Assembly: GCF_963678975.1 (NCBI RefSeq)
Contig: NC_089273.1
Location: forward strand, 5,720,507-5,784,506
DNA from: Dysidea avara
Lineage: Eukaryota > Porifera > Demospongiae > Dictyoceratida > Dysideidae
Length of the DNA stretch: 64,000 nt
Direction: 5' to 3'
The notes under the pieces were generated by a model. It searched no databases. It was not told the DNA's origin and was given only the letters and a program-made list of their open reading frames with translations. Shown here piece after piece: positions 1 to 64,000 of the stretch. A program made the translations under genes and the position numbers. Every line of letters starts with the position of its first letter. Positions within the stretch are counted from its first letter, which is position 1.

Positions 1-3000
1 AACCACAATCATCAGCTGTAACACAAAGCCATCAAACACATTAAGAATGTAAGATCCATATGGCCTTATTGTCATATGTATAAAGGCTAACAAGGAATTG
101 AAAAAGATCAATAAATACTGGGAAGTGTCATTATTTGATGTATTGGCAATGATTATCAGAATAATAGCCAGTCGACATATCATGTAATAAGCTGCAAATG
201 AACGATACTTGTCTTTGTAACATCCTTGAAACTGATCCAGCAATGGTTTTATTCAGGTGAAGTTGATTTTGTTGTTAAGAAATGGCTCCAACAAAAGTAG
301 AAATGGCAGACCAATTACAATAATTAGAGTGCATATTTATGCTAGAATAAAATATGGTAGATGACGGCCATGTAAATACTCTATGTCAGGTGACAGGTAA
401 GTGTAAACCTTATCCACATTATGAAATGTCAGTGATCTCAATATCAGTAATAAAGTTGTTGCCACAGAAGTGTACGATAACAATAGAAGAAAACAGATAA
501 CATGGATAATTCCTCTACTAACGAATGATGAAAACTTGTATGATATCCTTGCTAATAGGCAGATTACTACAATAATAATAGCAACAGCTAGTGGATGGAC
601 ATAATGAATGAACTGTTGGTCAATTCCACTCAAATTAGTTACTAAACAGAGCTGTCCTAAAAACTGTGGTGTAACGTTTGCAATACTTGACATAATGCTA
701 ACAACCGTAAATAATCCTTGTGATGAGTGCAAGTGTTCACTCAGTAAAATATCCACCACACTGTAATAGTATGTAATAGCATACAAATAACCAATCCCAA
801 TGTGATAGTATGTCACAATGAACACTAATATAATTATCACCACCCAGTATAGGATTGATAACGTTACCACAAGTACTGTTTGTCCAGCTGTACACTTGTC
901 AACACTTACACATTCTATAGAATCAAATGAAAGGGTATAGCCTTCCTTACAACTGCCACAAGCTGTACCAGTTCACTGTGAAATGCACTGATTTGCTCTG
1001 ACTGGTGAAAGTTCATAAAATCCATTACCCGTTTCACAACAAGCAAAATTACAATAATTATTAGGACAAATCGTCACTGTAGCTTTATCATCAACTTCAC
1101 CAAACCAGTAACCTCTTTTGATAGATGATGTACTACCAGAACAAGACACAACATCACTATCATTGTAGCATACACATGTTTGTGTATTATTATTATTATC
1201 ATAGTGGAAACCAGGGTGACATGGTGATAGTTCAATTATTAGCTTAGTGGAAAACTCCTTTAAGTCAGAAATACTACTATCATATGAAGTGATGGTCATT
1301 GTATAATTAGTTGCATCCACAACTCTCATCCCCTTTATACTCACTCCTTCAAATACTGTACATGATATTAGCACATTGTCTGATCCAATAATGGGATGAT
1401 CTTGATCTTCACTGCTCAGTTCAAATTGTGTTGATTGAGCAGGTTGATTGTAATAATCCCTTACACAAGCACTCATTATAATTTCCTGACCTAGCATTAT
1501 ATTTCTTGTTAAATAAGTCTGACAATTTGTATCATTGTCATTGTCAATACATGTAACTGCTGAGTCGTTAAATTCTAGTTTTCTAGGAGAAGTTTTAATG
1601 ACTCCGTCAAAATGATTATATCCTTTGTTAATGATGCTGTTGCTGAAACACATCTCATCACATGATGTTGGCATGTCAACATAAACATCAGAACCTGTTA
1701 GGTCATTGTTGTGATGAAATGTAATATCTGTAGTGTTGAATGTAATTTTATTCTCAGTACTTTTTGTCAGGTCACAATATGTGGTCCCACCAAGGTGATT
1801 AGCAGTGTTGTGGAAGAATGTGTTATGAGAATTATGGGATATGCGTACAGTGAAATGATCGGTTAGATGCATGGCCCCACCACTTCCTGCAGCTGAATTA
1901 CTGAAAAACTCTGTACGGGAATTATCCATAAGTGTTACAGAAGACTTCACAACAGAGATGGCTCCCCCATTCTCTGCCTTATTCCTGGTGAAATTTACTG
2001 AAGCATTTTCCACAAATGTCAATGTTGATTGTAGAATTGATAAGGCTCCATCATATTGAGATGTATTGTTCATAAACTTCACTGTAAGGTTTCCTTCTAG
2101 TGTAATGCTGGAGTTATCACTACAATAGATTGCTCCACCATACTGAGTACCTTCATTATTAGAATAAGTAACTTTTGAGTGTTCTGTAACAGTCACAGTG
2201 GAATTGTCGGTAATGTAGAGTGCTCCTCCGCTTTCACTTGCTTTATTATCATTGAAGATAATTGTGCAGCTTCCTTCCAATATGAAAGCAACTTGTTTCT
2301 TTGAATATATAGCTCCACCCTGTATGGCTCTGTTTTCCAGGAATTGAATAACAGAGTCTTCTTTAAACAATGCATAAGAATTTTCTTCACTGACTAAAGC
2401 TCCACCAGTTTTTGCAATGTTATTGACAAATATCACTGATGTATGTTTATAAAATAAGACACCACATTTTTTATTGCAAAATACAGCTCCTCCTTCACTG
2501 GCTTTATTGTTAATAATTGTTACATTTGAGTTATCATCAAATGTGATATGAGATGAATCCAAACAATAGACAGCTCCTCCATGTCCATTGACTTTATTAT
2601 TATTATTAAATGTTACACTTGAGTTACCAACAAATCTGATATGAGATGAAGACTCACAATATACAGCTCCTCCATTATCACTGGCTTCATTGTTATTAAA
2701 TGTTACACCTGAGTTACCATCAAATGTGATATTAGATGAATAATAACAATATACAGTTCCTCCACCACCACTGGCTTCATTATTATTAAATGTTACACTT
2801 GAGTTACCATCAAATGTGATATTAGATGAATCATAACAATATACAGCTCCTCCATCACCACTGGCTTCATTATTATTAAATGTTACACTTGAGTTACCAT
2901 CAAATGTGATATTAGATGAATTATAACAATATACAGCTCCTCCAACACTGGCTTTAAATGTTACACTTGAGTTACCATCAAATGTGATATGAGATGAATC

Positions 3001-5255
3001 CAAACAACAGACAGCTCCTCCATGTCCACTGGCTTTATTATTATTAAATGTTACACTTGAGTTACCATCAAATGTGATATTAGATGAATCATAACAATAT
3101 ACAGCTCCTCCATTACCACTGGCTTTATTATTATTGAATGTTACACTTGAGTTACCATCAAATGTGATATTAGATAAATCATAACTATATACAGCTCCTC
3201 CATCACCACTGGCTTCATTATTATTAAATGTTACACTTGAGTTACCATCAAACGTGATATGAGATGAAGACTCACAATATACAGCTCCTCCATCATCACT
3301 GGCTTCATTATTATTAAATGTTACCCTTGAGTTACTATCAAATGTAATACGAGATGAATACTTACTACTTATAGCTCCTCCATCATAACTGGCTTCACTA
3401 TTATTAAATGTTACACTTGAGTTACCACCAAATGTGATATGAGATGAATAATAACAATACACAGCTCCTCCATCCGCACCGGCTTCATTATTATTAAATG
3501 TTACACTTGAGTTACCATCAAATGTGATGTGAGATGAATACCTATTACTTATAGCTCCTCCATCATAACTGGCTTCATTATTATTAAATCTTACACTTGA
3601 GTTACCATCAAATGTGATATGAGATGAATAATAACAATACACAGCTCCTCCATGTACACTGGCTCATTATTATTAAATGTTACACTTGAGTTATCATCAA
3701 ATGTGATATGAGATGAATGCCTACAATGTAAAGCTCCTCCATATGTGGCTGTATTATTATTAAATGTTACACTTGGGTTACCATCAAATGTGATATGAGA
3801 TGAATACTCACAATATACAGCTCCTCCATCCCTACTCGCTTCATTATTATTAAATGTTACACTTGAGTTACCATCAAATGTGATATGAGATGAAGACTCA
3901 CAATATACAGCTCCTCCATCCGCACTGGCTTCATTATTATTAAATGTTACACTTGAGTTATCATCAAATGTGATATGAGATGAATGCCTACACTGTAAAG
4001 CTCCTCCATATGTGCTTGTATTATTATTAAATGTTACACTTGAGTTATCATCAAATGTGATATGAGATGAATGCCTACAATGTAAAGCTCCTCCATATGT
4101 GGCTGTATTATTATTAAATGTTACACTTGGGTTACCATCAAATGTGATATGAGATGAATACTCACAATATACAGCTCCTCCATCCCTACTCGCTTCATTA
4201 TTATTAAATGTTACACTTGAGTTACCATCAAATGTGATATTGGAATTATTACTGTATATGGCACCACCATACCTCGCATGGTTGTACTTAAATGTCACTA
4301 TTGAGTTTGCCCAAAAGATCATACTGGAAAGAATTTGATAAATAGCTCCACCATTATCTGTAGCAGAGATATTAATAAATTTTACATCAGACTTATCACA
4401 AAATATGACAGTGGAGTTCCTGCTATAAATTCCTCCACCAGACGTTGCTGTATTATCCTTGAACAACACACTACCTCTAATATGAAGATTAGTATTTGCA
4501 ATGTAAATTGGTACTCCTGTGTTGTTGACAAACACATTGTCTTGTATGTAAACATGACCAGGACCCCTGCTACCTGAACCATCAATGTAAACTACACTTT
4601 GTGTGGCTCTATTGGAAATGAATTGGCTATTTTGGACCTCCAACTTGTGTTGAAATTGGCTATTAGTATTTGATAAATAATGTATAGCTGCTCCATGTCC
4701 ATTATATATATATTTACTTCTGTGTGTGAAATTGCAATTGTTAATGCACACATTTCCAGACACTTGTGAAAGTAAAACACTTCTTCCTTTGGAGTTATGG
4801 AATGAGCATCTTTCAAAATAAACATTGGATGAGTTGTAGAATTCAATTCCTGGATAATCTTTAGAGCCACATCCCTCCCACTGGATACCTTCAATGGTTA
4901 TATTCTTGCAGGAGATGAACTTTACTACACCAACATCATTACGCTTTACAACAGGATTTCTGTGTCCTATTATCATGATATTTTCAAGACCTTCTAATGT
5001 CACATTAGAGGACAACTCAACATCATTTGTAATGTTAACAATGGTGTCATTACTGGAGATGTTATTTAGAATGTCAGCAATTGAATGAAAGGTAAAGTTT
5101 CCAGATATGCAACAGGGAAGTTTATCCTGACCTCTCTCGTTTCCACCACCAGCAAAGTCTTCATCATCACTGTTCATCACTGTACTGTCTCCTTCAATTT
5201 GGCTAAACAAACACACTAGCAGAACAGCAGCTATGGAAATTTTTAAGAGTTCCAT
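1..5255 (-). pseudogene. Pmp-repeat multipass receptor, copy A (decayed, 3' end outside window)
   Basis: Paralogue of the gene at 56657-63529, closely matching along its whole visible length. The ATG at 5253-5255 opens a signal peptide (MELLKISIAAVLLVCLF), followed by a degenerate beta-helix region, about 20 tandem 29-30-residue repeats with FNNN and GGA motifs (type of Pfam Chlam_PMP), a Cys-rich stalk and the first membrane helices. Four lesions are visible by comparison with copy B. A missing T near 3664 shifts the frame. A CGA-to-TGA stop lies at 973-975. A TAA lies at 337-339 inside a membrane helix. A second CGA-to-TGA stop lies at 253-255. The last ~260 bp of the first exon and any second exon lie beyond position 1. 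The signal peptide, promoter and most codons are intact, so the death of the gene is recent. A truncated secreted N-terminal product from 5255 down to about 3600 remains possible. Only the exact sequence quality at the four lesions could change the pseudogene call. Confidence 0.85.
2490..4250 (-). repeat. Coding tandem repeats (87/90 bp) of copy A
   Basis: About 20 tandem units encode a 29-30-residue repeat of the form GGAVYC-(Y/D/S)SS-(H/N)ITFDGNSSVTFNNN-EAS. Most units carry the FxxN and GGA(I/V/L) signatures of the chlamydial Pmp repeat, which in known proteins forms right-handed beta-helix turns. Two subtypes alternate: a 30-residue EAS type and a 29-residue TATYGGALHC type. One unit near 2950 is shortened (SVTFKASVGGAVYC). 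Nearly every unit contains the glycosylation sequons NIT and NSS. The frameshift near 3664 falls inside this array. Confidence 0.85.
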
Positions 5256-5305
5256 GCTTGTATCAACAGGTAACAAAAATATTAACTTTCCATTTCAGTT
5301 ACTGA

Positions 5306-5350
5306 TATTTATAGCTTCAAAGAGGATATGATGTCACACTGATGATGTCA
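5306..5350 (-). promoter_or_regulatory. TATA box and paired TGATGTCA sites of copy A
   Basis: Read on the minus strand, TATAAATA lies at 5306-5313, about 50 bp before the ATG. Two TGATGTCA octamers lie at 5329-5336 and 5343-5350, 14 bp apart (about 1.3 helical turns). The octamer differs by one base from the CRE/ATF palindrome TGACGTCA. The same three elements with the same spacing occur before copy B at 63580-63624. Function is inferred from position and conservation between paralogues; the paralogues are young, so conservation is weak evidence. Confidence 0.5.
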
Positions 5351-5506
5351 TGATAAATGTACACATTCAGTCAATGATAGTTATAAACATGTTTGTGGAA
5401 AACATGGACTGTACATTATTACTTCAGATTCTAGACCTGATAGCTAATTAGACCTATACACCAATTTGATTTTACTAAGCAGTGAACTATTAAACAACTA
5501 TGTTAA

Positions 5507-5941
5507 TAGGGACCCACTGATTATACTGGCATAATAATGAGCATAATAGGTACCTGAAAGTTTTAAGTATAATATTAACATAATAGGCAGAAAACTTGTG
5601 TAGTACTATAAATTCTTGCCTATCAAAATATGTATCACACAAAAGATCAATATACTATAATAGAACAGTCAGTAATTGTAATAAAATTATCACATAGCTG
5701 ACTGTTCTATTACAGTATATTGATCTTTTCTGTGACATGCATTTTGACAAGCAAGGATTTACAGTCTGTGCTCCAACCACTTTATAAAGTGCAAAATTAT
5801 TAGAAAAAATTGGGAACTGGGGTATAAATATTGAGCATAATAGGTAAATATTGAGCATTAATTTAAGCATATTAAGTAAATTTTTGAGCAGTGCAGCATA
5901 TCATAATAGGTAAAATAATGAGCATAATTGGCAGGTCCCTA
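5507..5941. mobile_element. MITE, TAGGGACCC termini, ~435 bp
   Basis: Starts TAGGGACCCACTGATTATAC and ends in the complement (ATTGGCAGGTCCCTA). It is related to the element at 29231-29643, which has the same termini and the same internal hairpin. The interior holds an inverted pair (5655-5720) around TAATAGAACAGTCAG. The left end of the same insertion sits at the matching place upstream of copy B (63783-63818), so it inserted before the two receptor genes were duplicated. Confidence 0.75.
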
Positions 5942-7147
<1,206 letters not shown>

Positions 7148-8490
7148 TTAATTTCCTGCCTGCCTGATAGCTTCAGACAAGTGTACTAACTAAGTTGATA
7201 ATTTCACTGTTAGACATCATCATGGCTAAACAGGTGCCATTTGACAGCTCACCATATTGGTATATATGTAAAATGAATTAATGCATCATATCATGTGCTT
7301 ATCATTTTTTAAACTACATTCAGAGACCTGTGTGCTGCCAAACTAATTAACCACTATAATTCATGTTGGTCTACAGTTTATACAATTACAGTATATTCAA
7401 TGTGTTAATTAGTTAAGAAACACTGTAAATTATCACTACCCTCAACCAGTTACATGATACTGTTAGCATCACAACTTTTGCAACTTCTGTTTGGCTTTTC
7501 ATGGAATTCAGAAAAGAATATAAACAATTCCTTTTTAGCTCACAACATTATTACAATAGTACAACTCCTGTTTTGCTTTTCATGGAAATTCACAAGGATG
7601 TGACCATTTCTTTTAGAATATTTGTGTTGACTACATCATTGCCCACACCTCAGACACCTGACCCATCTCAAAGTCTCACTGTGATCTACCAGTTACATAT
7701 CATCACAGCCACAAGAATGTTCATTATACAGTACAGTAATAGTGTACATTAGAGATCATACAGAGGTTTGTCTTCAAGATGGCATAATACTTCAAATAAG
7801 TTGCTATGGAACTTTCTTTACTAAGCATTTTTACTGACTATAATTATAATGATACTAATTTCTTGCCTGCCTGATACCTTCAGACAAGTGGAATGGCTAA
7901 GTTGATAGTTTCACTGTTATAAATCACTTTGGCCCAACATGTGCTTTTTGGCAGCTTACCACACTATGTACATGCATCCATCATGTACTTACCGTTATTT
8001 CCATATCTGTTTGTTGTTGAGTGTAGAGACCCTTCTCGTTATGTTCAATGATTGTAATGCTACTAACGGGTTTAACATAGCTGAAAATGAAGTGAAAGGG
8101 AAAATGGCCACTTCTCTTGTTCAGAATCTGTTATAAATGCTGATAAAATATATTAATGTTGATTTCTATCATAACTGCATTTAGAGACTTGTATGTGTTG
8201 CCACTGGTAAGAGCCACATAGTCAGTAAAACTAAATAACCACTAATTTTATGGTGGTCTAAAGTTACAGCCAATATGGTAGTTAGGAAGCACTAAATGAT
8301 CACTACCTCAATCAGTTACATAGTATCACAACTTGTGAAACTTCTGTTTGGAATTTTCGTGGAACCTCAAAGGATATGACAATTTCTTTTTAGGACACAA
8401 TACTTGTATACACCACTTTTATACCAGACCTCTTCACTTCATGTAGTCTGTTCAATTTTCAAACTATCTTAATGTTTCAGTGTGATGTAT

Positions 8491-8985
8491 CAGTTAGTGG
8501 TTAATATAGAATTTTTAAAAGGGAGTTCTGAAAGTTAGTATAGCTGAAAAATAATGCATCTTCACGGCATTTCTCCTGAACATTTTGAGATTTTAGAAGC
8601 TATGAGATTGAACTTTAGGTTACTTTTAGTTAACACTCACCATAAATCTAATGCTTTAGACTGTAGTAACTACTATAGCTAACTATATAATTGTAATTAA
8701 GCTGCAGCATTGATTGCTTTATTAGAGTAGTTATGTGACTGCTCTATTAGAGTATCTCAATCATTTTTAGTTGATGTAGTGGGAGGTGATAAGTGAAGTG
8801 TTGCTGATGGTTTAATAGCTATAAAAATAATGGTGTTAGTTAAGTTTAATTTCATGCATGCTACTGGAATACGGTGGATATAGTTGTTTACTATGACAAG
8901 TTGTCAATTCAGCAATAATGAAGCTAGTTAGAGCTAATAAAATTTAAAAGGGGGTTTCTGTTAAAACCCATCTAGATCTGACACT
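8491..8985. mobile_element. CAGTGGCGG-type MITE, decayed copy in unit 1
   Basis: Matches the better preserved element at 40630-41126: left end near TTTTTAAAAGGGAGTTCTG, right end AAACCCATCTAGATCTGACAC. The same insertion recurs at the matching position in units 2 and 3, so it predates array expansion. It contains GTGACTGCTCTATTAGAG at 8735-8752. Confidence 0.65.
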
Positions 8986-9305
8986 ATAAAATCAAATGTT
9001 TACTTTTACACATATGATGAAAAGTGCTTTCATTTTATTGTGCCATTCCACAACTGTTTGCTGGTCTAACAAGACTAGTACAGATTATGATAGGAATTTA
9101 AGAGCCTGTAAATTATTTGCTATATAGTTGCTGTACAATTGTAAATCAACTATCATAATGTTTCTATAATATTGTTTAGTGGTAGAACTCCAAGGTCTTT
9201 CAATGAAACTTTGGAAGATCTATCTGATTATTATAACAGAAAAGCAATAAAGGAATGTGTGAACATGGTGGGTTTTCACTTGGCCAATCACATACTCTTG
9301 TTTAT

Positions 9306-9307
<2 letters not shown>

Positions 9308-9354
<47 letters not shown>

Positions 9355-9390
9355 TGGGTGTGTGCGTGCGTGCGCACACGCGTGTGTGTA

Positions 9391-9461
<71 letters not shown>

Positions 9462-9474
9462 CTGTGTGTGTGTG
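9308..9474. repeat. (TG)n microsatellite, interrupted
   Basis: A TG tract with interruptions (GGGTGTGGG, GCGTGCGTGCGCACACGCG). The equivalent tract of unit 3 is at 13972-14030 and is the landing site of a SINE. Confidence 0.95.
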
Positions 9475-10966
9475 GGTATATAATGATACCAATGGTAAAT
9501 GATAATATGACATCACTAGTATCTAGTTAGTGCCAGACAAAACACTAACCAGCTGTCAAAATTAACAGTTTCAATGTCAACCAAACAGTCCTGGTCAGTC
9601 ACTGTGGTATACTAACATTATCATCTTTAATGGCCCTGGGTACAAACCTGATCTAGTAATGATTTGTGTGCCTCTTATACTGCTAAACACTACAAATATA
9701 TGATAATGTAAATGAACTCTATTATTGAAGCAGAATCTTTAGAATATTCATACCTTAGATTTAACTTTTACTTTCTGAGAGTTTACCCTTCCTGGATGTA
9801 ACCAGCTGTATTATGCTGTCTTTCCAGTAAAAAAAAACCTACTTCATGAAAACCATATACTGTAACTAATTTCCTGCCTGCCTGATATATGTACCTTCAG
9901 ACAAGTGTACTAACTAAGTTGATAATTTCACTGTTAGACATCATCATGGCTAAACAGGTGCCATTTGACAGTTTACCATATTGGTATGTAAAATGAATGC
10001 ATCATGTGCTTATCTTTAAAACTGCATTCAGAGACTTGTGTGCTGCCACTGGTATAAAAGAGCCACTAAGTCAGTAAAACCAATTAACCACTATAATTCA
10101 TGTTGGTCTACAGTTTATACAATTGTATTCAATATGTTAGTTAAGAAACACTGTAAATTATCACTACCCTCAACCAGTTACGTTATACTATTAGCATCAC
10201 AACTTTTGCAACTTCTGTTTAGCTTTTCATGGAATACAGAAAAGTATATAAACAATTCCTTTTTAGCTCACAACATTATTACAACAGTACAACTCTTGTC
10301 TTGCTTTTCATGGAAATTCACAAGGATGTGATAATTTCTTTTAGAATATTTGTGTAGGCTACTTCATTGCCCACACCTCAGACACCTGACACATCTCAAA
10401 GTCTCACTGTGATCTACCAGTTACATATCATCACAGCCACAAGAATTTTCATTATACAGTGCAGTAATACTGTACATTAGGGATCATATAGAGGTTTGTC
10501 TTCAAGATGGCATAATACTTCAAATAAGTTGATATGGAACTTTCTTTACTAAACATTTTTTATTACTGACTATAATTATAATGATACTAATTTCTTGCCT
10601 GCCTGATACCTTCAGACAAGTGGAATGGCTAAGTTGATAATTTCACTGTTATAAATCACTTTGGCCTAACACGTGCTTTTTGGCAGCTTACCACACTATG
10701 TACATGCATCCATCATGTACTTACCATTATTTCCATATCTGTTTATTGCTGAGTGTAGAGACCATTCTCGTTTTGTTCATTAATTGTAATGCTACTAACG
10801 GGTTTAACATAGCTGAAAATGAAGTGAAAGGGCAAATGGCCACTTCTCTTGTTCTGTTATAAATACTGACAAAATATAATCATAGCTGCATTAAATATTT
10901 TAGAGACTTGTGTGTGTTGCCAATGGTAAGAGCCGCAAAGTCAGTAAAACTGATTAACCACCAATT

Positions 10967-11213
10967 GTGACCAAATTTTGGAAATTACCCATATGGGGGG
11001 TGCTTGAAATAATTAGAATTTTCATATTTAGTGGGTTGCTACTATAAGCAGGGCATATTTTTTTAAATTTCTAGAATTTCCAATAATTTTAGGTATTGAG
11101 AATGGCTTACAATCAGTAACAAGTAGATTTACACTATAAAGTTTGTTATTTGATCATTAAATATTTTAAGTGTCAAATACACCCACATGTTTGATTTTCC
11201 AAAATTTGGTCAC
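10967..11213. mobile_element. GTGACC MITE, 247 bp, 4-bp target duplication AATT
   Basis: Terminal inverted repeats GTGACCAAATTTTGGAAA / complement. AATT flanks it on both sides (10963-10966, 11214-11217). Unit 3 shows the empty site (ACCACTAATTTATG at about 12876). It has the same size, GTGACC tips and 4-bp duplication length as the element at 33305-33553. Because AATT is palindromic, it could partly belong to the inverted repeat. Confidence 0.8.
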
Positions 11214-11387
11214 AATTTATGGCGATCTACAGTTGCAACAATATGGTAGTTACGAAGCACTAAATGATCACTACCTCAATCAGTTACATAGTATCACAAC
11301 TTCTGAAACTTCTGCTTGAATTTTCTTGGAACCTCAAAGGATATGACGATTTCTTTTTAGGACACAATATTTGTATATTCCACTTTT

Positions 11388-11470
11388 ATACCAGACCTCT
11401 TAACTTCATACCACACCTCTTCACTCCATACCATACATCTTAACTCCATACCAGACCTCTTAACTCCATG
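11388..11470. repeat. Short minisatellite, ~22 bp x 4
   Basis: Four imperfect copies of a motif like ATACCAGACCTCTTAACTCC. Unit 3 has three divergent copies at 13056-13118, and unit 1 has one. Confidence 0.8.
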
Positions 11471-13169
11471 TAGTCTGTTCAATTTTCTAACCATCTCAAT
11501 GTCTCAGTGTAATGTACCAGTCAGTGCTGGATATAGGATTTTTAAAAGGGAGTTCTGAAAGTTGGTATAACTGAAACATAAGGCATCTGAGGATATTTCT
11601 CCTGAACATTTTGAGAATTTAGAAGCTCTGAGATTGAGCTTTAGGTTACTTTTAGTTAACACTCACAATAAATTTAATGCTTTAGACTGTAGTAAATACT
11701 ATAGCTAACTATATAGTTGTGATTAAGCTGCAGTATTGATTGCTTTATTAGTTATGCGACTGCTCTATTAGAGTATCTCAATCATTTTTAAAGGTGTAGT
11801 GGGAGGTGATAAGTGAAGTGTTGCTGATGGTTTACTAGTTATAAAATAATGGTGTTAGTTAAGTGCAATATCATACATCCTACTGGAATATAGTGGATAT
11901 AGTTGTTTGCTATGACAAATTGTCAATACAGCAATAATGAAGCTAGTTAGATTGAGCTAATAAAATTTAAAAGTGGGTCTCTGTTGAAACCAATTAACCA
12001 CTATAATTCATGTTGGTCTACAGTTTATACAATTGTATTCAATATGTTAGTTAAGAAACACTGTAAATTATCACTACCCTCAACCAGTTACATGATACTG
12101 TTAGCATCACAACTTTTGCAACTTCTGTTTAGCTTTTCATGGAATACAGAAAAGTATAATCAATTCCTTTTTAGCTCACAACATTATTACAATAGTACAA
12201 CTCCTGTTTTGCTTTTCATGGAAATTCACAAGGATGTGACAATTTCTTTTAGAATATTTGTGTAGGCTACTTCATTTCCCACACCTCAGACACCTGACCC
12301 ATCTCAAAGTCTCACTGTGATCTACCAGGTACTTAACATCACAGCCACAAGAATTTTCATCACACAGTGCAGTAATACTGTACATTAGGGATCATTATAG
12401 AGGTTTGTCTTCAAGATGGCATAATACTTCAAATAAGTTGATATGGAACTTTCTTTACTAAACATTTTTTATTACTGACTATAATTATAATGATACTAAT
12501 TTCTTGCCTGCCTGATACCTTCAGACAAGTGGAATGGCTAAGTTGATAATTTCACTGTTATACATCACTTTGGCCCAACATGTGCCTTTTGGCAGCTTAC
12601 CTCACTATGTACATTCATCCTTCATGTACTTACCGTTATTTCCATATCTGTTTGTTGTTGAGTGTAGAGACCCTTCTCGTTTTGTTCATTATTTGTAATG
12701 CTACTATAACGGGTTTAACATAGCTGAAAATGAAGTGAAATGGGAAAATGGCCACGTCTCTTGTTCTGTTATAAATACTGATAAAATATATTAATGTTGA
12801 TTTCTATCATAACTGCATTCAGAGAATTGTGTGTGTTGCCAATGGTAAGAGCCACAAAGTCAGTGAAACTAATTAACCACTAATTTATGTTGGTCTACAG
12901 TTACAACAATATGGTAGTTAAGAAGCACTAAATGATCACTAGCTCAATCAGTTATATAGTATCACAACTTCTGAAACTTCTGTTTGGATTTTTGTAGAAC
13001 CTCAAAGGATATGACAATTTCTTTTTAGGACACAATACTTGTACACCCCATTTTTATACCAGACCTCTTAACTCCGTACGAGACTTCTTCAATCCGTACC
13101 AGACCTCTTCAATCCATGTAGTCTGTTCAATTTTCTAACCATCTCAATGTATCAGTGTGATGTATCAGT

Positions 13170-13645
13170 CAGTGGTGGATCTAGGATTTTTAAAAGGAAG
13201 TTTCTGAAAGTTGGTATAGCTGAAAAATAAGGCATCTGAGGATATTTCTCCTAACATTTTGAGATTTTAGAAGCTCTGAGATTGAGCTTTAGGTTACTCT
13301 TAGTTAACACTCACAATAAATCTAATGCTTTAGACTATAGTGAATACCATAGCTAACTATATAGTTGTAATTAAGCTGCAGCATTGATTGCTTTATTAGA
13401 GTAGTTACGTGACTGTTCTATTAGAGTATCTCAATCATTTTTAACTGGGAGGTGATAAGTGAAGTGTTTCTGATGGCTTAATAGCTATAAAAATAATGGT
13501 GTTAGTTAAGTGCAATTTCATGAATATGGTGGATATAGTTGTTTGCTATAACAAATTGTCAATGTAGCAATAATGAAGCTAGTTAGACTGAGGTAATAAA
13601 ATTTAAAAGGGGGTTTCTGTTGAAACCCATCTAGATATGACACTG
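13170..13645. mobile_element. CAGTGGCGG-type MITE, copy in unit 3
   Basis: Left end CAGTGGTGGATCTAGGATTT, right end AAACCCATCTAGATATGACACTG. These resemble the termini of the copy at 40630-41126. A recombined, truncated version is present in unit 2 from about 11522. Confidence 0.7.
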
Positions 13646-13968
13646 TAAAATCAAACATTTATTTTTACGCATATGATGAAAAATGCTTTCATTTTATTGT
13701 GCCATTTCACAACTGTTTATTGATCTAACAAGACTAGTACAGATTATGATAGGAATTAAAGAGCCTGTAAATTATTTGCTACATAGTTGCTGTACAATTG
13801 TAAATCAACTATCATAATGTTTCTATAATATTGTTTAGTGGTAGAACTCCAAGGTCTTTCAATGAAACTTTGGAAGATCTATATGATTATAATAACAGAA
13901 AAGCAATAAAGGAATGTGTGAACACGGAGGTCGGTGGGTTTTCACTTGGTCAATCACATACTCTTGTT

Positions 13969-14026
<58 letters not shown>

Positions 14027-14039
14027 CGTGCGTGCATGC

Positions 14040-14508
14040 AGCATAGCCAAGTGGTTAGGGCATCGGCCTGGTAATCGAAAGGTCCCAGGTTCGATTCCCG
14101 GTTGAGCCACTTTGGTGTTGCTGTTGTTTCCTTGAGCAAGAAACTTTATTCACATTGCTCCAGTCTACCCAGCTGTTTAAATGGGGACCTGGTGGCCTGG
14201 TGTCAACTGGGGAAGCAGCCCATCCAGCTGTAACATCAATGGGTACCTGGTATTAACTGGGGAAGCAAATGCCCAACTGTCCTTGTCTCGCTTAGTGGTG
14301 TTGGGGTCGTTGTGGAACTTTAGGTTCCGCGACCTCTCTCCAAGAGACCTGGACAGTCCTCCTGCGGGTTACTAGCCCTGCCCCAGGAGGATTTGCCTGC
14401 ACAAGGCTCAAGTGCCTGAGTGGTGCACAGGCATCCCAGCGCTGGTTCACTGGGCAGCAATAGCTATGCTTTGCATAGCTGCCGGAGGCTTTGCTTTGCT
14501 TGCTTTGC
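14040..14508 (+). mobile_element. tRNA-derived SINE
   Basis: A tRNA-like head with a Pol III A box (TAGCCAAGTGG, 14044-14054) and B box (GGTTCGATTCC, 14088-14098) is followed by a body containing CCTTGAGCAAGAAACTTTA, similar to the conserved central domain known from V-SINE/MetaSINE families, then a GC-richer body and a TTTGC-rich tail. The anticodon-loop region (CTGGTAA) suggests a tRNA-Thr-like ancestor, although the stem no longer pairs. It sits inside the (TG)n tract of unit 3, flanked by GCGTGCGTG-type repeats on both sides, which act as its target duplication or mask it. Units 1 and 2 lack it. Confidence 0.85.
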
Positions 14509-14945
14509 GTGCGTGCGTGTGTGTGTGTGTGAATGTGGGTATAATGATATCAATGGTAAATGATAATATGACATCACTAATATCTGGTTAGTGCCAGACA
14601 AAACACTAACCAGTCAAAGTTAACATTTTCAATATCAACCAAACAGTCCTGGTCAGTCACTGTGGTGTACTAACATTATCATCTTTAATGGCCCTGGGTA
14701 CAAACCTGATCTAGTAATGATTTGTGTGCCTCTTATACTGCTAAACACTACAAATATATGATAATGTAAATGAACTCTATTATTGAAGCAGAATCTTTAG
14801 AACAATTTAATAATTATATTCTTACCTTAGATTTGTTGTAACTAACTTTTACTTTCTGAGGGTTTACCCCTCCTGGATGTAACCAGCTGTATTAAGCTGT
14901 CTTTCCAGTAAAAAAAAACAACCTATTTCATGAAAACCATATACT

Positions 14946-16015
14946 GTGACTAATTTCCTGCCTGCCTGATACCTTCAGACAAGTGTACTAACTAAGTTGA
15001 TAATTTCACTGTTAGACATCATGATGGCTAAACAGGTGCCATTTGACAGCTTACCATATTGGTATGTAAAATGAATGGATCATGTAATTATCTTTAAAAC
15101 TGCATTCAGAGACTTGTGTGCTGCCACTGGTATAAAAGAGCCACCAAGTTAGTGAAACCAATTAACCACTATAATTCATGTTGGTCTACAGTTTATACAA
15201 TTATAGACAATATGTTAGTTAAGAAACACTGTAAATTATCACTACCCTCAACCAGTTACATGATACTGTCAGCATCACAACTTTTGCAACTTCTGTTTGG
15301 CTTTCATGGAATACAGAAAAGTATATAATTAACAATTCCTTTTTAGCCCACAACATTATTACAACAGTACAACTCCTGTTTTGCTTTTCATGGAAATTCA
15401 CAAGAATGTGACAATTTCTTTTAGAATATTTGTTTAGGCTACTTCATTGCCCACACCTCAGACACCTGACCCATCTCAAAGTCTCACTGTGATCTACCAG
15501 TTACTTAACATCACAGCCACAAAAGTTTTCATCATACAGTGCAGTAATACTGTACATTAGGGATCACATAGAGGTTTGTCTTCAAGATGGCATAATACTT
15601 CAAATAAGTTGCTATGGAACTTTCTTTACTAAACATTTCTACTGACTATAATTATAATGATACTAATTTCTTGCCTGCCTGATACCTTCAGACAAGTGGA
15701 ATGGCTAAGTTGATGATTTCACTGTTATGCATCACTTTGGCCCAACATGTGCTTTTTGGCAGTTTACCACACTACTGTATGTACATGCATCCATCATGTA
15801 CTTACCGTTATTTCCATATCTGTTTGTTGCTGAGTGTAGAGACCCTTCTCGTTTTGTTCACTAATTGTAATGCTACTAACAGTTTTAACGTAGTTGAAAA
15901 TGAAGTGAAAGGGCAAATGGCCACTTCTCTTGTTCTGTTATAATGCTGATAAAATATATTAATGTTGATTTCTATCATAACTGCATTTAGAGACTTGTAT
16001 GTGTTGCCACTTAAA
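14946..16015. repeat. Array unit 4 (start of segmental duplication copy 1)
   Basis: Two halves at 14949 and 15665. It lacks the MITE/microsatellite part: after GTATGTGTTGCCACTTAAATG it passes into unrelated sequence. The same junction occurs in unit 5 (24840), because both belong to the larger duplication. Confidence 0.7.
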
Positions 16016-16528
16016 TGTAACCTTTTCATACCAAGTCATGTGTGTATTGTACACACTATTGTTAAGTATCACTGTGTGGTAGTATATATTCCATAACATC
16101 TTACTGATGTCTATACTCCACTAATTCAATAAAGACCAAGATAGTTTCCATAGGAAATCCTATCACTAAGTGACTACTATATTAGAGCAATATTTTAGAC
16201 TGTTGTATTAACGCATTTGTGACTTACTGAGCAAAAACCTGACTAGTTTGCAATTTCTTGACCTTGACTTCTTCATGGTCTAGAGGAATGAGCTGTTAAA
16301 GTTTCGGTCTTATCTGGTGAGTACATTTGGAGTTATGGCAACACAAAGCAAGAAGAGCAAAACTACTGATTTGTACCATGCTGGCCTCTACAAAGAGTAA
16401 ATAATTACAAGCAACTCTTAGGTGTTTTTTTTTTTACAAGTGCAACAGGCTACGGATTTGGGACTTGTGTCATTCATAAACTGGGGTATGCATCAAAGTA
16501 CAACTTTTGGCCTATATCACCAATGCTA

Positions 16529-17180
16529 TTAAGGCAAGAAGGCTACGTACTTAGGAACAGCAATGATAAACCTACGTTTTACTGAAAGTAAACAGTTAAC
16601 GCACATACATAACTCACAGAATAACAGCATATACACACAAGCAGACATTTCACAATAACAATAATCATAATGTACTATGCCAGGTGAGTGAAGTGTGTTC
16701 ACCAATAAGAACATTTACAATGTCATTGCTGTTGCTGCCATTAACTTGATAGCAACTTACAACAGTAACTACTTGATTCCGTGAGAGATTGCATGCTTCA
16801 ATGGGTCAGCTTTATCACAACCAACAACTTGTTGTATTATAGGACTGTTAGCTGTTACTGAAGTGACTAGAGGACTAAATGATTCAAGACTTGGTCCATG
16901 ACTATCTTGGTAGTTAGATAGTGATGTCATCATTAACTGACGTTATTATTGAAGAAATGAGCTCTACTTTTTACTACTGGCAACTAATTGTGGAGAAAAT
17001 GAAAACAATCAAATTAACTGAAATATTACAGGCTAGTTATGATTATAAGGCACTGTAAAGTGCTAATAATAATAATAAATAATAATAACTTAGGTGGCCA
17101 CAAGACAATGCAGCTCTAGAAGCTTGTACACACCACAAATTTGGTGATAACAGTGGAGACAATAACACCACTTTCATACT
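16529..17180. other. Non-coding part of duplication copy 1
   Basis: Present again at 25344-25940. Short open frames at 16529-16714 (minus) and around 16920-17060 (plus) are roughly retained in the second copy, but with different ends and no recognisable domain. I do not call a gene. Confidence 0.4.
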
Positions 17181-17974
17181 GATCTCAAGACTATTTTATT
17201 ACAAATAGGGCAATTTTTTTGTGGGAATTCCCTACACATTAAGTAGCCATGAGCTCTCATAAAATGACTTATTAGTTTCTTATTTCTTTTTGCCCATGTA
17301 AAATCATGATATCCAACTACCTTGTAATATAGCACATATTAGGGAGCTTCAAAATTGACAAATTTTACTGAATACAAAATAAACCGTCATAGAGTCATGC
17401 ATGTCATGTGTGTTAATTTGCTTATCTAGACGTAAACAAGATTGTCATTAATAATTTTATTTATTTAAAATTCCTTCTATGTGCATGTACTAGTGACTAC
17501 AGGGATAAAAATTATACCTTGGTGGATTTTTTCAATTCATATATGGTGAACATTTTAAGCCAAATCCCAACTCTGAACTATTTCCAAAGGAGGTATGGCT
17601 GTGAATGCCAGTTGATTAATGGTAGTTTATTTTAGCATAGTACCTGTGCAAATTAATTTCTTTGCTGTTCCTACTGTAATTCCAAAACTTCTCTTGGCTG
17701 AATTTTGGTAAACTCATTCTTCAGACACTGTAAATTAATGTTGATAGGATATAAAAAGAAATTTGGAAGTTGTGCACTCAAAGGGCTTTTTATGAAGTGC
17801 TAATATTCGCTAGTGCAATAAAAAATATACTAAACGGACTCAAGGTGAGCGGTATACAATAATTAATTTCATTTTTAATAGTTTTTCCAATGCCAATGTA
17901 TTTGACATGCCTGTAACAGCTGTTATTTTTATCATAAACAAATTCATAATATCTTCTCTAATCCGATGCTCAAT

Positions 17975-18375
17975 GGGAGCTGGCATAAATTTTGCTGGAT
18001 TAAGGAGGTTGTTGGATTATCAGGTCACCTCTGTAATCTGAAATCTAGAGTTATGTCAGATTATGTAGTAAATTAAATGTAAAATCGATCACACAATGTT
18101 TTAAATATGAATTATTTTTATAATTTGCAAGTATCGTCAACTAATTAATATTTTCAGTGATCATTTTATTGCTACTATTACAGGTGTATTCACTGTCGGA
18201 TTACAGTCGAAACAATGTATTTCCAATTCTAGGTAATCAAATTTTGTGTTGGATTACAAAGTACAAAGGTGTCAGATTACAGAGGTTGTTTTCCAAAAGT
18301 GTTGGTAAATGACATTTTGGTTGGATTAGAAAGGGTCCTGGATTACGCAGGTGTCGTATTAGAGAGGTTCAACTG
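17975..18375. mobile_element. Decayed pogo/Tigger-like remnant
   Basis: Repeated phrases such as GGATTAAGGAGGTTGTTGGA and a right end AGAGAGGTTCAACTGTA resemble the degenerate CAGT-type ends and GAGGTT subterminal motifs of pogo-group elements. A shortened form is in copy 2 at about 26480-26690. The left end cannot be fixed. Confidence 0.4.
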
Positions 18376-18399
18376 TACATGTGTATTATGATAATAATG

Positions 18400-19213
18400 T
18401 ACCTATCAATGTTAAGTCCCTACTCCCCTTCCAGTATTGGGCTTAGGTGGGGATTAGATAATCTGCAAAAGCAAAAGCCCCACTACTGGGGATAGGGCTT
18501 TGTCTAATCCTCTGTGATTCCCCCACTAATCCCTGCCATATGATTTATGTCATGTGTACAAGTTTGTGTGGGTTGTAGCCTACGTGGCTAGTTTGTACTC
18601 ATGAATACATGAGTTAAGTTTAAATCCCTGAATCAAAAGCCCCAGTACTGGGGGCTTCCCTATATAATCCCCCTCCCCCCATCCATACTTCTCCTATTTA
18701 GCCGGTAATGGGGCTTACAAATGATAGGTGCATTACAGTCAATCCAATGTGTTGTTATGCATTCATCAATGTATAGATAACTATATACGTACCCCTCTAC
18801 CATAAGCTTACTGGTAAAACTTTCCAATGCAAAATAGCCACATGGTGAGAGCACAGATTACTTAGCAATGTCAGAATTGTGTAACTTTAAAATCATGGCC
18901 TCTATCTGCACATCTCCTGTAAGCTACTAGTTCTGTCACAGGCATGTTTTCCTGCACAGACTCAAGTGCTGTGGTAAGTATCTTAGAGCTGGTTTACTTA
19001 ACGGAAATAGCTATGCTCACATGGCTGCTGGAGGCTTGCTATTCTTTATTTTCTCACAGTCAATAGGCTAGTGGTCAATCCCTCCACTGCTCCACATATT
19101 CTACACGCCCACATTAATAATACATACCGCCATATGGTGGGTCTTGCATCATCAATACCACAAAATTAGCCAGGTCTCCTACATGTATAAATGATAATTA
19201 TTGCTGCTGTTAC
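18400..19213. repeat. Segment with an inverted paralogue at 32920-33890
   Basis: Reads through as the reverse complement of 32920-33890 (for example CAGTAGTGGGG at 33832 against CCCCACTACTGGGG at about 18480). The inverted copy additionally has the GTGACC MITE at 33305-33553. Both contain a SINE-like block ending in GGAGGCTTGCT. Confidence 0.75.
18830..19050 (+). mobile_element. SINE, decayed, tRNA-like head
   Basis: Begins near TAGCCACATGGTGAGAGCAC (A-box-like) and ends CTGCTGGAGGCTTGCTATTC. The tail matches the tail of the SINE at 14040-14508 (CTGCCGGAGGCTTTGC). The inverted counterpart is at 33050-33265. Confidence 0.6.
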
Positions 19214-19346
19214 AGTACGTTCGCGTTGAGCTGAATCCTGAGTTGTTGATTAAGAAGCCATACAAGATCAAAGGCTTTAAACATAATGTTTATGACGCAT
19301 TTATTCGTAAGCCCATGTTACGGGCGCGCACTTAATTGTTGAGAAT

Positions 19347-20230
19347 ATGGCGTCCAGTGTACCGTCAGCGAGTGCGGAGCGAAACCCTTTTGGGAAGACG
19401 TTAAACAGCCAAACGAAGTATCTACTTATGAAACTATGGGAGTACTTTAAGCAAGAAGCGAAGAAATGTAAAATTTCTATCAACATCACGGAGAGAATCT
19501 CGAAGGCCACCGGTATTGTATCATGCCTTCTTTGCTGGGTTTTGGCATACATTACGCCACGCAGGGATTTCAAGGACATCCATTAGAATGGAGCACCGCA
19601 AGAAAGGCGATTTATTTACGCCAAGAAAAAGGTACAAAATGCACTTTGCACAAGCCCGCTCAATTCTGTAATCGTCAGGTACAAATGTTCATGAGTCCTT
19701 GTTGATACAGACAGTTTTAACCCAGATACTATCAGACAAGATCCATTCATTGTACGGAAGGGAGGAAATCTATCGCTCTCAAAGATTTTGGTAAGTTAAA
19801 TTTTGAAACCTGGAACTTTGTCACTTACTCCGTCTTAGGCCAAACTTAAGAATGATGGTGTTTTCTCTGGGGGTAGAACATTGCTTTAAAGAGTGTTGAG
19901 TGATATGGGATTTAAGTACAAGACGATTAATGACAAGAGGTTAGCATTGAAACTGTTTGTGCTTTAATTTCACTACACGTATGTGCAGGTTATGCTATGA
20001 GCAGCCCTGCACAGTCCATCAGTATCATAAATATTAAAGATGAACGAGGTGCAACAGAACTGAAGGAAGACCAGTTGTGTATTTGGATGAGACTTGGGTA
20101 ATGAAGAACTTCTAGAGCAATTCCTCATCCAAATCGGCAGTGATAGTGAAGATGGTGATGGTGGTATTAATGAATTGTCCACTAGCAGCAGCGGGTCCAA
20201 GTCTTCTTCTGGGCTTACTTCATCTGATGT
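19347..20230 (+). pseudogene. Transposase remnant (IS630-like DDE)
   Basis: Order of recognisable parts: an N-terminal block starting MASSVPSASAERN with an HTH-like stretch (KISINITERISKATGI); a basic stretch GDLFTPRKRYK near 19600 in another frame; 19701-19790 reading VDTDSFNPDTIRQDPFIVRK and ending at a GTAAGT donor; a 48-bp intron 19791-19838; then AKLKNDGVFSGGRTLL, a stop, RVLSDMGFKYKTINDKR; and near 20076 the catalytic motif VVYLDETWV. An acidic, Ser-rich C-terminal-like stretch (GSDSEDGDGG) follows almost directly, so the segment holding the second and third catalytic acidic residues is deleted. Several frame breaks and stops separate the pieces. The family assignment rests on motif order, not on a search. 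Confidence 0.7.
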
Positions 20231-20239
20231 AAGATTGTT

Positions 20240-21140
20240 TGATATTTGCAGCATTGGTGTTATAACTTGATTTTGTTCCCCAGGAGTCATCAGGTAGCTG
20301 GGATTAAACTCTGTGAAGTACATAATATCATTGCTTTATTGTGCTATCCGAAGTTGAACATACCATCCCTTATATATTTAATCAGTGCAGGAGTGTTTGG
20401 AAGTCACTACAGGTACTATCAGCCCAAATTCATACAAACAGTATTATTTCATTTGTTGAAACTTTTAGAGTTTTTTGGGAATGTAACTTAAAAAACAAAA
20501 TGCTGGCTGGAAAAACTGTGTACATGTGTGGCGAAGTGATGAGAAAAGTATTAAAATGACAAATTGACTAAATGGGAACAGAAGACGATAGTCAGCTGTG
20601 GTGAATGTGAAGTAAAATACATGTTGTTTGGCTCACTTGCAGGAACACCAATGCTACATAACGGATTTTGAGCTGTTATAATTTGGTTTTTTTCTCTTTT
20701 GAGGCTGAAGAAGTTTTTACCTGAATATAAGCAGGCCACTTATCTTCTAAATACAGTGCAACAGTGGCCCCAGCTCTTCTACTTATGCAACTCTGTTTTA
20801 CACACACAAAATCTGTTTTATTTTTCTTGTAAAAGTGTATTACAGCCTCTTACATAAGTGATGGTGAAATCATGCGTGTTGAGGGCGGGTATGTGACGTC
20901 TGGCTTCGCCACAAACATGTGTCAACATGACCATCAAAGGGCCGTACTTTAGAGGCTTCCCCATTGAAAATGTATGGAGAAACTTTACAGTGCCATAGCG
21001 GGAGTGTCTTACATTCGAATGAAGCGCTTTTAATATATTTTTAGCGGAACGAGAAGCGCTACGTATCGAGCTATACAGGAGCCCCATGCGATGTAGCAAT
21101 CGTAAGTTATTAATCGTTTTTGAGGGTTCAGCTCAACGCG
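20240..21140. other. Interior of the IS630-type element, no recognisable gene
   Basis: Between the transposase remnant and the right terminal repeat. A 93-residue open frame on the minus strand (20818-21099) has no recognisable domain; it overlaps the right terminal region and may be chance or a captured fragment. Confidence 0.4.
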
Positions 21141-21259
21141 AACGTACTATAATTAATTTTTGTGTTAGCTACATGAGACTGGGCCAGTGATGGATACAAC
21201 AAAGCACTGATCTATTAATTTTCATAGCCACAAACACAAACAGATTTTTGGATACCAAG

Positions 21260-22200
21260 TTGAATTTCATGTCTAGTATTATTTTGCTTGCATCCTCTCT
21301 GGTGTGATGTGTCGATTTTATACAGATTCTTTATTTTGCTACATGCTACATTGCCATCGCTATAGTACTACATCACTACTTCACCATTGTAGTATCTGCA
21401 CAAAAAGAAAGGAAATTAACTTCTGGTGATAAAACTTCAGAAAGTTGCTGCAGTTGAAGAAACTATTAAAACTATTTTTGAGTAAAACTTTTATGGACAA
21501 TCTGTACCCACAATTTTTTATTTACTCAAAACAAAAACTTTTTAACACAATTTTTCTTTGTAGTACCATCATTAGGAGATGGCTCTTATTTGAATTTGGA
21601 GGTTTCAGTTCCAAAATCACCTATTGTGTGATCTTTGTAGACACACAACTGATGTTAAATGTTCCTCTCCAAATTTAGTGCTAGTAGCAAGATGATGCTA
21701 AATTTTGGTGTCATGTAACTCATGTCAGAAGATACTGCTGAAGTCAGTCTGTTATCGTAAACTTTTTGTGATGTATGTACATGCTATAATTATAGATAGT
21801 TAGCATTTTTCAAAATATAAAGGATTAAAGTTTTCAATGAAGTACTTTTAAACCATAATTAAGTAGATATCCCATAATTTATGGATCACTGGAAAGGTCA
21901 ATCAACAGCCTTCCATTAGTGAAAATTGTGCTTTAAAATATTTACACAATGCAAAGTTGCATGCTGTTGATTTTGTATGACACCTGTTCATTTCATACTA
22001 TATATTAGCTATTACCATCCTCTATGTATCTGATAGGCATCTTGGAGATGAAACAAGCTGTTCAACTCTACGCCGTCTGTGCTGCTTGTGCTAAAGAGGT
22101 GTTCTACCTTCCAGTGTACATTGAAAACTGAAATCCCAAGTCCAAAGACTACTGTGCAAACACCTCTGTATTGTCAGATGGCTGTACAAGTAAAGATTAA
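21260..22200 (+). pseudogene. Possible decayed gene fragments, duplication copy 1
   Basis: A hydrophobic stretch (FATCYIAIAIVLHHY, near 21340) followed after ~150 bp by a good acceptor (CAATTTTTCTTTGTAG, ending about 21563) and a readable block VPSLGDGSYLNLEVSVPKSP, and another block near 22050 (MKQAVQLYAVCAACAKEVFY). Stops separate them. The same three blocks occur in copy 2 at 26850, 27107 and 28697. They look like exons of a dead membrane-protein gene or an old transposon; I cannot name a family. Confidence 0.3.
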
Positions 22201-22346
22201 GGGACTTAGTGGCATAACATGCTGAAAGGCATGCAAATGCTTGTTTTGTGTTAAAACATGAACATTTGAATAATTCATTGTATCGTACAGTATGCTATGC
22301 ATAAATATAGAATGAAAAACAACATAACAATAGAATTAACTTGCTA

Positions 22347-22530
22347 CAGTGAAACCTCAGTCATCTGGACCCCACTTATCTGGATTCTCGGTTAACTGAA
22401 TAACTATTAGAGTACTGACTTTCTATTAGGATAGTTGATGATACTAAAAATTTCTAACCTATACACAGTTTTAGAGATACTTATGGACCATCCCTGGTCC
22501 CAAGGTGTTCAGATATCTGAGGTTCCACTG
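22347..22530. mobile_element. pogo/Tigger-type MITE, 184 bp
   Basis: Terminal inverted repeats CAGTGAAACCTCAGTCATCT and GATATCTGAGGTTCCACTG, flanked by TA on each side (22345-22346, 22531-22532). The ends match the well-known pogo/Tigger pattern CAGT-AACCTC with TA targets. Its orthologue in copy 2 is at 28993-29185. Confidence 0.85.
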
Positions 22531-23040
22531 TAGTTAGCATTGACCAAGTCACCAGTTCACCAAGTCACCACTTATTAGCCATACTCCAGCAACAGCACCA
22601 ACTCAGTCACAAAGAATTCTCACATCCTGGAAGATAAATGATAGTAATACAAAATAATTTTGATACTTAATGCATGCATGTGTACATAATACAGCACCGA
22701 CCATGTACTTTACAATGTCTATACTTGTATTCTAGATATATAGGCTACTTCAGCAAGTCATACCATCTACTCTTGCAAGGCTAGACCATCCATCATGGTG
22801 CCTCATACATTGCCTACATTTACTGCCTATTGTGAAACCTTGAATTGCTTAATATGAGGGCCACTCATTCTTCACACCACAATATCGATGAATTGTAACA
22901 AGTCTGCCTTTGTGCACCATGTAAAGCACTGCTTGTCGAGTTACTTGTGTAGCTTGCAGTGATCGCTTCACTGCTGTGATGCTTCAACTTGCAGTTAGGT
23001 GACATAATGCTCATCATTCAAGCAATGCAACATAAGTGAC

Positions 23041-23545
23041 CTATGGAAAACGGTTAGCAGATCCTCTGTCAGAATCAGAGGCATTAGGTCTGGGGCACCA
23101 CGACAAGAAGAAGAGGCATGACAATGTGAAAGTAAACAGAGTGACTAGTAGACTAGTGCAAACATAGAATATATTATAAACATTGTGAGGTATATACAAA
23201 ATCCAAGAAAAGTAGGGTCCCTGGTCCAAGGACCCACTGCTTATACCAACCCACCTAATACACATCACAACTATAATGCTGGCTTGTGTACAGATAATCA
23301 ATTATCAACCCATTTCTGTCTACAGTAATAATTATAATGTAAAGCAACTATGCAGCACAAAATAAATTATGAAAATGGATAGACAGGTGCTAGCACTGAG
23401 GTTGCTCTAGTTGAAAATTTTGACTACATGCAGATATGTATGTAGGTAATGACTGCAACAACATAATGGTGTCAACTATCGTAAGCTCTCTACTAAGGGA
23501 ACTTCAATTTGTCTTTATGTTATAAATTAGAGTCCCAAGGTATTA
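23041..23545. other. Non-coding end of duplication copy 1
   Basis: Sequence matching 30130-30350 and 31240-31535 of copy 2. An open frame on the minus strand (23041-23301) is not kept in copy 2, so no gene is called. Confidence 0.5.
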
Positions 23546-23786
23546 TTATTATTATACAGTACTATCGTACTGTATGATGATAATGTAAATGAACTCTATT
23601 ATTGAAGCAGAATCTTTATAACAATTTAATAATTATATTCTTACCTTAGATCTGTTGTAACTAACTTTTACTTACTGAGGGTTTACCCATCCTGGATGTA
23701 ACCAGCTGTATTATGCTGTCTTTCCAGTAAAAAAAACAAAAAAAACAAAAAAAAAACCTACTTCATGAAAACCATAATATACTGTA

Positions 23787-24840
23787 ACTAATTTCCTTCC
23801 TGCCTGATACCTTCAGACAAGTGTACTAACTAAGTTGATAATTTCACTGTTAGACATCATCATGGCTAAACAGGTGCCATTTGACAGCTTACCATATTGG
23901 TATGTAAAATGAATGCATCATGTACTTATCATTTTAAAACTGCATTCAGAGACTTATGCGCTGCCACTGGTACGTATAAAGAGCCACTAAGTCAGTGAAA
24001 TCAATTAACCACTATAATTCATGTTGGTCTACAGTTTATACAATTATATTCAATGTGTTAGTTAAGAAACACTGTAAATTATCACTACCCTCAACCAGTT
24101 ACATGATGCTGTTAGCATCACAACTTTTGCAACTTCTGTTTGGCTTTTCATGGAATACAGAAAAGAATATAAACAATTCCTTTTTAGCTCACAACATTAT
24201 TACAATAGTACAACTCTTGTTTTGCTTTTCATGGAAATTCACAAGGATGTGACAATTTCTTTTAGAATATTTGTGTAGGCTACTTCATTGCCCACACCTC
24301 AGACACCTGACCCATCTCAAAGTCTCACTGTGATCTACCAGTTACTTAACATCACAGCCACAAGAATTTTCATTATACAGTACAGTAATACTGTATATTA
24401 GGGATCATTATAGAGGTTTGTCTTCAAGATGGCATAATACTTCAAATAAGTTGCTATGGAACTTTCTTTACTAAACATTTCTACTGATAATGATACTAAT
24501 TTCTTGCCTGCCTGATACCTTCAGACAAGTGGAATGGCTAAGTTGATAATTTCACTGTTATACATCACTTTGGCCCAAAATGTGCTTTTTGGCAGCTTAC
24601 CTCACTATGTACATGCATCCATCATGTACTTACCGTTATTTCCATATCTGTTTGTTGCTGAGTGTAGAAACCATTCTCGTTTGGTTCATTAATTGTAATG
24701 CTACTAACGGGTTTAACATAGCTGAAAATGAAGTGAAAGGGCAAATGGCCACTTCTCTTGTTCTGTTATAAATGCTGATAAAATATATTAATGTTGATTT
24801 CTATCATAACTGCATTTAGAGACTTGTATGTGTTGCCACT
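23787..24840. repeat. Array unit 5
   Basis: Counterpart of unit 4, with halves at 23787 and 24498. Open frames seen in the units (for example 24580-24771) recur in most units but differ by frame breaks and have no recognisable domain. Confidence 0.7.
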
Positions 24841-27229
24841 TAAATGTAAATTTTTCATACTAAGTCATGTGTGTATTGTACACACTACTGCTAAGTATCA
24901 CTGTGTGGTAGTATTCCATAACATCTTACTGATGTCTATACTCCACTAATTCAATAAAGACCAAGATAGTTTCCATAGGAAATCCTATCACTAAGTGACT
25001 ACTATATTAGAGCAATATTTTAGACTGTTGTATTAAAGCATTTGTGACTCACTGAGCGAAAACCTGCAATTTCTTGAACTTGACTTCTTCATTGTCTAGA
25101 GGAATGGGCTGTTAAAGTTTCAATCTTATCTGGTGAGTACATTTGGAGTTATGGCAACAGAAAGCAAGAAGAGCAAAACTACTGATTTATACCATGCTGG
25201 CCTCTACAAAGAGTAAATAATTACAAGCAACTCTTAGGTGTGTTTTTTTTACAAGTGCAACAGGCTACGGATTTGGGACTTGTGTCATTCATAAACTGGG
25301 GTATGCATCAAGGTACAACTTTTGGTCTATATCACCAATGCTATTAAGGCAAGAAGGCTACGTACTTAGGAACAGCAATGATAAACTTATGTTTTACTGA
25401 AGGTAAACAGTTAACGCACATACATAACTCACAGAATAACAGCATATACACACAAGCAGACATTTCACAATAATTATCATACTGCACCATGCCAGGTGAG
25501 TGAAGTGTGTTCACCAATAAGAACATTTATAATGTCATTGCCGTCGCTGTCATTAACTTGATAGCAACTTACAACAGTAGCTACTTGATTCTCTGAGAGA
25601 TTGCATGCTTCAATGGGTCAGCTTTATCACAACCAACAACTTGTTGTATTATAGGACTGTTAGCTGCTACTGAAGTGACTAGAGGACTAAATGATTCAAG
25701 ACTTGATCCATGACTATCTTGGTAGTTAGATGGTAATGATGAGGTGGTGATGTCATCATTAACTGGTGTTATTATTGAAGAAATGAGCTCTCCATTTTAC
25801 TACTGTCAACTAATTGTGGAGAGAATGAAAACAATCAAATTAACTGAAATATTGCATGCTAGTTATGATTATAACTCAGGTGGCCACAAGACGATGGATC
25901 TAGAAGCTTGTACACCACATATTTGGTGTTAACAGTGGAGACAATAACACCACTTTCATACTGACCTCAAGACTATTTTATTACAAATAGGGCAATTTTT
26001 TTGTGGGAATTCCCTACACATTAAGTAGCCATGAGCTCTCAAAAAATGACTTATTACTTTCTCATTTCTTTCTACCCACTTGTAAAATCATGACATCCGA
26101 CTACCTTGCAATATAGCACATATTAAGGAGCTTCAAAGTGACAAATTTTACTGAATACAAAATAAACGGTCATAGAGTCATACATGTAATGTGTGTTAAT
26201 TTGCTTATGTAGACATAAACAAGATTGCTATTAAAAATTTTATTCATTTAATATTCCTTCATAGCTACAGTATGTGTATGTACTAGTGACTACAGGGATA
26301 AAAACTATACCTTGGTGGATTTTCAATTCATATATGGTGAACATTTTAAGCCAAATCCCAACTCTGAACCATTTCAAAATGGTATATGGCTGTGAATGCC
26401 TGCTGATTAATGGTAGTTTATTTTAGCGTAGTAAACAAATGTAAACAAATTTCCAAAATGTCTTGATATGCCTCTCTAATCTGATGCTCCGGCATAAATT
26501 TTGCTGGATTAAGGAGGTTGTTGGATTATCAAGTCACCTCTGTGTCTGAAATCTAGAATTATGTCAGATTATGCAGTAAATTACAAGTAAAATGGATCAC
26601 ACAGTGTTTTAAATATGAATTAATTGTAGAATTTGCAAGTATCATCAACCAATTAATATTTTCTGTGATCATTTTAATAATGCTATTATTTACTGTCGGT
26701 TAGCTACATGTGACTGGGCCAGTGATGGACACAACAAAGCACTCATCTATTAATTTTCATAGCCACAAACACAAACAGATTTTTGGATACCAAGTTGAAT
26801 TTCATGTTCAAATGTCTAGTATTAATTTTGTTTGCATCCTCTCTTTTGTGGTGCGTTGATTTTATACAGATTCTTTATTTTGCTACATGCTACATTGCCA
26901 TCGCTATAGTGCTACATCACTACATCACCATTGTAGTATCTACACAAAAGAAAGGAAATCAACTTCTGATGATAAAGCTCGAGAAAGTTGCTGCAGTTGA
27001 AGAAACTATTAAAACTATTTTCGAGTAAAAATTTTATGGACAATCTGTACCCACAATTTTTTATTTACTCAAAACAAAAACTTTTTAACACAATTTTTCT
27101 TTGTAGTACCATCATTAGGAGATGGCTCTTATTTGAATTTGAAGGTTCCAGTTCCAAAATCACTGATTGTGTGATGTTTGTAGACAAACAACTGATGTCA
27201 AATGTTCCTCTCCATGTTAAGTGCTAGTA

Positions 27230-28318
27230 TAATGCGCCAAGGCATGTAGTTCCAAAATTTTGTTTTGATGATAATTTCAGATCAATAACAGATATCTTAA
27301 TTCTGTTTTTTTTTGCACATCATTATGTTCAAATATTACTAATTATTTGTATAGCTGTTGTTATGGTAACAACCACAAAAATGTCGCAATTTACATATCA
27401 GTGATTTTTAGCTTTTTTGAAACTAGTCCTCCATACTTCTGAGTTTTGCTAAACAATTGTAGTTCATGAAAGCTCTCATTGAGCCAAAGAATTCTTGTTG
27501 AACAGATTTAGAAAATTTGCTTTTACAAGGAAGTTATACCCATTTTTCCAATTTTCATAGGTTTTTGAAAAAATGAAACTTGTTTCACATGCTTATAATT
27601 TTTTATGAATACTCATTGTTTTCTTGAAGAAGATTGGCTAGACTAAAACTTCTGTTGAACAAATTCTAAATTTTCTATTTAGTTTTTGTTTTATAACTGT
27701 GTAAAGTCAATTTATGGCTTCGGCAATGAAATTTATCAAATACCACTGTTAATAAACATGCATGCTGCAGCAATTCAGACAAGAATAAACAATATAAAGT
27801 AGTATGACATAGTATACTAATAAGTATGACATAGTATACTAATGAGTATGACATAGTATACTAATGAGTATGACATAGTATACTAATGAGTATGACATAG
27901 TATACTAATGAGTATGACATAGTATACTAATGAGTATGACATAGTATACTAATGAGTATGACATAGTATACTAATGAGTATGACATAGTATACTAATGAG
28001 TATGACATAGTATACTAATGAGTATGACATAGTATACTAATGAGTATGACATAGTATACTAATGAGTATGACAAAGTATACTAATGAGTATGACATAGTA
28101 TACTAATGAGTATGACATAGTATACTAATGAGTATGACATAGTATACTAATGAGTATGACATAGTATACTAATGAGTATGCTAATAAGTATGACATAGTA
28201 TACTAATGAGTATGACACACGTAACATAAAAGTATAAAAACTCTGGTAGAACATACCTAACTAAAAATGAGTGGGCGAGCAGTTGAATATTTTTGGAAGT
28301 TCATGCCTTGGTGCACTA
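27230..28318. mobile_element. TA-inserted transposon (Tc1/mariner-like) carrying a minisatellite
   Basis: Terminal inverted repeats TAATGCGCCAAGGCATGTAG and complement (CATGCCTTGGTGCACTA). TA flanks both sides (27228-27229 and 28319-28320). Copy 1 of the duplication shows the empty site CTAG-TA-GCAAG at about 21684. No transposase is visible in the 1089 bp, which include the 22-bp tandem array, so the element is non-autonomous. Confidence 0.85.
27803..28213. repeat. 22-bp minisatellite, ~18-19 copies
   Basis: Near-perfect tandem copies of AGTATGACATAGTATACTAA followed by TG. One copy has CAAAG for CATAG, and one near 28176 is partial (GAGTATGCTAATAAG). The monomer contains the palindrome AGTATACT. 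Homogeneity implies recent expansion after insertion. Confidence 0.97.
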
Positions 28319-28992
28319 TAGCAAGGTGATGCTAAATTTTGGTGTCATGTAACTCAATAATGTCAGAAGATACTGCTGAGGTCAGTCTGTTATCATAAAC
28401 TTTTTGTGATGTACTTACATACTATAATTATAGATAGTTAAATAGATTAGCATTTTTCAAAATATAAAGGATTAAAGTTTTCAATGAAGTACTTTAAAAC
28501 CATAATTAAGCAGATATCCCATAATTTATGGATCACTGGAAAGGTCAATCAACAGTCTTCCATCAGTGAAAATTGTGCTTTAAAATATTTACACAGTGCA
28601 AAGTTGTATGCAATTGATTTTGTATGACACCTGTTCATTTCATACTATATAATAGCTATTACCATCCTCTATGTATCTGATAGGCATCTTGGAGATGAAA
28701 CAAGCTGTTCAACTCTATGCCGTCTGTGCTGTTTGTGCTAAAGAGGTGTTCTACCTTCCAGTGTATGTTGAAAACTGAAATCCCAAGTCCAAAAACTACT
28801 GTGCAAACACCTCTATATTGTTAGATGGCTGTACAAGTAAAGACTTAGGGGCTTAGTGGCATAGCATGCTGAAAGGCATGCAAATGTTTATTTTGTGTGT
28901 AAAAACATGAATATTTGAATAATTCATTGTATCATACAGTATGCTATGCATAAATATGGATGAAAAAACATAACAATAGAATTAACTTTTTA

Positions 28993-29185
28993 CAGTGAAA
29001 CCTCAGTCATCCGGACCCCACTTATCTGGATTCTCGGTTAACCGAACTACAAAAATAACTATTAGAGTACTGACTTTCTATTAGGGTAGTTGATGATACT
29101 AAAAATTTCTAATCTATACATAGTTTTAGAAATACGTATGGACCATCCCTGGTCCTAAGGTGTTCAGATAACTGAGGTTCCACTG
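28993..29185. mobile_element. pogo/Tigger-type MITE, copy 2 orthologue
   Basis: Same insertion as 22347-22530, with TA duplications at 28991-28992 and 29186-29187. It keeps an internal stretch (GTTAACCGAACTACAAAAAT) that is shortened in copy 1. Confidence 0.85.
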
Positions 29186-29230
29186 TAGTTAGTATTGACT
29201 AAGTCACCAGCCAGTTCACCAAGTCACCAT

Positions 29231-29643
29231 TAGGGACCCGCCGATTATGCTCATAATTTTACCTATTATGCTATGCTGCACTGCTCAAAAATTTACCTAT
29301 TATGCTCAAATTATGCCCAATTATTTATGCTTCAGTTCCCATGCTCTAGCAATAATTTCCAATTTATGGATAAATAATAAGTGGCTGAAGCACAAACTTA
29401 CTTGTCAAAATGTATATCACAGAAAATATCGATATACTCTAATAGAACAGTCAGCTATATGATTGTTCTATTAGAGTTACTGACTGTTCTATTAGAGTAT
29501 ATCGATCTTTTTGTGATAGCTATTTTGATAAGCAAGAATTCATACTATTACACAAATATTCTATCTATTATGCTAGCATTATGCTCAATGCTTTCAGACA
29601 CCTATTATGCTCATAATTATGCCAGCATAATCGGCGGGTCCCT
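29231..29643. mobile_element. hAT-like MITE, TAGGGACCCGCC termini, ~413 bp
   Basis: Perfect termini AGGGACCCGCCGATTATGCT and complement (AGCATAATCGGCGGGTCCCT). AGTCACCA occurs on both sides (about 29222-29229 and 29644-29651), an 8-bp duplication as made by hAT transposases. The empty site AAGTCACCACTTATTAGCC is at about 22570 in duplication copy 1. The interior has inverted repeats built on CTCTAATAGAACAGTCAG. The exact boundary is uncertain by one base. Confidence 0.85.
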
Positions 29644-30356
29644 AGTCACCACCTATTAGCCATACTCAAGAAACAGCACCGACTCCAGCTTGTCTCAGTC
29701 ACAAAGACTTCTCACATCCTGGAAGATAAATGCTAGCAATACAAAACAATTTTGATACTTAATGCATGCAGGTGTACATAATACAGCACCGACCATGTAT
29801 TTTACAATGTCTATACTTGTATACTAGATAGCTACTTCAGCAAGTCATACCATCTACTCTTGCAAGGCCAGACCATCCATCATAGCACCTCATACATTGC
29901 CTAGCATTTACTGCCTATTCTGAACCCTTGAATTATTTAATATGAGGGACACTCATTCTTCATACCACAACATTGATTAATTCTAACAAGTCTGCTTTCA
30001 TGCACCACAAAGCATTGCTTGTTGAGTTACTTGTGTAGCCTGCAGTGATCACTTCTGAATCACTTCTATGACGCTTCAACTTGCAGTTAGGTGACATAAT
30101 GTTTATCATTCAAGTGATGCAACATGAGTGGCCTATGGGAAACAGTTAGCAGATCCTCTGTCAGAATCAGAAGCATTAGGTCTGGGGCACCATGACAAGA
30201 AGAAGAGGTATGACAAGCGAAACTAAACAGTATGACTTTCAGTGGTATCTAGCAGACTAGTACAATCATAGAATGTATAAACATTGTGAGGTATACAAAA
30301 TCCAAGAAAAGTAATGTCCCTGGTCCAAGGATCAACTGATTATACCAACCCACCTA

Positions 30357-31233
30357 GGGGGAAGGAAGCACGGGTGCTTGGGCACCCATAAATATTTCTA
30401 CTGATCCTTCCTTTTCTAACTTGTCAATGATTCCAACTGCTGATTCTATCCACTACGGTGCCACAGCTTGACTAGTGAAAACGTTTGCAGCGAATTCTTG
30501 CATGGAATAAACGCTTTGCGTTTAATTAAGTCTGATTTCTAAAAATAACTGTGTAGATTACAAGATTTAATTTTGAAAAACAGAGATGTGCCCACCCGTA
30601 CCCAGTGAACAACCTGCGGGGTTGATACAAGCATTCATCAAATTGCTGTTTTCAAGTGCATGACATGGGTAGATACAGTTATTAACTCTATCTGTATGCA
30701 TATAGAATAACTTATCATTTTAGCCAACAATTACTCCATGCCTGTTACTGATACATTGTGGGACTTCAGTATCACATGCCATACAACCCACACATAGGGA
30801 TGTTTCAACCATAGATTCTTCAACTCAACACTACTGAACTGAGATTTTTTGTACTGACTCGTCCTTGTGGCTGAAACATGCCTGACCACTCTGTGATCAC
30901 AAAATTGTCACAACATCAGTTCATCCACTCAGACTGTGACACAGTATATAGGGACAATATGTAGGGGAAATATTTCCTGTACCAGCTAATAACTCTACCA
31001 CAATCTGCTGAGTGGTCCTAAAGACTTCTCTCACATTGTTTACTTGATTTGATTCCTCATCGTGGTTGTATCACAATAAATTTGAGTACTGATTATACAG
31101 CATTACCTACCGAAATCAAGTAGCAAAACAGCTAGTCGTCTTGAGTATATTGGCCACTTCACAGGGTCTATATACAGGCCAACTCCAAACTATGATGGCT
31201 TTAATGTGACAACAAATTGGCACCATTCATTTT
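30357..31233. mobile_element. 877-bp insertion flanked by 9-bp repeat ACCCACCTA
   Basis: ACCCACCTA is at 30348-30356 and 31234-31242, and is single at the matching place in copy 1 (about 23237-23250). No terminal inverted repeats: the left end is GGGGGAAGGAAGCACGGGTG, the right end is CACCATTCATTTT. No coding sequence is recognised. It could be a truncated retroelement or a cut-and-paste element with degenerate ends. Confidence 0.7.
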
Positions 31234-31544
31234 ACCCACCTAATACACACCACAACTATAATGCTGGCTTGTGTACAGATAATCAAGTATCAACCCATTT
31301 CTGTCTACAGTAATATAATGTAAAGCTGCTATGAACCACAAAATAAATTACAAAATTGGACAGACAGATGCTAGCACTTAGATTGCTCTAGTTGAAAATT
31401 TAGACTATATACATTGCACTATGTATGCAGGTAATGACTGCAACAACACTTTATATGTATCAACTATCATAAGCTCCCTACTAAGGACACTTCAATTTGT
31501 CTCCATATAAATTAGAGTCCCAAGGTATTTGTTATTATAGACTA

Positions 31545-32267
31545 TGTACGATCTAGGGTATGGTACTCTCATTCATATACACAACAGATACTTATTTTTG
31601 GAGAGAGAAAAATGTATACCTTATTTTGTTGTATAAAAGCTGCAAATTCCTGTCCTGATTATAAGCTGGGGGTATCCAGCATATTTGGAAAATAAACACC
31701 TGGTCTCAAATTGAGGCCCATGCTAGCAAAAGAGTCTACTGGTAGTAGCTTTAATTTCCTTCAAACCTACTATCATTACGTGTAAAACCATCTGAGAGGC
31801 TACAAGTAATCACATGTGTAGTCTGCGAGAGTCTGGGTGAATGCAGATAGCAACTCATTTTTAGGCCTTGACTATAGTTGTTTTATGTAGCCAACACACT
31901 GTATAAATGTTCTCTCTGCTTATCATTACAGTAATGGCATTCTACCATGACTTGAATTTAATCACATTCCAGGAATGACTCAGACCTATCCAAAATGAAT
32001 GCCTGGTCTCAAAAAAGGCCCTATTTATCGCTCAATAATGCTGGGAAGGAAATAAAAGACTCAGCTTTTATACGAGGCAATATGGCATGCACTTTATGCT
32101 GAATGCTTATGTGAAGGGAATGCTTGAGAGGTAAAACTATTGTTTTGGCTATTATAAAAGCAAGTTCTTATGTAAACTATGCAACATATACACTTGTAAA
32201 GATGTTTAGCTTTAGAATGGTTTATCATATACCTAGTACATTCAATGGTTTCAATTTTTTATAAGAC
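31545..32267. other. Unassigned sequence, possible old foldback element
   Basis: GTATAAAAGCTG (about 31630) and its inverse CAGCTTTTATACGAGGC (about 32065) frame a ~450-bp segment that also has CCTGGTCTCAAA twice (31700, 32005). This suggests a decayed element with inverted ends. No gene is seen. Confidence 0.35.
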
Positions 32268-32275
32268 CATTGTAC

Positions 32276-32620
32276 TAGGGCTGGGGGATAGTATGTGCAT
32301 ATCGGAATATCGGGATAGTATCACTATTGGTATCGCCTATATCGCTTTAAAATTACTATCGGACAGTAATTAACAAGTAAAATACGGAGAAATATCTGCA
32401 AAATACTTTAAAATAATAACTTTTTGGAACAAGAATCAGTCTAAAAGGCTGTTTAATATCTTATGCAAAATACATGCAAGGGTACATCCCTCCTTACAAC
32501 TCTCTTTGAAGGCAACTAATAGGAAATAGGTGAATTATCACTATCGTTTTACTATCGTCTATTGTGAACAGTGGCTTGACATCGTTCGGACAGTGAAAAT
32601 TTCACTATCGCTCAGCCCTA
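32276..32620. mobile_element. hAT-type MITE, 345 bp, 8-bp target duplication
   Basis: Ends TAGGGCTGGGGGATAGT and ACTATCGCTCAGCCCTA. Perfect 8-bp duplication CATTGTAC at 32268-32275 and 32621-32628. TAGGGCTGGG ends with 8-bp duplications are typical of hAT MITEs. Confidence 0.92.
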
Positions 32621-33049
32621 CATTGTACATGTCATACATGAGCTATAGTAGTTTTACTCATACACATAATATTATTACTTACATCAGAATTCAATGAATT
32701 CTCAATTCTGTAGAATCTTTCCCTACTCTGCAAAAAAAAAAAAAAAAAAAAAAGAATCTGTATAAGATTGAAACACCACAACAGAGACATACTAAATATT
32801 TGACCATAAAATTCAACATTTTAATATTTGGTATCCAAAAATCTGTTTGTGTCTGTGGCTTGGAAAATTAATGGATGAGTGTTTTGTCATGATACGTACA
32901 TAGTTAACATTACTATATATAACAGCAGCAATAATTGTTTGTGGAAGACTTGGCTAATGATGTGGCATTGATGATGTAAGGCCCACCATATGGCAGTATG
33001 TACTATTAAGGTGAGAGGGTGACCACTAGGTTATTGACTGTGAGAAAAT

Positions 33050-33265
33050 AAAGAAAAGCAAGCCTCCAGCAGCTATGTGGACACAGTTATTTCTGTCAAG
33101 TAAACCAGCTCTGAGATACTTACCACTGCACTTGAGTCTGTGCGCCTGTGACAGAACTAGTAGCTTGCAGGAGATGTGCAGATAGAGGCCGTGATCTTAA
33201 AGTTACACAGTTCTGACATCGCTAAGTAACCGGTGCTCTCACCACTTGGCTATGTTGCTTTGGGA
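33050..33265 (-). mobile_element. SINE, tRNA-like head, minus strand
   Basis: Read on the minus strand it begins AACATAGCCAAGTGGTGAGA (A-box-like TAGCCAAGTGG) and ends GCTGCTGGAGGCTTGCTTT. The head is nearly identical in its A box to the SINE at 14040. Confidence 0.7.
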
Positions 33266-33304
33266 AAGTTTACCATTGATCTTATAGTAGAGGGGTAGCT
33301 ATTT

Positions 33305-33553
33305 GTGACCGGGCCTGCGAAAACAGGGCATGTGGGCACAAACTACACCCCATCACTCTACAGGTCATATCTCAGTACTGGAAAAGTATATTTCCATTCT
33401 GTAACTTGCATCATGATGCCAATGAAATGCTTACTATGAGCGGAAAATTGTAATGCCATAGCATAATGGTACAAAAAGTTATGAGTGATGAAATTGTGAA
33501 AAGGTAGGCAAAAATCATGTGCCCACATGCCCTATTATCGCAGGCCCGGTCAC
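33305..33553. mobile_element. GTGACC MITE, 249 bp, 4-bp target duplication ATTT
   Basis: Ends GTGACCGGGCCTGCGA and TCGCAGGCCCGGTCAC. ATTT at 33301-33304 and 33554-33557. The paralogue near 18760 lacks it. Confidence 0.85.
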
Positions 33554-33890
33554 ATTTATACATTGATAATTGCATAACAACACATTGGACTAATTGTAAT
33601 GCATCTATCATATGTAAACCACATTACCGGCTAAATAGGGGAAGTATGGATGGGGGGGATTTTAAAGCGAAGCTCAGGCTTTTGACTCAGGGATTAAATA
33701 ACTCATGTATATATTCATGAGTACAAACTAGCCATGTAGGTTACAACCTGCACAAATTTGTACACATGACATCTGTCGACTATGGCAGGGATTAGTGGGG
33801 GAATCACAGAGTAGACAAACCTCTATCCCCAGTAGTGGGGCTTTTGCTCTTCCAACACTGTAATGGGAGTAATTAAGGGCTTAACAATGA

Positions 33891-34244
33891 TAAGTACATA
33901 TTCAATAATAAAATGATAGCTACCTATAAGCTACAAGCTCTAAGCTAAAGAATAATGAGGTAATAATGATCATTCACTGTGTTGGCAGGAAAGTACGCAC
34001 ACACTATCTAGTAGCTAGCTACACAAATAAGTTAGTTACCGAGAAGTTATCCATATATCACCAGTGAGGTAGCTAATTGTGTTGTTAGTCTAGTGAGGGT
34101 CCACTGTAGTAGCCACATGGTACTCCGCAGTCAGATCTCTGTCAAGTATCGAGTTCACCATTCTGCGGCGCGCAATTTTAATACTGAATCAGTGACTGCT
34201 GAGATAAATGCACATATATAGAAATAAATAACGTAAATTTATGT
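33891..34244. other. Intergenic, no gene seen
   Basis: No coding region, repeat or structured element is recognised. Confidence 0.5.
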
Positions 34245-35060
34245 ACATCAAGACACACGGTAGTGTGTCGTGCGGCCCAAGAAGCCGGCGCGCCACACCC
34301 GTGAGTATATTGACAGGAAGAACGAAAACGTCATTTTCACACCTTTGTATCTCGGTGATCACTTATCTGATTGGAACCAAATTTGCTACACAGTTGCCCG
34401 CCAGCCAAGGGAGTCTACATTCCAAATTTGAAGGAAATCGCTCCAGCCATTTCCGAGATACGAGCTGCCAAAGTTTCGTTTTTTTTCTTCGTTTTTTTTT
34501 TTTTCTTCTTCGTCTTTTCGCACACTTGCAAAAATTGCTATAACAAGCAAACGCGTACTCCGATCGCCTTGAACTTTGGCACACAGAAAGGGAGTCCAAA
34601 GGCGAATCCTAGCATCAAATTTGGTACAAATCCGATGAATGGTTCAGGAGTGATGACCGATTATTCGCGTAAAACAAGATCGATTTGTTGTCACGCCTAC
34701 AGGGTAAACCGCTTCATGGAATGAGTTGAAAATTGCTATGTAGGTGGAGTAACCATCGTAGGAGTGCCTTTTGGTGGTTTGAAAGGAATCGAGATAAATA
34801 CCACGGAGATATGACACAAAACCCAACCTCTGTCACAATTACGCGATCGATTTTTATGAATAAAAAAGTATTAGTTTTCACGCCTACTAGGCAAACCGCT
34901 TAGAGCAATGAGCTGAAAATCGGTGTATAGCTGGAATAATCTTCATAGAAAGTCCTTGCAGTAGTACAGAAGAATCGGATTACAAACCACTGAGTTATGA
35001 TTCGAAAGCCAACTCCGTGTAGCAAATGCGAGATCGAGATACTCTAATAGAACAGTCACC
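34245..35060. repeat. Head region of the composite element
   Basis: Contains two parallel segments, each a weakly matching ~150-bp block with phrases such as GCCTACAGGGTAAACCGCTT and GCCTACTAGGCAAACCGCTT. Open frames up to 117 residues exist on both strands but are low-complexity in part (T-rich run at 34490-34515) and are not kept in the related head at 43925. It ends in GAGATACTCTAATAGAACAG (35036-35055). Confidence 0.5.
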
Positions 35061-35089
35061 ATAATAGAACATTCGGCTAATTTATTTAC

Positions 35090-38000
35090 TCCATTATAGA
35101 ATTTTATTACATCACAAGTTATTCTGTAGGGAGTTCAGCTGCAAACAGTTAATCTTATAGACAGTTCAGCAAGAAGACAGTCACCATGTAGAGAGTTAAG
35201 CAAATATATCACTATAGAGATTCAGAACATTACAAGTCACACTGAAGAAAGTTCAGCTATAAACAAGTCATGCACTGTGTAGAGAATTCAGCTACAATTA
35301 AGTCACTCTCTAGAGAATTCAGTTACACAGAATTCAGCTACACACAAGTCACTGTGGAGAGAGTTCAGCTACAAACAAATTACCCTTTAGAGTGATCAGC
35401 TACAAACAAAACACTTTGCAGGGTGTTCAGCTGCAAACAAATCACCTTTAGAGAGTTCAGCTAGAAACAAGTCACCCTGTAGAGAGATCAGCTAGAAACA
35501 AATCACCCTGAAGAGAGTTCAGCTACAAAAAATCACCCTGTAGAGACATCAGCTAGAAACTAGACACAATGTAAGGAGTCCAGCTACAAGCAATCACCCT
35601 GTAGAGAGTTCAGCTAAAACAAATCAACCTGCAGAGAGATCAGCTACAAACAAATCACCTTATAGAGAGTTCAGCTACAAACAGATTACCTGTAGATAGA
35701 TTGGCTACAAACAAATCAACCTGCAGAGAGATCAGCTACACACAAATCACCCTGTAGAGAGATCAGCTAGAAACTACACACAATGTAAGGAGTTCAGCTA
35801 CAAACAAATCACCCTGTAGAGAGATCAGCTACAAACTAGACACAAAGTAAGGAGTTCAGCTACAAGTAAATTACCCTGTAGAGAGTTCATCTACAAACAA
35901 ATCAACCTGTAGAGCAATCAGCTAGAAACAAATCACCCTGAAGAGAGGTCAGCTACAAAAAATCTCCCTGTAGAGAGATCAGCTAGAAACAAATCACCCT
36001 GAAGAGAGGTCAGCTACAAAAAAATCACCCTGTAGAGAGATCAGCTACAAACAAATTGCCCTGTAGAGAGATCAGCTACAAGCAAAACACCCTGTAGAGA
36101 GTTCAGCAACAAAGAAACTACCATGGAGCGAGTTCAGCTACAAACAAATTACCCTGTAGAGAGATCGGCTACAAACAAATCAGCCTGTAGAGAGTTCAGC
36201 TAAAACAAATCAACCTGCAGAGAGATCAACTACAAACAAATCACCTTATAGAGAGTTCAGCTACAAACAAATTACCCTATAGAGAGATCGGCTACAAACA
36301 AATCAACCTGCAGAGAGATCAGCTACACACAAATCAACTTACAGAGAGATCAACTACAAAAAAATCACCCTGTAGAGAGATCAGCTACAAAAATCACCCT
36401 GTAGAGATATCAGCTAGAAACAAATCACCCTGAAGAGAGGTCAGCTACAAAAAAATCACCCTGTAGAGAGATCAGCTAGAAACAAATTACCCTATAGAGA
36501 GATCGGCTTCAAACAAATCAACCTGCAGAGAGATCAGCTACACACAAATCAACTTATAGAGAGATCAACTACAAACAAATCACCCTGTAGAGAGATCAGC
36601 TAGAAACTACACACAATGTAAGGAGTTCAGCTACAAATAAATCACCCCGTAGAGAGTTCAGCTAAAACAAATCAACCTGCAGAGAGATCAGCTACAAACA
36701 AATCACCTTTTAGACAGTTCAGCTACAAATAAATTACCTTGTAGAGAGATCGGCTACAAACAAATCAACCTGCAGAGAGATTAGCTACACACAGTTCAAC
36801 TTGTAGAGAGATCAGCTACAAACAAATCACCCTGTAGAGAGATCAGCTAGAAACTAGACACAATGTAAGGAGTTCAGCTACAAGCAAATCACCGTGTAGA
36901 GAGTTCAGCTACAAACAAACCAACCTGTAGAGCGGTCAGCTAGAAACAAATCACCCTGAAGAGAGGTCAGCTACAAAAAATCACCCTGTAGAAATATCAG
37001 CTAGAAACAAATCACCCTGAAGAGAGGTCAGCTACAAAAAAATCACCCTGTAGAGAGATCAGCTAGAAACAAATCACCCTGAAGAGAGGTCAGCTACAAA
37101 CAAAACACTTTGCAGAGAATTCAGCTACAAACAAATCAGCTTGTAGAGAGATCAGTTACACACAAATCAACCTGTAGAGAGATAAGCTAGAAACAAATCA
37201 CCGTGTAGAGAGTAGCTACAAGCAAAACACCCTGTAGAGAGTCCAGCAACAAAAAAACCACCATGTAGAGAGTTCAGCTGCAAACAAATCACCTTATAGA
37301 GAGTTCAGCTACAAACAATTCACCCTGTAGAGAGATCAGCTAGAAACTATACACAATGTAAGGAGTTCAGCTACAAGCAAATCACCCTTTAGTGAGTTCA
37401 GCTACAAACAAATCAACCTGCAGTGAGATCACCTACAAAAAAGCACCTTGTACAGAGTTCAGCTACAAACAAATTACCCTGTAGAGAGATCGGCTACAAA
37501 CAAATCAACCTGTAGAAAGATCAGCTACACACAAATCAACTTGTAGAGAGATCAGCTACAAACAAATCACCTTGTAGAAAGATCAGCTAGAAACTAGACA
37601 CAATGTAAGTAGTTAAGCTACAAGTAAATCACCCTGTAGAGAGTTCAGCTAAAACAAATCAACCTGCAGAGAGATAAGCTACAAATAAATCACTTTACAG
37701 ACAGTTCAGCTACAAACAAATTACCTTGTAGAGAGATCGGCTGCAAAATAATCAACCTGCAGAGAGATCAGCTACACACAAATCAACTTGTAGAGAGATC
37801 AGCTACAAACAAATCACCCTGTAGAGAGATCAGCTAGAAACTAGATACAATGCAAGGAGTTCAGCTACAAGCAAAATCACCCTTTAATGAGTTCAGCTAC
37901 AAACAAATCAACCTGCAGTGAGATCACCCACAAAAACGCACTTGTACAGAGTTCAGTTACAAACAAATCACCTTGTAGAGAGATTAGGTAGAAGAATTCA

Positions 38001-39050
38001 CCTTGTAGAGAGTTCAGCAACAAAGAAACCACCATGTAGAGAGTTCAGCTGCAAACAAATCACCCAGTAGAAAGATCAGCTAGAAGAAGTTACCTTGTAG
38101 AGAGTTCAGTTACAAAGAAATCATCATATAGAGAGTTCAGCTACAAAGAAATTACCCCGTAGAGAGTTCAGCTAGAAGAAGTCACCTTGTAAAGAGTTCA
38201 GCTACAAAGAAACCATCATGTACAGAGTTCAGCTACAAAGAAACCACCTGTACAGAATTCAACTACAAACAAATTACCCTGTATAGAGATCAGCTAGAAG
38301 AAGTTACCTTGTAGATAGTTCAGCTACAACAATTCACCCTGTAGAAAGATCAGCTAGAAGAAGTCACCTTGTAGAGTGTTCAGTTACAAAGAAACCATCA
38401 TGTAGAGAGTTCAGCTGCAAACAAATCACTCTGTAGAGAGTTCAGCTACAAAGAAACCGCCATGTAGAGAGTTCAGCCTCATACAAACCACCTTGTAGAG
38501 AATTCAACTACAACAAATCACCCTGTAGAGAAGAAGTTACCTTGTAGAGAGTTCAGCTACAAAGAAACCATCATGTAGAGAGTTCAGCTACAAAGAAACC
38601 ACCTAGTAGAGAGTTTAGCTGCAAACAAATCACCTGTAGAGAGTTCAGCTAGAAACAAATAACCCCATAGAGAGATCACCTGGACGAAGTCACCTTGTAG
38701 AGAGTTCAGCTACAAAGAAACCATCATGTAGAGAGTTCAGCTGCAAACAAATCACCCTACAGAGAGTTCAGCTACAAAAAATCACCCTGTAGAGAGTTCA
38801 GCTAGACGAAGTCACCTTATAGAGAGTTCAGCTACAAAGAAACCATCATGTAGAGAGTTCGGCTACAAAGACACCACCATGTAGAGAGTTTAGCTGCAAA
38901 CAAATCACCTGTAGAGAGTTCAGCTAGAAACAAAATACCCTGTAGAGAGACCAGCTAGAAGAGGTTACCTTGTAGAGAGTTCAGCTACAAAGAAATCATC
39001 CTGTATATAGTTCAGCTACATTTCAAGTCACCCAGTAGAGAGATCAGCTG
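35090..39050. repeat. 31-bp satellite, ~125 monomers, ~247-bp higher-order period
   Basis: Monomer close to AGAGAGATCAGCTACAAACA followed by AATCACCCTGT. A variant monomer with AAACTAGACACAATGTAAGG recurs at about 36600 and 36847, and again at 37340, 37586 and 37829, spacing 243-247 bp, which is eight monomers. The right part (38000-39050) uses other variants (GAAGAAGTTACCTTG, AAAGAAACCATCATG). A small block of the same satellite is at 55405-55720. Confidence 0.93.
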
Positions 39051-39204
39051 TAAAAAAATATCCTGTGGGGAATAATGGGCATGTAATAAATATATGTATA
39101 TAATTTGTATAATTACTAATAAAATCAAAAATAATGGAAGTACTAAAATTCTTCTTTAAGTTCTTTTCTTCTTCCTGTAGTAAAGAAAAAAACACATGGG
39201 TTAA

Positions 39205-39510
39205 AAAAGCCCCAAAGCCAGCCATAGGCCGGCTTTGCAGTATACAAATACAAAAAGAAGTGATATCTAATCAAAAACAGCCAAGCTGTAAAAAAATGTG
39301 CGGCCCTCAAAAAGGCCATGGTGAAAAAAGATGTGAAATCCAAGGTGGCGGCTAAGAAATGGCTGTGATGGTAGGTTAATGGTTACATTTTAATAACGAC
39401 AATTCAGGTGAATTTTGTGCCAAGATTTCACATCTTTTTTCACCATGGCCTTTTTGGGTGCCGCACCTTTATTTACAGCTTGGCTGTTTTTGATTAGATT
39501 ACAATTTACG
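39205..39510. repeat. Foldback tail of composite element
   Basis: Left arm contains AACAGCCAAGCTGTAAAAAA, GGCCATGGTGAAAAAAGATG and TGTGAAATCCAAGG; the right arm has their complements. Same foldback family as 46060-46395 and 55895-56226. Confidence 0.8.
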
Positions 39511-39523
39511 GAATGCCAACGTC

Positions 39524-39569
39524 CTGTCCTTAGGGTGACGTCAGGCCTGTCCTTAGGATGACGTCAGGC
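39524..39569. promoter_or_regulatory. Two tandem perfect CRE palindromes TGACGTCA
   Basis: A 23-bp unit CTGTCCTTAGGGTGACGTCA plus GGC is repeated twice, giving TGACGTCA at 39536-39543 and 39559-39566, 23 bp apart. These are exact consensus CREB/ATF sites. No transcription unit is identified next to them. Confidence 0.5.
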
Positions 39570-39572
39570 CTG

Positions 39573-40060
39573 TCAAGTCACACGCGCAATCACACGCATT
39601 CAACCCTTTTTCTCACACCCACAGTTATAATCTCACGCAATTCGAAAGTTTCCTCAGCAGTAGGCGCTCCTTGGTGCTAGCAACGATACCTTAGAGGTGT
39701 GCATTATTTAGAGTAATATGACTGTTGTCGTGATCCGTAGATTCAAATGTGGATGTTGCCACCACGTAGCACGAAGTATTGGGACTTAACCAGAAATTAT
39801 CAGACAGGAGACTTCATAGTTTTGGGTGACCTCAAAATGTCATTATTTTATACCAGCAGTTTTCTGAAGTCGAGATTAGTTGCACGTGATGGAGGCATGG
39901 GATGGTGAAACGATTGTTGGCAGAAATGAATCTGCATTGAAAAGTTCAGGGATGTGTATGGATATATAATTGTACAAGGATTGTATGCAGTTCTCAGTGA
40001 ATGGGATTATGCTAGTGCACAAGGGACCAGCCAGAAAGTACAGTTTATCTAGGTAGGATT
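39573..40060. other. Sequence with no identified gene
   Basis: Richer in CpG than its surroundings and downstream of the CRE pair. A short open frame begins ATGGAGGCATGGGATGG near 39888, next to an E-box CACGTG, but ends after about 24 codons. A promoter with a first exon is possible but not shown. Confidence 0.35.
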
Positions 40061-40450
40061 AGGCCACTCCAAATAAATTTTCTGTTTCCGTCCACCGCAC
40101 GCATCTGGTTACTATCAGCTCTAAATATTCCATTATTCCGTATTCTTCCATTATTTTCCGTTATTCTTGCATTCTGTAAAGGCTCAATAAAAGCCATCTT
40201 GTAACACTGTCAGCTCACGTATCAGCAATGCTATCAAGTCAGCAAAATTCACGATTTTTGTTATTTTTCGACTGAAAATGAAGGTACATGTATTAAGCAT
40301 GCTTGTATGCAGTTTTTATTGCTGTGCCAGACAAATAATGGCTTGAATGGCTGCCAATCTGACAATGAAATAATGGAAATGGACCGCCCGCTTGCATGCA
40401 AATATGCCTGAATCCAGGACAGGAAACAAAGAATTTATTTGGAGTGGCCT
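40061..40450. mobile_element. MITE, AGGCCACTCC termini, 390 bp
   Basis: Terminal inverted repeats AGGCCACTCCAAATAAATTT and AATTTATTTGGAGTGGCCT. Flanks TTA (left) and TTG (right) do not give a clear target duplication. The ends and 3-bp-like flank fit a Harbinger-type MITE, weakly. Confidence 0.7.
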
Positions 40451-40629
40451 TTGCTAGTTCACTAGTTCAGATACCACACCCAGAATATATTATTCTGTAA
40501 TATAACCACACGTAGATGTAGCTAGTTATAGAATAGCTAGCCACAGTACAGTGTTAATGTATTGGTTAACAATTTTGCTATAACTAGCACAGGGAAACCA
40601 TGCTGATATAATGACATGGAATCCTAGCC

Positions 40630-41126
40630 CAGTGGCGGATCTAGGATTTTTAAAAGGGGGTTTCTGAAAATTGGCATAGCTGAATAAGGCATCTGATGAC
40701 ATTTCTCTAGAAAAGTTTGAGATTTTAGAAGCTCTGAAATTGGATTTTAGGCTACTTTTAGTTAGCAATTACAATAAATCCAACGCTTTAAACTGTAAAT
40801 ACTATATATAGCTACTAGTATAGGGCAAAGATGGTGACTATAAGTTGTAGCTCTGATTGCTCTATTAGAGTAGTTACTTGACTGCTCTATTAGAGTATCT
40901 CGATTGTTTTTAATACAGTGGGAGATGAAAAGTGAAGTGTTGCTGAGGGTTTAATAGCTATAAATAGTGTCAGTTAAGTGCAGCTACACTGGAATACAGT
41001 GGTTTATAGTTGTTTGATATAACAAATTGTCAGTACAACAATGTTTATGTATTTAGACTACCACTGAGTTAAATTTAAAAAGGGGTTTCTGTCGAAACCC
41101 CAGAAACCCATCTAGATCCGCCACTG
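40630..41126. mobile_element. CAGTGGCGG MITE, best preserved copy, 497 bp
   Basis: Ends CAGTGGCGGATCTAGGATTT and ATCTAGATCCGCCACTG. TAGCC immediately flanks both ends (40625-40629, 41127-41131), a 5-bp duplication. The interior contains TGACTGCTCTATTAGAGTAT (40879-40898). Superfamily not certain. Confidence 0.85.
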
Positions 41127-41131
41127 TAGCC

Positions 41132-42735
41132 TGCTAGTTATAAATTTGATAGTTGATTGCATGATGTGTCTCCATCATGGTCATAGCTTGGAAGAATCTC
41201 ACTCATTCTGGATTGTTCAACTTAACAGTCCTGGGACGATGAACTTGAGAAGAAAGTACCGAGGAAAAGGCACTCCAGAGGGCCAGTCTTCAAGGTACAT
41301 CCGTATCCAGAGCAAAGTCGATTGTTTCGCTGAAGGCTTGCTTGGTGAGTGTCCAATAATTTCGCACATGTTTTACTTGAGTTCCAGTTCGAAACTTTGT
41401 ATCAGTAAAGCATTGCCTTGCTCGTGCTATACGAAATATATAACACTCAAAGAGTGGTCTCGAGACGAATTATAGCACTCAGCTTCGCCTTGTACTATAT
41501 TTCGCTTTCACCCACTCTTTTTGTGCAATACTTTTCGTACATTATTGTTAATCTTAAGAACACTGTTTCTAATCCTAGCAGTGCTGTTCTTAATCCTTCA
41601 ACCGTGTCTCTTAACTATAGGGACAGATTCCTAATATTTGTAGTAACAAATATCTGTTAAATAAATATTTGTATCGTGACTGGTGACCGGCTAAATATCC
41701 ACTTCGTAACTAATACTCAATATATGTAAGGGTTTGAGACTTGCTTCCCTGAGCAATGGCTTGTGTATTTTAATTGTAACATGTAAACGAAATTTTAAAT
41801 CTTAAAAGTGTACTACAGTAGGTGGGTTTACTGAGAGTCACAGAAATAGAAGTTATAAAGCAACGAGCAGAAGGAGAAATTAGTATTAGTGGTCAAGGAA
41901 TAACAAGTAGTACAACAAGGAAATAGCGAAAAAGTAACAAAACAAGAGAGATTGCCTCTACCTACTAATGAACATATAATTCCTATACATACTTCAGTCT
42001 ACTACCTATGACTGAATTAGGGATTAAATGTCCGTTAGTATATCTGCAGGTATATACAGTAGGCAACCTCTCTTGTTTCACTACTTTTTTATTCTTTGGT
42101 CCCTAATCCAATTTAATATTTTTGATTTTTCCTTCTGCTTGTAGTATAATTTACTGCATACGATTTGTTAAATCAAAGACAATTTGGTATTACGTAAATG
42201 CTACCACTTATCACCATATAATTATAGTAACTAAATGATCAACTGATCAATTGATGTCTACGAATCTAAACTTCCAAACATGGTAATAGTCTTGTATGCA
42301 TAGTTGCAGACCCCACCCACTACATTGAACTAAGTTATACTGAAATACACTACCAGGTTATAATGTACATGTTGTGATTACAATACTAATAGCCACATGA
42401 TAACCTGTCAAATAACATACATCCAGAGACATATATAACAGTCAGTCACTGGACATTTGCTGTCCAAATAGCCTCTGTGTCTGACAATAACTCAGTTTGC
42501 TCAGACATAATGTCCTAGCTATCAAAAGAATGGATAGAGCCTTAGGATACAGTTTATCTGTTTGGTTTATGGCTTCTACTGCTAATCATAACTACCACTT
42601 AGTTGCTAGGAGACACTACATTCTCACAACCCAAGGGGGGTGGCCATGAATGTACTAGGCCTACTCCCATTCAATTAGCAACAGTTGTTAACTCACAACA
42701 ACCACCAATGCTTTGTGCAATTGATACAAGTGTTA
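41132..42735. other. Sparse region with hairpins, no confident gene
   Basis: An open frame at 41146-41475 has a donor-like GTGAGT near 41345, but no recognisable domain. ACGAAATATATAACACTC / CTATATTTCGCTTTCACCCA (41428-41520) forms an imperfect hairpin. A larger imperfect foldback lies at about 41930-42090 (CAAGAGAGATTGCCTCTACC against GGCAACCTCTCTTG). Confidence 0.4.
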
Positions 42736-42995
42736 ATGGCCTTTTCACAGCTAATGTGCATTGAATTCATAACTGCATCTGATTATGGCTTCAACTTAAG
42801 TGGATTAAATTCCTTTTCACATTACACCATTCCTTAAATGAATTGTGCCTGTTTGCACTAAAAGTGTTGCACCATGTTTGATCATGTTTTCTTATGCAAT
42901 AGTGTTAATAATGGCTCCTGTTTGTTTTCTAACTGTTACTGCTGCTCTCTCTTCGTCTGGACACTGATTCAACTGAGAAAACACTAATTCCTTAA

Positions 42996-43726
42996 GGTTA
43001 CGGTATAGTCACGGGCAATCATTCAAAATTTTGAATGCCTATCGATACTTTTTGAGAAGCCCATAAAATCAGTCTAGCAGCGTGAAAAGTTTTAAATGAA
43101 GGTGAAGCCCTTCATATTTAATGTTTTTATGTAGCTACAGTGTAGTTTGAGGCAGGTGGAACACTACAATTTGTTGTAGCAACACGGGTAAGCCAGCCCA
43201 TACATCGCTCAGCTCCAGCTGTCACTACCATGTTTTTCCGCCGCCAAATACAGCAAAAGCTGTAAGCTCTATTGGCTTTTCTGGGGCATAGTGATACTGT
43301 ATATTAAATTTATTAGGTCCTGTGGAAGCGTTTTTGGCGTGTTTCTTCCCAGTTACTCAGATACAAGCCTTCAAAGAGCTTGTTTCACTCGAAAAGCTAC
43401 TAAAAGTTCAATAAAACGTCTATACAACCAGAAACTTAAAAAATCGCTTCCACAGGACCTAGATATTTTAGTTGTTTAGTCACTTGTGTTGAAATTATAA
43501 GGATTCAGTAATCTGTTAGTCTGGTTTTTGACGGCGCGTTTTTATAAAACATCGCTCTATTGTAGACCACACACCCAAGAACAGTCGTTGTTCTGTAGTA
43601 AAAACAAACAAGCACAATTAGTTGTATTGCTAACACAACACAGTTGTTGAAATTATTTATCCCTGCTTAGTTTAAAGCAAGTTTTGTAATTTGTTCCGCC
43701 CACGCATTTAAAACTATTCCGTAACC
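42996..43726. mobile_element. TTAA-flanked element, 731 bp
   Basis: Ends GGTTACGGTATAGT and ACTATTCCGTAACC, flanked by TTAA at 42992-42995 and 43727-43730, as for piggyBac- or Kolobok-type targets. No transposase is present. Confidence 0.75.
43314..43466. mobile_element. Small hairpin element nested in the TTAA element
   Basis: TAGGTCCTGTGGAAGCG near the left and CGCTTCCACAGGACCTA near the right form a ~17-bp perfect inverted pair around ~120 bp. The open frame here is a by-product. Confidence 0.6.
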
Positions 43727-43924
43727 TTAATCACCAATGACAATTGAGAACTGCGGAACAAAGATTGTGTGCTCAGCGAAAGTGTCATCAACGAAGAAGA
43801 AGAATGCTTTGAAGGCAAGTGAAACGTTGTTTAGATAGGTATGCTCAGTCTTCACAGACTGTATGTTGTACACTTATAACTGGTATCATAACCTAATATT
43901 ATTGTAAAATCAAGACATGCGTTA

Positions 43925-44470
43925 GTTTGTCATGTGGCCAAGAAAGCCAGCAACCACACCATGAGTATATTAACAGGAAGAAAGAAAACAGCCTTTTCAT
44001 GCATGCATAGCTCCATGGCCCCTTCTCCAAAACACATTATTTTTGCATTACGGCTGTTCCCTAGGTAGGGTACGCCACACAGCAAATTTGATTAAATTCG
44101 CAGCAGCCATTTGCGAGATATGGGTGTTCAAAGTTTCATTTTAATTTCTTTGTTTTTTTCTTATGCCATACGGGGGTTTCGATTTCTTTTCGCACACTTT
44201 GCAACAATTGCTATAAAATGCAAACACGTAACTCAATTGCCTCGATCTTTAACACAAATTAAGAGCATGTAACGGTGGATTCACATACCAAGTTTGTTTG
44301 GAATCTGAGGAATATTCAAGGAGTTATGAGTGTTTATTCACGTAAAAAATCAAACTTCTGTCATGGCTACAGGATAAACTGAGAAAGAAATAACTTGAAA
44401 ATTGGTGTGTAGATAGGCTGATCATTGTAGCAGTGCCTTTTGATAGTTTGAATAGCAACAATTACACAGA
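43925..44470. repeat. Head region of a second composite element
   Basis: Matches the head at 34245 (GAGTATATTAACAGGAAGAA against GAGTATATTGACAGGAAGAA; TTTCGCACACTTTGCAACAA). Diverged and interrupted downstream by the foldback at 44474. Confidence 0.6.
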
Positions 44471-44473
44471 AAA

Positions 44474-44757
44474 ATTTGGAATTTTCAACTAGAGTAGGGA
44501 CCATAGCACATCGATAAAAAGTACTGAAACAAGGTGGAGTAGTGCACGATATTAAATCACAGTAAAACAATAAGAAGTGTTATATCCCTACTGTGCATTT
44601 CCATTATATATGGTATCTTGAGCACAGTAGGGATATAACACTTCTTATTGTTTTACTGTGATTTAATATCGTGCACTACTCCAGCTTGTTTCAGTACTTT
44701 TTATCGATGTGCCATGGTCTCTACTCTAGTTGAAAATTCCAAATTTTTCTTTGTACT
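44474..44757. mobile_element. Foldback element, ~120-bp arms
   Basis: The left arm (GGAATTTTCAACTAGAGTAG through AGTGTTATATCCCTACTGTG) is repeated almost perfectly as its reverse complement after a ~35-bp spacer. The arms would form a long hairpin in DNA or RNA. A second copy is at 54038-54310. Confidence 0.9.
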
Positions 44758-44837
44758 TGTTTGTTAACTTTGTTTTGTAAATAATTATTATGACTGGTGA
44801 ACCCACACATACTGCATCTGAAATGGCGCCATTCACC

Positions 44838-45400
44838 CCAATTATCGTCTGAAAAGTGAAGTATCCATTACACTTCGTTGTCAGCTATATTCAACCCGTT
44901 AAGCAGCATTTTTGAATCAAGAACTGTTCGAAAAGCAACTCTGCACACCGAGACGCATTGCAAAAGAAATGATGCCGCGTGCTCCAGTTATACCAATTAT
45001 CGTATGAAAAGTGAAGTATCCATTATGCTTCGTTGTTGGCTGTGTTCAACCCATTACATAACAGTACGAATCAAGAACTGTTTGACAAGCACCTCTGCTA
45101 TCAAAATAGCCACTATGAAAAATACGGACGATTTCCTTTACGTGAAGGGAAGCATCACGTGCTGTCGTGAAATTGACACTTTTCGCTGTCAGCAAAGATG
45201 AATGGGATACAAAGGAGGACACTGGTAAGTCCATGAAGAATGCATTGTACATACTGCAGTATGCCAAAAGGCACCTGTCGGGACAAAGTGACGTTGAACA
45301 GCGAAAAAATCAATCCCGTAGCCTTAGCCGTTATCGAGTTATGCTTGTTTGAAGGCATCAGTCAGTCAGTTACTTACTCAGTCAGTAGAAAATTCTGTTA
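44838..45400 (+). repeat. Copy of the repeat family behind the tandem array
   Basis: Contains two tandem versions of a ~150-bp block (AAAAGTGAAGTATCCATTAC at about 44850 and 45007), then a stretch reading as MKSEVSIMLRCWLCSTHY and DEWDTKEDTGKSMKNALY in broken frames. The inverted copy is at 53400-54010, where the frame is longer. It ends near GAAGGCATCAGTCAGTCAG. Confidence 0.6.
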
Positions 45401-46059
45401 AATAAATTATTTTTAAAATCCGTAGCAACTTGTTGAAAGCATTTCGGGTAGATCTGAAAGCTTGTTTGGGCTTAGTTTCACCTAACCAATGCTGCCTGAT
45501 CATCGTTAGGGGAAATTGAGGTTGTATTTTGGGTGATATTATTTTGTGGGCCACGCCCACTCCTTTGTGGTCCCTACTATACACTACGATATTGTAGTGT
45601 ATGATAGAGTTACAGTGACAAAGTTATAAAGCAAAAACCAAGCAAGTGTAAAATCGTGTGATCGCGATACTCTAATAGAGCAGTCACCGCAGGGTAAAAA
45701 AGATGTGCAAAAATGTCAAATAAAAAGCTTACCATAGTTCGAACCAGACCTGCATCCTTGACCACTGAACCACTGCTACCTTTGCTGATCACCTCACTTA
45801 ATTTCCGCTTTATAAATGAAATTTTTAGTTGAAATCTGCTTATAATCAAATGTTTGTAATTTCATAGATCTACCAATAGAAGTACTAGATTGTTCTAGAA
45901 CATTCTATGTATGTTCTATTAGAAGTCCTCAAAAAAAGTGCACTCTATTAGAGTATTACAATAATATTATCAAATATTGAATTAAATCATGCAATGAAAT
46001 ACATTTATAAGTCTGTCTTCAATAATTATCATTGTATCTGCATAGAAAAGAAATGTGAG

Positions 46060-46395
46060 TAAAAACAACCTCAAAGTCAGCCATAGGCTGGTTATGGGTC
46101 CTTATAAAGTACAAAATGAAGTGAAATTCACACAAAACAGCCAAGCTGTGAAAAATGGTGTGGCCTTAAAAATCCTGGGTGAAAAAAGTTGTGAAATCAA
46201 AGGTGGGGGCCTAGAAATGGCCGCAATGATGTTAATGCTAAAAAAAATTAATAATGGCTGTGTGTATTGTTAAAATTTATTAGCATTAACATCATTGCAG
46301 CCATTTCTTGGCTGCCACCTTTGATTTTACAACTTTTTCACCCAGCCTTTTTAAGACTGCACCATTTTTTCATAGCTTGGCTGTTTTTGTGTGGA
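46060..46395. repeat. Foldback tail of second composite element
   Basis: Arms contain AAAACAGCCAAGCTGTGAAA, GGTGAAAAAAGTTGTGAAAT and TTAATGCTA with complements around a ~35-bp loop. Same family as 39205-39510. Confidence 0.8.
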
Positions 46396-46479
46396 TAAAT
46401 TATATGTGTACATATTGCTATGCATTAAATATGAATTATATTTACCTCAGATGCAACACACATTAGTATGTATTTTGTA

Positions 46480-47556
46480 GCTGCCTGGAGTGAAAGTCCT
46501 CTGGATCGTAGTGTGTGGTCTAAGCCACGTTCACATGTGTACTGGAAGGCAGCTAAAGCTGGTGCATTTGGAGATGACTAGTGGCATGAAAACATACGGA
46601 TGAGTAAAGCTATGTTTGGTGTGCTGTGTGACAAGCTAAGGCTACACATAAGCAAGGCAGTGACAAAGGATCGTTTACCTGTTGCTGTTGCTGTTGATAT
46701 GCATGTAGCTGTCACCATCTGGCGTCTTGCAACAAATATCGAGTACAGAACAATAATTGCTGAACATTTTGGACTAGGTATTTTAACAGTGTGTACTATC
46801 ATTTGTAGAACCACTAGTGCTATCACATATTATCTGCTACCACTGAATGTGCAGATGCCATCAGAATCAAGGTTCAGGAAAATAATACAAGACTTTGAAG
46901 CTCTGTTGGCATTTCCCCAGGTAACTGGAGCAATTGACGGGACTCATGTTCCCATTTTAAAGCCAACTGATTGCCCATCTGATTGTTACAACCACAAGGC
47001 TTTCTATTCTATTCTGATGCAAGCAGTTGTAGATTCACAAGGTCAATTCATAGATGTAAATATTGGTTGGCCAGGAAAAGTACATGATGCAAGGGTGCTT
47101 GCAAATTCAACATTTTATAACAAAGCATCCTCTGGTACCCTTCTCCCCAACTGGACAAGAACCATTAATGGTGTGAATGTACCACTACTTATTCTGCCTA
47201 TCCTTTAAAGCCTTGGATGATGAAGCCTTATCCTGATACCGGTCATTTAACAGCAGCTGAACGGCACTTCAACTATTGTCAGGATGGTAGTGGAGAATGC
47301 TTTTGGACGTTTGAAGGAAAGATGACATTGCTTGTTGAAGAGTATGGACTATTATACTCTGCATACCACAAATGCAGTGGCCTCCTGTGTTGTGTTGCAC
47401 AATATTTGTGAGCAATTAGGAGATGTATGCCGACCTGACTGTATCCATAGAACCAATACATTCAACAGCAGTACACCAGTTCTTCCACCTGTTGCAACAG
47501 TGGCTGACGGAAATGCTAGCAACATACGCAGTGCATTGAGCCAATATGTATAGCAC
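46480..47556 (+). pseudogene. PIF/Harbinger transposase (DDE_Tnp_4), dead
   Basis: The order of motifs is that of a PIF/Harbinger nuclease: WSKPRSHVYWKAAKAGAFGD near 46520, MSKAMFGVLCDKLRLHIS from 46600, the first catalytic motif GAIDGTHVPI (about 46930), GWPGKVHDARVLANS (about 47070), and VENAFGRLK with the catalytic Glu near 47295. A stop (TAG for a Trp codon) lies at about 46578-46580. The block that should carry GDPAYP, including the second catalytic Asp, has lost about ten bases near 47194 with a frameshift. Another stop (TGA) is at about 47322. The C-terminal part (SCVVLHNICEQLGD) is readable to 47553. In known elements this protein cuts and joins the transposon with the help of a Myb-like partner, here encoded convergently at 47592-49216. 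Loss of the catalytic Asp means it cannot be active. Confidence 0.9.
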
Positions 47557-47591
47557 ACCAGTAGATCACATGACATAAAATTATATTGATA

Positions 47592-49216
47592 ACATGAACA
47601 CTTGTTGTTTTGACAAACTATTTATACAGTTGTATAGTGTACTATTAATCAGATTGTACATTGGGTCTAGTTCAGGATCATTATCCACACTACTTCGGTT
47701 GGTAAATGGTACACTACTGTAGTTAGGCATAAAATCCTGGCCAGGAAATATAGGATTCCCTGTAGCATGATTGTAGTGTGGATAAACATGTGGGAAAGAT
47801 GACATGGGACCTGGGGGTTGAGACATCATGCTACTCATCTGAGTCATAAAACCAGTAAACATTGAAATCATCATCTGAGCATGACGGTCTTTATATTCCC
47901 TCCTCTCTTCTGTCTTCAGACTCTAGCCACCTCTTCTCTCGTCCCTCAGCTTTTTTCTCTGCTTCCTCGTCAATTTTAGCTATCTTTGAGATCAAGTCTT
48001 CTGAATCTCTCTTTCGCTTCTTGCCAAATATAAAGATACTTAATAGCGAAAACAAGTGACAACCAACCTCTTGTCTTTTCAAACTTAACCATTTATCTAT
48101 TACACACACACATACATATAATTATGCCATAGCTATTCATTGCATTTTAATACATGCCTTGATCATCTACAGATTGTGCACTCTGGACTTTCTCCTTGCT
48201 TTTTAGTGATGGTGGTGTCTCTTCAGTTGCTTCTGCAATATGATCAACTGTAGTAGTTGATCCTTTTGCTGGCTCAACCACTGCCGATGTTGAAAAACAG
48301 CTAGTCTCTAGTGGATTGCAGTCATCGAGTTCTGTACACATGGAAGATACGATATGCTTGGGTGTGGTTTTAATACAGGGGATGCCTTGATCTCTAACAC
48401 TGCTTCCTGAGGTGTTTTCTATTATTACAGTGGGGTTAAATGTTGCCCGTACAGCTAGTATAGCATCTAGCTCCTCAAAGGTTGGCATGTTTTCCTATTG
48501 TTTTCCATCCCACAATTATTATCCTCAACCTAGGAGAAATACGCTTCACTATGCTGAGTTAGCTCTAGTCTCGCGGCGCCCGACCCTAAAAAGAGGGTCT
48601 GGTGAAACTGTGTACAAAAAGTTTGAGCTCTGGAATGTTTATTGGATGACGTTTTACGTGTTACGTAAGTGCACTGTTTACGTCACAACATCCATTCAAC
48701 CAGATCCGCTTACAGCATCACCAAACCAATAGTGCTACTTTATTTATTCAACATTAAAACGAACCCAACAGAATTGTATGGCTGTTTTCTCAATGAGTTT
48801 AAGCAGCAGAGTCACCGGATGTAATTAACCGTAAGCCGCGAATCTTTTGAAATGTACACATTACATAATCAATTTGAAATGGAGCGATCTGATTGGAGCT
48901 TCCAACATTCCGGCAGCGCCAAACTTTTTGTACACAGTTTCACCAGACCCTCTTTTTAGGGTCGGGCGCCGCGAGACTAAGTTAGCTCTGAATCTTTTAC
49001 CTTGTTGTACTTAGCCTTTAGGTTCTTCACCTTCGTGTAGCACTGCTTGTAATCAAAGTCGTATCTTTTCTCTTTCATACAAGGGTGTATTCTCTTTCAT
49101 ACAAGGGTGTAGCGACCACTATTTTCTTGAAGATTGTTTTGTTCCTGCTAACCCCATCAAGGTTTTCTTGTATGTTTTGTTCTCCCCATATAGCAATCAG
49201 GGCTTGTGTAGCTTCC
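47592..49216 (-). pseudogene. Harbinger Myb/SANT-like partner protein, dead
   Basis: The minus strand from about 49216 reads MAPSWSVEATQALIAIWGEQ and later KQCYTKVKNLKAKYNKVKDS, a Myb/SANT (trihelix-like) DNA-binding domain typical of the second Harbinger gene. Next comes TFEELDAILAVRATFNP (48485 down), then a charged coiled-coil-like stretch (KIAKIDEEAEKKAEGREKRW, 48050-47900) and a Met/Pro-rich end near 47590. Breaks: a ~21-bp direct duplication in the Myb region (TCTCTTTCATACAAGGGTGT at about 49069 and 49091), a 414-bp MITE inserted at 48566-48979, a stop after it, and frameshifts near 48500 and 47890. Tail-to-tail layout with the transposase fits the family. Its role in living elements is binding the ends and aiding nuclear import of the transposase. 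Confidence 0.8.
48566..48979. mobile_element. Mutator-type MITE, 414 bp, 9-bp target duplication
   Basis: Ends TAGTCTCGCGGCGCCCGACC and complement, with inverted repeats running to about 60 bp (through CTGTGTACAAAAAGTTTG). AGTTAGCTC is duplicated at 48557-48565 and 48980-48988. Long inverted repeats with a 9-bp duplication indicate a Mutator-like (MULE) origin. The near-identical arms suggest a recent insertion into the already mobile Harbinger Myb gene. Confidence 0.9.
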
Positions 49217-49591
49217 ACACTCCAACTTGGCGCCATAACACACGTGTTGCACGAATCAATAATTCAAGATCACATGATATGGAGTGCAGTTAATCAGAAA
49301 GTGAATGCGCATCGGTCGACCAATTCACCTTGCAAAGTGGATTGGCCTTAAGCTGGATTTAGAAGTGGATTGGATCTGATCCGGATCAGGTGTGAAATAG
49401 TTGGATCCGGATTGATGCAAATTCGAGCGTAGTGTGAAAAGGCCTTCATTTAACTACTACATTGGACTTTAATTGATTGGAATGTCCAACCTTGTCCTAC
49501 AGTGACCAATCAAGCCTGCGCATGATAGGACATTGTGGTGGGTCTACTGCTGAACATTATATTTGTCTCTGCATACATCATCATTATGAAG

Positions 49592-50337
49592 TTAAATGAT
49601 GCAATCCTTTGGTCTGATTTTGATTTCTGTAAATGGTAGAGGATGTTACTTGCCATTGAGGTATACTGTATGACTGTAGTTGTACTGATGGTTGAGATAT
49701 AGAGCAGAGCATTGATTGTACCACCATCCACCACCATTGAGACCATTATTATTTGCTGCACAATTTCTATCCCATCTATCATTATCCCTATCCATCATTG
49801 TAAATTTCCAGCCATTCAATGACCAGCCAGATCTTTTTTGAATAGCGTAAAATGGATCAGTAGTAATTCCATCAAATCCTGATATAGTTAATGGATACTG
49901 TTCAGTGGCTGGTCCTACTCTAAAGTTACCGTATGATAGATAACCTTTTGTTCCATTAGTAAATGTATAGTCAACACGTAGCTCCCACTGTTCTTAATTG
50001 GCAAGACAATCAACAGCACGTAGACCATACCAAAATTCTCCAGTCAGGCTACCAAATCCATCTTCATAATCTACCCAGTCTCTGTTAAAGTCAACACTTC
50101 CATCTTGTCTTCTCTGGATGACCAGCCATCCTCCTCCAGCAGTAATAGTGTCACAATAACCTTTTTGAACTGCTAGACAATTTCCACAAACGTTCTTAAT
50201 AGTATAAACATTATGTTTGTAAAAGACAAAGCCGAACTTTGAATACCGGTATCCCAGGTTACAGCAGTTCTCAATAGCATGACTATCCTGTACAGCACAG
50301 GAATTGACAACTGGTGGTTGATTGTTTGTCGCTCCTA
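49592..50337 (-). pseudogene. Fibrinogen-related domain (FReD) exon, with two stops
   Basis: The minus strand from a plausible acceptor (GGCTGTAG, intron end at 50338) reads a full C-terminal fibrinogen domain. It begins with [17 protein letters not shown], then [20 protein letters not shown] and [12 protein letters not shown], and continues with NGWKFTMMDRDNDRWDRNCA and GGGWWYNQC to FTEIKIRP. Two in-frame stops interrupt it: TAA for a Gln codon in the NQEQWELR motif (about 49994-49996), and TAA at 49646-49648 in place of the conserved Trp of the usual K-W-H/YP motif. The final TAA is at 49592-49594. Such domains in invertebrates are usually secreted lectin-like recognition proteins. Upstream exons are not identified; candidates would lie above 50340. 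The otherwise perfect frame implies recent death or two sequencing errors. Confidence 0.85.
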
Positions 50338-50339
50338 CT

Positions 50340-51879
50340 ACAGCCAAAATTTACTTCCATATTAACAGAACAAGTTATCAATTGACAATAACTGCTTGAA
50401 TGATTTAGAATGATTTAGAATTGATCACTGGACAAGCAGTCTATACTAATTTGTTCAATGAAATAAACACTATATGTAATACATTTGATTTTATAGTATT
50501 GTCTTCCTTGTACTATGATGTAATACTGTTGATGTAATGTAAATTTCTTGTTTTATTGACTTGTAAGGAGATTATAGTTACTATATATAGCTTGATAATT
50601 CCCTTCATGACCAAGTTAATTATCATGTTTATAAAGCACAGTAATACTGTCTAGTTGCCATAGTTACTGTTTTCATACTCTCACGTTTATTCACCACAAA
50701 CCATGGTAACTGTAGTCATGTGATAATGTGTAGTGATATAATAATTATGTTATAGATGCCAAGGTAGTAGATATGATGAAATTACAGAGTGAGCTAAACT
50801 AAAGGAAAATAATGTCTACATGCTGGTCTGTGCTTTAGTACTACCTTGGCTTTAATTGAGTAGTCAATTGTGGCTACGTATAGTAGTCCCAGTAAACTAG
50901 TAATATCAGGAGACTCATTAGTACTGGTGTGTTGTTTGTCCAAGGAAGCCAACTTTTTACAGTTACACTAGTGTCTTTTGTTAGTGAAAACAAATGCCGT
51001 TTTAACAGATACATGTGTAGCTCTGTGATGGCTATACAAAACAAGATGATTTTGGCTGTGAAAATACCTTCCACCTTCAGTAGTCTACATAACACCATAA
51101 AGATACAGCAAGAAAGCAAATGATGTGTAACAATCACATGATTGAGTTTTGTTATCAAAAGAAGCAAACAATTACTTGCCACAACTACCAGGCAAGCCGC
51201 TTAAAGTATTAAACCAAATCTTTTATAAATGTAGGTAGATTAATTAATAATTCATTGATGGCCAAATTCTCAGGCATTACTGACCGAATTGCCAAATCGT
51301 ATCATACTAACCATCCTATACACAGAATTACTTAGTAACCATATATCTAAATACTCGCTTAAGCAGGTCAACTATGTTGTTTTTGTTTACATAACCGTAA
51401 CCACAACAAAATTATCAACCAAATAGGTCTAAAGACCTACTTGAACAAACAAAGGATCCCAACTAAGTATTTGTAAAAGTGCATTACACTCCAAAGAACT
51501 ATTCTATACAGTTAACTTACAGTGCGATCCATTCGACAGCCGGTTTCTTCATGATTTGTCCCATTTATGTTATTGCGCATGCGTATTTACACTCATGTCC
51601 ACCATGATACATTTGCAAGCAGGTTTGGGCTTATAGGTTTTGCCATGCTGGATAATCAATCACCCCAGCCATTAATAGTTCAACCACTGGATTCATTTTA
51701 TAGACACACCCAACTATCGACTTTACCTGTCTCGTATTACCCTTTCTTTGTTATCAAATGATAGTTTTCAAATTTAACTTGCCTATTATGTAATGTTATA
51801 CTTTACACTATTACCTAACAAACGGGAAGGATCTGGTTAGTTTAGTCTGGGAAGGATGCAGTTATCTCAGAAGCAGGAC
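50340..51879. other. Region upstream of the FReD exon, no gene confirmed
   Basis: A direct repeat GAATGATTTA lies at 50398-50418. Open frames at 50874-51182 (minus) and 50929-51123 (plus) overlap each other and lack recognisable domains. The minus one has hydrophobic stretches that could be a signal/anchor exon for the FReD gene, but its splice sites do not join cleanly by eye. Confidence 0.4.
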
Positions 51880-51887
51880 CTCTATGG

Positions 51888-52566
51888 TAGAGCTGTACCG
51901 ATATGGATTTTTGGCATGTACCGATATCCGATATGGATACCACCAAAAGAAGCCGATAACCGATAGTTGATCCGATATTTGAATTACAAACAAAAGTCAT
52001 AGATAATCTATGCAAAAGTGTTCATTTACCTCTCTACAACAACATGTGGATATATATCATTGCTAATTCAATTCATGTGGTGATAGTGGCTTGCATTTCT
52101 ATTGTGCAATCCAGACAATTAGGCACCCACAAAAATTTTTTATGCATACTCCCATGAAGCCTTAAACGGATATTTCTGCATTCCTCCGCATTTTATTGGC
52201 TTGTGTGAAGGCTGGTACAGTTGGTTTCCTTAGTTATCCTGTGACTATTCTTTTATATTACAAAGGTACTATATATACCACAGCTTCATTTAAGACTGAA
52301 GCAACAAACACTAGAATTGCATGTATTTGTATGGCTTCTTGTAGCGTAGTGCTTGCTGTGCAGTGAACAATAAGCTACTGCCACTGAACAGCCACATGGA
52401 TAACATAGAAAACCAATATTATAATCTGCTTATGTACAAACTATTGCTATATAAATATCAGTAGCAATATCGGTCCTCCTACTGTTCTGTACCGATGCCA
52501 ATATTAATAAAAAATTCCATATCGGCGGCCGATATTTTGGCTGACCCGATTATCGGTACAGCTCTA
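51888..52566. mobile_element. hAT-type element, 679 bp, 8-bp target duplication
   Basis: Ends TAGAGCTGTACCGATA and TATCGGTACAGCTCTA. Perfect 8-bp duplication CTCTATGG at 51880-51887 and 52567-52574. Multiple internal CCGATA motifs. No transposase. Confidence 0.92.
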
Positions 52567-52579
52567 CTCTATGGGCATG

Positions 52580-52960
52580 TCAGCTTCAGTACTAGAACAA
52601 CTTGCTCATTTTATAAGTTATAGGCAAGGCTGAAGTTTATTCTATGAGTAAGTTATGATGCCATGCCATATGGCTGCAGTGGCTGTTAATGGATCAATCA
52701 TTACAGAAAGATCCCTTCACGGTTTAGAAAAATCAAATTTAGAACCACTGAGTTATGTGAAAGTCAACTATCTGTATTAACTGTGTGATTGAGATACAGT
52801 CACCCTATTAGAGCAGTCACTTACAGCTAATCAATCTACTACGGAGGTCAAACATGTTAAAAGTCACCATGTACAGAATAGTGACTAATCAAGTAGGCAA
52901 CAAGTCACTCTGTTCAGCTATGTTACAAGTCATCCTGTAGAGTATGGGGTACCATTTGTA
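52580..52960. repeat. Fragment of a third composite element (head/satellite joint)
   Basis: ACCACTGAGTTATG and GAGATACAGTCACCCTATTA (52744-52810) match the joint at 35000-35060. It is followed by AGTTCAGCTATGTTACAAGTC-like satellite traces. Confidence 0.5.
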
Positions 52961-53169
52961 TCACAATTTTTTGCTCTAAAATTCTACGATTTATACGAAA
53001 TCGAAATCTGTACAATGGTTTAAATAAATTGAAGTGTACGTTTTATTAAATTTAAGAATGTAAATTTAAATTGTGCAATACAATTTACTAAATTGAGGAA
53101 TATGATTTACTGCAAACAATTTGTTTAATCCAAGACAATTCATTATTCAATGTATCACAAAAGAATACC

Positions 53170-54010
53170 ATATCATACAGTACAATAGTAGTGTATAGTA
53201 GGGATCACAAAGTAGTAGGCATGGCCCATGAAATAACATCACACAAAAACCAGCCTCAATTTACCCAGACAACGATGAGGCATTATTGGTTAGGTAAAAT
53301 CAAGCCCAAACAAGCTTTCAGATCGACCTGAAACGCTTTCAAAAAGTTTCTACAGAATTTGAAAATACTATATATATATGTATATATTTAATGGATTTTT
53401 CTACTGACTGACTGATGCCTTCAGGTAAGTGCAAATCGATAAAAGCTAAGGCTACAGGCTTGATTTTTTCACTGTTCGACGTTGCCTCAGCCCACCAGGT
53501 GCCTTTTGACATAACATACCATAGTTGGTACAACATATTCTTCATGGACTTACCAGTGTCCTCCTTTGTGTGCCATTCATCTTTGCTGGCAGCAAAAAGT
53601 GTTGATTTGACGGTAACATGTGATGGCTTCTGGAAATCGTCCGTAGTTTTCATAGTGGCTGGTTTGATTGCAAAGATGCTTTTTGAACAGTTCTTGATTC
53701 GTACTACTGTGTAAAGAGTTGAACATAGCCAACAGCAAAACGTAATGGCTACTTCACTTTTCAAATGATAATTGATATAGCTAACTGGGGGCGCAACACC
53801 ATTTCTTTTTTTCAGTATCCGTGGATTGCTGAGGTGCTTTTCGAACAGTTCTTAATTCGAAATGCTGTGTAACAGGTTGAACATAGCTGACAATGAAGCA
53901 TTATGGATACTTCACTTTTCATACAATAATTGATATAGCTGCATAGGTCGCGCAGCACGATTTCAGATGTGGTATACGTGGGGTCATTGAGTCATAATAA
54001 TTATTTGCAA
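53170..54010 (-). repeat. Array-family repeat with the longest surviving frame
   Basis: The minus strand has an open frame 53764-53339 (141 codons) that begins MKSEVAITFCCWLCSTLYTV and includes ASKDEWHTKEDTGKSMKN and TSNSEKIKPVALAFIDLHLP. The plus-strand copy at 44838-45400 encodes the same phrases in broken frames, and the tandem units at 7148-16015 contain the same DNA in a more decayed state (CCTGATACCTTCAGACAAGT against TGATGCCTTCAGGTAAGT). I do not recognise the protein. It may be an untranslated repeat whose frame is chance, or a transposon-borne gene. Confidence 0.5.
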
Positions 54011-54037
54011 AAAAAGTTAACAAATAAGTATGCAAAA

Positions 54038-54310
54038 GAAATTGGAATTTTCAACTAGAGTAGGGACCATAGCACATCGATAAAAAGTACTGAAACCAGC
54101 TGGACTATTGCACGATATTAAATCACAGTAATACAATAAGTAGTGTTATATCCCTACTGTGCTCAAGATATCATAATGGAAATGCACAATAGGTATATAA
54201 CACTTCTTATTGTTTTACTGTGATTTAATATCGCGTGCTACTCCAGCTTGTTTCAGTACTTTTTATCGATGTGTTATGGTCCCTACTCTAGATGAAAATT
54301 CCTTTTTTTT
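54038..54310. mobile_element. Foldback element, second copy
   Basis: Same arms as 44474-44757 (GGAATTTTCAACTAGAGTAG; AAAAAGTACTGAAAC), slightly more diverged between arms. Both copies lie next to the array-family repeat, so the two may have moved together. Confidence 0.85.
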
Positions 54311-55175
54311 GTACTTGTCGATATCATGAACCACGATAGTAGTTTCATAATAGGGATTGCATTTTATTTGGAAAAACTGTAATAGAATGCATGTCTAAAA
54401 GCCACCTACATGTAAGAAAGCATCCTCCAACTCCTTCTGATGGTTATTTGCAATGAGTATTGGTCCACTATTAAGTATCAAGTGAAAAGGAAACATTTAG
54501 GACAAACTGAAATTTGCCATTGTGTTCATATTCTTCATATATATTTTGTTTCACTCATGTACAGCAAAAGTTATCCATTTTTTCGTGCTAAAAACTATAT
54601 AGAAATAGCCATGCTTACTGAGTCCTTCCACGTGTCCATGACCTATTTTTGATTGAGTTTTCGGATGGAAACAGCCCAAACTGGGCCGTGTCTTCTTGCC
54701 AAAACACCATTACCCATGAGAAGCCATACAAGTTCACGCTCATAGTTAGGTTTTTTGGTGTGCACTACTTGTCGTTAATAGATTTTGTCTTTAATATTAT
54801 CAGTATAGGCCAAGAAGCTTAATCTGTGCTGAAGAATTTGTTGCAAGGTGGTTTTTTCGCTCCGTGATTGTTGTACATGGGTGGGTTATCCAGATTAAAT
54901 AGTCTAATAGAGCATTCATGTACATACTCTAATAATGCAATCAAGTGTATAACAACAATCCTTGCACTGAATTTGTCATCTATTAAAGGCACCAGTAATG
55001 TGAATTCTAGGAGACTTTCATTCTGTATGCAGATTGCAATTTGATCAGTTTCATGTGTGTACTGAAATGTTGACGGTGTTGATTGCAAAATTACACTATT
55101 CACAACAGTCTTCATTATCAATAAAAGAAATCCATAATCCATTAGTGGATTATTAAAAAGTACATAACTATATGA
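54311..55175. other. Unassigned sequence
   Basis: Two open frames (54440-54652 plus; 54819-55142 minus) without recognisable domains, and a CTAATAGAGCATTCATGTAC motif at about 54903. No gene is called. Confidence 0.4.
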
Positions 55176-55401
55176 ATAAAAAATTAGAATTTTTAGAATA
55201 AGAAATAGGAATCACTGAAAAAAGCCACGAAACAAGAAGGGATTGCTGGGGTGGTAATGTAAACCACAAATCCCTATTTTGACTCTCTGTCATCAATCTT
55301 TAGTTATGTACTCTGTCATTTTGAAACAAGTCAAAATAGGGATTTGGTTTACATTACCACTCCAGTGATCCCTATTCCTATTTTAAAATTTCCAATTTTT
55401 T
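55176..55401. mobile_element. Foldback element, different family
   Basis: Left arm TGGTAATGTAAACCACAAAT and CCCTATTTTGAC, right arm GTCAAAATAGGGATTTGG, with outer arms TAGGAATCACTG / CAGTGATCCCTATTCCTA. A ~60-bp loop lies at 55285-55330. Confidence 0.75.
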
Positions 55402-55404
55402 ACT

Positions 55405-56230
55405 CATCTTAGTTCAGCTAGAAGAAATTACCTTGTAGAGAGTTCAGCTACAAAGAAACCATCATCTAGATAGTTCAGCTGCAATCAAATCACCTGTAGA
55501 GAGTTCAGCTACAAACAAATCTCACTGTAGAGAGATCAGTTAGAAGAAGTTACCTTGTAGAGAGTTCAGCTACAAAGAAACTATTCTGTAAAGAGCTCAG
55601 CAGCAAAAAAATCACCTGTACAGAATCCAGCTACAAATAAATCACCCTGTAGAGAGAACAGCTAGAAGAAGTTATCTTGAAGAGTGTTCAGTTACAAAGA
55701 AACCACCATGGACAGTTCTGTAATAAATATATGTATTATATATATAATTTGTACATTTACTGATAAAATCAGAAATATTTAAGGTACATCTACTTCATCT
55801 TTTCTTCTTCCTGTGGTAAAGAAAAAAGATAGGTTTTAAAAGTCCCAAAGCAGGCCATAGACCGGCTTTGGGGTATACAAATACAAAAAGAAGTGAAATC
55901 TAATCCAAAACAGCCAAGCTGTAAAAAAAGTGTGCGGTCCTCAAAAAGGCTATGGTGAAAAAAGATGTGAAATCCAAGGTAGTGGCCAAGAAATGGCTGT
56001 GATGGTAGGTTAATGGTAAAAATTTTAATAACAACAATTCAGGTGAATTTGGTGCCACTTGGTCAATTGGCACAAAATTCACCTGAATTGTCGTTATTAA
56101 AATTTTTACCATTAACCTACCATCACAGCCATTTCTTGGCCGCCACCTTGGATTTCACATCTTTTTTCACCATAGCCTTTTTGAGGGCCGCACACTTTTT
56201 TTACAGCTTGGCTGTTTTGGATTAGATACA
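55405..56230. mobile_element. Composite element, 3' part (short satellite plus foldback tail)
   Basis: About ten monomers of the 31-bp satellite (55405-55720), then a spacer (ATAAATATATGTAT, TTTTCTTCTTCCTGTGGTAA) and a foldback of ~160-bp arms (55895-56058 and 56070-56226). Part order matches 38700-39510 exactly. Confidence 0.8.
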
Positions 56231-56656
56231 AATATCATGAAAATGTTAGAATTCAACCTTGTATTGTTAAGCAGGAATATGTAGCTACATACAAGAACAG
56301 TACTAGCAATGAATATCATGAGCAGTTTTTCACTTAACCTACCATGTTAGGAATGAATTACCTCAGCTAGTAACTACAATGTAGTCTTGTTGTACAACAA
56401 AATGCCTGTCATATCAAATAGAACGTAGTCTTCATCTCAATTGTTTCTAAGCCAAAGCATCACTTATAATTGTGACATGCATAATTTTTATGTAGTGATA
56501 GCATTAAGGAAAAGATCTGACAATACAGCTATTACATTTAAAAGGTGAAAGTTCTATATACGATACACATTAGGGGGATACATGTATGTGTGACACACTA
56601 TATGCATACATACAATCTACACTTGTAATGCATTGTTCACGTCTCATAGCATATAG

Positions 56657-59600
56657 TCAGTCTTCAATGTCGTCCATCACTTCCATGAAGGATTCACGAT
56701 AGTGAGTGGCATCATTGATCTCTGATTCTCTGCTATATGTAAGAGTAGAGAGAGCATAATTATTATGTGCCATGACAACAATGAAACTGTAATGTATGAT
56801 GTGCAGAATATTTAGAAACAGTAACACAATAAAGTACAATATTGATGGGGTCTCCTGAAGATCCAGAAAGATCTTTTGATATTTGTACTTACACAGGCTT
56901 GCAGCATAACCATCAAAATTATTATCAAAACTTTAGTAGCACATTTGAAAGTAGCTACAGAAAAATTCACAGTGCAGTACACTATTAAAACTGCAGCAGT
57001 GGAGTATTGCATTAGGTAACTTGATGAATAGTATTATGTTGCTTTATTTATTTTTCATGGTCTTCCATCCAGCATATTTTCCTCAAATGCTTGATATATT
57101 GCTCAACAATTATCTCTATTGCCTTTGACACAACCGAATTTGGTTTTGTAGGTAATTTTTGGCAATGTACATGGAAGCGTGATATGCATTGCCATACCAC
57201 ATAATGATAATAATAATATACTTACATTTCACATATAGTAGCATTCACCCTTCTGCTATCATCAATAACACTATCAACGAACTCTTCTCTCATTGGTATC
57301 TCATTGTTGTCATTGGTAGTGTCAGGTTTAGGTGGCACACAATATTTAGTGATTTTCTTAATTGTCCTTTTGTAAAGGTAAATTTCTATTATCAGAAATG
57401 GTATTAAGGGTAGTATAACTACTACAAATATAAATGATAGCAATAAATCAGGATCATAACTGTCAATAAGTGGTACCATTGAAACCACAATCATCAAATG
57501 CAACACAAAGCCATCAAACACATTAAGAATGTTAGATCCATATGGCCTTATTGTCATATGTATAAAGGCTAGTGTGGAGTTAGCAATGATCAATGAATAC
57601 TGGGTAGTGTTATTATTTGATGTATTGGCAATAATTATCAAAATAACAACCAGTCGACACGTCATGTAATAAGCTGCAAATGAACGATACTTGTCTTTGT
57701 AACATCCTTGAAACTGATCCAGTAATGGTTTTATTCGGGTAAAGTTAATTTTCTTGTTAAGAAATGGCTCCAATAAAAGTAGAAATGGCAGACCAATTAC
57801 AATAATTAGAGTGCATATTATTGCTAAAATAAAATATGGTAGATGACGGCCATGTAAATATTCTATGTCAGGTGACAGGTAAGTGTAAACCTTATCCACA
57901 TTATGAAATGTCAGTGATCTCAATATCAGTAATGAAGTTGTTGCCACAGAAGTGTACGATAACAATAGAAGAAAACAGATAACATGGATAATTCCTCTAC
58001 TAACAAATGATGAAAACTTGTATGATATTCTTGCTGATAGGCAGATTACTACTATGATAATGGCAACAGCTATTGGATGGACATAATGAATGAACTGTTG
58101 GTCAATTCCACTCATATTAGTTACTAAACAAAGCTGTCCTAAAAATTGTGGTGTGACTTTTGCAATACTGGACATAATGCTAACAAACGTAAATAATCCT
58201 TGTGATGAGTACAAGTGTTCACTCAGCAAAATATCCACCATACTGTAATAGTATGTAATAGCATACAAATAACCAATCCCAATGTGATAGTATGTCACAA
58301 TGAACACTAATATAACTATCACCACCCAGTAAAGGATTGATAATGTTACCACAAGTACTGTTTGTTCAGCTGTACATTTATCAACACTTACACATTCTAT
58401 AGAATCAAATGAAAGAGTATAGCCTTCCTTACAAGCACCACAAGCTGTACCAGATCGCTGTGAAATGCACTGATTTGCTCTGACTGGTGAAAGTTCATAA
58501 AATCCATTACCCATTTCACAACAAGCAAACTTACAATAATTATTAGGACAAATCGTCACTGTAGCTTTATCATCAACTTCACCAAACCAGTAACCTCTTT
58601 TGATAGATGATGTACTACCAGAACAAGACACAACATCACTATCATTGTAGCATACACATGTTTGTGTATTATTATTATCATAGTGGAAACCAGGGTGACA
58701 TGGTGATAGTTCAATTATTAGCTTAGTGGAAAACTCCTTTAAGTTAGAAATACCGCTATCATATGAAGTGATGGTCATTGTATAATTAGTTGCATCCACA
58801 ACTCTCATCCCCTTTATACTCACTCCTTCAAATACTGTACATGATATTAGCACATTGTCTGATCCAATAATGGGATGATCTTGATCTTCACTGCTCAGTT
58901 CAAATTGTGTTGATTGAGCAGGTTGATTGTAATAATCCCTTACACAAGCACTCATTATAATTTCCTGACCTAGCATTATATTTCTTGTTAGATAAGTCTG
59001 ACAATTTGTATCATTGCCATTATGGATACATGTAACTGCTGAGTCATTAAATTCTAGTTTTCTAGGAGAAGTTTTAATGACCCCGTCAAAATGATTATAT
59101 CCTTTGTTAATGATGCTGTTGCTGAAACACATCTCATCACATGATGTTGGCATGTCAACATAAACATCAGAACCTGTTAGGTCAGTGTTGTGATGAAATG
59201 TAATATCTGTAGTGTTGAATGTAATTTTATTCTCAGTACTTTTTGTCAGGTCACAATATATGGACCCACCAAGGCGATTAGCAGTGTTGTGGAAAAATGT
59301 GTTATGAGAATTATGGGATATACTTACAGTGAAATGATCGGTTAGATGCATGGCCCCACCACTTCCTGCAGCTGAATTACTGAAAAACTCTGTACGGGAA
59401 TTATCCATAAATGTTACAGAAGATTTCACAGCAGAGATGGCTCCCCCATTCTCTGCCTTATTCCTGGTGAAATTTACTGAAGCATTTTCCACAAATGTCA
59501 ATGTTGATTGTAGAATTGATAAGGCTCCACCATATTGAGATGTATTGTTCATAAACTTCACTGTAAGTTTTCCTTCTAGTGTAATGTTGGAGTTATCACT

Positions 59601-62600
59601 ACAATAGATTGCTCCACCATACTGAGTACCTTCATTATTAGAATAAGTAACTTTTGAGTGTTCTGTAACAGTCACAGTGGAATTGTCGGTAATGTACAGT
59701 GCTCCTCCGCTTTCACTTGCTTTATTATCATTAAAGATAATTGTGCAGCTTCCTTCCAATATGAAAGCAACTTGTTTCTTTGAATATATAGCTCCACCCT
59801 GTATGGCTCTGTTTTCCAGGAATTGAATAACAGAGTCTTCTTTAAACAATGCATAAGAATTTTCTTCACTGACTAAAGCTCCACCAGTTTTTGCAATGTT
59901 ATTGACAAATATCACTGATGTATGTTTATAAAATAAGACACCACATTTTTTATTGCAAAATACAGCTCCTCCTTCACTGGCTTTATTATTAATAATTGTT
60001 ATATTTGAGTTATCATCAAATGTGATATGAGATGAATCCAAACAATAGACAGCTCCTCCATGTCCATTGACTTTATTATTATTAAATGTTACACTTGAGT
60101 TACCAACAAATCTGATATGAGATGAAGACTCACAATATACAGCTCCTCCATTATCACTGGCTTCATTGTTATTAAATGTTACACCTGAGTTACCATCAAA
60201 TCTGATATTAGATGAATCATAACAATATACAGCTCCTCCAGTATCACTGGCTTCATTATTATTAAATGTTACACTTGAGTTACCATCAAATGTGATATTA
60301 GATGAATAATAACAATATATAGCTCCTCCACCACCACTGGCTTCATTATTATTAAATGTTACACTTGAGTTACCATCAAATGTGATATTAGATGAATCAT
60401 AACAATATACAGCTCCTCCATCACCACTGGCTTCATTATTATTAAATGTTACACTTGAGTTACCATCAAATGTGATATTAGATGAATTATAACAATATAC
60501 AGCTCCTCCAACACTGGCTTTAAATGTTACACTTGAGTTACCATCAAATGTGATATGAGATGAATCCAAACAACAGACAGCTCTCCATGTCCACTGACTT
60601 TATTATTATTAAATGTTACACTTGAGTTACCATCAAATGTGATATTAGATGAATCATCACAAAATATAGCTCCTCCATTACCACTGGCTTTATTATTATT
60701 AAATGTTACACTTGAGTTACCATCAAATGTGATATTAGATGAATCATCACAAAATATAGCTCCTCCATCACCACTGGCTTCATTATTATTAAATGTTACA
60801 CTTGAGTTACCATCAAACGTGATATGAGATGAAGACTCACAATATACAGCTCCTCCATCATCACTGGCTTCATTATTATTAAATGTTACCCTTGAGTTAC
60901 TATCAAATGTAATACGAGATGAATACTTACTACTTATAGCTCCTCCATCAACACTGGCTTCATTATTATTAAATGTTACACTTGAGTTACCACCAAATGT
61001 GATATGAGATGAATAATAACAATACACAGCTCCTCCATCCGCACTGGCTTCATTGTTATTAAATGTTACACTTGAGTTACCATCAAATGTGATGTGAGAT
61101 GAATATCTATTACTTATAGCTCCTCCATCATAACCGGCTTCATTATTATTAAATCTTACACTTGAGTTACCATCAAATGTGATATGAGATGAATAATAAC
61201 AATACACAGCTCCTCCATGTACACTGGCTTCATTATTATTAAATGTTACACTTGAGTTATCATCAAATGTGATATGAGATGAATGCCTACAATGTAAAGC
61301 TCCTCCATATGTGGCTGTATTATTATTAAATGTTACACTTGAGTTATCATCAAATGTGATATGAGATGAATGCCTACAATGTAAAGCTCCTCCATATGTG
61401 GCTGTATTATTATTAAATGTTACCCTTGAGTTACTATCAAATGTAATACGAGATGAATACTTACTACTTATAGCTCCTCCATCAACACTGGCTTCATTAT
61501 TATTAAATGTTACACTTGAGTTACCACCAAATGTGATATGAGATGAATAATAACAATACACAGCTCCTCCATCCGCACTGGCTTCATTGTTATTAAATGT
61601 TACACTTGAGTTACCATCAAATGTGATGTGAGATGAATATCTATTACTTATAGCTCCTCCATCATAACCGGCTTCATTATTATTAAATCTTACACTTGAG
61701 TTACCATCAAATGTGATATGAGATGAATAATAACAATACACAGCTCCTCCATGTACACTGGCTTCATTATTATTAAATGTTACACTTGAGTTATCATCAA
61801 ATGTGATATGAGATGAATGCCTACAATGTAAAGCTCCTCCATATGTGGCTGTATTATTATTAAATGTTACACTTGAGTTATCATCAAATGTGATATGAGA
61901 TGAATGCCTACAATGTAAAGCTCCTCCATATGTGGCTGTATTATTATTAAATGTTACACTTGAGTTACCATCAAATGTAATATGAGATGAATTCTTACTA
62001 CTTATAGCTCCTCCATCCCTACTCGCTTCATTATTATTAAATGTTACACTTGAGTTACCACCAAATGTGATAGGAGATAAATAATAACAATACACAGCTC
62101 CTCCATCCGCACTGGCTTCATTATTATTAAATGTTACACTTGAGTTATCATCAAATGTGATATGAGATAAATAACAATGTAGAGCTCCTCCATCCACACT
62201 GGCTTCATTATTATTAAATGTTACACTTGAGTTATCATCAAATGTGATATGAGATGAATGCCTACAATGTAAAGCTCCTCCATATTTGGCTGTATTATTA
62301 TTAAATGTTACACTTGAGTTACCATCAAATGTGATATGAGATAAATGCCTACAATGTAAAGCTCCTCCATATTTGGCTGTATTATTATTAAATGTTACAC
62401 TTGAGTTACCATCAAATGTGATATGAGATGAATACTCACAATATACAGCTCCTCCATCCCTACTCGCTTCATTATTATTGAATGTTACACTTGAGTTACC
62501 ATCAAATGTGATATTGGAATTATCACTGTATATGGTACCACCATACCTCGCATGGTTGTACTTAAATGTCACTATTGAGTTTGCCCAAAAGATCATACTG

Positions 62601-63529
62601 GAAAGAATTTGATAAATAGCTCCACCATTATTTGTAGCAGAGATATTAATAAATTTTACATCAGACGTATCACAAAATATGACAGTGGAGTTCCTGCTAT
62701 AAATTCCTCCACCAGACGCTGCTGTATTATCCTTGAACAACACACTACCTCTAATATGAAGATTAGTATTTGCAATGTAAATTGGTACTCCTGTGTTGTT
62801 GACAAACACATTGTCTTGTATGTAAACATGACCAGGACTTCTGCTACCTGAACCATCAATGTAAATTACACTTTGTGTGGCTCTATTGGAAATGAATTGG
62901 CTATTTTGGACCTCCAACTTGTGTTGAAATTGGCTATTAGTATTTGATAAATAATGTATAGCTGCTCCATGTCCATTATATATATATTTACTTCTGTGTG
63001 TGAAATTGCAATTGTTAATGCACACATTTCCAGACACTTGTGAAAGTAAAACACTTCTTCCTTTGGAGTTATGGAATGAGCATCTTTCAAAATAAACATT
63101 GGATGAGTTGTAGAATTCAATTCCTGGATAATCTTTAGAGCCACATCCCTCCCACTGGATACCTTCAATGGTTATATTCTTGCAGGAGATGAACTTTACT
63201 GCACCAACATCATTACACTTTACAACAGGATTTCTGTGTCCTATTATCATGATATTTTCAAGACCTTCTAATGTCACAATAGAAGACAACTCAACATCAT
63301 TTGTAATGTTAACAATGGTGTCATTACTGGAGATGTTATTTAGAATGTCAGCAATTGAATGAAAGGTAAAGTTTCCAGATACACAACAGGGAAGTTTATC
63401 CTGACCTCTCTCGTTTCCACCACCAGCAAAGTCTTCATCATCACTGTTCATCACTGTACTGTCTCCTTCAATTTGGCTGAACAAACACACTAGCAAAACA
63501 GCAGCTATGGAAATTTTTAAGAGTTCCAT
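56657..63529 (-). CDS. Pmp-repeat multipass receptor, copy B (two exons, one frameshift)
   Basis: Exon 1 runs 63529-57226 and exon 2 56732-56657. The ATG at 63527-63529 starts a signal peptide (residues 1 to about 22). A degenerate beta-helix region with N-glycosylation sites follows (50-335), then about 28 tandem 29-30-residue Pmp repeats (336-1176), further diverged repeats to about 1430, a Cys-rich stalk with GTACGACKEGYTLSF (about 1590-1715), about eight to ten membrane helices (1720-2050) and a short cytoplasmic tail. A missing C near 60583 (CTCTCC against CTCCTCC in copy A) breaks the frame; adding one base gives exactly 2126 codons plus stop across the predicted splice. The apparent stop after CEM at 57222 overlaps a perfect donor. 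The likely product is a surface receptor or adhesin; ligand unknown. It could be a live gene with an assembly error, a fresh pseudogene, or a truncated secreted form. Chlamydial Pmp proteins lack this membrane domain, so bacterial origin of the whole gene is excluded. Confidence 0.8.
56733..57225 (-). other. Predicted intron of copy B, 493 bp
   Basis: Donor GTAAGTAT (first base at 57225) and acceptor CTCTTACATATAG (last base at 56733). It joins an AT left over from exon 1 to C-AGA-GAA of exon 2, in frame, giving ICEIRESEINDATHYRESF and a stop at 56657-56659. If retained, translation stops at 57222 and AATAAATAAA (57043-57052, minus strand) could serve as an alternative poly(A) signal, giving a protein about 24 residues shorter. 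Confidence 0.7.
60000..62520 (-). repeat. Coding tandem repeats of copy B, with a 534-bp block duplication
   Basis: About 28 units of 87 or 90 bp. A six-unit block (four 90-bp and two 87-bp units) is repeated almost identically with a 534-bp offset (for example AAATGTTACCCTTGAGTTAC at 60881 and 61415). Copy A has about nine fewer units (aligned length difference about 790 bp). One Cys recurs at the same place in most units (AVYC, ALHC), so stacked turns would align Cys residues. Confidence 0.9.
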
Positions 63530-63579
63530 GCTTGTATTGACAGGTAACGAAAATTCTAACTTTCCATTTCAGTTACTGA

Positions 63580-63624
63580 TATTTATAGCTTCAAAGAGGA
63601 TATGATGTCACACTGATGATGTCA
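63580..63624 (-). promoter_or_regulatory. TATA box and paired TGATGTCA sites of copy B
   Basis: TATAAATA at 63580-63587, about 51 bp before the ATG, and TGATGTCA at 63603-63610 and 63617-63624. The arrangement is identical to copy A. It predicts a short 5' leader of about 20-25 bases. Confidence 0.5.
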
Positions 63625-63782
63625 TGATAAATGTACACATTCAGTCAATGATAGTTATAAACATGTTTGTGGAAAACATGAACTGTATACATTACTACTT
63701 CAGATTCTAGACCTGATAGCTAATTAAACCTATACACCAATTTGATTTTACTAAGCAGTGAATTTTTAAACAACCATGTTAA

Positions 63783-63818
63783 TAGGGATCCACTGATTAT
63801 AATGCCACAATAATGAGC
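63783..63818. mobile_element. Left-end fragment of the TAGGGACCC MITE
   Basis: TAGGGATCCACTGATTATAA matches the left end at 5507. It is cut off at TAATGAGCA by the next element. Confidence 0.7.
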
Positions 63819-64000
63819 AGGGCCGCCCAGAGAAATTAAGGGGCCCAGGGAAAAGAGTTAAAGTGGGGCCCTTCACCCTAGTTGTAAGGTGAAGACCAAA
63901 AAAAAAAAAAAAAAAAGGTCACAACCTGCTGGCAATGACAATAACTATCCATCACCAACCATATTTCCTTATCTATAAGCTTGCTACACTGCTCCTCTGA
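63818..64000. mobile_element. Unidentified element, CAGGGCCGCCCAGAG start, runs off the window
   Basis: Homology between the two receptor-gene flanks ends exactly where CAGGGCCGCCCAGAGAAATT begins. GGGGCCC-rich sequence and a poly(A) run (63898-63917) follow. A CAGGG start fits a hAT end, but the other end is not in the window. Confidence 0.45.

Follow-up and report, generated by a model that had tools for sequence, protein, structure and literature searches.

Mobile elements with internal tandem repeats have been described from several animals, and the accessible parts of two papers document the HINE/Pearl elements of bivalves and DINE-1 (PMC7492417) as well as the foldback transposon Tetris of Drosophila virilis (PMC4079207). 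The Cg_HINE/Pearl-type Helentrons of Crassostrea gigas resemble the sponge element reported here, as both are dispersed, lack a transposase and hold a central satellite-like array in fixed orientation, with defined flanks left and right, a hairpin-type structure at each end and a short microsatellite-like stretch in the left part; in neither is there a target duplication or an identified autonomous partner, as far as the accessible part of the oyster study goes (PMC7492417). The oyster monomers, however, measure 140–180 bp, mostly number five or fewer and reach at most 29 per array, and their targets are T-rich (TT), in the same part of that study (PMC7492417), whereas the sponge element has 31-bp monomers, 81–164 of them per array (n = 19), a foldback tail of ~325 bp and an insertion site that is read as A|T. 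Tetris likewise combines a foldback with internal tandem repeats and is apparently non-autonomous, but its ~220 bp tandem repeats lie inside inverted repeats and also form longer satellite-like arrays, according to the accessible text (PMC4079207), while the sponge element has a foldback at one end only and its counts need no free arrays.

The original prediction, made from one stretch of DNA, knew of no described family with this build. The general build is in fact known from the oyster HINEs, DINE-1 and Tetris, which carry internal tandem repeats according to the accessible parts of PMC7492417 and PMC4079207; what is new are the arrays of ~100 monomers, the foldback tail and the A|T insertion, as best read, without CTRR. 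An earlier description of such elements in sponges was not found in searches for papers on transposable elements and satellite DNA in sponges and on the Dysidea avara genome. We consider the element to be, probably, a non-autonomous, non-coding DNA element that moves as a whole by A|T insertion, is most likely Helitron-like and carries its array as internal cargo.

The window, by which we mean the whole analysed stretch of 64,000 nucleotides from Dysidea avara (NC_089273.1, positions 5,720,507 to 5,784,506), contains one complete copy and two degenerate relatives (Table 1). A complete order of head, joint, satellite, spacer and foldback had been predicted at 34245–39510, and all of these parts are present in the sequence; the comparison of copies moves the ends a few bases inwards, to coordinates that treat the invariant A (34247) and T (39499) as target bases, an assignment that rests on two empty-site alignments. 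The head contains no long gene-like ORF, its second half contains two ~215-bp direct repeats that are 67% alike, and a short T-rich, microsatellite-like stretch occupies 34475–34518. The first 60 nt of the element form a more stable fold than shuffled sequences do (z -3.3), although this is a different, larger structure than the 5' hairpin. At the other end, folding of the tail is much stronger than that of shuffled sequences (z -17.3) and the 3' end of the element falls inside its right arm; the tail measures ~325 bp in most fetched copies, and the window copy lacks part of the tail middle. The joint resembles a degenerate edge monomer by eye. Its motif is not unit-specific, with 15 matches (up to 3 mismatches) in the window versus 0.10 expected, and at most of the other sites the head match hardly extends past the motif itself. 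Partial copies had been predicted at 43925–46400 and 52580–56230, and both are real, with slightly shifted limits: the older one contains a nested foldback insert, joint, spacer and tail, and TRF listed no satellite array in it. An Rfam search of the window gave no match.

Table 1. Parts of the complete element and of its two relatives in the window
Feature	Position	Strand	Basis or remark
Whole element	34248–39498	+	breakpoints common to the window copy and 17 other two-ended copies
5' hairpin GACACAC-GGTA-GTGTGTC	34252–34269	+	by eye; 4 nt inside the 5' end
Head	34248–35041	+	no long gene-like ORF
Joint CTCTAATAGAACAGTCAC	35042–35059	+	sequence
Satellite array, 130 monomers x 31 bp	35124–39049	+	TRF, wrap-around alignment
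Spacer	39050–39263	+	tail-adjacent in 18/20 fetched loci
Foldback tail	39258–39506	+	arms 39258–39340 and 39424–39506, 92% complementary
3' terminal hairpin ACAGC-TTG-GCTGT, then 11 nt ending GATTAGA	39475–39498	+	by eye
Older related copy, head 68% identical	43910–46395	+	ends by eye
Decayed related copy	52690–56228	+	TRF, sequence comparison
Decayed copy, head remnant and joint	52690–52820	+	later inserts follow
Decayed copy, ~10 monomers	55411–55710	+	TRF
Decayed copy, spacer	55719–55897	+	
Decayed copy, tail	55898–56228	+	

The 31-bp 5' end of the element has 5,031 exact copies in the genome (550.8 Mb), and 25 bases from the 3' terminal hairpin region have 5,051 exact matches, each tail having two arms. 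The best 40 of 2,397 candidate heads were scored and 20 of these places, the window's own aside, were fetched at length; since the scored heads are the best matches to the window copy, the divergence among them is understated, the mean difference among 18 head copies being 1.75%. Head, array, spacer and tail follow each other in order at 18 of the 20 fetched head loci, which bears out the predicted mobile unit with a satellite core, and spacer identity among the 18 is 94–99% in 17 and 80% in one. The two exceptions, L023 and L024, end at one and the same head position and have their upstream flank in common, and are therefore probably a single event seen twice; an integrase-like ORF is located downstream in L023. 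At the remaining fetched loci the flanks differ and the breakpoints are identical. Searches for an 18-base piece of the 5' end in viral_contigs and a 19-base piece in genome_contigs, from both of which near records may be left out, gave no matches.

Every one of 18 copies starts with ATCAAG and ends with GATTAGAT, a count that leaves out L011, L023 and L024, which have no intact 3' end; as the script located the ends by these very strings, the agreement alone is not proof that the outer A and T are target bases. The 5' end begins with TC, as in a canonical Helitron (A|TCAAGACAC), and the flanks of the 18 copies are TATA-leaning around A|T. Further evidence comes from insertions into other repeats, for which three of many empty-site hits each were compared for L009 and L013. 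L009 lies in a repeat whose relatives are ~70% identical, and its joined flanks, with one A and one T kept, align without a junction gap to two of the three relatives and with a 3-base gap to the third; L013 has a 1-base gap against two of three relatives, the remaining one giving larger gaps. For L010 and L018 the empty-site hits turned out to be self-hits and were not counted. Target duplications, which the prediction had suggested looking for, were sought by eye in the flanks of copies, and nothing beyond a possible AT came to light. At the two insertions into other repeats no more than an AT pair could thus have been duplicated, and the best reading is A|TC...GATTAGA|T, that is, a Helitron-like insertion in which A and T would be the target.

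These sequences fit equally an A|T insertion and a cut-and-paste event with a 2-bp AT duplication. A cut-and-paste DNA transposon of the latter kind, ISL2EU-like (PHIS superfamily) and with the tail and 5' end acting as unequal terminal inverted repeats, is a possible, if unlikely, alternative. ISL2EU is known for AT duplications and resembles the element in having AT at both flanks (PMC4482050, accessible part), and AT is found at both outer ends in 18/18 copies, as such a duplication would leave. In addition, GTGCGGCC is present at both ends in inverted orientation (L014 alignment), and a DDE_Tnp_4 transposase piece (46600–47205) adjoins the tail of the older copy in the window. ISL2EU, however, has terminal inverted repeats and an A|AT|T target in the accessible part of PMC4482050, and neither is clear in the element. 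When the first and last 70 bp were compared as inverted repeats in three copies, their scores were matched or exceeded in 45, 595 and 152 of 1000 shuffles, so the ends are not clearly inverted repeats. The base before AT is T in 11/18 copies and A in 2/18, with T after AT in 6/18, a pattern at odds with AATT.

The 3' end of canonical Helitrons reads CTRR and is preceded by a hairpin about 10–12 nt upstream. The hairpin of the element stands 11 nt before its end, but the end reads TTAGA|T and not CTRR|T. Helentrons and HINEs are characterised by a subTIR, a 5' inverted repeat, a microsatellite, central tandem repeats and a 3' palindrome; the element shows a 5' hairpin, a T-rich microsatellite-like stretch, the array and a 3' hairpin or foldback, and the inverted GTGCGGCC at its two ends is not clearly above shuffles of the 70-bp ends. 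The canonical Helitrons of the same genome, class A (2 copies) and class B (3 copies), share with the element A|T insertion, a 5' TC and a 3' hairpin some twelve nt from the end, but they are coding, begin with TCTATAT and end with CTAG|T; owing to these different ends, classes A and B are not its source. Two further types of Rep-helicase locus, one each (L041 and L042), contain no GATTAGAT in the fetched stretches, and a Rep/helicase element with the ends in question was not found among classes A, B, L041 and L042 (150 Rep matches scored). Two candidate links to Helitrons were rejected: a head copy against a class B 5' end (L040), as the other two class B 5' stretches have no head match, and a Rep match on C1 (8486802) with a tail 2.3 kb downstream (8489095), which is an ordinary copy in reverse. 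The combination of a 5' hairpin, a 3' hairpin doubled into a long foldback and an A|T site, with neither CTRR nor T|T, has also led us to consider that such transposons, hairpin-ended and of a single-strand type, form a lineage of their own in which an array of ~100 monomers would be required and its homogenisation would be prevented by reset from the mobile pool, a reading that we regard as rather doubtful.

Within the array, TRF finds periods of 31, 62 and 247 over 35334–39049, and the ~125 monomers of the original prediction become 130 by wrap-around alignment; the 19 sampled arrays have a mean length of ~3.4 kb. The 8-monomer (247 bp) periodicity is real but weak. In the window copy it stands above 30 random orderings of the monomers (z 8.0 at lag 8 and 6.4 at lag 16), so the predicted 8-mer repeats of ~247 bp hold as a period, but the effect is small, with a mean identity of 0.79 at lag 8 against a base of 0.74. 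Across 15 copies, lag-8 identity ranges from 0.743 to 0.803, with a mean of 0.772 versus 0.731 for all within-array pairs. The likeness to centromeric arrays that had been drawn from this period does not survive the comparison between copies. Between copies, matched monomers have an identity of 0.960, and the alignment spans 93% of the shorter array (15 copies, 105 pairs; L015, L022, L011, L025 (head in two pieces), L023 and L024 left out), compared to 0.846 and 61% in a control with the monomer order of one array shuffled. Monomers are thus 96% alike between copies and 73% within an array (77% at lag 8), which means that an array is passed on together with its element and does not become homogenised where it lies. 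Unlike a centromeric higher-order satellite, the array is old cargo that is copied as a whole. Across pairs of copies, greater head distance does not go with greater array divergence (Spearman -0.19, p 0.05) or more indel events (-0.42), so heads and arrays do not display a shared branching order.

A true centromere-like higher-order satellite, captured or seeded by the element, is very improbable. In 12 of 19 arrays no other lag is as strong as lag 8, listed exact monomers are spaced at lag 8 in 15 pairs and at lag 16 in 11, and L021 has 440 exact 25-mers at a 247-bp and 288 at a 494-bp offset, all of which would suit such a satellite. The units of centromeric higher-order satellites, however, are nearly identical within an array, in contrast to the small lag-8 excess found here, and the genome-wide totals also argue against it. 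The genome contains 28,145 exact monomers and 278,591 with up to 3 mismatches, and division by the means per sampled array (3.84 and 42.1) gives 7,325 and 6,617 array equivalents, similar in magnitude to the number of exact 5' ends. The totals therefore match ~6,600–7,300 element arrays, and large free arrays are not needed. Over the first 2.7 Mb of one chromosome, the part covered by the listing, exact monomers form scattered clusters of up to 7 kb.

Order was tested on listings not ranked by likeness to the window copy. In the first 2.71 Mb of C1, an exact monomer lies at most 6 kb downstream, in the same orientation, of 15 of the 20 exact heads listed, and there is none upstream or on the opposite strand for any of them (random mean 0.72, maximum 4 in 2000 trials); the other 5 heads lack an exact downstream monomer. 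An exact tail follows within 10 kb in 34 of 99 exact heads and lies on the wrong side in 11 (random mean 6.1, maximum 16); the remaining 65 heads lack an exact tail over the 10 kb that follow them, and 26 of 61 tails lack an exact head over the same distance. Some absence of partners is to be expected, since only exact matches were counted and short copies of head and tail (2.1 kb) occur. An exact tail arm adjoins 30 of 31 listed exact spacer tags, and among 10 fetched tails all 7 taken on the right side are accompanied by spacer and monomers. The parts thus co-occur in order genome-wide, far above random where tested, as the prediction had proposed to check. That independent repeats merely lie side by side, as the solitary joint motifs and the missing partners might suggest, is refuted as the main explanation by this strand-consistent order and by the 7/7 right-side tails.

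Starting from the unit structure, breakpoints, order, copy number, array inheritance and weak period as observed, the preferred Helitron-like reading would involve the following steps. Head, satellite, spacer and foldback tail would transpose as one unit and insert between A and T with no additional duplication of the target, most likely through a rolling-circle, HUH-type route that would be driven in trans by an autonomous element. The array may have been ~100 monomers long and internally diverged already before the recent burst, and each transposition would copy it whole, with later change mainly through some form of gain or loss of monomer blocks. The weak 8-monomer period would then be the trace of an old block duplication in the ancestral array.

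If 6,600–7,300 arrays of ~3.4 kb are assumed, the satellite alone would make up roughly 4–5% of the genome, an estimate that rests on biased samples. Arrays of ~100 monomers in thousands of young copies offer a clean natural case for transposons spreading satellite DNA. They contrast with the view expressed in the accessible part of the oyster study, which cites a Xenopus model, that more repeats mean less mobility (PMC7492417). Moreover, monomer order is traceable from copy to copy, and the gain and loss of blocks are therefore measurable without the blurring effect of concerted evolution.

The window, C2:5720507-5784506, holds one complete copy of a non-coding element (34248-39498), which is composed of a head without a transposase, a joint motif, an array of 130 satellite monomers of 31 bp each, a spacer and a foldback tail. 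The first 31 bases of the element match the genome assembly (550.8 Mb in 108 contigs) exactly at 5,031 places, and the reversed pattern, used as a control, has 0 exact matches genome-wide. A Dysidea avara (demosponge) assembly of 15 chromosomes and 575 Mb is described in PMC12909245. In 18 of 20 head loci that were retrieved at length, the array, spacer and tail follow downstream in the same order, which together with the abundance of exact 5' ends confirms that the unit is mobile, as the original prediction held. The other two, L023 and L024, break off at the same point of the head and have a common upstream flank, therefore they probably represent a single event seen twice; an integrase-like ORF lies downstream in L023. 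In L019, a reverse-transcriptase element is inserted within the array start. The divergence of 18 heads, which are the best matches to the window copy, averages 1.75% (range 0.9-3.0%), and therefore the spread of the family looks recent for the heads compared. When the family is approached from the tail, spacer and monomers lie upstream in 7 of 10 fetched loci, and in the remaining three the short stretch beyond the tail is reversed spacer by eye, which means that the wrong side was fetched. The eleventh tail locus, L052, holds an ordinary copy that is reversed.

The order of the parts was examined at the first-listed places on another chromosome, C1, which are not ranked by likeness to the window copy. 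Of 20 listed exact heads, 15 are followed on their own strand by an exact monomer at most 6 kb away, and 0 have one upstream or on the opposite strand, against a mean of 0.72 and a maximum of 4 in 2000 trials of random placement. Similarly, an exact tail occurs within 10 kb downstream of 34 of 99 listed exact heads (random mean 6.1, maximum 16), an exact head is correctly placed for 35 of 61 listed tails, and the tail arm adjoins 30 of 31 listed exact spacer tags. These counts indicate that the proposed order of head, array, spacer and tail is not a coincidence. Tails on the wrong side (11 of the 99 heads, some just a few hundred bases off) are expected where copies adjoin each other, and partnerless heads and tails are partly due to the exact-match requirement and to short copies, one of which measures 2.1 kb.

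All 18 copies with both ends start with ATCAAG and end with GATTAGAT, and their flanks vary and are TATA-leaning. Because the ends were located by these same strings, the constancy of the A and T is no separate test of the target. In L009, a copy inserted in a different repeat family, the flanks, joined so that a single A and a single T are retained, leave no junction gap relative to two of three inspected relatives (~70% identical), and a 3-base gap relative to the third. For L013, whose insertion site is itself a related head, the gap is 1 base relative to two of three relatives, and the gaps are larger relative to the third. These junction alignments suggest that at most an AT pair is duplicated at insertion and that the target seems to contain AT; a search of the flanks by eye for target duplications, as advised by the original prediction, yielded nothing beyond this possible pair. 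Two hairpins can be read by eye: one of 7 bp that starts 4 nt in from the 5' end, and one of 5 bp that is followed by 11 nt up to the 3' end. Doubling of the 3' region gives a foldback, with folding far beyond chance. A hairpin near the 3' end belongs to Helitron-like anatomy, which the element matches except that it ends in TTAGA where canonical Helitrons have CTRR. Since the element lacks both the CTRR of canonical Helitrons and the TT target of HINEs, the unit is filed as Helitron-like in insertion, and is neither a proven Helitron nor a proven HINE.

Rep domains were located with Pfam Helitron_like_N (150 scored matches of 230 candidates), and no autonomous partner was found among the Rep loci that were compared in detail. 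Two Rep Helitron classes with defined ends begin with TCTATAT and end with CTAG, which rules them out as the source.

The assumption that no described family shares this build is not supported. In PMC7492417, repeat-carrying, non-autonomous oyster Helentrons follow the same plan, with a microsatellite in the left part, matched here by a short T-rich stretch; however, their arrays have at most 29, larger monomers and their targets are T-rich. In addition, Tetris couples a foldback with internal repeats (PMC4079207).

Further features of the window are listed in the table; right-handed beta-helix models matched two of three scanned ORFs of the loci with 90-bp repeats. Elsewhere in the family, L016 and L051, whose outer flanks differ, carry an additional partial 5' end (~60 bp) before the complete one, with the outer copy broken off at the same spot and junctions differing by an AT. 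L010 and L018 (tail-head) and L017 (tail-tail) each directly adjoin another family copy with only a few TA bases between, and the tail in L035 is flanked on both sides by spacer-like sequence (by eye).

Additional features of the window
Feature	Position	Strand
Pair of paralogous loci, each with tandem repeats of 90 bp (30 aa) that match Chlam_PMP	973-5276; 57222-63529	(-) both
Tandem array of 17 copies of a 22-bp unit (99% matches)	27801-28180	
Joint motif CTCTAATAGAACAGTCAC occurring singly or as close pairs, with no other part of the head (pairs at 29437-29497 look palindromic)	29437-29497; 40853-40895; 8735; 11756; 13409	
DDE_Tnp_4 (Harbinger-type) transposase fragment, shortly past the tail of an older, related copy	46600-47208	(+)
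Element carrying 100% identical inverted repeats of 60 bp, separated by 294 bp	48566-48979	

The arrays of 15 copies (105 pairs) were compared by alignment in whole monomers, to which partial-monomer changes are invisible. They align monomer by monomer across 93% of the shorter array, with a mean of 6.6 indel events per pair, and matching monomers are 0.960 alike; when the monomer order of one array is shuffled, the same alignment reaches just 0.846 over 61%. All monomer pairs inside one array are 0.731 alike, therefore the monomers diverged prior to the spread of the present copies and are not homogenised in place: the satellite is old cargo of the element. Gaps span 1-51 monomers (532 of 694 are 1-6 monomers) and are rarest in the initial 10% of the array. 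Head distance does not rise with array distance (Spearman -0.19) or with the number of indel events (-0.42), which argues against a simple picture. The cause may be star-like young heads combined with subfamilies of arrays, or exchange from copy to copy.

The predicted 8-mer higher-order organisation is upheld as a period, since 12 of 19 arrays peak at lag 8 (z of 2.7-9.4 at this lag across the arrays). Lags 8 and 16, with 15 and 11 pairs, are also prominent among the distances between exact monomers listed elsewhere. Lag-8 monomer pairs are, however, just 0.772 alike, and a homogenised higher-order repeat is therefore rejected; the period is what remains, much faded, of a duplication of blocks, and some copies show local renewal (L021).

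The genome-wide monomer count is 28,145 for exact matches and 278,591 when at most 3 mismatches are allowed, and the sampled arrays (n=19) hold on average 3.84 and 42.1, respectively. The resulting 7,325 (exact) and 6,617 (at most 3 mismatches) array equivalents are of the same order of magnitude as the 5,031 exact 5' ends, hence free satellite arrays are not needed to explain the counts, and there may be a moderate number of them. The listed 2.7 Mb of C1 contain 28 monomer clusters, each of at most 7 kb.

A separate Rep-PIF1-OTU (Rep-helicase) element of the same genome, L042, which we take to be Helentron-like by its OTU domain, also bears a tandem array past the end of its coding region (L042:7462-8819; periods ~101 bp and 459 bp), and the carrying of tandem arrays by elements is therefore a habit present in this genome.
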